Assembly: GCA_006384855.1 (NCBI GenBank)
Contig: VCJN01001211.1
Coordinates: 152,645-216,644 of the forward strand
DNA length: 64,000 bases
Direction of reading: 5' to 3'
From: Tetraselmis striata
Lineage: Eukaryota; Chlorophyta; Chlorodendrophyceae; Chlorodendrales; Chlorodendraceae
Shown here: positions 1 to 64,000 of the stretch, piece after piece
How the letters are laid out: each line of letters opens with the position of its first letter
Numbering within the stretch: the stretch's first letter is position 1
Position numbers and translations under genes: made by a program
Notes under the pieces: model-generated
Seen by the model: the letters and a program-made list of their open reading frames with translations, nothing else
What the model was told of the DNA's origin: nothing
Databases searched by the model: none

Positions 1-1124
1 CAGCAGGCCCCGGGCCTTGCAGCACGTAAGGATACGGAGTAAGGTCTGTGGACGGGAAGTTTGCGCAATATTTCGGGGCATATGAAGCCAGGAGACGACA
101 AGCGAGAAGTGCCAGTCCTGTCCCGGGGGCGAAAAAAAAGTGTCGCCTATGATGCATAGATGAAACGGGGGTCGGCGAGTGCTTACCCAGGGCACTCGAA
201 CAAAGGATTGCTCCACTTGCTCTCCCTGGTGTTTGATACATAGCTGGCTGTCTTCGGCGTGATTGGCGCCAGCGGGTCCTCGCACCGGCGGTCAGAGACA
301 ACGATCTTCTTTGACGGATTCATCCTCACGGGCTCGCAGTTGCCCAGGTCCCGGTTGGTTGGCGTAAGCGCCTTGCCCTGACTGTAGGAAGCAACTGACC
401 CAACCGCCCAGGAGCTCCCATGCGTGTCGTCCCACGCAGTGCGAGATCCCCGCCGTGAGCCAGAGCTGCCGCGCGGTCGCTTGTATGACTAGTAGCTATG
501 GGTACGCCTTTGAGGCTGTTTTACGCGTAGCCGCTGCAGGCCAGTCGGGTACGATTTGGTAGCGACGGCACCAGCGCGACGAGCCAGCCAGTGGGGAGTG
601 GTCACCATCCATCCATCCGCCGCCACGCCAACAAGCCGATCTGTAGCGGCGACGCGCGACGCGTGCAGACGCGGAGATTGCCGATTTGAGTACCCCTGCT
701 TGGATATAGGGCGCATGTAGTACAACTCAATCCATATCGACGATCCAGGCGTACACAGATCACGGATCGCATTCCCGTATTGGACAGCTGATATAGTAGG
801 ATATATAGGAAAGACAGCAGAGACGTACACAGATCGCGGATCACATTCCAGTATATAGGAAAGACAACCGAGTTAGTTAGCGCCAGTCGTCGCCTGTTAA
901 ATCGACATCAACATATATACTCATCATCGACATCATCATCAAATGACACAGCGCATGGCAACGGGCGGTGTGGGTAGTAATAGCTACCTGTACTTGTAGA
1001 AATTGTACAACCTTTCATAGTTGTTGTTAGTCCTGTTTGTAGTGCGCATTTGTTAAAGCCCTGGTGTAATTAATAAATAATTGTATAAATTGGACATGTA
1101 TATTTCAAATCTGCTACTGATGTC
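1..1124. other. Non-coding region, no gene recognised
   Basis: I see no convincing exon here. The stretch holds a short diverged direct repeat (about 750-822 and 825-870, both starting with a GTACACAGATC-type string), a copy of the poly(A)-tailed short element tail (about 112-146), and one forward copy of a dispersed ~60-bp motif (about 1007-1065) that recurs at 10.2, 42.6, 43.8, 44.5 and 47.6 kb. Confidence 0.5.
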
Positions 1125-1240
1125 AGAAATGTTATAAACCTATTTACGCGTGGTTTCCCAGCACTAATGTTAAAATTAAACTGTCCCAGTGCAACCCGTA
1201 CGGTCTGCCTGTCTTTGTTCAATAACCTGTTCATGGCCGG

Positions 1241-1369
1241 TATCCCCGGGGGTCATCATACTTTCCCGCGGGCCCAAAACGCATCCAAACTTTCCCGCGG
1301 GACGCCCATACTTTCCCGCGACCCGCCCAAACATTACCGCGACCCGCCCATACATTACCGCGCTCACAG
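1241..1369 (+). repeat. Left terminal inverted repeat of the transposon
   Basis: It matches the reverse complement of 4785-4935. Internal subrepeats of about 21 bp alternate between a TTTCCCGCG form and an ATTACCGCG form; such subterminal repeats commonly bind transposase. Confidence 0.85.
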
Positions 1370-1929
1370 CCAGCACTCCTGCCTCCCCAGGCCGCCCATA
1401 GCGACCCCACTGCGGCCTCCCAGGCAAGGTGGGAGAGGCACACGTGGTCCCGGAGGGCCGGCGACGGCAGCGGCTGCGGTGTGCGGCGGGCGATGGCGCG
1501 GGTGCGGGCTGGCGCTGTTCGAGTGGGTCACGTCAGCCGACCCGATGCCAACGACCCCGGCAGTGTGGCATGGATGCAACTTCTACGGTGTAAGGATGAC
1601 ATGCGTCCAGCTACCGTCTCCCAGGGCGCGGCTGCACAGGGCAGCGATACGGTTCTGCTAGGGCACACTATGCGCGGGACGGCTCACCTCTTGTGGCATC
1701 TGCTGCTGCATGCCGTGCTTCCCGTACCGCCCCTAGCGGGGCATGCCCTGCATATGCTGCGCCTGCATACCCATGCCAGCCATGATGCGCGGCAGCCCGG
1801 TATCCGACATGCGGCCAGTCATCATCTGGTTATGAATGGCTGCATTCCAAACAATCATCAATATAAAAAGGCCTTTTTTTGTTTTCAGCTCTACCTGTTT
1901 TCAGCTCAGCACATTTATTGATAATTAGC

Positions 1930-4009
1930 TTAACCATGCGATGCAGTGTTCTGGCGCTCTGCCATGCGCTCCTTCACCTCATTGAGCTGCCTTGAGTACT
2001 CGTGGTGCCACTCTTGTTCATGCTCGAGGAGACCTTGTTGCTTACGCTTGGGGATGATTCTGTGATATGATGCATCCGCCCCCTGTGTGTTTCCTGTTGA
2101 GTGTGCGATGCCTGCAATGGCCTCGTCTCTATTGGCCAGGCAGAGTGCCCTGACTTCTGCGGTCATGTTGGTGAAATGCCCATCTGGCGGCCACAAATAT
2201 CAATAAACATATTTACTATCAGAGGTATGCAACACGATTTGCAGAAGCAGCCATTACCGACATGCTGCAGCAGCAATGACTCAGAGTCATAATGTCGGCA
2301 AACGCAGGCACCGCCAACCAGCGCGCGCATATATATTTGGGCGGGGAGTTTGCGCTTGCCAAAGGTCAGCAGTTTTGGTCGCAGATCACAGCCTAGAATA
2401 CCATGGCACTGCAAAAACTCGAGATACGCTATCTTCTTGTCGTTAGTAACCCAGCCATTGCTGGTGGTGGTAACGGCAACAAACTCGCCACGGAGCTCAC
2501 TGCACAGCGGCATATTAACACACACGCACCACAACATACATCATCATGCTGACGTGCATCAATCATGCACAATTTTATATTTATCATATGGGCAACTATG
2601 CTGAAGGAGGGGCATGGGTTCACCTGGCCAGCTTTGTAGGCACACTGCTCCGCGCAAATATTAGCATCATTGGCAGCGCGTTCCCACCGATGGTAGCCAA
2701 GATGGCTGGGGCATGCTCCGCGCGCTCTTTAGGCACTGTGATGTTAGATTTATAGCCATTCAGGGTGAGAAAGCCTTTCTTTGTGCCAGCACATTGAGTG
2801 AGCAGGACGTTGATGTCTATCACAGTCTCATCGTAGTTGATGACCACATCAAATGTTAGCAAGGGTCGAGGTATCTCGACATCTGGTCCATATTTTGCAC
2901 TGTGCCACTCAATTGTGAGCTTGCGCAGGCTTTCCATAGCAGGCCACTTGACCTGTATATATGCAACAACATGAACATCACATGTTAAATTAGAATGTAT
3001 ATCCATGTTATGCCTTGGATGCTAGCGGGCAATCAACAGCTAGAGACCACCATATATATGGTATAAGTCAAGAACGCTATCTATGTATGATGCCAAAGCT
3101 GCGTTACCACAATGTGAAAGTTAGTGTTGCATTATATTTGAGAGAGCCTAGGCAACAGCCGCAGCTACACAGCAATGTGCCCTCAGCAAGCTACAATAAG
3201 AAACAGATGTTATGTATGTGGTGCCCTCACATTCTCGTGAAACCATTTGACATTGTCTTTGGTCAGTGCATAGCCACGTTGTGCACCCTTGGAATAGCCC
3301 TTGCGGTGCGAGAAATCAATGCCTTCGATGTTTGAACGCTGGACCCATGCCTTGTACCAATTGTCCATGTTTGTGTCCTTGGTGTAGGGGCGAGCCCACA
3401 CACATCCTGCAACCCTAACTCAATGAATACAGCTCTGGCCATCTTCTTGATCTCTCGATGATGCAGAGGCTCATCCCGCAGAATTATTGTGCTGACGACA
3501 TCAGCTATGAACTTTTCTGCCTCAGGGCAGAGTGGGGGCATGCCCGGGGCTCGGATGCCCCCGCCGGCCTGGATGACTTGCACGTATCTGCGTTGTTCCA
3601 TGTCCTTTGGCTTTGACCAATAGTGCTTGATGGTCTCAAACTTGATGGGCGCCGCAGGCACAGGCCACGTCTTGAGACCAGGCCCTTTTCCCAAGCTGCC
3701 GTCCTTCTCCTGCTGACGCAGCTTTGCTTGGGTGACACCTCCGGCAGCCATCACGGCATCAATTGACGTATATGCAGCAGCCGAGCCGCGCATTGTCAGC
3801 TCTTCAGCCTTTTCGAGCATGGACATCACCAGAGTCAGATTCTTGGTGTTGACCCTGTTGTACACCCGTGTCCTGCTGGGTGCCTGTAATATTACCAAAG
3901 ATTCATGATTCAATACATATATATTCATCGTCGGTGTGATGCAGCAAGTACATACATAAGTAACGATTGCTGTAGCACTACCACACGCACCCGTCCGGCT
4001 GCCAAGCAT
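1930..4009 (-). CDS. DDE transposase, pogo/Tc1-mariner-like, probably defective
   Basis: The coding blocks read on the minus strand. The N-terminal block (about 3843-3400) is followed in another frame by a helix-turn-helix-like piece (about 3401-3231) containing DNWYKAWVQRSN and KGYSKGAQRGYALT. After an apparent intron (donor near 3230, acceptor near 2962) comes a catalytic block (about 2960-2640) with VINYDET, NGYKSNITVP and APAILATIGGNALP, resembling the first half of DDE_1-type domains. A further block at about 2510-2165 has TTTSNGWVTNDKKIAYLEFL, and the last (about 2196-1930) is a charged C-terminal tail ending ERQNTASHG. The step from the N-terminal block to the HTH block near 3405 needs a frame change in a TG-rich run, so this copy may be inactive. 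Family assignment also rests on the TA target and the inverted repeats. Exact exon borders are not settled. Confidence 0.65.
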
Positions 4010-4784
4010 ACATATACATATATTACATCATATGAACTGTCACAAGCACACCTAGTTGTGTCACTCCCAAGTTCATTGGGCCATGTATGCAGTGACAATC
4101 ATATATACATATACATACATATATACCATGTTCTGCGACATATGTTAGCGGCTTAGCACTTCCTATATGTAGTGTTATGGTGCTGTATTTCCTGTATTTT
4201 CTATGTTATTGCCATCTATGTTAGCAGGGACGCAGACAGGCGACGTAAATGGAACAAACGCGAGCTAGCTGAGCTAGAAGTAGGCAGAACTGCGACGCGG
4301 TTGCAGTGTGCCGAGCCGGACGTCAATCAAGCAGGACAGATAAACATTACAGCGCGGTCCGAACGGTCGCCCCACCTGCATCTGCTGCTTCGTCTTCTTC
4401 TTCCGCACGCCACCGAACTGACCGCCACGAGCTCCGGCCGTGCCGCCCGTCGTCAACCTACTGCTTCCACTGCCCCTCGCCATCACGACTGGCTACATAC
4501 CTGGGCTCGCACACCACGGCGGAGACGATTATATTAGAACGTGGCAGTATGACAGACGATGAGCCGACCACTTATTAAGGAACGACCACTTATTAAGGAC
4601 GACCATATATGGCACTATTAACATCGAGCGACGCTGATGATAATAGTGCGACGCGATCGGCATGCGCCTACCCCGCGAGCCAGGCCGCGTAGAGAGCTTC
4701 ACAGCTCAGCAAGCTGGTCCTGGCCGCAAAGCTCGGCTATATGTGGGGGCGGAGGGGAGCTCACGCGGCGACCTGTGTGACTTT

Positions 4785-4935
4785 CTGTGAGCGCGGTAAT
4801 GTATGGGCGGGTCGCGGTAATGTTTGGGCGGGTCGCGGGAAAGTATGGACGGGTCGCGGGAAAGTTTGGTCGATCCGAGGGGTCGGTTTTACGGTGTTAA
4901 GGGCCCGCGGGAAAGTATGATGACCCCCGGGGATA
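4785..4935 (-). repeat. Right terminal inverted repeat of the transposon
   Basis: It is the reverse complement of 1241-1369, with extra sequence around 4871-4900. The outer TATCCCCGGGGG end and the inner CTGTGAGCGC end are both shared. Confidence 0.85.
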
Positions 4936-5066
4936 CCACCAGGTTTCAGTACGTGCTGTCGCATCGCCCGTCAGCCCTACTTTCCCGGCCACGGAGCTAC
5001 TTAGGACATGCACCACCAACTCGTCGCCTGCCATCTTCAAGCTCGATACCTTCGGCAGCGCGGCTT

Positions 5067-7097
5067 CGCGCACTGGTGCGCGCGAGGGTCGCAGTTGCTG
5101 ATAAAGTCGGCACCGAGGTCCTATTCCCGGTATTAAGTCGTCGTGCCACGCACATACATGCGTTACACCAACGGCAGCGATAGACACCCCCGCGATAGTG
5201 TGGTTTTCCGGACTCGTGCATCCATCAAAGTCGATGCCGTTTTTGCTATGGCCTCAAAATTGGGACATTTTCTGGTGGCGATCGATGGAGGAATCACACT
5301 CAGTATGGAATTGGAGCTGAGGGGTTCCCGTTGGCGGGGAGGGAGGGGATGGGGGGGGGGGGGGGGGGGGGGGGGGGCTAAGCCTCAACACTCGAAGCCG
5401 AGTCGCAATACGGATTCTCGTGGGCTCTCGCTATGGAGCGGCCGGCGCATTTCACTCTCGCAGTGGTAAACCCTTGGGGTTAGGTGTGGCGGACGCGCTC
5501 GGTACCATGGCACCTGCTCGTCTTGGTTGTCAACGACAACAACTACGCCTATCGCAACAAATCGGCGAGGACGGAGGAAGATGTCCATGTCGCTAGGACG
5601 GGCGTTAGCCGTCCTACAGGTCCTGCCGTCCAAGGCACGTAAACTCGGTTCACATGCCCTCGCAAAAGGCATCGCGACATCAACGGTCGATGTGTGTTGT
5701 GGCTTAAGAACTACCCGCGTAATTGCACCGATACGGGGACGGCGCCGCTCGTGCGCCCTTGTTTTCAGAGGGCTCGTTGCCCTCGCCCTAAACGTGCCCC
5801 GGCAACGCTTGTTGTGGCTGTGTGGAGCGCTGCGCCGCCCGTCGTGTGCGTGGCGCTTTCTACTGCAACTTCGTCGTCATCCGGGTAACAACAACCTGGA
5901 GCTGCCCACCGCGGGGGGCAACTCTACCACCTGGCGTAGCCGACGTATGCTTGTGGCGCCCGTAACTATCCCTTTCCAACTCCGGATTTGTGTCCCATGT
6001 GGCCGCGAGTCGCTGGTGCAGCATCGGCGGCAGCCTGGGCACGACCCTCGTCCCGGCGACCTTGGCATCGTTACGGCGGGTCGGCGTAGGCTACTTGAGC
6101 CACACCGGCAAATCCGTTCTCGACTGGTCAATTCCGCAAGCCGGCACCACCAACAATGCTAGCCGCCCGCCAGAAGCACCTCCCCCACCCTGCGCGACAT
6201 GCGCGCTCCGTGGCGTTGATTCTTGCGTGCTTGCTCCGTTTCACGCGGTCGTGGTCGGTGGCCGCCGCGGGTGCAACAGCAATGGCCGCCTCGCCACACC
6301 ACGCGCAGCCGGTGCCGTGGCACATGAGTATCGAACTTGGTTGGCATGTAAACGTCGTCGGCCAAACGACCCTATCTCTCTCCGCCGACATCGCGAGTTG
6401 GCCACCGGGGGCAGCTCAGGCACTTCGCGTAACCTGTGCGTTTTTCGTAGCATCGTCACCGTGGGCCAACGGCTTGCGCGCTCGTCGTGGTCGGCAGCCG
6501 TTGCCGGTGCAACAGCGGCGGCCGCTTCGCTACGGTTCGCACCGCGAAACACGCAACGTACCGAGTTGACCAGCTTTACGCAACGTCGCCGACCACCAAC
6601 CCCGACACACAGTCACACACACACAGTCACTGACACACACAGTCACACACAGTCACACACACACACACACACACACACAATTCAAGTACAACACGCCCCG
6701 CACTGGCTTCCATGAGGCCGTGCCCCATTGCACTATGCGTCCCGGGTGCCGCCCCACGTGCGATGCAGTAAGACGGCCGCCGCTGGTGGAGCGTCGGCAG
6801 TACGTCCGCTGCCATCGTCGCGCGTCGTCACGTGTAGGGTACATGCATCAATACATAATTACCAACGCGTCATGTACACCACAATGTACATCGGCGGGAT
6901 GTACGCGGTGCTCGCGCCCAGGCACGCCTACGCTTTCCTCTGCGCCTGCTTCTCAGATGTTTGCCGTCCTCTCGGCACTGTGCCCTTCTACAAACCAATA
7001 CCTTTACCGCCTTTAACTAGTCGGCACGCATGCAGACAACCCACGCTCGCAATCGTAAACGAACCGCGTGTAGGCTGGCAAAACAGAGTCGATTGCA
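5067..7097. other. GC-rich region without a recognised gene; diverged internal repeats
   Basis: Several frames stay open because of high GC, but none gives a domain I recognise. A diverged direct repeat with a period near 237 bp is visible: strings of the type GTGGTCGG..GGTGCAACAGC occur around 6245-6290 and 6480-6525. A G homopolymer lies at 5350-5377 and a CA-rich tract at 6606-6682. Confidence 0.45.
6606..6682 (+). repeat. CA microsatellite
   Basis: Interrupted (CA)n with AGT interruptions, ending in a pure run. Confidence 0.9.
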
Positions 7098-7335
7098 TGT
7101 TTGAAGTGTTCCTAACAGATTTATGGGATTTTCCACCAATCCTTATTGTCATAGTGCAACCCGTGCGGCCTGCCGGTGGTTTCAACTACCGGTTAATTTA
7201 CCGGTACCTCCAGATGTCAGTATGGCATGCCCCATCGCCCATGAGCCCGGCTTTCCCGGCCAGGGAGCTACTTAGGATAGTCACCACCAACTCGCCTGCC
7301 ATCTTGAAGTTCGTTGCCTTCGGCAGCGCCCTCCC
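7098..7335 (+). repeat. Dispersed host repeat, copy B (empty transposon target site)
   Basis: Aligns with the joined flanks of the transposon at 1241-4935. At 7203-7208 it reads GGTACC where copy A has GG-TA, the transposon, then TA-CC. It therefore preserves the pre-insertion arrangement and confirms a TA target duplication. Confidence 0.7.
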
Positions 7336-10142
7336 AATTTCCGATTCCGCCTAGCTACAGCCCTAGCGGCTCCGCCTCCACATTCTCCACATTCTCCACA
7401 TTCTCCTTTATTGGCTGAGCCTCCTCAACCATAAAATGGTGCTTCTTCCTTCGCACTCTCTTTGGCAAAACCAATATATTTGGCAACACAAGTAAATATA
7501 CTGATATTATACGAAATGTATGGACATATGGAAGTTTGCTGTATATAGGGTGTAGTAATGCGCAATACATCTGCATCGTGGCGCACGGACCGAGTAGTAC
7601 GCTCCATACGCCCAATCTGTTCGGGCCTACCCCGAGCACCGGCACTCTCTGCCTTGCGCTCGCCACCTAGGCTCGCACAATGCGGTCTCGACTATCGCAA
7701 TCGAGCAGGGTGTCAACTATCGACGACTCATGCGAGCTCGCTCGTCACGAGACGTCGCACTTGCTCCTCAACCCGTTATCTCCGACGGCACCATGCCTAA
7801 TCCAGAACAAGACGCCCCGGGACAAACCGGCCAAATATGCCTTTCTACCGACGCGTTGGAGCAGCGCCTGACGGCGCACGCGGCGGACCTCGAGTGTCGG
7901 CTGGCCGGAAAGTTTGAGGCAGCGACAACTGCCCTACTCGCCGGGCTGACCCCGACATGACTCTCAGAAGCGACCGTGGACGACCCTACCCGTTCGGCTT
8001 ACCATGGGTCGGGCACGACCCGTTTGACTGAGAGTGGTGATTCCGGAGCTAGTGCCAGACGCCGAGCTATAGCCGGAGCCCGAGGACGGCATCCTCGACT
8101 TCGCCGCCTACAACAAAGTCATCGTTCTCGGCCTTGAGTTACCAAGCCTCGCATGTTACCATTCACCGACGACACTGCATGGGCCTTAGCGGACAAGAAG
8201 TCACAAGCCGCGTACGACGAGTAAATCCATATCGGCGCTATGCCTTCTTCAAGAGATGTGCCAAGAAGCAAGGCGTTGCGCGACGCTCTGGAAACGCCTT
8301 CGGGCAAACTTGCTACGGCTCGCGGCGCGACCGGGGCCCTCGAGGCCAAGTTCCGAGCTTGCCTGCGCACCTACGGGGCGACGGAGGAGACCGCCCTTGC
8401 CCGGCCGCGCTACCTCCGCCTCATCAAAACAGTTAACAACGAGCACGGATTCGGACCGAGTCTTCGCGGAGCTCGCTTTCGATGAACGTTTCTGCAATTC
8501 CCGACACTCAGCCCGTCATCTGCAGCACCTTCGACGAGCTACACCGCTCCTTCGTCGGCAACATCCCGAGGCCAGCCTCACCGCCGCCAGCAAGGCGGCT
8601 GCGGGTGCCTCGTATGCCAAGATCACGACCGACATGGCCGACAACAAGACCGAGACAGCCAAGACATGATGCGGCGGCTGCGGCAGCTACGGCAAAGAAG
8701 GCCGCAACAGCCAAGAAACAGCTAGGAAAATATAGCGAATGGTGGTATAAACCGCCGCTCCGAGTCTTCTTCCCCCAACTCCCCCGTCACCGCGTACGGA
8801 GGCGATGGCGCAACTGGGAAAGCATCGGCGCTAGTGGGCAAGTTTTGGATTGGATCCGCCTAGGGGTTCGCATCAAGTTCAAGAGCCGGCGACGACCGCC
8901 ACCTTTCTACCACGGCGTCTCGATGAAGGACGCCACTCCGTCTCGACTAGACTTTATGGCTACGGAGCTACCGCGATGCAATCGCATCGGAGCGTGGGAG
9001 CGGACACAAAGTAAGCGGACAAAGCGCACATCAGCCGTGCGATTCGCTTGCGTGACTTCGTGGCCCTTGCTCTTGGCTTTCAGCGTACGGGTGCGGTGGC
9101 CTCGCGACTTGATACCCTGCGCTTGTACAGCGCGTGCGGGCCGGGCTCCCTATCCCTTTTCCGGTCGGATCACGAGTCAGCCCGAAAGATTCCCCATGCT
9201 GCTTATTCGGCTGCCGCTGCGTGGGTGCTCGGCCTTCGCCCGCGCGGGGGTTCCGCGCTTGTCACATGCCATGGCCCCACGTGTGGTTTTGATCCCTTAT
9301 GCCTTGGGTCTATGGATGGCTCGAACCGGAACGCTGCGGATTTCGTCGTGGAACATCTGCCCAACTTCCCCGTCGCGAACTACTAGCTAGCACCGCATGC
9401 ATATCGCTTTGAAAAACCTGTGACCTTCAGTGGCGATTGAAGCGGGGGCGGTGCTCGACCGGGACCGCTCGTTAGTCGGCAATTTGATCCTTGAGACGAG
9501 TGGGCTGCGCCTAGCAGACCGCTCGCGGCCGTCAGATTTTACGCTGGCGGGGGGATGAGGGGGCTGGCATGCGATTACATGATCGATTTCGCGTGCGTGT
9601 CCTCCACGACCCCCCCATGGGGCAACGACCGCTGGTGCACCGCCCCGGGGATCGCGGCGACCGAGGCGCAGAGCACAACAAGCCGGCGGCGGACCCGTCG
9701 TCTTCTGCCCCGGTGCGAGGTGTTCACCGGTACTACCCTTCTTGGCCGTGGACCGCGGCCGCCTCGGAAAATCCGCTTTAACGGTGGTCTACATCTTCGC
9801 GGTATTGCTCACGGTGCGCAACTTATCATTCTCTGGCGGTCCTTCCGCCCCAACTTTCATGCTTCCTTCGTGGCCAGTCCGTCCAGGCTCTTCGGAACTT
9901 TGTCGCCAGCCAATTCGCCGAGTTCCGCCATCACCAGTCGGGCACGCGGAGGGGGTTGTCGCTTCGAGTCTATGCTTGCGTGCATGGTACCTTGGGCGGC
10001 ATTCTCTGCCGGAGTGCAGACGGCCAAGTCTGATGCGTTTGCCCGTGCTCATTCCGCACCCTCTTCTGGTGCTGCTTCCACCGCGCAATTGCTGTAGTGG
10101 ACGTTTCCTATTGCCTTTTCGGGTGGTTTCCTGATCGCCTTT
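7336..10142 (+). other. Region of open frames, function unknown; possibly a decayed mobile element
   Basis: Forward-strand frames between about 7730 and 10100 encode a patchy, alanine- and arginine-rich sequence, including charged helical segments near 7790-7960 and 8230-8480. I do not recognise a domain and no single frame runs through. The layout would fit an old transposable element or an unrecognised multi-exon gene; I cannot choose between them. Confidence 0.25.
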
Positions 10143-11167
10143 TGCAGCTAACTCATGTAACCATATAAAAAGTGCGAGGAGTAATATTACTTACATCAAT
10201 ATTGCTTTAACACATGCGCATTAACACCAGAACTAAAGCAATTGTGAGTAGTAATCCTTGCGCTTGGTATGATAGTACGGGCGTTACCTGATGGTACCCT
10301 CGCCGCGCCCGATCGACGATGACCCAACATTGGGGCTTTAATGCTGGAGCGGGTGGAATGAGGGATTGATGGCTTTTCTGCGGCTCTTCCGCCGTATTTC
10401 GTCATAATCCGCGGTAATATCCGTACGAAATAAAATAAACTACTACGATAAATAAACTTTAGGGATGCATGAATAGGTATACGGGCCGCGAATGAGGGCG
10501 AACCAACATATAGTCGCTAGAGATAGACGTACCAGTAGTATCATTACCAATGTTTTACCATCTGTAAGGATACTGCGCAAAACGCACCAGGCACTGGGTA
10601 CCCACATGGGGATTTGTGTGGTACATATCCTTACACCATCAACTTCGGCGGGTCGCATCATTCATACCGGCCAGTCCGAGATGCTACCTACCAGAGCCAC
10701 GACGACAATTGTCAACACCCCTCGCCACAGGTGTATATGTTGGCTAGTGGTGCATATACAATGGAATACTCGCCATATGAAGCACAAATCATGCTGCGAT
10801 ATAATTTGCCATCCACTACCAGGTCGTAACCATGCCATAATCACACGAGAAACAAGTGGTGCTGCGGGAGGGTGCGAGGCATTTACAGTGAGCCATTGGG
10901 AAGGGGGTTATTGAACTTGTCACCAAAGGATAACATGCACATATCGTCAGATGTGCACTGGTGTGCATCGAACAACATCAGTCGGCACTGGGTCACACAA
11001 CCAGCTTGCTGAATGCTATGCGCTTCTCTCCAAGCTGCGTGGAGGTGCAGTAAATGTATTCCACCGTGTGCGACAATCTATGACCCGTGGACGTCAGCGA
11101 CCATTACCCAGATATTGGATTGAACCAGGACAACACGGTGGGCAAACTATCTCCACCGAATCAGAGC
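10143..11167. other. Intergenic region downstream of the SMYD gene
   Basis: AT-richer DNA with one reverse copy of the dispersed ~60-bp motif (about 10190-10250, containing ACATGCGCATTAA). No exon is supported. The 3' untranslated part of the SMYD gene should lie just below 11168. Confidence 0.4.
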
Positions 11168-11953
11168 TTACGCCTGGAGCATCTCCATGCCCAGCTGGCA
11201 GCGCAGCGTGTCCATCTCCTTGTAGATTCCTGCCATGCATGACGCAGGCAACGGCCAGCTAAGAGAGGAGTGTGGCAGCGCAGCTGCTGAGAATGTGAGA
11301 CGGAAGTGACGGGCAGCTCAGGCAGTGAGGTACCAGAAAGGCTTGTTCGCGGAAACGGACTATGGTCAGTGGAGTTTTGGGCTTGCCTGATGCCTGGCCG
11401 TGGGTGACCCGGAGCAGGGTGACCGCCTTCTCTGCGGCCTGGAGCGCCGCTCGCATAACGGCTGGACCGTGTGCGTCCATTGCAAGCAGCTTGGCATGCG
11501 TCGCCAGATGCAGCCCGAGGGCAGGCCAGCTGGGCGAGTAGGGCATAGGGCGGGCAGCAGCAGAAAGCGCCAATTCAATGTTGTGCGCAGTCGCTTCAGG
11601 GAGGGTGGTGCGCAGGACGCCGGTAGGGAGCTGCGAACCTCGGCGGGTAGATGTCTTCCAGTATTGGCGTCAGGGCGGTGGCGGTGGCGAGGGCGGCCTC
11701 CCAGCTCCCGGACTGGTGCCAGGAAAGGGTGGCCCAACGAGTAAGTCACCCTCCACTGATTGCATGAGGGGGTGGCGACAACTAAAGTAGAGCCCTTGTA
11801 AAGCCCTGATTGCTGAGGGCAGCTCAAAAGGCGGTAAACATGTACGGCCCATGTGCAACGGGCGGCAGATATGTATCCGGGCAGCCACACTGCACTGCAA
11901 CCTTGCCGGATCGCTGCCGCCAGGCCATCAAGACATCAGATACGGCGCTCACT

Positions 11954-11988
<35 letters not shown>

Positions 11989-14900
11989 GTATGTATATAT
12001 GCATACATACTTACATGGGTACATATACATACATATACATACATACATACACATACATGTATATGCACATCTACATACAGGTATATATATATATTATATA
12101 TGTATATAGTGAAACGCGTCTAGCTCTAAAAATGCCGCCACAAAGCTATTAGAAAGGTGAACATGTGGCAGCAGCAGCCCACACCAATTGTGCAGAGCGT
12201 ATGTTTAACACAAGGATGTGTTGAAGGGAGAGGCGCGGCGGCTGGCCGGGGCACCCGGAAGCAGGGTACAGGCTCGCCTCAGCGCGGGGCGACGGAGGGG
12301 ACCGTGAGGCCCATACCTCAACCGCTGCCCGTAGGCCCAGCTGCATGAGCCGAACCCTCATGATATGCTTCGGGCCGACGGATGCCGCGTTGGGCGCCGG
12401 GCGCCGCAGCTGCGTGCTAACTGTCTGCAGAGCCTCCGCCGCCCGCCCCTGTGAGGACCAGCAGGCAGGCGTGTCCCACTGGATCAGTGGCCAAGCCCCG
12501 GCAGACAGATACACCATGAAGCCGGGTGAAGGGCACTGCCAGAGTGCCGGTGACCCAGTACACCGCAAGCGAGCAGAAATGACCCGCAGCAGGCAGCGCA
12601 ATTCCTTGGATGTGCAGGGCTGGGCTTGGATTATGTGGCACAGGGGGAGCCAAATGGAAGGGGGGGGGGAGTATGTAGGGCCGGGGGCGTCCTAGTCTAC
12701 GGCCGCTCACTTGCTTCAGCAGCCCACTGCAGAAAGCCTCACAGCGCAGAGCACCCGCCAGCCACAGCGCGCCGCCCAGAGCGGCACGGCTGCGCCCGGT
12801 CTGGCCCACGCAGTACAGCGCGACACGCCCTAGCGCCCCCAGCGGATCGGCGGTATCCTCCCCCGCCCCCGCCCCCGCCTCCGCCTCCGCCCCCGCCGTC
12901 TCCCTATGGCCGGACATCCCACCTCCCCTGCCCTCCTCCTCAATGTCAAACCCATCAGATGGCAGCGGCGGCTTATCCTCCTGCACCAGCGCGCCGTGCA
13001 TGAGCAGGCGGTCACCTGCAGGGGGCGCATGGGGGGTGCCATCAGATGCATCAATCGCAGCGGGGCAGTAGCTGCACTACCACGGGGCAGTAGCTGCACC
13101 CTGCCCCGTCTCAGCGCCGCCTCACATCGCTGGAAAAAGGCCCGCGCCCAAGGAAGGGGTGGGGGGTCCTGCGCAGGGCACGAGCGTCTTACCGTCCGCG
13201 TCCACCTGCGTGAGGTCAGCGTCCATGGGGTCGGTCCTCCAGGGCGCCACCGCCGCCTGCGTCTTGCTGAGCAGCAGCCCTGGGCGCGGCTCCTCCGCGG
13301 ACATGCCAGGCGGTTGAGCCGCCTGGCCTGTTGCTGGCCCCGGCGGGGCGCCGGGCCCGTCCAGGTCGAAGTAGTACTGCTGCAGCAGCGAGGCGCGCCG
13401 CTCCTGCCGGGTGGCGGCCAGCTCGATGTACGAAATGGTGACCTGGCAGCAGCAGTGGGGGCAGTGGCGGAGTTGACACGTACATGTACACAGACGGTGC
13501 GAGCGAGCAGCGTGGGCAGCAGCAGACCATGCCACGGCTGTCACCAAGCAAGGTGTGGCCTAGTGAGTAATCACGCCTCTCTGTGTGTACGTTTACAACA
13601 CAATACAATAACACTCCATGTTCTCGCAATGTCACTCCCCTCTTCAAGCCCCCAGAAGAGGAGCGATTGTGAAACAAATATTCGGAATGTATCAGAGTTC
13701 ACAACAGGCCATATGCCCATCGACGCAGCGCTGTAAAAGACTGTTGTTCTCTTGGGGGCCAAAACGGAGATTTGATGGTACAATGAGCTCGAACAGTCAG
13801 CGACGGCCCTTGCTCGCCTGTCGCTCGTACATATTCCGGAATCCTCTCCGCTGTGCATACACGCTTGTCCTGCTGCGCCTGCTTCTAGCCGCCAGCGGCC
13901 CCCTGAACGCTCAACAGATAAGATGACACACTGGTTCTTACGTGTCACCTCACACACCGGGCTTGCAGTACTTACCGCCAAGGGTGGGCAAGGCGTGTAA
14001 TGTGACTCAATGAGGGCGATACGGGTACCATAGTGGTGAAATTGTACCGCATGTCAGCCCGCTGGGGGCATTATCATGCTTGCACGTGATGATCGCGTGA
14101 TGACCAGTAGTCGCTACTAGTCGCTCGAGTAGGCGCTACTGACTATACCAGTAGTGCTGACCGCCGCGCGGGCGAGCAGGGGCAGAATGATCACGTGCGT
14201 ATTTTCCGCTGCCATGTAGCATATTTCTCGGTTGTGTATCACTTTAGCAGCCAAAGCGGCCAGGAGCCATAATCCTTGCCACCATACAGGTATGTAGGAC
14301 CCCTCCCCCGGAGAACCGGTGTGGAGCTCCCAATAATTGCACGATCATACAGCCCTCCACAAAAGTCTATGCGAGTACGTTTTTGGCCCTGTGGCCATGT
14401 CAGCACCTGCGGCGGTCGTGTTGCGCAGGTCGGTGACTTCATTTGGCATGCTAAATAGCTTGGAATGTCGCGATGTGGTTCGGCCGTGACCGGATGTGGT
14501 AGTGTTGGGGGGGGGGGGGGGGGGAAGGGGGGGGGGGGGGGGGGGTACACTGTTTTTGCTTACCCTGTATACCCTATGGCCCTGGCTTTACACGCACGGC
14601 TCATCTCCGGGTGACATGCGATTGTACTCGCACCACACGGCCGGATTTTACTTGCACCACACGGCCCGATTTTATCGCCTTTTGGAGGCGCTAGGCGCGG
14701 ACCATTTGTATGTTTTGAGTGCCTATCGACGGCCAGCCCTACTATACACCCTAGGCGATACCCTAGCGAGTGGCCGCCTGGATCCGCCCACTGGGTTTGG
14801 GGTTGCACGCCACCGCGGTGCCGGCTGAAACCCGGCCCTATCGAGGGCGCCTGGAATGCGGATAGCGGTTTCCGGCGGGCTGGTTTTGGAGCAGGCCGTA

Positions 14901-15389
14901 ACTGCAGTATTGGCCCGTTTTGCGAGAAGTGCTCGCCCGCGTACACGCCGCCGCCGTGGAGCGCGCGCCCTGGGGAATGTGTTTTATGATAACAGAGCTG
15001 AGGTTTGGCGTGGTGCCGTACACGCAGATCGCATTCCTGTGCCTGCTATTGCTTCATGCTCTCCTGGCAGTCGCATAACTGGTTGGCGACATTGGCACAG
15101 AACAGCGAAACCTACACCGATGAGTCTTGTAGCAAGTGCGAAACCAACACCATGAGGGGCTCCCCGCGCACAGGGCATCATGTCTACATATCGCAGATGG
15201 AAGGGCGCGGCCGGAAGTGAAGGCCAGGCCTGGCAACCGGACGATACAGTCACCTGCAGAGACTTTTGTGGATAACTGTACATCTACAGTTCCAGTCTCA
15301 TCCTTATTCAGGGCGCACTTGGCAAATGTGTATGTGCCTAGAGCCCATGATAGGTGTGGCATAAAGGAAAAGTGACCTGGTAGCGCAAG

Positions 15390-15422
<33 letters not shown>

Positions 15423-16792
15423 GCGCGGACTCGCACCTCCTCACCGGCTCGTATGGGATTCAGCGCCCGCAGCAGCAGGCGCTTGCCGTCAAAAGTCTGC
15501 GCGCAGTTTGGCTGACAGGAGTGGTTTGCCATCGCGGCTGTGAGGTATAGGCCGACGCCTGCGCCAAGTGGTTCACAACCGGGTGGCAGGCGGTGCGAGC
15601 GGGAGGGGGGGGGGGGTGCAGGAGGGGGCGGGGGGGGGGGGGGGGGGGTTTAACGAGAGGATACGTGAGGCACCAGCTGCGTGCCTGAACATCTACGTTC
15701 AATCTCTAGATGTTCATCACCCATCAGCTGGCTGCACGCCCCCCCACCAAGCCAAACCCCGGGGGGAAGTATGCTCTGCTTGGTATTACAGAGTACAGAT
15801 GAGCAGTTGCATGGGAGCCGCCCAGCAGGGGGCGTGGCGGACCGATGGGGCGCAGCTCCTCGTCGCAGATGCTCATCACATTGCAGGCGAGGCGCGCCAG
15901 CAGCAGCGCCCTGCGCCGCGTGTCTTCGCCCATGTCTGCCTCCGCCGGGGCGCTCTCAGGCGATCCCTGCTGCCACGCCCATCAACGATCACCCACTCGC
16001 CATTGGCCGCCCGAAATCACCCAACCCCCATCACCCGATAGCCCTGGCCGATGCGAGCCTGAGCGCATCCGCAGCTGCAAGCAGCCCAGCTCCCATTCTC
16101 CAACCCCCAAGGTCCCCATGTTAAGGCCCACCGATGCCTCCACGCCCCTGCCCGGCCGCAGGAGGTCCCCTGATGGCCCTGCAGCGCACCTTGCCGCAAT
16201 ACTCCCTCAGTAGTGCCGCCATCTGCGCATACGTCTGCGGCGGGTGGGAAGGGCGGTGCAGGGTGGGAGGAAGGGGGGAGTAGAGGAGGGGGAGAGGAGG
16301 GGGAGAGGAGGGGGGGGGGGGGGGGGGGGGGGGGTTCAGAGCTCCTGGAATTGCGATACGTGTAAACCGGAAGCTGACGGCACTGAGGATTCCCACTGTG
16401 ATTGGCGGCGGAACGCCGCGAGATTGTGCCCCTCCGTGTGGTCATTGCATGGGGTGGAGGTGGGGGAGCTGCTTGTTGAGGTGGGTGTGCCGCAGGTGCA
16501 CTCGCCGCCTACCAGCTTGCGCTCCTCCGGTAGCTGCTCCCAGTGGTGCAGCAGCCCCTCCACCGCCGCCGCCCCCTCCGCCCCTCGCGCCGCCCGCCAC
16601 TCCACTCTTGCTGCCAGCCGGATGGTGGGCGGAGGCACCCTGGCGCCAGCCAAGGGCAGCGGAGGCGCGCTCAGCAACCCCCACAGCACTATCCTGTTCG
16701 TAGCGATTTAGCCCCCGAACAATAGTGTACACTTTACGATACGGGGGATTCGACCCCTTTTAGCTAAATCCATCGGAGCTCTCTCTCTCCCT

Positions 16793-16839
<47 letters not shown>

Positions 16840-17387
16840 GACCTTGGCCCACCATGGCTGAATGGCTCCATCCGGGTCGGGCGGCATGGCCCAGAGGGGG
16901 AAACACATGCGGCGCGGGGAAGTACCGCGGCGCGCACGCCACCAGCGCGGCGCACTCCTCACGGAAGCCCTCCGCCCAGGCCGCGGCCTGCGCAGCGCGT
17001 GACCCAAAGCGCCCAAACTTGGACGCGGAGCAGCGCAGCATCTTGTCGCCAGGCTGGAAGGTGTGGTGGCATCGCCGGGCCACCTGCGCCGGGACCGCGC
17101 GAGGAGAGGAGGGGGTTACGTTAGCGGGAAGTCCCTTCCTCGCAGGCGTGCCTCGCCGCAGCGGACGCCGGCACGATATCGCGGCTGTACTCAACGGCGG
17201 CCGAGCGCACCTCCTCGTCGAGCAGCGCCGCGGCGAACGGTGCCTCCGTCAGCACCACCTCCCCAGCAGCCACGTCGCGGGTGGCCACCAGGCGGCGGCC
17301 CGAACCGGCAGGTGCCTTACCCTCTGCACCCGCGACCGCCACGGCAGCCGCGGCCGGGTCGCTCGCCACCATCGCGATGCACGCCAC
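11168..17387 (-). CDS. SMYD-type SET-domain protein lysine methyltransferase
   Basis: Twelve exons join in frame to about 563 residues: 17387-17211, 17083-16926, 16639-16513, 16234-16190, 15939-15843, 15558-15437, 13442-13193, 13015-12711, 12448-12317, 11712-11639, 11529-11387, 11229-11168. The protein should transfer methyl groups from S-adenosylmethionine to lysines of histones or other proteins. The split SET domain starts with [17 protein letters not shown] near residue 31 and resumes with [12 protein letters not shown] (about 212) and [11 protein letters not shown] (about 240), the diagnostic SET core. The C-terminal half carries the helical repeats of SMYD proteins, including [12 protein letters not shown] and LLRVTHG. 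The MYND finger between the SET halves keeps only about three of its metal ligands (CHHT, LRCSAS, EEC), so it probably no longer binds zinc normally. The ATG at 17387 gives the usual short N-terminus. Intron 6 is about 2 kb. The last intron uses a GC donor (TCAG/GCAAGC). Confidence 0.88.
11954..12110 (+). repeat. TA/TATG/TACA microsatellite in an SMYD intron
   Basis: (TA)n followed by (TATG)n and CATA-type runs, inside the intron between 12317 and 11712. Confidence 0.9.
13443..15436 (-). other. Long intron 6 of the SMYD gene
   Basis: The donor follows GEE at 15437 (GAGGAG/GTGCGA) and the acceptor precedes VTISYIEL at 13442 (TGCCAG/GTCACC). The interior holds G homopolymers in the plus orientation (14507-14545 and 15391-15420) and no other exon I can support. 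Confidence 0.75.
16779..16838 (+). repeat. CT microsatellite in an SMYD intron
   Basis: (CT)n with CCC interruptions, in the intron between 16926 and 16639. Confidence 0.9.
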
Positions 17388-18048
17388 AGCGGCAGACGGA
17401 CGAGCAGCACACTACCCCCTGATTCGCCTGCCTATCCACACCTTAGCAGCTGCACCGCCGTGAAAGATGCTGCTAGGATATGTGTGGGACGGTGGTGGTA
17501 TGCTGATCTGGGACGCTGCTAGGAGCAGCGCGGCCCGCCAGAGACTCCCGCCACTCAGGATCGTGTGGCGTGGTCGCTCGTCGATCTCGCCGTCGTCGGC
17601 GGCTGCGCGACGTCGACGCCGCTTCGTACTATGGGGCGGCCAGGCGCGCGCAGCAATATTGAAGGCGTCAAAATTAATGGCGAGGCGGACGGCACGCTCT
17701 CCCTAGGGATCTACGCTAAGAAGATTTTGGCTTTGGTGGAGTCAACCTAGTGCAGGTACCCCTAAAAAGAGGCGGCGTAAGTTAGGAGGGGGGACATTTG
17801 GTTCTTCTTTTTGGCGGGAGGGGGGCACCCGCGCGCGCGCGCTTTGCTTAGCTTGGTTGGGCCGGGCTGGGTTGGCGTTGGGGGTGGGAGTGGGGGTGGG
17901 GGTGGGGGTGGGGTTGGGGCACGAGGAGAGGGGGCGGCGGTGGGGCACGAAGAGGGGTGGGCAATTAATTGGCGAGTCCTTCCGCTGGCTGGGTGTGTGG
18001 GGGATGGGCGGGTGGGTGGGGAATGGATGGATGGATGGATGGATGGAT
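17388..18048. other. Upstream region of the SMYD gene
   Basis: No further exon is recognised. It contains G-rich runs (17880-17915, GGGGGTG-type) and a (GGAT)n tract at 18022-18048. The SMYD promoter should lie in its first few hundred bases. Confidence 0.4.
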
Positions 18049-18725
18049 GCGCCAAACCGCCGCACGCGCTATAGCTGAGCCGTTCAAACCGCGCCAAGGG
18101 GCGCGCATATGGGCAAGCATCTTCTGCATGAGTTTATCACGCGCCAACATGTCGCACCTCGTCCAGATGACCGCTTGGTGACGTTCCCCGGTGTGGCGCC
18201 GTAAACCGTACGGCTCCGAAACCTATGCGCCAAACCGCCGCACGCGCTGTACCGCAGCCGTAACAAACCGCGCCAAGGGCGCGCACATATGGGCAAGCTT
18301 ATATTGGACGAGGTGACCACGCGGCAACGTGTCGCACCTCGTCCGGATGACCGCTTTCTGCCGTTCCATGATAAGGCGCCTTAACCATTATTGCTCCGAA
18401 ACCGATGCGCCAAACCGCCGCACGAGTTGCACCGCAGCCGTAACAAACCGCGACAAGGGGGTGCGCATATGGGCAAGTATCTTATGCAGCGGGTTATCAC
18501 GCCGCAACATGTCGCACCTCGTCCGGATGACCGCTTTCTGCCGTTCCACAATAAGGTGCCTTGAACATTATTGCTCCAACACCTATGCGGCAAACCGCCG
18601 CCGGGGCTACACCTGAAACGTTACAAACTGCGACAAGGGCCGGCGCATATGGGTAGACATATATTGTATGACTAAAACACGCCGCAACATGTCGCAATCA
18701 TCTCGACGTCCGGATAACCTCTTGG
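18049..18725 (+). repeat. Tandem satellite, ~180-bp unit, about 3.8 copies
   Basis: Units begin with GCGCCAAACCGCCGCACG-like sequence at 18049, 18227, 18407 and 18587, giving periods of 178, 180 and 180 bp. Each unit also contains GCGCATATGGGCAAG and ACATGTCGCACCTCGTCC. The last copy is the most diverged. No gene is seen in the array. Confidence 0.85.
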
Positions 18726-20512
18726 TGCTCATCAATTCAAATCGGTGCTTCACGCAAACAACGAGCCGTACAGTACCCTACCTGTAGCGCTACCGGGTAG
18801 TTTACATACTAATAACAAAACAAACCACTTTTGGGTTGCGGCGCGTATTATAAGTGTTTATATATAAAGCGGCGCTCCCCGTACGGTTTTAAGCACGTGC
18901 GCGGGTTTGAATCTCGCCGTAGACCCGTAGCCGGTACATTTCCTCGCTAGTGAGGCGGGCCCGCCGCGCACGAACCGCCATGGTGCACGCGGACTTGGCG
19001 GGTGCGGGTGCGACTAAGAACTCGTCCCGCACACACTTTACAGCCACTCTATGATCTTATGTACTGCGCGCTTGTATTGCGATTTTTTCCGATATTGTTG
19101 ACCGGCAATTTCCGTTTTTCGGAGGTTCACTAGCTGGCGGGTATCGCTGAGCACTAGCTGGCGGGTATCGCTGATTTGTAACCGCATACGCTAAGGGCGG
19201 CCATGGGCTCGCGACGAAAGATAGCCGCAACATCACTCAGCGTGTTCTCGAAATAGGGCATAACATGCCCTAGATGACCTAAATTTACACTGCGTATATA
19301 CACGCAATTTAGCGCAATCATGTAATACATATGGCAAGATGATGGAGCATTTCACCAATAATGGCAAATGCAAATGCGAATATGTTTCCATCATACGCCG
19401 TAGCATTCATTACGCGCCTTTCGACACGGGTGGACGAGACGGTGGACGGGTTCTAATCCCCCGGGAACGTACCGTGCGGGTTTGATTCATCCCATACACC
19501 TCGTTTTGCGGGCTGTGCTTCCGACACGGGTGGACGAGAGTTCGGAGTGGACATGATGAAATGGCGAATCGGACCGCGCGCGATGACGAAACTCGCTGGG
19601 ATATGATTGCCTATTGATGACGGCGCGAAAGAGATAGCGGCGCCACCATCACCCGAACGGGGCGCCTATTCTCACGCACCAATTCGGCACGTGCCACCGC
19701 GCCCCGCGGCGTGTGCTATCCGCATAGGTCCATAATAACCTAACACTCCGCACTGCCCGTTGACGGATCAGCGTCTGAGCGGCGACGGCGGAGTGGAGTG
19801 CCTCGAACTACCAACGGCTCCCAATTTGCAGCCTCGACGCAAAAGGGCAGCGCACGTGATGGTGACGGGCTTGGGGTGCTGATGGGGCGGCGCCGCGTCG
19901 CGCGCGGTAGTAGCATGGGTTGGTGAACTAAGTACTGTTCTGTTCAGGAACTCGTCCACTGAGCGGTGGACGAGATCAGCGACTTTGGGCGAATGATTTC
20001 AACCTCACGGCATTGGACGAGTTGATACGGAAATCCCGTAGAAGTACGCGTGGAGATGCTTGTATACGTTTGTTGTATATTTTTATATATACACGAGACG
20101 GGTTAGATTAGAACCCGTCCACCGTCGCGCCCACCCGTATCGAAAGACGCCTATTGTGCGACTACCCGTACCAGGATCGGCTAGCTCGAGCCGAGGTTAG
20201 ATGAGGATGTAGTCGCTACGCCCACATGGCATGAATCAGTTGGGCGACAGCATGTGGCGTGCAGCCTGCGCACGGATTTAGAGCCCATCGTTCATTAATG
20301 TTGACCCTTGTAGTGTAAAGAGAACTCCGAAACCAGCTGACGACGAGCTTGATGAATGACGATACTGCCATCTTGCTGATTCGTTATAATCCTTTCGAGA
20401 TAAGGAGTAATCCTTAACATCAGTCGCCTTATCATGGAGGATATGGGCAGTAGTCGCTCTGCCAGTAGCATACATAATATGGGTTTGGTTACTCGGGGTA
20501 GCATGTACCCTG
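18726..20512. other. Non-coding region with inverted repeats
   Basis: No exon recognised. Holds a ~22-bp tandem duplication (CTAGCTGGCGGGTATCGCTGA at about 19131 and 19153) and the inverted pair annotated at 19415-20152. Confidence 0.45.
19415..20152. mobile_element. Possible small non-autonomous element with ~45-bp inverted ends
   Basis: The left end (19415-19460) and right end (20105-20152) are near-perfect inverted copies sharing GACGGTGGACGGGTTCTAAT and a TTTCGAYACGGGTGG start. A third partial copy of the end motif lies at about 19508. No coding capacity is apparent between them and I could not identify a target duplication. Confidence 0.45.
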
Positions 20513-20522
20513 TATCAGGTAT

Positions 20523-20621
20523 GAGGGCTTTCCGTAACTGGATCGCTGCCGAAACGGCCGTCGTGGAGACGCTGCAAGGGTTTCACTGCAGCCAGTCCTG
20601 TCCCGGAGGCGGAAAAAAACA
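20523..20621 (+). mobile_element. Short poly(A)-tailed retro-insertion (SINE-like), with target duplication
   Basis: A 99-bp sequence beginning GAGGGCTTTCCGTAACTGGA and ending GCCAGTCCTGTCCCGGAGGC plus an A-rich tail is flanked on both sides by the 10-bp direct repeat TATCAGGTAT (20513-20522 and 20622-20631). The same sequence occurs inverted at 49602-49712, and its last ~35 bp occur at 112-146. Flanking duplications plus a poly(A) tail indicate insertion by LINE-type machinery. I see no tRNA-like promoter boxes in it, so its origin is open. Confidence 0.75.
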
Positions 20622-20631
20622 TATCAGGTAT

Positions 20632-21183
20632 CAGTAGCATATATCCGCATCTCGGCAGCATCGCTGTTTCAGCATCAGAGTAGCGCCGCCTCGCTCCGAA
20701 ACCAATAACGTGGCAGCGCGCGGCGTGTGCCGCCTGCCTGGGCAAAATTTCGGTGGCGCGATGAGTCGCGCCCAGCAGCACAGTAAAGCCACCGGTATGG
20801 CGGATATCCGACCCGTATCCGTATGCGTCTTGGCCTGGGGTGTTCGGTGATGGGTGGGGCGGTTGGCGATGTAGGGGGTCGCGCAGGCTGTGGCAGCTGA
20901 TCGGTATCTGCTGCCACAAGCCATAGCGAGCAGCGAGGCGGAATAGTCGACTGGGCATCGCCTGAGACGGCGACAAACATCCAATATCTGCAGCGACCGA
21001 TACTGAAGCGACCTTGCCCGGTGCGCGCGAGGCCGCCCGACAATCTGTAGCGCAGAAAGCAGCCCTGCGCTGTTACGTTGCCGCCGGGGGAGGCGGAACA
21101 TCCACCCAAGGTGTGTGTGTGGGGGGGGGGGGGGGGGGGGAAGAAGAGCAGCCCCGCTGTCGTCGCGAGTGGGCAGCGACAGC
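20632..21183. other. Upstream region of the LRR gene
   Basis: No exon recognised. A G homopolymer (about 21121-21140) sits roughly 45 bases before the proposed start codon, in the likely 5' untranslated region. Confidence 0.4.
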
Positions 21184-22977
21184 ATGGCGGCGCCCGCGTC
21201 GACGTTGTCCCCGGCGACCGAGCCCGGTACGTCGGCGCTTCTGCAGCGCCTGTCGACGGCGTCCGGGGTGGCGGCTGGCCGGGTGATGGAGGAGGCGCTG
21301 CGGATGTGGGCGGCGGCGCGCGGCCTGGAGGATGAGGTGGGGGAGGAGGCGGGGGAGGGGCTGCCGCCGCCGGCCAAGCAGCCGGCGCTGGAGGCGCCAT
21401 CGGCGGCGGGGGGCGCGGACTGGGCGGCGCATCATGAGTGGCTGCCCAGGGTGTTTGGCCTGCTGGGCCAGGAGTCGGAGCACCTGGGCAAGGCGCGGCT
21501 GGTCTGCGGCAGCTGGGCGGAGCAGGTGCTGGGCGGCCTGCGGTCGCTGCACCCCATCCGGGGCACGCCCTGGGAGCGGAGTGCGCCGTGCGCGGGCAGG
21601 CTGCTGCGCCGTTGCGGCGGCCTGAAGGAGCTTACGATCGACATGACGGGCGCGCTGTGGCGGCAGCTGAGCACGCAGGAGGAGGCGGAGCTGCTGGGCG
21701 AGGTGTGCGGGCTGGCGCAGCTGCAGTCGCTGCGCGTGTACGAGGAGCGGCTGATGCCGTCCCACCTGGTGGCGCTGGCGCCGCTGCTGCCACGCCTCAA
21801 GTCCCTCAGCCTGGCCACCCGCGCCAGCCAGGCCAGCCAGGCGGAGCTCACTGACGCGATGGCCGCCCTGAGCGCCGTCACCAACCTGGAGCTGGACGTC
21901 TCCAACATGTCGGGTGACTCCGCGGACGCGAGCCACGGCGTGCCTGCGGCCGGCCTCGCCGCGCTCCCGCACTGCCTCACCAGCTTGCGCCTGGACCGGG
22001 TGGCCTTCGGCCAGGACAGCCTGGCCTGCCTGCGCGCGCTGCCCTCGCTGAGCAGCCTCTGGCTGGTGCGCTGCACCTTCTCGGGGCGCATGGGCCTCGC
22101 GGGGGCGAGCAGCCTGCGCAGCCTGACGCTCTGCGTGTGGATGCGCCCCATGGAGGGCGACCTGGAGGACATCCTGCGCCTGCGGGACCTCCGGCAGCTG
22201 CGCGTCGCCAAGTTCGACCCGCCGCCCGGCTACCTGGCCCGTCTACCCGTCGCGCTGCCGAGCCTGACGTCGCTGTCGCTGCAGTCGTGGGAGAGCGTGA
22301 GCGACGGCGCGCTGCAGCCGCTGGGCCGCCTCACGGGGCTCACGCACCTGGAGGTGTCCGCGGAGGACACGGGCGAGAACGCGGAGCTCGAGGGCGGCGG
22401 GCTGATGCACCTGAGCGGCCTGTCCAGCCTGTCCAGCCTGACGCTCGGGCACCACACGCACCACGAGTTCCTGTGCAACGGCCTGCCGCACCTGCGGGAC
22501 CTCCCGGCGCTCACCTCGCTGGACATCCACGACGCGGAGCTCAACTCCTTCCTGGCGACGAGCATGCCGACGCAGCTGCAGCACCTGGGCCTCGAGTGCT
22601 GCTTCCCGCCGGAGGAGGGCGCCAACATGGAGACCACGCGCACGCTGGCCACGATCGCGGAGCGCTGCCCCGGGCTGACAACCATCGACCTCGCCTTCAA
22701 CGACACCGTGTCGCTGGAAGGGCTGGCGCAGCTCAACCGGCTGACCGGCCTGCGGCGCATCCTGCTGGACGACGAGAGCACGCTGTTTGCGCCGCTGGCG
22801 GAGCTGCCGCCCGTGCTGAACGCGCTGTTCAAGGTGTGGCCCTCCCACGTGGCGCACCACCCGTGGTACCACCGCGAGCGCATGCCCGGCACCACGCGCA
22901 GCGCGGCCGCCGCGGTCGCCCGACTCTGCGCCACCCTCACCAGCACCTCCAATCCGCCTCCACCACCGCCGCCTTAG
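21184..22977 (+). CDS. Leucine-rich-repeat protein with F-box-like N-terminus
   Basis: A single uninterrupted frame of 597 codons starts at the ATG in AGCATGGCGGCGCC; an in-frame start further upstream would translate the G homopolymer, so I prefer 21184. Residues about 80-125 (WLPRVFGLLGQ, then ARLVCGSWAEQVL) look like an F-box or F-box-like helix set. From about 145 to 560 there are irregular repeats of about 25-30 residues with the pattern LxxLxSLxLxxN/C, such as LPSLSSLWLVRCTF, LPSLTSLSLQSW and LPALTSLDIHDAEL. The C-terminus is a short proline run. F-box/LRR proteins usually recruit substrates to SCF ubiquitin ligases, but the F-box is weak and no substrate can be inferred. The gene lacks introns, unlike its neighbours, which might reflect retroposition; large intronless LRR families are common in green algae. 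Confidence 0.8.
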   Translation: MAAPASTLSPATEPGTSALLQRLSTASGVAAGRVMEEALRMWAAARGLEDEVGEEAGEGLPPPAKQPALEAPSAAGGADWAAHHEWLPRVFGLLGQESEHLGKARLVCGSWAEQVLGGLRSLHPIRGTPWERSAPCAGRLLRRCGGLKELTIDMTGALWRQLSTQEEAELLGEVCGLAQLQSLRVYEERLMPSHLVALAPLLPRLKSLSLATRASQASQAELTDAMAALSAVTNLELDVSNMSGDSADASHGVPAAGLAALPHCLTSLRLDRVAFGQDSLACLRALPSLSSLWLVRCTFSGRMGLAGASSLRSLTLCVWMRPMEGDLEDILRLRDLRQLRVAKFDPPPGYLARLPVALPSLTSLSLQSWESVSDGALQPLGRLTGLTHLEVSAEDTGENAELEGGGLMHLSGLSSLSSLTLGHHTHHEFLCNGLPHLRDLPALTSLDIHDAELNSFLATSMPTQLQHLGLECCFPPEEGANMETTRTLATIAERCPGLTTIDLAFNDTVSLEGLAQLNRLTGLRRILLDDESTLFAPLAELPPVLNALFKVWPSHVAHHPWYHRERMPGTTRSAAAAVARLCATLTSTSNPPPPPPP

Positions 22978-23984
22978 CCATGCGCATGCCATCCATACGG
23001 CCCAGTGGCGAACTTCCGATGTTCGCGCGAGAACCATTCCGGCATCAGGGCATCTCCTCAAGCAGCGGCGCCCTGGCCATGCCCAACCAGCCTCGCAAGC
23101 GGGACTCCACGAGCCGCCTCCACCCGTCCTGACATATGGGGGACTGGCGATGCCGGGGTCATGCGCGAGCGGTACTGGGGGCGGATAGCCACCAAGTTGA
23201 AGCAGCCCCTTCCTTGGCATGCTTTTGCGCGGTTCACGACCTCATGGTCATCGTTGAGCACGCAGCAGGAGGGGCGGCAGCAAGGGCAGAAGGGGTTTAT
23301 AAGGATTACGTAGCTGCCCCCTTGGTTTCAGTCCAGCGCCCGGAGGATGTAATTATGTAGATGGATACACGAGCTGCTTAAAAGCGGTGGCGTGGCGCTC
23401 CACATCCCCCCCCCCCCCCACTTCCCCTCCGGCGAAAGACCCGCGAACAGAACTGTTCGGCAGTATACAAAAGTTGTGATCTACTTTGGTCTATCTTGGG
23501 CATGGACCAGGGGGTGGTGCGGATGCAGGGCTGGAATGGAGGGAGACGGCGCGCAGGTAGGGTAGCAGCGCTCACAATCCAGCCAAAGCCAGCTGCCTTG
23601 TCTCGAGGTCACGGGAGGTCAGTCAGCATGCGGGAGAGGCAGGAAGCTCTGTGGCGTGCCGGCATGCCGTCAGGGATGCCCCAAGAACACGTCATCTGCC
23701 GCGCATCGACTGAGGGGGCAAGAAGACGGCCTTGGTGCGGAGGGCGCCAAGTCTGTGTTCCGGCTTCAATCCGGCACACCGGCTGACGGGCTCCTTCCAG
23801 CTGACGGCTGCAGCGGTTGGCGCCGGCTGTCTGGCTCACAGCTCGCACAAAACAATGCATCCGCCTGGATCCAGCTTCATAAGGGCATCTGCGGCAGGGT
23901 GTGGCTTCCACCTGCGCGATGAGATGCGATTCCTTCACATGGACAACCGCGTGCGGCCAGTAGCATCCCAGGATGCGTGTGCGG
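22978..23984. other. Convergent intergenic region between the LRR and THUMPD3-like genes
   Basis: Both genes end toward this stretch. It should hold two 3' untranslated regions. I see no exon. A C homopolymer lies at 23407-23419. Confidence 0.45.
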
Positions 23985-25861
23985 TCAATCGGGCTTCAGG
24001 TGGAGCAGCACGACGTCAAAGCCGTTGCGCACGTGGTACGCCCGCACCAGCGACCACCGCGCCTCGTCGGAGCCGAGGTAGCGCCGCATGATGCCCTTCT
24101 CCAGCGTGAGCAGGAACATGTCGCCGCCGGGCTCGATCACGCGCCGCGCCTCGCGCAGGAACTTGGGGTACAGCGCGGTGTTGCCGACGTAGCCGCCGCA
24201 GCGCCGGCCCCAGGGCATGTCGGACACGATCTTGGTGACGGAGGCGTCGCGGAGCGGCAGCCGCGAGGCATCCGCGGTGAGGACGCCCGCGATGGCGCCT
24301 GCGAAGCGCACGTTCTGCCCCGCGCGCTCCGTCTCCTCCGGGTCCACGTCCGAGCCGAGCGCCAGGATGTGCGGGCAGTGCTGCTCCGCCTCGATGGGGA
24401 TGATGCCAGTGCCGCAGAAGAGGTCCAGCAGCACCTCGCCCGCCGCGGGTCGCGCCATGCGCGCCATGCAGTGCGCGACCTGCACCTGCAGCGAGGTGCG
24501 CCCGAAGGCGGCGCGGTTGCGGGCGTTGGAGGCCTCGGTGTCCGTGAGCGCCAAGCCGAGGCGCAGGCGGCGGCGGTAGAGCAGGCACAGCAGGTGCAGG
24601 CGGTAGTGCTTGAGGTCCACCTTCCAGCGCGTGGCCGCCCCCACCCCAAAGCCCAGCCACCCCGCCGCCTGCTGCGACGAGAAGCCATACTTCTTGTTGG
24701 CGCTGTCCGAGAAGTCGATAACCTTGTCGACCGTCACTCGGAAGGACAGCTCGCTGTCCGGCAGCGCCGCCGCATCGATGCCGCTCCAGCGCCTCCACTC
24801 CGCCACCGCCCCCTGCAGCGCCCCAGGCGCCATCGCCGCCAGCAGGTCCGTCGCAAACACGGCCTCCACGCCCTCCGTGGCGTCCGTCGCCGGCAGCTCA
24901 GCCTCCGCGAGCTCCAGGAACACCGCCTTGGCGGCCTTCAGCGGCGCGGCGCCGGCGGCAGCGCTGCCCCACCTGCGCAGCCCCGTGGACGTGCCGGCAC
25001 ACACATACAAGGGGCGCAGCGCGTTGAGGAGGAGCACAGGCACACACACATTGGGCGATGCTACAGAGCCCCGTGTCAGGTCTGTTGGCTATATACGAGC
25101 CATTACTGACAGCTACCAGCACTCCCGGGTGATAAGCTGCCTCCGTGTGGCACAGTCATAGCCCAAGCCACCACTTCCACCGAGAGAGGCATAGAGTAAT
25201 GGCCCGCTACAGTCCACACGCGTGATAAAATAAATAAGCAGTATTCATATGAATCATCTAGTATCATAACAGAAAGATTCCATGAAGTAAGGGGTAGAAA
25301 TTAGATAGAAGCCCTTACATCAGACTCGCCCATCCGGGTAGTGTTCAATCAGTTGTTCACGAGCCCGCTTATTTATGTTCAAGGGGCGGTGCTCTGAGCA
25401 TACATCAACAGGTACTCCCCCCATCCCTCCTCACCATTGCTGTGATAGCGACAGCTGCGTGCCACTGCATCGCTACCCCATGGCCCAAAATTCCCAGCTG
25501 CGTTTGGAACAGAGGGGAGGGGGCGGCGGTGAAAACCCCGAGGGGGGGGGGGGGGGGGGGGGCACCCGCTGTCGGCGTCGAAGCGCACGACGCCCGGGAA
25601 TGTGGTAGGCTTGACCGCCAGCAGCTCAGCGTCCAGGTCCATCGGCAGCTCGGCGCCAGCTACCCCTTCTGCGGTCTCCAGGCCCCGCCGCAGGCGGCGG
25701 CCGAGCTTGCGGTCCCCCTTCTTCACGCGCCAGTTAGTGGGCCACTGTGCCGCATGCTCGGCAGCCTCGCCCGCCGGAACGGCGGCGCTCGGCAGCCCCT
25801 CCCGGAGGTCCTCCAACGCCACCGCCTCCAGCCCAATCGGCACCGTGACGAAGAAGCGCAT
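23985..25861 (-). CDS. THUMP-domain tRNA guanine-N2 methyltransferase (THUMPD3/Trm14-like)
   Basis: Two exons: about 25861-25570 and about 25062-23985. The product is about 455 residues. Exon 1 (MRFFVTVPIGLEAVALEDL) and the start of exon 2 (VPVLLLNALRPLYV) form the THUMP RNA-binding region. The middle has FRVTVDKVIDF followed by SSQQAAGWLGFGV, as in THUMPD3. The Rossmann methyltransferase part has motif I, LLDLFCGTGIIPIEAE, the acidic ribose-binding SDVDPEE, and the catalytic motif IV, SDMPWGRR, in place of the (D/N)PP(Y/F) or DLPFG of relatives. Members make N2-methylguanosine in the tRNA acceptor stem, usually with a TRMT112 partner. Exon 1 is flanked by a G homopolymer in the intron (25542-25561) and the exact donor is unclear; a GC donor is possible. 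The SEC23 gene diverges from it with about 1.5 kb between start codons. Confidence 0.85.
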
Positions 25862-27378
25862 CGGTGCGATTCTTTCTTGCCAGCAGCGTATGTGGGCCCT
25901 TCCACTGAATGCGCGGCGAGTGTCAGTGAGTGTCCCCAGCTGCAGCTCTAATTGTGGGTCGGTTACAGGGATAGCGTCCAGAGAATGCTACTGGGAAGGA
26001 AGCTCTCATCGCTACCTGTACGAGTTGCCAGCACCTGCGAAAGGAGTCGGCGAGATATAATTACATGAGCTAGCAGCAGAAGGCGATATCGGAAATCACC
26101 AAAATAAAAGGCAAGCAGTCGGCGAGATATCAAGCTCGAAAACGGTGCTGCCGATCGGACTTGCAAGTCATCATACGATAGCGAGTAATAATTATTGATT
26201 GTAAGGGGTTATTGATCGATAGGAAGTAAGGATTATTGATTGTAGAGGTCGTGTATAACCGGGTAGTCTGAACCGGGTCGAGGACCACACCACAGCACTG
26301 TACGAGGTACTGTCCCAACATCCTGGTAAGGCCGGTAGTTTTACCGGTACATTTATTCGGACGGTGGCTATATCAAATGCCTCTGCGTCCCCGCCGCATG
26401 TACGAGGGTACCGGTAGGGCGGTACCAGGTACAGTACCAGTACCGGGTACCTGGTAAAGTACTAATACCGGATTCTGGCCTTTTTTGTAATTCACACCAG
26501 TACCAGGTACGGGTACCGGGTACTAGTACACAGTGCCTGGTACCCGCGCAGGGCCGCCATCATCACCGTAGTGCCAGATCGTCCGCCCGACGACGCGCGA
26601 CCACCGCGCATGCATCGTGATGGGTTTTGGTTTAAAATGGTTAAACTTTGTCACAGCCACACGTGACGGGCGGGTAAGAGTCCTGGCCAAGGCAAAATAC
26701 CACCGCGCATCGCCGCCCTCGGAATCCCCGCCAGAAGTAAGCTCTGCTCGCTACTGCGCTGTATGTCAGAGGGCAGAACACCCCGCCCCGCCGTCGACAG
26801 GAGGCGCCACACGCGCATCAGGCGTCAGCTGAGCCTTCCCACCAGCTGCGGCTTGGGGTCCTGCGGGGCGGCGGTCAGTGGGCTTTCTTCCGCAGCGGTC
26901 GGCCCGCTTTGACACCCGCTCGCGCACAGCCCCGACCGGCCAACGGGGCGGCCCGAGCCCGGCGCGCCGCTGGTAGCCAAGCGGCGGGAGATCTGGGCGG
27001 CTACCTTGGTGCAAGCGCCGCGCGCGTGCCCTCGCCTCTGCTCCTCCTTCATTACGTACGGCCAACGGCCTAGATCCGCCCTCCTTGCCCCGCACTGCGA
27101 AGCGGCCATGGGCCGAGGCTGTGGCCGGGCAGCAGAAGCCACAGGGGTTGCCACAGGTTGCCATGAGTGCGTGCACGTGCGCGGCACCACATGGGTTGCC
27201 ATCCCGCGCTCTGCACGAGCCAGTCCTTATGGACTTCCTGGGCTGCTGGCATTCGCGGCGGTGGGCTTCTGCCTGACAGTGGGCGGGGCTGGGCCCGAGC
27301 GGGAGCACAGCAGGGAGGGATGACGATGGCTTGCTGGTGGGTTTGCAGGAGCGCCCCTCGCCCCCGCCCCGGGGCATC
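25862..27378. other. Divergent intergenic region between THUMPD3-like and SEC23 genes
   Basis: Should contain both promoters, but I see no clear TATA box or other site. The block 26325-26545 is packed with GGTACC/GTACCGG strings, a degenerate low-complexity repeat also seen near 44.2, 47.3 and 49.55 kb. Open frames between 26766 and 27534 on the minus strand are GC-driven and have no recognisable domain. Confidence 0.45.
26325..26545. repeat. GGTACC-rich degenerate simple repeat
   Basis: Over a dozen GGTAC or GTACC words occur in about 220 bp, with irregular spacing and no fixed period. Confidence 0.7.
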
Positions 27379-34799
<7,421 letters not shown>

Positions 34800-36725
34800 C
34801 GCCCCCCCCCCCCCCCCTCCCCCTTCCCGCCCTCATTATCCCGTTTGAAGCGACACCCGGCCGAGCACCAGTCCGGCAGCAAGGCAGAGGCGTGCAGCCT
34901 ACTCTCTGCTGCTGTAAGAGACGATGTGCCGAGCAAAGCCAGTGGGGCGCTGTCAGCCCCCCTCCCCCCCCTAATGGCCAGCCCATTGCCTCAAGTTTAG
35001 GGTTCTGGGTTCTTGTTTAGGGTTTTATGGTCTAAAACCTAAAAACCCTAAGCCCAGAAAGGGCTCTGATATCTGAGAGTTTCTTCCAGCTTTAGCCCCA
35101 GCACCGGCCTCCCACCCACAGATGCCAGCTGTCTCACGGCCCGGCTGCACGAACCCGCGTAGGGTCGGCTGTGCCCTCTGCAGGCCAGGTCCCTAAAAGG
35201 TGCCAAAGAGAGAGAGAGAGAGAGTGGTGTGTCCCCTCCCTTGCCCCCTACCTCGCTCCCCGGCCCTCCGGGTGGCGGTGCAGGGCGGCGTGTTTTCCTC
35301 GCCGAGTCGCCCTCGAGATTCATCCCGGCGCTTTTCTTGTCAGGCTCGTATTGAGAGCTGTTATAGGGGAGAGTGTTGCGTGTGCCAATCGTAGGCGGCA
35401 GGTGGTCCGGCGAGCATCCGTCTGCGATATCACCCCGACCGCCTGGCAGCTGTGCGGCCGTGGTGACCAACTGACCGGTCTATCAGGATGGAAGTTTGGC
35501 AATTATAAAAAGAATAGACCTAGAGCAGAAAATGTGCTGATAGTTTGGATTGTTTTGAAAGGAAACTGACGGATGCATCTCAGTCGTATTGCGGATTGAT
35601 CTCAGAAAGCACTAAGTACGTTGTTTGAGTTTGTATTGCCCATTGATTCAGGAGAGGTTCACGCGCATATCGTTTGACATGAGATAGCGATACAGGAAGG
35701 CGGGCCGGTGCACAACGATGAGACAACGTTCATCATTCTGGCAGCGCATGGCGCGCTATACTATCACGCGTCAGGTACTGGTGAGGATCACCTAGCGCGT
35801 CTGGTAGTAAGGATATCATGGCAGACACGGAACGGTAACGTAATTCTAAGTACTATCCCGTCCGAGCAGTCCATTCCGATAGGGACTTTCAGCAATAATA
35901 CATAAGAAGAGGGTAGAATAGTACCAGAATATAATAGAAATAGGGAAAGCGCTGAAAGGGTGGCAAAACATACCCAGGCACTGCCGTTTAAATTTTTGCC
36001 ACGCACGCGCCAGTAAATACATACGTACCTTCACCCCCCCCCCCCCCCCTGCCCCCCAACACACACACACACACACACACGCACTCGTGCGCATGTAGCT
36101 CTGCATGACGCATTGCATGACAGTGCGACAAATGAATGAATGCCCTGGCCTTATTTGCGACATGCGCTTAAGTGTGCTGTATTGGGGCGGCAATGAAAGG
36201 ACGCCTCCGCCGCAGAAAACGGTAAATCTCCCCGGCAGGTAAACGCTAACTTCCTGTTAGGGTTTTTGAGGATCTAGGAAGAGGTCTGGACGTGTGTTCG
36301 AAGTTGTGTACCGCCTCGAAAGTGATCTGGCATAGGCGGTGCCGCACGCCGCGGCTTTATTTTCTGCGCTTGCTGCAACCCGTATCCGCCCGTTCTGTGC
36401 CACATCCCGCCACGACCGGCCTCGAAGATTAAGCCCCCCCCACTCGCGATTGAATACCCAGCCACAAGTTGCTTGAAATCTCTTTCAACATCATCTGGAT
36501 GCAGATTGGGGAGGGGGGGGGGGGAGGGGGAGCGGGGGGGAGGCGGAGGGGGCTTAAGCAGCCCGCTCTGTGTGTGTGTGTGTTGCTGCCTGCCGGACGA
36601 CGCCAAAAAGATCTTCCTTTCTTCTTCGTTTTCTTTCCTTTCTTTACGATCGACCTCCTTTTCATAGGGTGGGATGCACGTTGAGGTGGCAAACGTCCCG
36701 CCCACACGCGCCACTGCTGTCTCGT
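34800..36725. other. Convergent intergenic region between SEC23 and the dioxygenase gene
   Basis: Begins with a C run right after the SEC23 stop. A few TTTAGGG-like words occur at 34995-35055 without forming a tandem array. C run and (CA)n at 36037-36080. No exon is supported. Confidence 0.45.
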
Positions 36726-38872
36726 TTACCGGCGGAGCTCGAGGTGGCCCTCCGTGCGGGAGGGCGGCGGCCAGCGGGTGCCGGCACCGCGCTGCCCTCC
36801 CGGCGCCCCTGCCGGCGCGGGGCATTGCCGGAGGAAGCGGTGCGCGGGGCTGCTCGAGAACGCGGCGCTGCGCATCCAGATGACGAGGTTGTGGCGCTCG
36901 CCGGAGGACAGGGGGTGCGCGCCGTGGAAGTGCTGCCCCGCGTGCATCACCGCCATCCCCCGGCTGTGGGCCACCTTGGTGTGCTCCTGGGCGAGGCAGC
37001 AGCCGGCGGCATCAGGGCTCCAGAACCAGAGGCTCCAGAACCGGACGCTTGCCCAGCGTTGGTCGGTGCAGCCCCGTCACGGTGCGAGTGGGCGGCGGAG
37101 GCCACGACAAGGTGGCGGCATGCGCACCCGAGTGACACCGCCTCGGAGCACGAGCGAACCAGGACGTCCGGGGCCCGATTGCGTGGTTCGTGGCGTTAAG
37201 ACCCTAAAACACTAACACTATGACGACGCCGCCACATCTCGCGGCGTTGGGGAGTGCGTCGTCAATGTATTATCGCGCCTTTATTTCAGTTTCTTCGTGA
37301 TAAAAGTAAAAGTAAAAGTAAAAGTAAAAGCTTCGGGACATCGGCCGAAGCCGCCCCAGCACTTGACCTCTTGCGCCAACTGCAGTCGTAGGTCGGGCAT
37401 AGGCGCATAGCCCACTGCCTCATTCGAACCACGAAGGGCTAATGCATCAACCGGGCTGACCCGGGACACGGGCCCGGTCGATACCGCCCTCGTTGGGAGA
37501 ACCAGGAACCGAACCTGCGGACCTCTTGTCAAAGAGACCACCGCTCGACCGAGGGGACACGGAATGTACCAACATGACTGATGTTGCCATGGAGGGCTAG
37601 TGATGCATCAATCGGGTAAACCCGGGACACGGGCCGGTACAACATTGCCCTGAACTGACAGAGCCGGCTATCGAACCTGGGACCTCCTGAGTAGGAGACC
37701 ACCGCTCTTCCGAGCGGACAGACAACGAGGCTTGTAAGTGACGCATAAGGATTCTTCGTGATGCACAAGGATTAGAAGGAAACGGGGAATGGGGGCGAGC
37801 GCCAAGTGTATGTGGGCATGTAGTCATGTGCGCGCAAAGCTTTGTGAGCATCGGCGCATGTGTGCGTGGCTGGGGGGGGGGGGGGGGGGGCGTGGGGGGT
37901 TGTGGGGGGTCGTTGGTATCCCACATTGTCGTGCAGGATGGAGTCCCGCTGGCCTTCGAAATACACCTCCCCGCCGGTGAAAAGCCCGCCCAGATTGGCG
38001 TTGACGGTCACCTCGGACTGGGGAACAGGCAACAGGGGGTCAGGGGGAGGGGGGTCGCATGTCTCAGCACATACAGCGCCGCGAACGGGCAGGAGTGGTC
38101 CGCGGGCGGCACTTGCATTGCAGCTCCGTTGACGGTCGAGCCCTGCTGAGCTGCTGGTGGGGTGGCTAGCGCAGGGAGCTCACCAGATCCATGTGCCGGC
38201 TGAGGTCGCGGTCCCCGGCCATGGAGTACGATATGGTGAACGCGTGCGTCGAGTCGATGGTGGCGCCGCCCCAGTCCGGGAAGTACAGGGCGGCCAGCGG
38301 CGTCAGCACCGCCGTCACCAGCGGCATCAGGTCCAGCCCCAGCTCGTCCACGACAAAGCCGTAGTTGTTCATCGTGTTGGGGCGGGTGAACGTGTCGTTG
38401 CTGCCGGCGCCCTGCGCCACCAACAGGGCGCCCCCAGCGCTCAGTCATGGCAGCACGGGTGCGCCACCCCAAAGAGGAAGCCGTCCGGTGGGCATGCGCA
38501 CCATCTGCCATGCCACGGCGTGCTTCACCTCCTCCACCATCAACCTGAGCACACACACCAAGAGGTCCCCACTTATCAGCCCCTCCTCCCGCCCTAATAG
38601 AAACACATGCGCTCCACCGCGCCTTCCCCTTTCGACCACCGAGTTTGCCAAGTCGACCAGGGGACACCACCGCGCTGCCCCACGTGCCTGCAGAACTCGT
38701 CAGAGAAGAGCTGAAACATGAACACGCCGCCATGGATGCCGTCGCTCCGGGACGCAGGCTCCCCGCGCATGTGCTTGCCGGCGGTGACAGAGGGCTCCAC
38801 CGCGCGCATCAGTGCGTGAAGCTGCCTGGGGTCTCCGCTTTGAACGGCCCTCCATAGCTCCGGGTCGGCCAT
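36726..38872 (-). CDS. 2-oxoglutarate/Fe(II)-dependent dioxygenase (prolyl/lysyl hydroxylase-like)
   Basis: Five exons join in frame to 269 residues: 38872-38688, 38544-38502, 38411-38184, 38017-37925, 36986-36726. The enzyme should use O2, 2-oxoglutarate and Fe(II) to hydroxylate a substrate, probably protein side chains. Visible features are a N-terminal [14 protein letters not shown], then [38 protein letters not shown], the metal-binding HMD (first His and Asp), [18 protein letters not shown], and the second His plus 2-oxoglutarate Arg in [19 protein letters not shown], ending LVIWMRS. All three metal ligands and the Arg are present. The ATG at 38872 directly follows a CAG, so that point could instead be a splice acceptor of an upstream exon. 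Intron 1 appears to use a GC donor (TGCAG/GCACGT). Intron 4 contains the dimeric SINE (37302-37751). Confidence 0.82.
37302..37751 (-). mobile_element. Dimeric tRNA-derived SINE
   Basis: Read on the minus strand, it has two successive tRNA-like heads. Each has GAGCGGTGGTCTC or similar (box A region) followed by a GGTTCGRTNCC-like box B, then a CCCGGTTGATGCATTAG-like linker. One shared 3' part follows, containing GGGGCGGCTTCGGCCGATGT, and a (TTTTAC)n tail. The whole unit is flanked by the 11-bp direct repeat TTCTTCGTGAT (37291-37301 and 37752-37762), so it inserted as one dimer. It lies in the last intron of the dioxygenase gene, opposite in sense to the window but in the same sense as that gene. 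Confidence 0.85.
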
Positions 38873-39025
38873 CTGCCACCGGCCGTGGTTACGGGTGAGA
38901 CAGCTGGCCGACACGGAAGGAACCGCACATTACTTATATGTGTGTGTGTGTGTATATATATATGCATATATAAGCACCAAACATGTATATAAACACACAC
39001 ACACACATGTATATGTTTGTATACG

Positions 39026-39091
<66 letters not shown>

Positions 39092-40194
39092 CGCCGCACG
39101 TTACCTCTCCATGGTAGAGATGGTGCGGTTTTGCGTGGGTGCTCGTGACTGGGAGCGCGCGGTGGGGCAGCTTGAGATGCGTTAATGCGTTCCGCTTCTG
39201 CCAGCAGTGGCCGGGGGGGTCGGTAACCTGGGCCGGGCGCATGGCGCGCAGCTGAGGGTGCAGCGGGGGGTAGCGGGACGCCGTCTCCGTGCGCTCCCTC
39301 CGGAGTCGCCTCTGTTCCTGGAGAGCGCACGTGCGAGGGGCGCCGCGCGAGTCAAGCCGCTGCATAGAGGTTGCAATCACGGGCTTGGAGTGCCGGATGC
39401 CGAGGACTACCAAGTCCCTCCGCTGAGGGGGTGGCCATGACGGTGGCGGAGGCGACGCGCGCACTGCCTGCTGTATCAAAAGCAGCGCACTCGCCTGTTG
39501 GAGGGATGTGTCGCGGCGCGTGGCTTCGGCTCCCAGCAGTGCCATGGCGTCCCTGGCCGCAGCGCCTTCGGGACCTGGTGCGAGCGCATGACACGCCATT
39601 GCCGTCCTTATTGGTCGCAACACCGTGACGGCAAATGAGGCGCGGCCGCTGTTGGTCTCGTCCCGGCAGAGGCGGTGTTACCGCCGTGACGGCGGTGGAT
39701 CATCCGGAACTGAGCAACTCGGAATATACACATTGATTCTTCCGAGTGCGTGCTGATGCATGCCGGACTGCTGCAGCTGTACATAGGGAGCGTGCGCTCG
39801 CGAAAAACAACCCCCGACACGAGTCGATGCAGACCCGGTGGACAGCGATAGTTTTGCGACATGCGGTCCGGGGCCGAGTTGCTGAGCCCCCTCTCAAGTT
39901 TGATCGCTGGGCAAACGTGAAAACGGGTACCTGCTGGGTTGTGACAATGAAATGCCGCGGCGCGGTTGTGCGTGTGGCGGTTTTGGCGCCATGGGGAATG
40001 CTGCGGATGGCGGAGCCCCACCTGGCGGCAAGACCCACACATGGACGGCTGCGCTCACCGCCAGTCGCTTCCTGCTCCCATCCAGCACGCTCACAATCAC
40101 CTGGGCATCGAGCATCATTGGCCGGGGCGGCGGCGACATCGCAGACATCCATCAGCCACCAGCAGCATCCGTCCGCGTGGCAACATCAGTCATC
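38873..40194. other. Upstream region of the dioxygenase gene; no gene resolved
   Basis: A TA microsatellite occupies 39027-39091. Minus-strand frames between 39100 and 39620 and between 39890 and 40150 stay open and could hold extra exons of the dioxygenase or of another gene, but I recognise no domain. Confidence 0.35.
39027..39091. repeat. TA microsatellite
   Basis: Nearly pure (TA)n of about 65 bp. Confidence 0.95.
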
Positions 40195-40440
40195 TAGGTA
40201 CATTCTGTGTCCCCTCGGTCCAGAGGTGGCGGTCTCTTGGACAAGAGGTCCCCAGGTTCGAATCCTGGTTCTCCCACTCAGGGCAATAACGAACGGACCG
40301 GTGTCTCCCGGGTTTACCTGGTTCATGCATTAGTCCTCTGGGGCTCGAATGAGGCAATGCCCTAAGGGCTATATGGCGCACGAGGTCAAATGCTGGGGCG
40401 GCTTCGGCCGATGACACGGGGCAAACTTCACTCCATTTTT
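40195..40440 (+). mobile_element. tRNA-derived SINE, monomer
   Basis: Head GGTCCAGAGGTGG..., box B GGTTCGAATCC at 40255-40265, linker GGTTCATGCATTAG, then GGGGCGGCTTCGGCCGATG and a T-rich tail. The 10-bp string ATCAGTCATC lies on both sides (40185-40194 and 40441-40450). However, a similar string also sits in the linker of the dimer at 37.6 kb, so the left copy may belong to the element rather than be a target duplication. Confidence 0.75.
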
Positions 40441-40496
40441 ATCAGTCATCGGAACGCGGCGGCGCCGCACCTCATGGGCGCCGGGAGGGAGGTCTG

Positions 40497-41324
40497 TCAG
40501 CTCAAATTTGACGCGATGCACAGCACCGCCGGATGAAGCATCATCCCGTGTGCTTGTGACCAGCGTTGCTTGCTGGTCGCACTTGTGGCTGGCGCTCCAT
40601 GCCCGGCTGCTGCTGCCTGTGTCGGCCCCCGTGGCGTCCTCACTTTGGGTGACTGGCGGCGCACCGATGGACAGGCGTGAGTGTGAGAACCATGGCCGTG
40701 GTGTCTATGTTGACGTTTGCCTTTCACAGCATGGGGTGTCGCTGCACGCTTGGGGCAGGGGCACACACGGCATGCGGTAAAGAAGCGGTTCTGATGAGGC
40801 GTCGGAAACACATCAAAGTGCCACACGGTGATCTCGCTGCTCCGTATCCCCACCTCCAGGCCCAGCTCGGAGAGGCTGCAGCGCAGGTACACCAGTCGGC
40901 GGCATGTCATGAGCGGCAGTGCGGTAAGACTGTGGCGCCATGCCGTCAATTGCGGTGGAAAGTGGTGTCGCTTAAGATAAAATGGCAGCCGCGGCAATTG
41001 AAGGATGAAGCTCCAATCAATCATCAAAGCAGCGTACCGAAGGCCGCGCTCATGATGGCGCGGCAGGCGCATGTCAAGGAGGAGGGGCTGGGACGCGGTG
41101 GCCGGCCGGCTCCTGCCTTCCCATGCCCTGGTGCCGGCGCCGCTGTCGCCTCGTGTCGTGGCATTCACCACCATGCAGTTCGTGGTAGGAGTGATGGCGA
41201 TACCTGTGACGGCCATCCGCGCGGCCTTGAGACCAAAGGCGGAGCAGATGATGCAGTGCGCTGAGCAGCCACCAATGGGAACACTAATCATGTGGAAAGA
41301 GCTGCCCCGCGACGGCAGATGCAT
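40497..41324 (-). other. 275-codon open frame, function unknown
   Basis: The minus-strand frame contains tryptophan- and leucine-rich stretches (MIDWSFILQLPRLPFYL, ITVWHFDVF) and histidine-rich segments. I recognise no family, and the plus strand is also open for 195 codons over the same place. It may be an exon, a decayed element or chance. Confidence 0.2.
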
Positions 41325-42189
41325 TACGTCAGAGGGCCATCACATTCTGCCTGTGGGTCGCGGCATTGGCGCATTGCGAGCTGTACGCATTTATAGCAGT
41401 TAGATGTGTGTCTCAGTTGAAGGGAAGATACACTGAAACGCACCGACACTTTATGAGGACATTAGGCACTTTGAAACACTGCGAAAATAATACGGCTCCG
41501 TAGGTGAGCGAGAACGTTTATTATTAATCATATACTGCCTCGTTGTTAGTTGAGTTTTAGCCATCAAGGCCCGCAGCAGCAGCACGGCTTGTGTGAGGCC
41601 TAACCCCGGCCTTTATCGACGCCATCTCGGCTCGCTGTCCAGTCGACGCCGGGGTGTTTCTCGCCACTGGCGTGCCGAATGCACACGCCCACAATAGGAT
41701 GACGAGCAAAAGGGCCGGCCGCCACCGACGACAGAGCTGGTGGTGCGTTCCGGAAGGCAGTTGCATGCCTCGCGGACTGAGCATGCTGTCGGGGATATGC
41801 GGCTCGCCCTGCGCACGGACGACACGAGAATCGGCTCAGCGACAAAGATGCGTATATCTCGCTCTCTGTCTCGGCAGTTGACGGTAGGCGATCCTTGAGA
41901 TCAAAACCTCGACGACTATATGTCGCTGCGTGTCCTGTAGCGGGACGAAAGTATCCAAGGAGGCGGCAGCACAGGGGGGGGGGGGGGGGGGGGAGGCTCT
42001 GCCCCAACTGCACGCAGGAAAGGACACGCCTATGCAGATATCGCTGTCATTGAGAGGTTACTGAAGGATTGAGTGTCACAGCCGCGGCGCTCTACCTCCA
42101 CATAGCTAGGTCACGCCAGAGGCGTGGCTGACCAGGCGGAGTGACGGCGAGTGCTGTCCTCATATAAAAGGCTTATAATCAGGGACGCC
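41325..42189. other. Non-coding stretch, nothing recognised
   Basis: A G homopolymer at 41976-41993; no supported exon or known repeat. Confidence 0.4.
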
Positions 42190-42640
42190 CTCAGCACCCT
42201 TACGGCTCGCTACTCATCGTATCAGTAGAAGTAGCGTACTCAATCAGCAGGGACAGTAGTGGCAATACTCCGCCCCCCTGCTGCGCTGTTGGGGACACGT
42301 GTCTAATACTGTACAGCACTGCAGGTGTCCCTGCCAGCGCTCGGTGTTTTGAGGTCTGTACAGGTACTACTCAGTCGCTACCTGTACTGCTCGTACGTAA
42401 TGTTGTACAATAGATGCATTGGCCCTGCGCTAGCTTGGTTTCCGGCTCATTAAAAGTAAAGTGAAGTTCGCCCCGGGACATCGGCCGAAGCCGCCCCAGC
42501 ACTCGACCTCTTGCGCCAACCGCAGTCGTAGGTCTAGTTCTGACATAGTATTATACACTATATCTTTTGCTGGCACATTTCGCAATTGTCTTTACTCCTG
42601 CTTTTAGTGCGCATATGTTATCGCACTCATGTAAAAAATG
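42190..42640 (+). repeat. Inverted partner of the repeat at about 47540-47960, interrupted by a SINE tail
   Basis: Compared with the reverse complement of 47540-47960, the two share CCCCCCTGCTGCGCTG, GGGGACAC.TGTCTAATA and CACTGCAGGTGTCCCTGCCA in order, then the CTTTTGCTGGCA...TTTTAGTGCGCATATGTTA motif. The SINE fragment at 42452-42535 sits between these blocks and is absent from the 47-kb copy. Confidence 0.7.
42452..42535 (-). mobile_element. tRNA-derived SINE, 3' fragment
   Basis: Contains the shared 3' part (CATCGGCCGAAGCCGCCCCA on the plus strand) and the AAAAGTAAAGT tail, but lacks the tRNA-like head. Confidence 0.75.
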
Positions 42641-44025
42641 AACAATATATATGCGCATTCGTCTTTAAAGGGTATGTTAGTATTTTAGGGTATGCTGGCA
42701 CTTTTGTGTGTGAACATTTAAAGAAATCTGATATTGTTGCGCATCGCTGAAATGGGGTATGCAATAGAAAATTAGAAATCCTTCCTCATGCGATGGATAG
42801 TTATCGTTATGGTCGCTATAACGATAACTATCCATCGCATCAGCACCGACGGCCGGCCGGCCGACGATGTTGGGCTTTTTGGGTATGGTGCTTCCGCAGG
42901 AACACGGTTGCTGTCGATACCACCATTGCCCCTATCCTCGACGTGTCAAGCTCGGATCCAACGACTGCATTGCGGGCCGCATAGCGCGACAAAATCCAAA
43001 AGTACGACGAGGGTGTCCGAAACGCCGCCGGCATGCTTCGCTTTGTTCCTTTCGCCGTCTCCGAGTCCGGCTCGCTGGCCCCGCACGCTGGGGCCTTCTT
43101 GGTGGAGCTCGCGAAAACTAGCCATCACATCACGCACACCGGCCAGAAAATCGGCCAGCTCTTGTCTGCATTGCGCCGCCGTTTCTCCTTGCTCATCAAC
43201 ATGGCACATGCAGACGGCGTTCTTGGCGGGGTCGCGGCGGCGTGCGCGGCACGTGATGGTGCTCCTGCTCATGCGTCGCGTCGCTCGTCGGCATGTGTTG
43301 CTATGACCCGGGTCATTGGCTGCAAGCGTTCTCGCTGCGGCCTATGGGCTACCCCGGGGCGGTGGTCCCCATTGGTTTCATGTTTCCCGTTTGGTCTTTC
43401 TTGTCGTTCCGTGGCTTCAGTGCTTCCCTTGACCCTTTGTGCGACAGTCTCTGCCGGATAGAGACTGCAGGGACAAACAAAGGTGGTGTGCAGTGGTGGT
43501 GCAAAGGCGAGAGGCTACAGTGTTTTTCAGCATAGAACAATTGTTGAACACAACGCTTACCACACGGCAGCATTATACAGTACATATACTCGTAGTCTCA
43601 GGTACACATTGTACTAGTACACACAGGTACTAACTCGTAGTATATCGTACTCGTATAATTGTCACATTTGGTTCTAGGCAGCTTGGCGACATCGTGGTTC
43701 CCTTGGCTCTTCCTTGTTCCTTGGCTTCCTGCTGGCCTCCTGCTTGACCTTGATTTCATGCTTTTGTCTCTCTTTTGCTGGCAACCTTTCATAGTTGCTT
43801 TTAGTTATGTTTGCAGTGCGCATGCATATGTTAAAGCCCTGATGAATCCATCGCATCAGGAAGGATTTCTATTGCTTGCCCCATTTCAGCGATGCGCTGC
43901 AATATATGATTTCTTTAGATGTTTAAAAACCACAAAAGTACCCGCATACCCTTACATTACTAACATACCCTTGTAAAGACGAATCCATATATTGTTTATT
44001 CTTACATCAGTGCTATATATGTTAT
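42605..44025. mobile_element. ~1.4-kb element with ~180-bp inverted ends
   Basis: The left end (about 42605-42795) and right end (about 43848-44025) are inverted copies. Shared words include ATTCGTCTTTA, AAGGGTATGTTAGTA, GCGCATCGCTGAAATGGGG and ATCCTTCCT.ATGCGATGGA. A perfect hairpin lies at the inner border of the left end (42788-42840). The interior has open frames on both strands (43033-43461 plus, 42946-43272 minus) without a recognised domain. I could not fix the exact ends or a target duplication. Confidence 0.6.
42788..42840. repeat. Perfect hairpin, 23-bp stem, 7-base loop
   Basis: Arms 42788-42810 and 42818-42840 are exact reverse complements; the loop at 42811-42817 reads GGTCGCT. 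Confidence 0.95.
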
Positions 44026-44184
44026 CCAGCGGAGCGTCGATTTTTCGGCGGTGAGCTTTATTGCCGTAGGGGTACCCGTATAGTGCAGCGGATCGGGCCT
44101 ATAGGTGCATGACTAAAGCGCCTATCTACTGGCATGTACTACTAAGTACTATAATCCACCCACCCACCCGCCCACCCACCCACG

Positions 44185-44642
44185 GTCCTTAATTACACAG
44201 CCGTCCGATTACGATATCACGGTTGGGAGGTACTGGTACTGGTACTCGCTACTCGCTGCTGGTACTGCTGGTACTGGTACTGGTACTGGTACTCGCTACT
44301 CGCTGCTGGTAAAGGAAAAAACTCTGGTACTTCAAAGCGCTGGCAATGCAAACGCTCGCTGCTGGTACTTCAAAGCGCTGGCAATGCAATTCATGGAACT
44401 GTAGGCCAGTGATATAGAACCCGTTCTTTTAAAATTTTCTGGAAAATCGACGCATCGCTGATTCAACCGTCAAGTTACTTCATATAACATATATAACATA
44501 CAACTGATACATTATATTATAACATATGCGCACTAAAAGCAGAACTAAAAGCAATTGTGAAATGTTGCCAGCAAAAGTGATATTGTGTAAGGCTGAAACC
44601 AAGGGTCAAAGCATATAAATTATTGTACAACATAACATAACA
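44185..44642 (+). repeat. Direct duplication, copy 1 (partner 47288-47750)
   Basis: Nearly identical to 47288-47750, from GTCCTTAATTACACAGCC to ACAACATAACATAACA. Both include a GGTACTGGTACTCGCTACTC simple-repeat segment and a reverse copy of the dispersed GCGCATATG motif. Confidence 0.9.
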
Positions 44643-44989
44643 AACAGTAATGCAACCTATTTTGCCCCGAGGCACGCGGTGCATTGTGGTTAGGTCTAAA
44701 TTAGGGTTTGGGGGCAGCAGTGGGATTGCAACCTAATATGAATGCCGGTTGGTTCATTTTGTGCCAAGTCGGGGAAACCAATTCCGTCCAAGCAGGGACC
44801 AATCAAAAGATTGAAGGAAACGGGATGGTTACAAGAAGTTTGCGCCATCGGGGGCTGAAACTCTGTCCAAACTAGGACAAAAATAAGGGCGGGGGGGCGT
44901 GATGGCTACAAGTAGTTTGTGCCGTCGGGGGCTGAAACTTCGTCAAAGCCGGGACAAAACATACGAGCGGCTGTTTTTGCGGAATTGTA
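44643..44989. other. Short tandem duplication, otherwise nothing
   Basis: Two diverged ~80-bp units share TCGGGGGCTGAAAC (about 44850 and 44925), each followed by GGACAAAA. Confidence 0.5.
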
Positions 44990-45295
44990 CTACATATCAT
45001 CATCTTCGATCACATAATAATCCCCTTGACGCTCTGCCGCCTCGAGTCTCCTCTTCTCCGCCGCTGCACGCTCTCCCCGCTCCTCTTCCTCGGTCATCGG
45101 AAGGGGTAGACCCGGCCACTTCTCGAAGTCATATGGATGCAGTCTTTGAGTCTCGTCCCATGGCTGCTCTTTGAACCATGAGGTCATCCTGGACTTCATC
45201 CGAACGATTTGCGTCTTGTTGTTGTCAATAAGGACCGTCTTCAAGTTCCTCTGCCTAAACGAGTGGGTCGGATGCATTATATATCGTCTCACCAT
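44990..45295 (-). CDS. Possible small gene or exon, unknown function
   Basis: A 101-codon minus-strand frame. Its second half is strongly charged and protein-like: FKEQPWDETQRLHPYDFEKW, then EEEERGERAAAEKRRLEAAE, ending YYVIEDDDM at a stop. The codon use and the acidic C-terminus look real, but I recognise no family, no partner exon is evident and a mobile-element origin cannot be excluded. Confidence 0.3.
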   Translation of the reverse strand: MVRRYIMHPTHSFRQRNLKTVLIDNNKTQIVRMKSRMTSWFKEQPWDETQRLHPYDFEKWPGLPLPMTEEEERGERAAAEKRRLEAAERQGDYYVIEDDDM

Positions 45296-47004
45296 ACAGC
45301 GAAGTCATGCAGCAGGGACCTGAATGCGTGGCAAACCGACGAGGCGGTATTTTTTATGTTGATCGCATTGCTATGTTATGTCACCCGGGATGCTTTCGGT
45401 ACTTTTGATACGCCGTAACTCACATATTAATTATACAATAGCGACTAAATACGGCAACATAGTAATAATGTTCGCTGATGGCAACACACACGATCAGCCG
45501 TCGCCGGCATCTAGCGGTTATTGTTCCGTCTGGGAATTTATTTTGCCAGACGCGTCCCCTAGGGGTCCTTTGGCTACATGGCACCTTGTCTTGGACGGCT
45601 ACATGAATATTTGAATATTTGAAGGCCCGTCCTCCCAGTGTCCCTCGTCCGAGGGCCGTTAGTGCACTTCAGTTGTAACTCTCTCAAAATGGACGATGAC
45701 TAAAGAAGTAGTGGACCATAGTATTCAGCACTGCGCTTGCTGCTCAACATATATCGTCGATCGTCGTCGCGGTAACATATGCCACGATTACAGGTAGTGG
45801 CTAATGGGTACATGTAGTAGTAGAGTCGGACTAAGAGTATAATTAGCTGGCCCAGATTAAATTATCATTCTACTATGGACCTAGCATGGGTCGTTACCGC
45901 AGTCGTAGGGCTGGATCACGGGCCGTGCTCCGGTCTAAATGGTGAAGCTCATGCCCTCCAACCCGACCGCCAAGACATCATCCCTCACCTGACCAGCCGC
46001 TGCCTCAAGACGTACGCACAAATTAAACGTGGGAAAAATAAGAGCACCCATTGGGTGCAAATGACACTACCACCCTTTTATTATGATATTATTTTAAATA
46101 CAAAGTAGATTCATATGTTATTTCCAAGCGAATATTTCCGCCTATTACTGGTACCTCTACAGCAGGATGTTGTATATCGCTACTACAGGTAATCCTTACG
46201 GCCAGATGCTGTGCTGATATGCTCGTCGCAATCCTTAGCGCTATTACACTTATCCTTGGCGGTAGCGCCTGGAACCCTTCTTCTACTTGCTGCACACGGG
46301 TACCCGAGTCGCTACTCGCTACTGCGACTCGCTACCAGAGGCTAATCGCTCTTGTGGTCGCTTTATTTTACCGCCTAGCAGTCGCGCCAGTTTAGGAGCC
46401 GTATTTTACATAGCGAGCGATCCTTATTATACGCTGATTAGCACCATTAGCAGTAGCTGATTCGTACGTGCAGTCGCGCTACGACAGTATCTAGCTACGG
46501 CGACTGTACTACTACTACCAGGGGCGGTAGGGGTACGGTAACCATAGTGACTACTAGTAAATTCCGCCGACAGGTACAGCAGGTACGCGCACCTGCTACT
46601 ATAAGGGATAAGGATCACCAGACATGAAGATTTTTCGTACGTCGTCGCGCGGCGCTACATATATAGTGGCTATTATACCCTTATACGCGACTGCCCGTAG
46701 CGACTCCTGGTATAGGCAGTGGACTACTGGTATGGGTACTGCTATGGGCCTTACGCGACTACCCGTACAAGGTATCGCTCGTAGATATTTGCCAATACCC
46801 CGTCCCGTAAGGATTACTGGTACCAGAAAGAGAATATTGTGGGCGGGTTAGGGAATCCAAGTAGGGAATCTTCCTACTCGCTGTAGTAACTGTAGTGCGT
46901 CTGTGTGTGTACTCGCTACCAGTAAAGCAGGTACTACTCGCTACACCTACTAGCGACTACACCTCGCTACACCTACTGCTGGCTGTACTCGCTACGTGCA
47001 GCGA
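45296..47004. other. Non-coding, rich in TCGCTAC/GGTAC words
   Basis: No exon recognised. From about 46130 to 47000 the sequence is dominated by degenerate words (TCGCTAC, GTACTGGTA, AATCCTTAC), as also seen around 49 and 59 kb. Confidence 0.4.
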
Positions 47005-47008
47005 CTGT

Positions 47009-47287
47009 TTTCGTCCCACTGATGACAGACCGTTTCGTCCCACTGAGGACAAACCGTTTCGTCCCACTGATGACAGACCGTTTCGTCCCACTGATGACAA
47101 ACCGTTTTGTCCCACTGATGACAAACCGTTTCGTCCCACTGATGACAAACCGTTTTGCCCCACTGATGACAAACCGTTTCGTCCCACTGATGACAAACCG
47201 TTTTGTCCCACTGATGACAAACCGTTTCGTCCCACTGATGACAGACCGTTTCGTCCCACTGATGACAGACCGTTTCGTCCCACTGAT
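47009..47287 (+). repeat. 24-bp minisatellite, about 12 units
   Basis: Units have the pattern CGTTTCGTCCCACTGATGAC plus ARAC. Units 4 to 9 alternate strictly between TTTCGTCCC and TTTTGYCCC, suggesting a 48-bp duplication step. Because 24 is divisible by three, all frames stay open; the resulting translation is not evidence of a gene. The array ends exactly where the duplicated segment 47288-47750 starts. Confidence 0.95.
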
Positions 47288-47750
47288 GTCCTTAATTACA
47301 CAGCCGTCCGATTACGATCTCACGGTTGGGAGGTACTGGTACTGGTACTCGCTACTCGCTGCTGGTATTGCTGGTACTGGTACTGGTACTGGTACTCGCT
47401 ACTCGCTGCTGGTAAAGGAAAAAAACTCTGGTACTTCAAAGCGCTGGCAATGCAAACGCTCGCTGCTGGTACTTCAAAGCGCTGGCAATGCAATTCATGG
47501 AACTGTAGGCCAGTGATATAGAACCCGTTCTTTTAAAATTTTCTGGAAAATCGACGCATCGATCGCGGATTCAACCGTCAAGTTACTTCATATAACATAT
47601 ATAACATACAACTGATACATTATATTATAACATATGCGCACTAAAAGCAGAACTAAAAGCAATTGTGAAATGTTGCCAGCAAAAGTGATATTGTGTAAGG
47701 CTGAAACCAAGGGTCAAAGCATATAAATTATTTTACAACATAACATAACA
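47288..47750 (+). repeat. Direct duplication, copy 2 (partner 44185-44642)
   Basis: Differs from copy 1 by a few substitutions and a short insertion (GATCGATCGCGG versus GATCGCT near 47563). Confidence 0.9.
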
Positions 47751-48212
47751 GTACATAACATAACAATACATAACAGTCGCTACCTATAACATAAGAGCGA
47801 CTGAGTAGTACTGACCTGAAAACATCAAGCTGGCAGGGACACCTGCAGTGTTGTACAATATTAGACAAGTGTCCCCGCCAGCGCAGCAGGGGGGCGGGGA
47901 TGCTGTTGCCCCTACATGTACTGTCCCTACTGTCCCTGCTGACTGAGTATCTAAGGGTACTTCTACTGATACCGTAAAGAAATGTGATGGATAGTTCTGG
48001 TCACTGTAATATGATCTGCGATATACCATATTGTTTGCTCCTTTCCCCCACCGCCGGCTGGGCGGGCCCAACGACCGTCCTCGGCCCTCGGAATCGCGGG
48101 CCCTTCCTCCGCCTCCACCCCCGGCTGGGGATGGGGGCGGGGATCGTGCACGGGTGGCGCCTTGGTAGCCTTCGCCCCGCCCGTGCTGCCACTGCCGCGG
48201 AGGAGCAGTGTG
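47751..48212. other. Non-coding stretch
   Basis: The first ~210 bp are the inverted partner of the repeat at 42190-42640. The rest, to about 48200, has no recognised feature. Confidence 0.5.
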
Positions 48213-48835
48213 AGCTGGACACCGGCGGCTTACGTCGTTGCTGGTCCGGTCAAGTCCCCGTTCGTTGTTCTCTGAGCACCCTCTCCCTTCCTGTCCTGTC
48301 GGCGCCTCCACATCACATTCGGCGTAGTGCCGCTATTGGAGTGGCCCGGGATGTTGTGTTGGGAAGGGAGTTCTACGTTCGGCGGAAGGGGACGCGACCG
48401 AGCCTGCGGCGGATCTGGACACGTTGGGCGGAACAAAGCGCGCTGGACACCGGCGTCTTACGTCGTTGTTGGCCCGGTCGGCTCTGCATTCCCTATCCCT
48501 ACTCGTTGAGCACTTTCTCCCTTCCTGTCATGTTGGCGCCTCCACATCACATTCGGCTCAGCGCCGCTATTGGAGTGGCCCGGGATGTTGTGCTGGGGAA
48601 GGCGTTCTACGTTTGGCGGAAAAGGACGCGACCGAGCTGTCGGCGCATCCGGCGTTGGGTGGCCTGCGTCTGTTGCACGCCCATGGCGCCCCGTGCTGGG
48701 TTGGACCCCTCCACTTCCGCTCCTTGCTTCGAGACCTCAACTTCGAAGCTCCTTTCCTGTCGGCGCCTTCACATTACATTCGGCCTAGTGCCGCTATTGG
48801 AGTGGCCCGGGATTGTGTGCTGGGGAGAGCGTCCC
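48213..48835 (+). repeat. Tandem repeat, ~230-bp unit, about 2.7 copies
   Basis: CTGGACACCGGCG recurs at 48215 and 48443, and TTGGAGTGGCCCGGGAT recurs three times. A 310-codon frame spans the array, but it reads as a repeat translation and contains no known domain. Confidence 0.8.
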
Positions 48836-49824
48836 TACTGCGTGGAGCGGCGGCTGGCTGGTGGCGATGCGTGGTCGGTGGCTACCATGGCGGTTCCCGC
48901 CTCTGTTGGCCCGTAGCTGGATTTCCTTCTGGATTTCTGTGTGGATTTCTTGAATGTTGCGTCTAGCACATGTAATCGATATACCATATTGTCGCTAGGT
49001 AATCCTCACACGTATACGGTCGCTCATTATCAATCTCAGTATCATATTAATCCGTACTACCCTACAGTCGCTACTGGTATGGGTCTGCCGGCGTGGTCCA
49101 GAGGTGGCAGATGGTGCGGGGCTGATTAAATGATTTGTATTTGTATTTTAAATTTATTGTATTAATTGATTGACATAGTTTCAAATAATGCTTTCTAATG
49201 TTTATGCTTACTAAAAAATAATAAAAATTTAAAAATATACCGTATATTTTGAAATAGAAAACGAAATTCGTCATTTGCTATTAACAATGTAAGCAAATAC
49301 TAAATACGCCCCGATCATTATCTTACTGATAATAAGACTCTGGCGGGCCCTGACGACTCCCCCCACGGTGAGGATTGCTAATAAATATGTATTATCACTA
49401 ATATGATAGGCGCCCGCCCGGTTCAATTCTAAACTCCGTCGCCTAATAGAAATGTTGCGGGGCCTGCGAGCAGTTCCCGCGTGGCGCACCCTTTACTCGC
49501 TATATAGTCGCTAAATAATCCTTACGGGGAACACCAAGTTTTTCCCGCCCCGCCCGGTACCGGGACAGCCGGACATCAGGTACCTGGTACCTGGTACATC
49601 CCTTTTTTTCCACCCCCGGGACAGGACTGGCACCAGTGAAACCCTTGCAGCGTCTCTATAGAGACGTATACGACGGCCGTTTAGGCAGCAATCCAGTTAC
49701 GGAAAGCCCTGGGTAGGCGACGCTCCGTTATAGTCATCAAGCAAATTGCCGAAGCATTTCGCAAGACTAATTAAAGTCCAGTGACGGAATTTCCAACACT
49801 GTTGGATCACCGTCTAAAACACAT
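48836..49824. other. Non-coding, including an AT-rich island
   Basis: 49127-49300 is strikingly AT-rich for this window. 49540-49600 has GGTACC-type words. No exon recognised. Confidence 0.45.
49602..49712 (-). mobile_element. Short poly(A)-tailed element, inverted copy
   Basis: The reverse complement matches 20523-20621, from CAGGGCTTTCCGTAACTGGA to GCCAGTCCTGTCCCGGGGG plus an A run. It carries an internal TCTCTATAGAGA palindrome absent from the 20-kb copy. Confidence 0.75.
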
Positions 49825-50088
49825 GGTACATCCCTTGTCCGCTCGGTTGAGCGGTCGTCTTGTACGCGAAACGTCCGGGTATTGAATCCTGGCCGATGCA
49901 TTTTCGGCAATTTGTTCGTCCCAGCGTGTCCTGGGTTTCCCCGGTTGATGCACATAAGCACTTCGGGGTTCGAATGAGTCAATGGTCTACGGGCTATGCC
50001 AGACCCATACGACCGCAGTTGGCAAAGAGGTTAAGTGCCGGGGCGGCTTTGGCCGACGTCCCGGGGCGAACCTTACTTTACTTTTACC
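49825..50088 (+). mobile_element. tRNA-derived SINE, monomer
   Basis: Head CGGTTGAGCGGTCGTC, weak box B (TATTGAATCCTGG), linker CCCGGTTGATGCA, CGGGGCGGCTTTGGCCGA and a (TTTAC) tail. No clear target duplication seen. Confidence 0.75.
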
Positions 50089-50496
50089 TGGTGCAATTCC
50101 TTGATATTGCTATATCTCATGTAATTGATATTGGCGTACAGGTAGCAGTCGCTACTGCCCCTCACCCTGTACCGCACGCGGCCGCCGCGCTGGCAGCTGC
50201 TCCAACTCGCATGCACCTACCGGGTAGTCTGGCGCCGAGGGGCTCCAAGCTGTTATATAAATACACAGGCGCCACCTCGCCGTCAGGCGGGCCCCCAGTC
50301 ACGATGGAGGCTCTATAGAGGGAGGATCCAGTCAGGAGAGCTTGCCAACGCATCGGGGGGCGGTATTCCCAGCCAGGAGCACGGCACAGGGTTCCCTTCA
50401 ACGCGCGGGACGGCGACGTGCCCCGCGAGTAAAAACCGCACTACTGTTTCGGAGCGCGACCAATCATCTGCCACCTCCCCGCCTCCTCCAGCCACG

Positions 50497-52053
50497 ATGC
50501 CACAGCGCTGCGCGCTGAAAAGATACCCGTACGTTAAGCTCCGGAGTGGCGCCGCAATTCCATTGACGCTGGTGCTGGTGCTAGTTTCTTTGGCCGGAAG
50601 CTCGGCGGCGATGGACGGCCCGCTCGTCAGCCATACGGCCGCCGATATGGCGCTGAACGCGACTCGGGAGCAGCTCGCCGCCGGAGTGCCGGCCTGCCAG
50701 GGGCTGCGCCTCACGCGGGAGACCACGTACGTGCAGTGGCTGCGTAGTGCAGAGGTGATTCGTGGCGTGGACGAGGGAACGTGGAAGGCGCCCATGGAGT
50801 GCGCGGACGCGGCCGTCAGGTATGAACGACGGGCTCTCCACAAAAAAGCCGGAGCGAGAGGGAGTTCGCTGAGTCCCTAGGTCGGTCCGGGTAGGCGGCA
50901 GCATTAATATCGGTACACGCGTGTCGTCAGACATGCACGACTTATTGGCTCGTGCGAAAGGGGAGGGCGACAGATGTGCGGCAACGAAGGGGTGGAGGCC
51001 CGGGGGATGTTCCGAACTCACTTCCGCCTTGCCTGTGTGGGTGCGCGGCAGGATCAGCATCCAGGCGGTGCCTCCCTCCTGGGGCCTGGGTGACCACGTC
51101 GACTGCTCACAGGACGACTTGGTGAGCATGTTGACTTTTAAAGTTGCTGCCCGCTAGCGGCGGCCGCGTGTGTACACTCCACTGCATGCGCATGTGCATG
51201 TCCCCATACTGCCCCGCTCTCACCCACAAGCACAACATCAACCAAGCAGGCACTGAGCACCCCCCCCCCCCCTCCCTCTCGGCTCTCATTGGCCAATTCT
51301 GCGCAGTATGTCCTACTTGACGGCGATACTACCGCTGCGGATGGTCTGTCATATATGGGATACACATGCATGTACTCCGACCTCTACCTGGTGGCAACCA
51401 CGATGTGCCCCGGCCTGGTCGAGCTGGAAGTGGTGGCGGACGTCTATGACGTCACACAGAACGATACATCATGCACGCAGCAGAAGTTCATTGTCCGTCC
51501 CCCAAACATGCTCCTGATGCTGTTCAGCAGCAGCACTAACAAAGTCACTGGTGCCAGCAATGAAGTATTACTGTGGCGCTGCTACTGACAGCGCGTGATG
51601 GCGCATGCTGGTACAGGACACCGCATACGCTCGCCAGGTTTCCCTGTTGCTCCTGTACCTTGTGTTCATGGTGCCCTTTATGGTGGCGGGCATCATCTTC
51701 AGCTGCGTCTTCTGCAGCGGCGGCTGCTGCTTCGGCTTGCACGGCAAGCTGTGCTGCTGCTTGCAAGTGAAAATGGTGAGAGAGAGCTGCTTTTGTACTC
51801 CCCCTCCCTAATTATGACATGATCAGATGTGTGTGCGTGGGTGCAGGAGAGGGGGGGGGGGGGGGGGGGGGGGGGGGACCTCACGTGCATGGCTGCTGGT
51901 GACACATGCAGAATTACGCCCAGAAGATGAAGTTCGTCCGCCTAATCAACGTGGGTGGCCACTCACGTGGTTTCACCCTCAATCTCATCGCAGCTGGCAT
52001 CATCTGGGTACGGCTGCGGCAAGGGCTGCCCCCCCCCCCCCCCCCCCCCCCCT

Positions 52054-52133
<80 letters not shown>

Positions 52134-55100
52134 GGTCTCTTCCTTCCATACGCCTTGTCAACTGGCTCGCCCTCCCTGAGGCAAGCAAATGGCAGCCAGA
52201 GACCCGTAGAGCATCACGATGCCTAGCTTGTAGGGTTTGCATGTCAGCATTGCGCTCCCCGGTACTGACTCTGGCATGCCTTCCGCGGCGACCGGATTGA
52301 GCAGCTGCAGGCCCAGCTGTGGCTCCCGGCGCTGGACCCGCCGCCGGGCGTGACTGAGCTGGACACAATCGGCGGGTTTGGCTCGTTCGTCGCGTCCGAG
52401 ATGGTGGAAACAGGCAGCCCCATAGTCAAGCAGTTCTCGGTGAGTCGGCGCGCCGTCACCCCCCCCCCCCCCCCCCCCCCCCCACATCGCGCATCGGCCT
52501 GCAGAACTGATTGCGCAAAGGACCCGCGCGCTATATCTCAGCGGAGCCCCTCCTTGTCTCCTCCAGGGCTTTGTGGACTGGATGCTCAAGATGCTGCTCT
52601 GCTTCATCATCGGCTATGCGGTGTACGGCTGCCTGATGATGAACTACACGCTGAGGGGGCAGGACAAGTCGGCGGTCACCCTCACGCTGTCCTGGATCTT
52701 CCTCGGCCTCCTCAACGTCTTTGTTGCCATCCTGGTGCGGCTCCCAACGTTTCCCCAGCCGCGATCCAACCCCCCCCCCCCCCCCCCCCCCCGCCTCCTC
52801 CCCACACACTGACCGCCCTCATGCCCATCCCCATGATGGCCAGATGGTGGACGGCTTCTATCTCATTCGGTACTTCCAGAACGCTGCGGCATTCTGGTAC
52901 TTTTACAGCGCCCTCATCCTGCACACTCTCGGTGCCGACTTCTACGCCATCCGCCTTCTGCTGTTCCCAAGGTTTACCCCCGCCCTGCCCCTCCCCCTCT
53001 CCTCACAGAGACACAAATCTCTCCAACATTGTATTGCGTTTCCAGCGCTGCATCGCATCATTGTTGATGCCGCAGTATTATTGTTGACATCGCAGTATTG
53101 TTGATGTCGCTGTTTAAGATGTTTCTTCCAACAGTTCGTGCCGGAATGCATGCCGTGACATGTTTGCACCTTTCTTCCCGCCACAGATTCCGCTGGAATC
53201 ACAAGTACTCGATGTTGCAGTTCAGAGCGGGCAATCATGGCGGCGTATGCCGATGCTGCCGCCGCGCATGGACGCGCTTTAGCAACTGGATTGGCGAGGA
53301 CCCCGCCTTCCGCTACAGCCCCTGGATGCTGGCGGCCGTGCTGGCCGCCTTCCACGTGCTGCTCTTCTCGTTCTTCACGTCGCTCTTTAAGCTCATCGGC
53401 ATCTCGGACTGCCTCAAGGTTGGTGGCCCGCCGTCACTGCCCGTCCTGGTAGTACCCCCCCTGGGCCCCAGGGGAGCTGCATGAGGACGCTCTGAGGGCC
53501 GGCTGTGCCCATTTCTGCTGCCGTTGCCCGGCCCGCTAGGATGTCGATGTCTGCCTGACAGGCAAGCTCCTGGAGAACTTCTTCTTCATCCCCACGGAGC
53601 AGATCATCACGGCCGTGCGGGGGGGCAAGGAGATTGGCACCGACACTGCGCTAGCCAACTCGATGGAGGTGCACCCTGCCACCTTCTCCACCATGGCATG
53701 CCGCGGTCTAGCTCCTAACGTGCTAGCCGGTATATGCCAATGACATGATCCCCCTTACCTCTCCCCCCCCCCCCCCCTGCCCACAACACACACACATACG
53801 GTTGCCTGATCTGATACAGTCTTGCATGCTACATGTCTGTACCAGGTCATCTACAATGTGACGGAGCCGCTCCTGAGTCAGTTGGAAGCCATTTGCAACC
53901 AGACCGCCAACATGCCGGCTGACATGCAGGCTCGCCCCAACCAGCGCGCCCCCAGCCCCCAGCCCCCTCTCAAGCCTGCTTTCTACCGCTGCCGGTCACA
54001 CCACAGCGCCTGACCGGCTGCCCCTGATGATCCACCAGGCCGCTCTGGGCGCAGCGGCGGGCGAGGACGCGAGTGCCAACGCCACGATGGCGCTCTTGCA
54101 GCAGTCGCTCGCCAGCCTCTGCGCTACCAATGTGACGGATGCGGCCTCGATGCTGGCCGGCCAGCTGGACAATGTGACGCCCACCCACCGGCCTTCCACC
54201 CCCATCATGCCCCGCAGCAACACAGCGCGCATCGCACTGAGCTCGTCACGGCGATCGGTCCCCTTCTGCTGCAGGCCATCTACTCCGTGTTTGGGCCCGG
54301 TAATGGGCCGCTGGCAAGCAAGCTGGCGTCCGCCAAGGCTGCTGCGGAGGCGGCTTACGACAAGTACATGCAGGTGTGGCCGGGGCAAATCGAGCACCGC
54401 GCACGGCCTATGCCTGGATTGGCTCCTGCGCAGTCCAGTAAAAGTTAAGCTCGCCCCAGGACATCGGCCGAAGACGCCCCAGCACTTGACCTCTTGCGCC
54501 AACGGCAGTCGTAGGTCTGGCATAGCCCATAGACCATTGCCTCATTCGAACCCCGAAGGGCTATATGCATCAACCGGATAAACCCGCCGGGACACGCCGG
54601 GCCGATATTGCCGAAACACATCGACCAGGAATCGATCCCGAGACCTCTTGCACACGAGACGACCGCTCAGCCGAGCGGACAAGGAATGCACCTTGCGCAG
54701 TCCAGTATGGCACCTCAGGAGGCGGCATACCTCCACCCAGCCCGCAACGAGTCCCGAGCCTGGCTATTGCTGAGCATGGCACTTTGCCGGCCGCAGATCA
54801 ACTCGTTGCTGCAGGAGCTGGCAGACAGCTTCATAATCGGCGCAGTGCTGGGCTACACCATCGGCCTCGTCTGCGGTGTGTACGTTCTCATGCTCACCCT
54901 GGCGCAGTACAAGGCGCTGGTGAAAAAGATCAAGCGCGACACCATCGTGCGTGCATTCACGGTGCGGACCCGCCCACATGCGCATTCCGCATCATATGAC
55001 ATCGCCACACAATAGTCCAAGCTGGGTGTTTGTAGCATTGATGTACGGCACAGCTGGTGCAGCATTTCGTTCACCCCACACAGGTGGTACAATGCATCTA

Positions 55101-58100
55101 CTCCTCGGGACGGTGTGGCGACTGTGCGGCTCATTTCTACGTTTTGGGCATTATCGTGTATCGGCGTGTATCATTATTGGAAATGTGTGTAGAGGGTGTA
55201 CGGCCCCACAGGGGTCCGTGCGAAATGCCTGTGTATTGCAGCATTATACAGGGACAGTATGCAGAATCGCGGCCTCTACCCGGAACGCTCGAATCTTGTC
55301 CCAGTCACAGTCTAAACATAAACGCCGGCTCCCCAAGCAAGTATACACACACATGATAATAATCATGACAACAGCGGTAAGAATAATGATAATGATAAGA
55401 ATAATAATTTTAATGATAATAACAATAATGTGCCTTAAAGCTGTGCCTTGAAGCTCTCGTCCCTCATCATCATCAGCAGCATCTTCAATCTAACAGCCGC
55501 ATGTCGCAGGGCGACGCCCATCGCGAGACCGGCTTCAGCGTGGAGGAGATCCGGCGGACGAGCGACCTGCGCAACAGCGTGTACTTCACCGGCATCCTGG
55601 TCTCCACCGCGTTCATCCAGCTGCAGGTCGCGGGCGTGGTCATCACCGCGCTGGTCGCGGTGTTGCTGTACCGCCCGTTCTGGACGATGGTGCGCTGCCA
55701 TTCGTCCTCACCCTGCTGCTGCAGTGGCGAAACAGCCGACGGCAGGCAGCGCATGCCGGCGTGGTGAGGTCGATGCTTTGACTGCGTCCGCTGCAGGTTG
55801 TAGCGAGATTCTGGGGATATCTTGTCAGCATTGCCGTGGTAGTGATCTGCAACGTCGTCTTCATGAAGAAGTTCCTAGGGAGCCGGGTCACGGACGGCAG
55901 GTACAGCCGCAGATTGAAACATACATGCTGCCTTGCTTGCTAGCCTTGAAGTTGTAGCTCAAGGGGGTGCGGCCATCCTGTGAATGCTTGTCCTGCTACT
56001 GACTGCGAGTATGCCCTCCGCCGGCACTAACCTAACCTCCCCTAAGTCACCACCACCACCACGCTGCCCCCGCGATCACAGGAACATCAAGTCCATGCGC
56101 GGATGGGTGGCCTACTACATCATTTTCTCCTTTGCTCAGGTGGTGTTCGGGCTGCTGCTCGCCGTCACGCGCATCATCTGCCTCCTCATCACCTCCCTGA
56201 TTGCGCTGAACAGGTTCGCTCATGCGCACGCAGCCACCGCCCGCTCCACCCTCCTTCCTTTCTCGCCGCAACACCGTACCGCAGTGGCCACTGACTCGTG
56301 TGCACTACGCCCTCGATGCCTTGCCCGCCCTGATCGCCAGGCTGGACATCAATCTTTTTACGATTGGGCGAAACCTTGATAACGGGTACCGCTCCTTCAT
56401 GGGCATGGCGGCCATGGTTGAGGTATGCGGGTGGCGGATGCTTGCCCCGCTGTTAACCCTGCTGGGCGCGGCATCGGTACTAATTCCGCCCGGCCACAAC
56501 CCTTTTGATGCGCCGTGATAGGCCATGCAAGCCAAGGAACGCCGCTGCTGGAAGCAAATGAGGTGGGTGGTGGAGTGCTTTGGAGGGGTTGGGGGGGGAG
56601 GGGGGGGGGGGGGGGGGGCTACTTGTCGGTGCAGCAGACACCCGTTAGGCGCGTGATCACATTTGCCTAAGAAGCTGCCACTGTGATGCTCCGCGATGCC
56701 CTGTCAGGTACATCATCACAACACCGCGCTTCAAGGCTCTGAAGAGCCAGCTGCAGGGCGACTCGTCCATGGTCAACCGCCTGGGCGGCAGCGACGGCGA
56801 TGCGGGAGATGATGCCAGCCCGGAGATGAGATCAGGGGATGTAGCCCGCCAGGGTGCTCTGCTGGAGGAGCATGCCAAACATCATGGGACTCACTGGAGG
56901 TGAGATGGCCATCCGCCCTGAGGCTGCTCTGGTCGACCGTCACTTCTGATGGATGATGATACCATCAGAGCTGCACGCCGCATCTCAACTGCGAAGGCGG
57001 TGATGGCATCATGTAGGGCACATGTCCCATGTCCCATGTCAATCGATACCGGAGCAGCGTTTATTTAAATCAGCGTATCACCATTGCCGGTGCACAATAG
57101 CTTCCTTCTTTCCAAGCCTGAGAGGCTGCCCCCAAGATCATACATTTTTTACACCTCCCCTCCCCGTGTGCTCCATCAGCATGCCGCCATCCTCACCATG
57201 TAGCAAGGGCTCGTTCGAGGTGCTCCGGCATGCAGATGGTGCGTCGCTGACAGCTGTGCGCAACATTGGCTGATGGCAATGTTCCCGCAGGGGCCCAGCT
57301 GCAGCAAGCGCACGGGGTCGCGGTTCCGATGAGGCGCATTCCGTGCCGGTCATCGCGCCGCCCCTGTACGGCATGGCCGCCTCGGACGAGCCGAGCGAAC
57401 TCGATTCAAGCGACGCTCGCAGCGACAGCGGCAGCGACAGCGACACCGGGCGGCAGCCTTTGGCAATGCGGGACGCTCCCGTTGTCGCTGGCCCTACTGC
57501 CCAGGCTTCTCCGCCTCGCTCGAGTGGCCGGACATCGAATGATCCAGTGCAGCAGGTGCCGCCTGCCACTGCTCCACTGCCAGCTGCGCCCGAGCTGCCT
57601 CTTAAAATGAGATTCCATTATTGTTGCTTGTTGGTAATCATACCGTATCCACTATTTGGGTTCGTGGTTTATTATTATTTTGACTCCCCTCCCGGGAAGA
57701 GGGAAACGCTATACTTCTCTTGCAATACGTCAGAATACACCACGAGTACCATACGGATATTCCGACGCGTTGCTGCAAACTGTTCATTATTTCATAGGGG
57801 GCGACGCGAGAAAAAAATGTTGTTTACATGGGCGAGCTGCGAAAATCGATCGGGAAATTACCCGAAAAGTCACTAAGAAACGCCCATGACGCCAACAACA
57901 TTGAATGTTTCGGTAAGCAAGAAGCGCGCCTTGCCTGTCATAGGCTCCTGAATCAGAGCGGAATTCTGGCCATCATCATCGCCATACAGATGTGGATTGT
58001 TCTTTTTCCATTACCTGAACCTCATTTGCCTTTGCACAGGTCACCCTTGACGAGGGCGGTGATGGCCGTTTGTCAGCCAGCAATGTGGACCTTGGCGCAT

Positions 58101-58273
58101 CCGCTGCGCGAAAGCGTGCCGAAGCCAGGCGTGTAGAGAACAGCAACAGCAGCATTGTGAGCAGCAGCAGCATCAACAGCTTATCCAGTGGCATGCCGTC
58201 CGACAGCGATCTAGATGAGAACAGAGGCTTTGGGGACTTTGAGGGCGGCGACGGTAGCGGGCGCCAACAGTAG
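50497..58273 (+). CDS. Multi-pass membrane protein, STRA6-like
   Basis: About 22 exons, roughly 1,170 residues. Well-supported exons are 50497-50819, 51052-51121, 51307-51564, 51617-51775, 51912-52007, 52305-52439, 52567-52734, 52844-52971, 53187-53418, 53540-53668, 54275-54373, 54797-54961, 55510-55689, 55797-55900, 56082-56213, 56341-56422, 56522-56562, 56708-56899 and 58040-58273. Exons near 53846-53929, 54007-54173 and 57291-57632 have uncertain edges. A signal peptide (IPLTLVLVLVSLAGSSA) leads. About nine or more membrane segments follow, e.g. LLLLYLVFMVPFMVAGIIF and FIIGAVLGYTIGLVCGVYV, with several N-glycosylation sequons between them. The part LDINLFTIGRNLDNGYRSF and the later YIITTPRFKALKSQ align with the C-terminus of animal STRA6, a retinol transporter, which is only about 670 residues. 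The tail is serine/acidic-rich. Ligand and role in an alga are unknown. Confidence 0.62.
52053..52131 (+). repeat. CA microsatellite with adjacent C run
   Basis: About 38 CA repeats following a C homopolymer (52029-52052), in an intron of the STRA6-like gene. Confidence 0.95.
54374..54796 (+). other. Intron of the STRA6-like gene carrying a SINE
   Basis: Donor after YDKYMQ (CAG/GTGTGG), acceptor before INSLLQEL (GCCGCAG/ATC). Most of the intron is the SINE plus its target duplication. Confidence 0.8.
54441..54693 (-). mobile_element. tRNA-derived SINE with 14-bp target duplication
   Basis: On the minus strand: head TCGGCTGAGCGGTCGTC, box B-like GGATCGATTCCTGG, linker GGTTGATGCATATAGC, GGGGCGTCTTCGGCCGATGT and a short TTTTAC-type tail. 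It is flanked by TGCGCAGTCCAGTA at 54427-54440 and 54694-54707, an exact 14-bp direct repeat. Confidence 0.92.
54962..55509 (+). other. Intron of the STRA6-like gene
   Basis: Ends in an ATAATAATGATAA-type low-complexity stretch (55350-55440). No exon or known repeat is seen. Confidence 0.6.
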
Positions 58274-60220
58274 ATTGTAAGCGATCATGTGATATCTTAC
58301 TACTACTACCATGCCACCGACTCTGCGTTCGGAGTCGGTCTCTCCCAAAACGTATATAGAACTGCTTGGTGAGTGTGTAATAACGGAGCTGTCACATAGC
58401 GTCCATCCGTTAATCGCTAACTGCGTAAAACACAATTAATCGTTACATGGCGACTGTGTTGTGCTTTCTCGTCATTTGCCTATTTGCCTCATTACTTGGC
58501 ATCAGTACATGCCTGGTGCGGTCGCTTGCTCGGGATACACGCTTCGCACAAATACTATACATTATTTCCTTCCTTACATCGGTGACCTGCTGTCATCAGC
58601 AGAACTGTGACGCTGCTCACAAGTACTATTCGTGCGAACACAACGTGACGAGTCGCGTCACTGCCCGCCGGGCTCCTCATCGTAGTCCCGCCGCGAATTA
58701 CACGAAATCAATTAGGGACGACTCTCCCGGATGACCGCCAACCAGACACGAACACCGCGCCGATTTGCTTTCTCACAGACGAGTATCTGTAGAATCCAAA
58801 GCCGAGAATTGTTGGCTTGGTCCAAGAAAGCTTTCAGCTCCCTCTTCGAAGCCCCCGCAGCCTCCGCCTCCCGTCCCATCACGCGAGCGTCTGCATCGGA
58901 GATAGCCCACACTAGCCGCATAAGGCCGTCCTCTCATCCCCCCTCCGCGGACCACCGCGGCGTAGCGGGCTGGCGCACGAGCGCCGATAAGAAAGTGACC
59001 ACACTGGCGCGGGCGGAAGAAGGTACGTTGAAGCTGCCTCGGCCAAGCAAGTACGGACAAAAGTTGTGGGTCGAGTAGTTTGCTCTCGAGTAAATTGCAA
59101 AAGCGATAGTAAAAATCCAGCGCTAGAAGCAGCAAGGGGAATTTAACACAATCAAGCGGCCCGCAAGGCCGCAACCTACTGGTACTGGTACCCGCATCAC
59201 GACGCGCTTCTCGTGCTAACTAGCGACTAGTCTTCGCTACTGAGTGGGACCTGCTGTAGCGGCAGAGTCGCAGGTCGCTGCGGTAGTCGACCTGCAGTCG
59301 CAGGCTCGCAGCGACGCGGTACAGGTATCGGATCCTTTAGCGACTATAAATAAATCTGTCTACAGAAGGGATTCTCAGTTTAATGAAATGATCTGTAATC
59401 GCTGTATAAATAAGAACAATCGTACAGCGCACGAAAATGTGTTGAATGGGTCGGTTCGCGCATCCGCGTATTGTCATCGCGCCGAGCGACGATTCGCGAG
59501 CCGCCCCTGCAGCCATCAGATCGAATATATTACTCGTCGTTATCATTCTAAATTTATGTCGTACTCAATGCGCCACGCCCTTAGTAACGATACGATGCGC
59601 CACGCCCTTGGTAGCGATACGACGAGCCCGCGCCGCCAGCCAGTAGAATTACTACCGCCGCCTCACGCTGCCAGCGGGACATCAGTAAGGATTTATGCCG
59701 TACTAGTCGCTAGCTCATCGCGGGACAGCGCGGCGGCAGTAGCGCGACCGTTCGCTCAGCACGACGTCTCCGCTGCTGCTGTCGTAGTAGCATCTGTTGA
59801 ATATTGACCCAAACGGGCAGCTGCCTTCACCTAGCGACAGCTTCCGTAGACGTCGAGTAATCCTTAGAGCCTAGTCGCTGCTGCGCGTGATTGAGACACG
59901 CCACAACCCCTGACCGCGGCGACGGTGATGAGTCGTTAACGTGCGTCCGAGGGGACAGAGCTTGCTTCGCATCCCGTCACAATTCAGCTGTACATCGACC
60001 TCGTGTACTCACTAGTTGGTCGCTGGTGGCCCGCCGTCTCCGGAACAAGCAGCTGCGGTGTCGCCCGTAGCCTGTTTGCGCACGCACTGGCTAGTGCTGG
60101 GCGCTGAGCCCTCCCCCATCCGCGCCCCGGCCTCAACAATTATACCCAGAGGACCCCAGTACTCGTCGCCGTCTCGTCTGTGTCCGTGGTGCGTGTGTCG
60201 GTCGCGGCGCAGGTCCGACC
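58274..60220. other. Intergenic region, no gene resolved
   Basis: Open frames at 58447-58734 (plus, hydrophobic start), 58731-59078 (plus) and 58712-58921 (minus) have no recognised domain. A ~27-bp duplication (ATGCGCCACGCCCTT...) lies at 59569-59620. The upstream part of the protease gene should contain its promoter; no element is evident. Confidence 0.4.
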
Positions 60221-62165
60221 ATGGCGCGCGCCTCTGCAGTCTGCCGCCGCCGCCGGCCGCTCGCCCGCAGCGTGGCCGCCCACCTGGTGGCGGCCGCGCT
60301 GCTTCTGTGCCACTGGCGTGGCATCGCAAGCGGCTTCTTCACCCGGCGGGAGCCAAACCAGCCGGCGGGAGTTTCAGGTGCACTGCCCCCCACGTGTGAC
60401 ATGCAGGGGATAGAACAAGGCTGGGCGGGGGGCGACCCTGCTTGTGCCTCAAATTACGTTCGTTTTTTGCCATGCCTTAGCTGCCCGCATGGCCGCCACA
60501 CCCCCCATGCGGTGCCGGCGGGGCGCGGCTATGTGACCAACCTGCAGCTGTGTGCCGCTGTCTGTCTCCGCAGAGCAAATTGTGGGCGGACGCTTTGCAG
60601 ACCGCAGGCGCTACCCCTACATCGTCTCCCTGCGTGACCCCGCCACGCAGCGCCACCTCTGCGCCGGCGCGCTCATCAGGCCGACGATTGTCTTGACGGC
60701 CGCGCACTGCGTGGACGACCGCCGCAACGCCAACGCGGTGTACCGGCCTTTGGTGGCCACGGGCTGGGAGTGCGGTGCCAGATGCAGCGCGGAGGACAGG
60801 CTGGCCGCCAGGGAGGAGACCTCCAGCACGAAGAACACCGTCATCCATCCCCAATGGACAGGGTCCACCTTCAATGGTGGCGACCTGGCGCTGCTCTTCC
60901 TGGACAGCGCGATGACCAAGCCGCTGCTGCGCTATCACCCCCAGCGGGAGCTGCAGCCGTTCGAGGCACTTACATTTCTGGGGTGGGACCACGACGGCCG
61001 CGTGTCGGACAAGCTGAAGGTCGCCCAGCTTCCGTACCGCCCCAATGAGGCCTGCCAGTGGCTGTACCAGCAGATGGATGGCGTGGGCGGGGACTTCGCC
61101 ATCCGGGGCGACATGATGTGCGCCGGCGGGCTCGGGGACAAGACATGCAACGGCGACTCGGGCGGCCCGCTCATCCTGGCGGGCCGCACTCACCAGGAGG
61201 ACGTCATCGTCGGGATCCTGTCATTCGGCGCCGAAGACTGCCTGACCTCTGACACTCTACCCTCAGTCTTCGCCCGATTGTCCATGTATCAGGACGACTT
61301 GGTGGCCATTGCGCCGCCAGTCTACGGTGACCGGACACGCGCTATTGCTGCCGTCGCCCAGGCCCCCGCCGCGCCGGCCCCCACCCCAGCCCCCACCCCA
61401 GCCCCCACTTCCGGCCGCTTCGGCAATTTTCGCTTCCCCTACGTGGCCTCCCTGCGCGACCCCGCCACGCAGCGCCACTTCTGCTCCGGCGCTCTCATCA
61501 GCCCCACCGTGGTCCTGACCGCTGCGCGCTGCGTGGACGGCGATCCGCGCGTGCCGCGCGGGAAACGCGACGCGGTGCTGAAGCCCGCGGTCGTCATGGG
61601 CTGGGAGTGCGGCGATAGATGCAGTGCCGAGGAGAGGCAGCTTGCCCGGCTGGAATTCTCGACCACTTTGAGGACAGTGCCCCACGGGAGGTGGCGGGGC
61701 TCCGCCGCTGACAATGGCGACATCGCGTTGCTGTTCCTCGAGCGCCCGATGACCAAGCCGGTGCTGCGCTTCCTGCCCCAGCCGGAGCGGCTGAATGACC
61801 AGGACCTCACGTTTCTGGGATGGGAGCTGGACGCCAGCGGGCGCCTGCCGGATGGGCTCAAGGTGGCCCCGCTCCCGTACTGGCCGAGGGAGGCCTGCCA
61901 GTTGTTGTATCAGCAGAGGGAGGGCGTAGGCCAGGGGTTCATCCTCAGGGACATGATATGCGCTGGCAGTTTCGGGGACAGCTCGTGCAGTCACGACATT
62001 GGCGGGCCGCTGGTCATGGCGGGAGAGACATGCGGGGAGGATGTGGGCGTGGGGCTGATGTCATTCGGCGCGTTGAACTGCCAGGACGCCGACATTCCGG
62101 CGGTGTTCACCCAGCTGGCCATGTATGTGGGAGACCTGGCGGGTCTCGCCCCGCCAACCAGCTAA
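60221..62165 (+). CDS. Secreted tandem trypsin-like protein: one active and one dead S1 domain
   Basis: Two exons, 60221-60377 and 60574-62165, join in phase (TCAG/AG) to 582 residues. A signal peptide is likely (VAAHLVAAALLLCHWRGIASG). Domain 1 starts at IVGG (about residue 55) and has the complete chymotrypsin-family triad: TAAHC His97, GDLALLF Asp156 and NGDSGGP Ser248. A proline/alanine/threonine linker (about 307-333) follows. Domain 2 (about 334-580) is a clear paralogue (SLRDPATQRHFCSGALISPT) but has TAARC (His to Arg) and SHDIGGP (Ser to Ile, with the preceding GD changed), so it cannot be a serine protease; the Asp in GDIALLF is kept. Domain 2 also lacks an IVGG start. In domain 1 the residue before IVGG is Gln, not the usual Arg/Lys, and the position equivalent to trypsin Asp189 reads Lys242. 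The dead domain may bind ligands or regulate the active one. Confidence 0.93.
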
Positions 62166-62509
62166 TCAGCCCAGCCCCGGAGGCATGGCTGTGCAGCGCT
62201 TGCCCGAAGCGAGATGCAGTGCGGTAAAGCGAGGCGGCAAGTTGCTGAGGCACGAGGGGAGTGGAAGCACAGGCCCGGAGGGACGAGGAGCAGACAAGCC
62301 GCGCAAAGAAGCGCGGGGGCGGCATGGCGCAACTCGCTGCTGCGCGCGCTCACACTAGTAGTGCTATGTGTCATGCAAGTGCACTAATGTACTTTGCCTT
62401 GGCATCAATCTTACATCAACAGATAGGCGGCAGCGCATCGTACACGTCAGCTGGAGCACATACTCCCATAGCCCCCCCCCTCCCCCGGATGGTACACCGG
62501 CCCATCGCA
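62166..62509. other. 3' flank of the protease gene
   Basis: No exon recognised; presumably includes the 3' untranslated region. Confidence 0.4.
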
Positions 62510-62930
62510 CTCGTCAGAGTGTGCTCTGCCTACCAGCAGCCCATCGACGTACGAGCGTGCTTCTCGAGCAGCGGGCGAGGCCGGGGCTTGGTGAGCATGT
62601 CTGCTCTGTTGAGGTCGGTCGGAATAAACTCCACCCTGGCGACACCTGTCTCAGTATGGTCTCTGACGAAATGTCACTTCACGTCGATGTGCTTTCTGCG
62701 TTCACTGACCCGCATTGTGAGCATGGCTGATCGCGCCTTGATTGTCCTGCTCCCACATTGACAGTGGCTGCACATGACGACCGAGAATCCCGGAGACGAG
62801 AGGCTCAGGGTGAATACCGTCCTTGATTGCATTCACCAGTGCATCAGTCTTATCTTCGGCTGTCGATTACGCAATGCCGCCACCCGGTTCCTGGGTGATG
62901 TTGGGCATCAATGCGGACATGTAGCTGCAG
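62510..62930 (-). mobile_element. Fossil Ty1/copia retrotransposon fragment (3' end of pol)
   Basis: The minus strand reads as the C-terminal end of copia-type polyprotein: an RNase H-like stretch with DALVNAIKDGI and WEQDNQGAI, then RRKHIDVK and the copia hallmark NRADMLTKP. Only this end is present; the rest of pol, gag and long terminal repeats are not seen here. It is broken and looks old. Confidence 0.75.
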
Positions 62931-62955
62931 CAGGCGCCGTCATTGTGATAGCTAC

Positions 62956-64000
62956 GAAGTCTATATATGGTACGAGTACTCGTTCGTTCGTGTACGATGT
63001 ATATATGTGTACCTGAGGTTACGACGAATGCATGTATATTTATTACATCGCGCCGCCGCCGTGTGGCAAGCGTTGTGCTTTTGAGGAGATGGATGCCGCC
63101 TCGATTGTTACACTGGTTTCGGATCATGAGTTTCGACCCAGGAACATACAGAAATCGCCGTTTCGATCTCCATCAAAGCTGAGAATTGATGACTCAAGGG
63201 GGTGGGGGGAAGGAATGTAGTGAGACAATAACGAAGTCTATATATGGTGCGAGTACTCGTTCGTGTAGGATGTGTACCTGAGGTTACGACGAGTGCCTGT
63301 ATATTTATTACATCGCGCCGCCGCCGTGTGGCAAGCGTTGTGCTTTAGAGCCGATGGATGCCGCCTCGATTGTTACACTGGTTTCGGAGCATGAGTTTCG
63401 ATCCAGGAACCTAGAAATCGCCGTTTCGATCCCCATTGAAGCCGATAATTGATGCCTCGCGGGGGTGGGGGGATGAGGAATGTAGTAAGTGTCACCATAA
63501 CCAAGTATTTATATTACGAGTACTGGTACGTCTCGATGTGTACCTGAGACTACGACGAGTGCCTGTATATATGTTATATCACGCCGCCGCCGTGTGGCAA
63601 GCGTTGTGCTTTTGAGCAGATAGATGCCGCCTCGATTGTTACACTGGTTTCGGATCATGAGTTTCGACCCAGGAACATACAGAAATCACCGTTTCGATCC
63701 CCATCAAAGCTGAGAATTGATGACTCAAGGGGGTGGGGGGAAGGAATGTAGTGTCTCAATCACGAAGTCTATATATGGTACGAGTACTCTTTCGTGTAGG
63801 ATGTGTACCTGAGGTTACGACGAGTGCCTGTATATTTATTACATCGCGCGGCCACCGTGTGGCAAGCGTTGTGCTTTTGAGCAAATGGATGCCGCCACGA
63901 TTGTTACATTGGTTTCGGAGCATGAGTTTCGATCCAAGGACTTAGAAATCGCCGTTTTGATCCCCATTGAAGCCGAGAATTGATGTCTCGCAGGGGCGGG
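62956..64000 (+). repeat. Satellite, ~270-bp unit with two alternating unit types, running off the window
   Basis: Units start near 62956, 63233, 63502 and 63764 (GAAGTCTATATATGG-like), giving periods of 277, 269 and 262 bp. All share GTGTACCTGAG, GTGGCAAGCGTTGTGCTTT and GATTGTTACA.TGGTTTCGGA. Units 1 and 3 share GACCCAGGAACATACAG and GATGACTCAAGGGGGT; units 2 and 4 share TTTCGATCCA, a shorter CTAGAAATCGCC or TTAGAAATCGCC, and CTCGC.GGGG. No gene is seen. Confidence 0.9.

Follow-up and report, generated by a model that had tools for sequence, protein, structure and literature searches.

SINE copies in the window

The window, that is, the whole stretch of 64,000 nucleotides analysed here, carries copies of a SINE at five places, recovered by a profile search as six matches, two of which stem from a single dimer (Table 1). 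No other copies were found in the window, and 20 windows shuffled in 2-base blocks yielded 0 profile matches. These are the same five places at which the initial annotation had reported repeats, and the direct repeats that it had described, of 11 bp around the dimer and of 14 bp around the 54-kb copy, are real, each word occurring exactly twice in the window. A third pair, the 10-bp repeat ATCAGTCATC around the 40-kb copy, had been overlooked, and no convincing target duplication was found at the 42.4-kb and 49.8-kb copies, where one was looked for. The parts initially described as common to all five copies are distributed more unevenly: the exact 20-bp block is present (minus strand) only in two of the five, at 37338 and 42478; at 42.4 kb only a 3′ fragment is present, with neither head nor linker; and the 40.2-kb copy is devoid of a TTTTAC tail. 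The head types A, B and C in the window follow our own reading of the head comparisons.

Table 1 Copies of the SINE and their target duplications in the window
Position	Strand	Feature	Details
37291..37301	.	Target duplication TTCTTCGTGAT, first copy	Exact 11 bp; in the window only here and at 37752
37302..37751	-	Dimeric SINE: head type B + head type C, one body, one 3′ (TTTTAC)n tail	Two head matches, one tail match
37319..37570	-	Second head of the dimer (type C) + body + 3′ end	nhmmer positions 3-252; profile match 37321-37570; exact block 37338-37357
37588..37722	-	Upstream head of the dimer, type B	nhmmer consensus positions 12-139; profile 12-138 (to 37721)
37752..37762	.	Target duplication TTCTTCGTGAT, second copy	Exact; pairs with 37291
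40185..40194	.	Target duplication ATCAGTCATC, first copy	Exact 10 bp; in the window only here and at 40441
40195..40440	+	Diverged SINE copy, head type C	71% to draft consensus; profile match 40196-40432
40441..40450	.	Target duplication ATCAGTCATC, second copy	Exact; pairs with 40185
42458..42548	-	3′ fragment (body end, hairpin block and tail only)	Profile positions 165-249; exact block 42478-42497
49825..50088	+	SINE copy, type A head	Profile match 49825-50079
54427..54440	.	Target duplication TGCGCAGTCCAGTA, first copy	Exact 14 bp; in the window only here and at 54694
54441..54693	-	Full-length SINE copy, type A head	91% to draft consensus; profile match 54441-54692
54694..54707	.	Target duplication TGCGCAGTCCAGTA, second copy	In element orientation TACTGGACTGCGCA; its TAC overlaps the tail

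Genome-wide abundance and age

Mining of the genome for the block, as suggested in the initial annotation, recovered the exact 20-bp sequence 1,405 times (702 + 703) in 224 Mb (2,903 contigs), whereas the reversed block, used as a control in the same 224-Mb genome, had 0 occurrences. A rough extrapolation from these 1,405 exact blocks and from the presence of the block in two of the five window copies puts the copy number at a few thousand. Searches with the 20-bp block pattern in viral contigs and with a 29-base pattern in prokaryote genomes both gave 0 matches, the window's own genome records having possibly been excluded from either.

The 54-kb copy, used as a query, gave 42 matches, with 40 of the 2,964 first-look candidates scored; among the scored matches, 29 share one identical score over the whole query. 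In the five of these 29 that we read (L004-L008), the downstream flanks differ, and upstream only a module designated X is common to some of them. These 29 places, which match the 54-kb copy with identical score, suggest that the family has been recently active; it is also old, because similarity to the draft consensus is down to 71% in the 40-kb copy. For a closer comparison, we fetched the loci around the first 30 listed of the 1,405 exact blocks, together with the eight loci that best matched the 54-kb copy, and dropped L001 (the window itself) and L023 (which overlaps L022), leaving a set of the window and 36 loci. Against this set, the draft consensus gave 52 nhmmer matches. The genome copies bear out the initial description of a SINE family with target duplications and a dimer.

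Anatomy of the unit

The SINE is a unit of ~250 bp dispersed in many copies. In the draft consensus, the head displays the order GGTACATCCCTTGTCCGCTCGGTAGAGCGG..GGTTCGATTCC..GATGTA, the body contains GTTGATGCATTAGCCC and GGTTCGAATGAGG, and these are followed by GACCTACGACTGCAGTTGGCGC, the block, CCCGGGGCGAAC and TTTACTTTTAC. Judged against the box consensus sequences, and without a chance control, GGTTCGATTCC is a B box with 0 mismatches, and an A-box-like site has 1 mismatch; by the same consensus, the B boxes of the window heads have 0-1 mismatches, except for 3 at 49.8 kb. The head of the draft consensus adopts a cloverleaf fold (z -1.89), with 9 of 200 shuffles folding equally well. ARAGORN identified no tRNA in the window, and neither did Rfam at its thresholds (gathering score). 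The sole tRNA-family alignment at the E-value threshold, on one head, reached 13.7 bits (E 1.5) versus a gathering score of 29, and the 40-kb head gave no Rfam tRNA alignment. Thus, a tRNA-derived head, as proposed in the initial annotation, is likely in view of the cloverleaf fold and the perfect B box, yet it is weak by model. In our reading of the aligned loop, its anticodon would be CGT (Thr).

The 3′ part comprises a predicted UUCG-loop hairpin, the conserved CGAAC and the (TTTTAC)n tail. The 3′ end folds no better than shuffled sequence (z 0.22). Changes at the paired positions mostly break pairs, and hairpin covariation forms no part of the evidence. Conservation of the block is partly built in, because 30 of the loci were picked by the exact block.

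Many copies share one 5′ end point in the head, with the duplications directly adjoining, whereas others are 5′-truncated. Six of 15 truncated copies (the composite L029 excluded) start in one 12-nt bin, at positions 158-169, a bin picked post hoc. This clustering hints that only the last ~90 bp might be common to something else, which would favour an origin of the repeats as 3′ portions of a longer element, such as a LINE, with heads that are tRNA-like by chance. We consider such an origin very improbable: it is already disfavoured by full-length copies whose head end directly abuts a duplication, and it sits poorly with the common 5′ end point, the perfect B box and the cloverleaf fold.

A second repeat family, Z, has the same 3′-terminal motif as the SINE, TGTCCCGGGG(G)CGAA. 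Fifteen of its 17 matches reach this motif, in varying forms. At its 3′ terminus, the family has TGTCCCGGGGGCGAA, similar to the TGTCCCGGGGCGAAC of the SINE, with A-rich repeats after it, and the short inverted repeat just before the motif differs from that of the SINE. A permissive scan of the window and loci for the 3′-terminal motif outside the known SINE and Z copies gave 78 places, which are chance-like except for an insertion in L003.

Target duplications and the insertion site

Exact repeats of at least 9 bases are found at the ends of 22 of 40 units, 11 of them starting with TAC and one with TTAC, a count made without a control and of which a few are probably due to chance. To keep the tail itself from biasing the outcome, we also applied a stricter test, in which only the sequence beyond the last tail repeat was searched and the bases before the match were then inspected. 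L002 was left out as a segmental duplication of the 54-kb region. Among the 46 copies that retain a 3′ end, 41 have such a tail. Thirteen of the 41 tails score 7 or more, against 0.8% in a swapped-locus null; the remaining 28 gave no confident duplication in this test, which misses real ones, as the 37-kb dimer scores only 2.

TAC directly precedes the 5′-flank copy of the repeat in 11 of the 13 confident duplications; the exceptions are L013 and L015, both 3′ fragments. The 11 cases come from nine loci, three of them being copies inside L006. Against a TAC frequency of 1.48% of positions overall, or of 2.3% within 120 bases upstream, the excess has a binomial probability of 6e-19 and 9e-17, respectively; for one of the 13, the context was taken from a module-X copy in another locus, which touches the local background figure only. 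An artefact of the duplication being aligned into the tail was considered and ruled out, the test having used only sequence past the last tail repeat. Duplications with other starts do occur, namely ATC in the 37- and 40-kb window copies, TAG in L013, TTA in L015 and AC in L003 and L033. Overall, the family tends to insert at a target TAC, resembling the end of its own tail.

In L006, the SINE interrupts module X between 16-bp direct repeats, of which up to ~4 bp may be the element's own 5′ end, and the module is uninterrupted in L008, L037, L005 and L029, which provide paralogous empty sites. In L003, a 23-bp tail-only insertion lies between two copies of TACCAACACTACCG.

Dimers and composites

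The 37-kb dimer consists of two heads and one tail, as initially described, all within one TTCTTCGTGAT pair; its heads are, however, of different kinds by our reading, B and C, and a second dimer, L025, joins A and B. In L016, one 11-bp duplication encloses a head, then unrelated sequence, then a second body. Module X, 336 bp long, has matches in eight of the 36 loci (the one in L025 being partial). This tRNA-like module carries a B-box-like site with 1 mismatch, has no tRNA match in Rfam, and is located upstream of SINE sequence in seven of the 36 loci. In one of them, L029, X meets the SINE interior (junction placed by eye), and in L006, X holds an inverted inserted SINE.

Such assemblies could be nested or tandem insertions with no single unit among them. 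Insertions of this kind do occur (L006, L033), no duplication was found around the L025 dimer, and a search for repeats of at least 9 bases gave none for L005, L008, L009 and L034, four of the seven X-composites. Conversely, duplications lie outside the whole of the 37-kb dimer and of the composites L037 (12 bp), L029 (18 bp) and L006 (14 bp), to which an 8-bp duplication recognised by eye can be added for L008, and X adjoins the SINE head within 0-9 bp in five loci. In all, four multi-module units have duplications outside the whole, and we regard nested or tandem insertion as an improbable general explanation. Dimers and X-composites carry differing head modules; one 3′ end is thus combined with several heads, and the heads are modular.

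Proposed mode of insertion

Collectively, these results are best explained by a SINE that inserts by target-primed reverse transcription, to which we assign a probability of roughly 0.85. The initial annotation had taken the duplications as proof of this mode; together with the 5′ truncation and the tail/target match, they lend it strong support, which falls short of proof.

Judging from its boxes, the tRNA-like head would serve as an internal promoter for RNA polymerase III. The resulting RNA would end in the predicted UUCG-loop hairpin, the conserved CGAAC and the UUUUAC repeats, a 3′ end that would be recognised by a putative LINE enzyme, which would also nick the target. The nick would expose a DNA 3′ end, ..GTA-3′, able to pair with the terminal UAC of the RNA, and reverse transcription would begin there, the product being an insertion with flanking duplications of ~10-18 bp, most often starting with TAC. 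Incomplete copying would leave 5′-truncated copies, and the joining of extra head modules would give rise to dimers and X-composites, some of which were clearly inserted as single units.

We infer the pairing of a GTA-ending target with UAC because TAC directly precedes the duplication in 11 of the 13 cases, and rate it at somewhat better than an even chance. Alternatively, TAC might simply mark where the endonuclease of the partner LINE prefers to cut, with no tail-target pairing or with a tail that evolved to resemble the site. A purine predominates immediately before TAC (G 5, A 4, T 1, C 1; n = 11), so that the preference may exceed what the tail can pair with. An endonuclease acting alone accounts less readily for a match to precisely the three terminal bases of the TTTTAC unit, or for the variable number of tail repeats, which slippage on a paired primer would yield. 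It is a credible alternative all the same, although we would not give it even odds.

Two leads point towards the putative partner LINE, from which, as the initial annotation suggested, the conserved 3′ block may be borrowed. One is the 3′-terminal motif common to the SINE and family Z. The other is L008, a locus of the set, which contains an L1-like LINE (reverse transcriptase, E 6.3e-22; best solved match the LINE-1 ORF2 protein, E 2.8e-16). A composite SINE lies within this LINE, a location that does not make it the partner.

If primer pairing does operate, the tail repeat might even help to choose the site, with UUUUAC of the SINE and the partner-LINE RNA forming a short evolvable guide at GTA nicks and a shared 3′ cassette being provided with interchangeable heads. 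This is a speculative and rather unlikely extension; were it correct, the usual idea that the tail serves just for recognition or slippage would have to be broadened. The apparent youth of the family, its clean duplications, the empty site and the tail-only insertion make the contact between primer and RNA tail readable from sequence alone. The family is ordinary in kind and is preserved well enough to show its insertion mode.

Comparison with known systems

Dimeric and composite SINEs of animals carry several small-RNA-derived heads before one 3′ end. In the present family, differing heads occur in differing orders (A-B, B-C, X-A) with one common 3′ end. Among literature titles and the beginnings of abstracts, the scope of our survey, no TTTTAC-tailed SINE is described, a result that makes no claim of absence from print; the word SINE is absent from the available part of PMC8226300.

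According to the accessible part of a paper (PMC3747384), LINEs and SINEs subject to stringent 3′-end recognition have a 3′ stem-loop with conserved adjoining bases and, in some cases, a repeat tail for which template slippage has been proposed; UnaL2, a LINE of this type, ends in (TGTAA)n. The present SINE resembles them in its predicted 3′ hairpin, conserved adjoining bases and repeat tail, but its tail unit is TTTTAC in place of the (TGTAA)n of UnaL2. The same part of that source (Ohshima 2013, PMC3747384) lists six SINE families of Chlamydomonas reinhardtii, SINEX-1 to -6_CR, paired with the LINEs RandI/Dualen and L1-1_CR, their 3′ ends being given as common to LINEs of the same genome and their tails as (ATT)n, (CTTT)n or (A)n. 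Like the present family, these are short and non-autonomous, some with tRNA heads, and have short tail repeats, whereas no TTTTAC tail is listed among them there, the likeness being one of description. By this analogy, the present family appears to be of the same kind as the Chlamydomonas SINEs, with another tail.

A second repeat family, Z

Family Z, which is distinct from the SINE, comprises 17 matches; their 5′ ends are variable, and the 3′ end reads ..CCAGTCCTGTCCCGGGGGCGAAAAAAAAC. The two families have a 3′-terminal motif in common. At window positions 49603-49824, a Z copy and the 49.8-kb SINE are apparently arranged head to head, with 5′ end facing 5′ end.

Family Z copies and the protease reading frame
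Feature	Location	Strand	Match
Family Z copy	window 49603-49659	-	
Family Z copy	window 20558-20619	+	
Family Z copy	window 109-139	+	
Family Z copies outside the window	loci around SINE copies: L009, L010, L012, L015, L034, others		
Trypsin-like protease reading frame	window 60537-62162	+	PF00089, 1.6e-56

Flanking sequence of the SINE copies

Upstream of the second head in the 37-kb dimer lies TGGCAACATCAGTCAT (window 37560-37590). The 40-kb copy is flanked on its 5′ side by this sequence too, at an identical offset (window 40170-40200), even though it has its own target duplication at that place. A transfer of flanking sequence is possible.

Other repeats, duplications, and domains

The region of the 54-kb copy is duplicated on another contig (L001/L002; at least 3.2 kb, 96% identical). 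At another SINE locus, L021, positions 1-789 encode a tyrosine-recombinase-type N-terminal domain (PF02899, 1.3e-7), downstream of which lies a solitary SINE 3′ end without TTTTAC. A tandem repeat of ~265 bp (window 63005-64000) continues up to the window end. Finally, tandem units of 24 bp (window 46961-47336) lie alongside a pair of direct repeats (window 44185-44642 and 47288-47750), which are 99% alike, spaced by ~3.1 kb, and resemble long terminal repeats.
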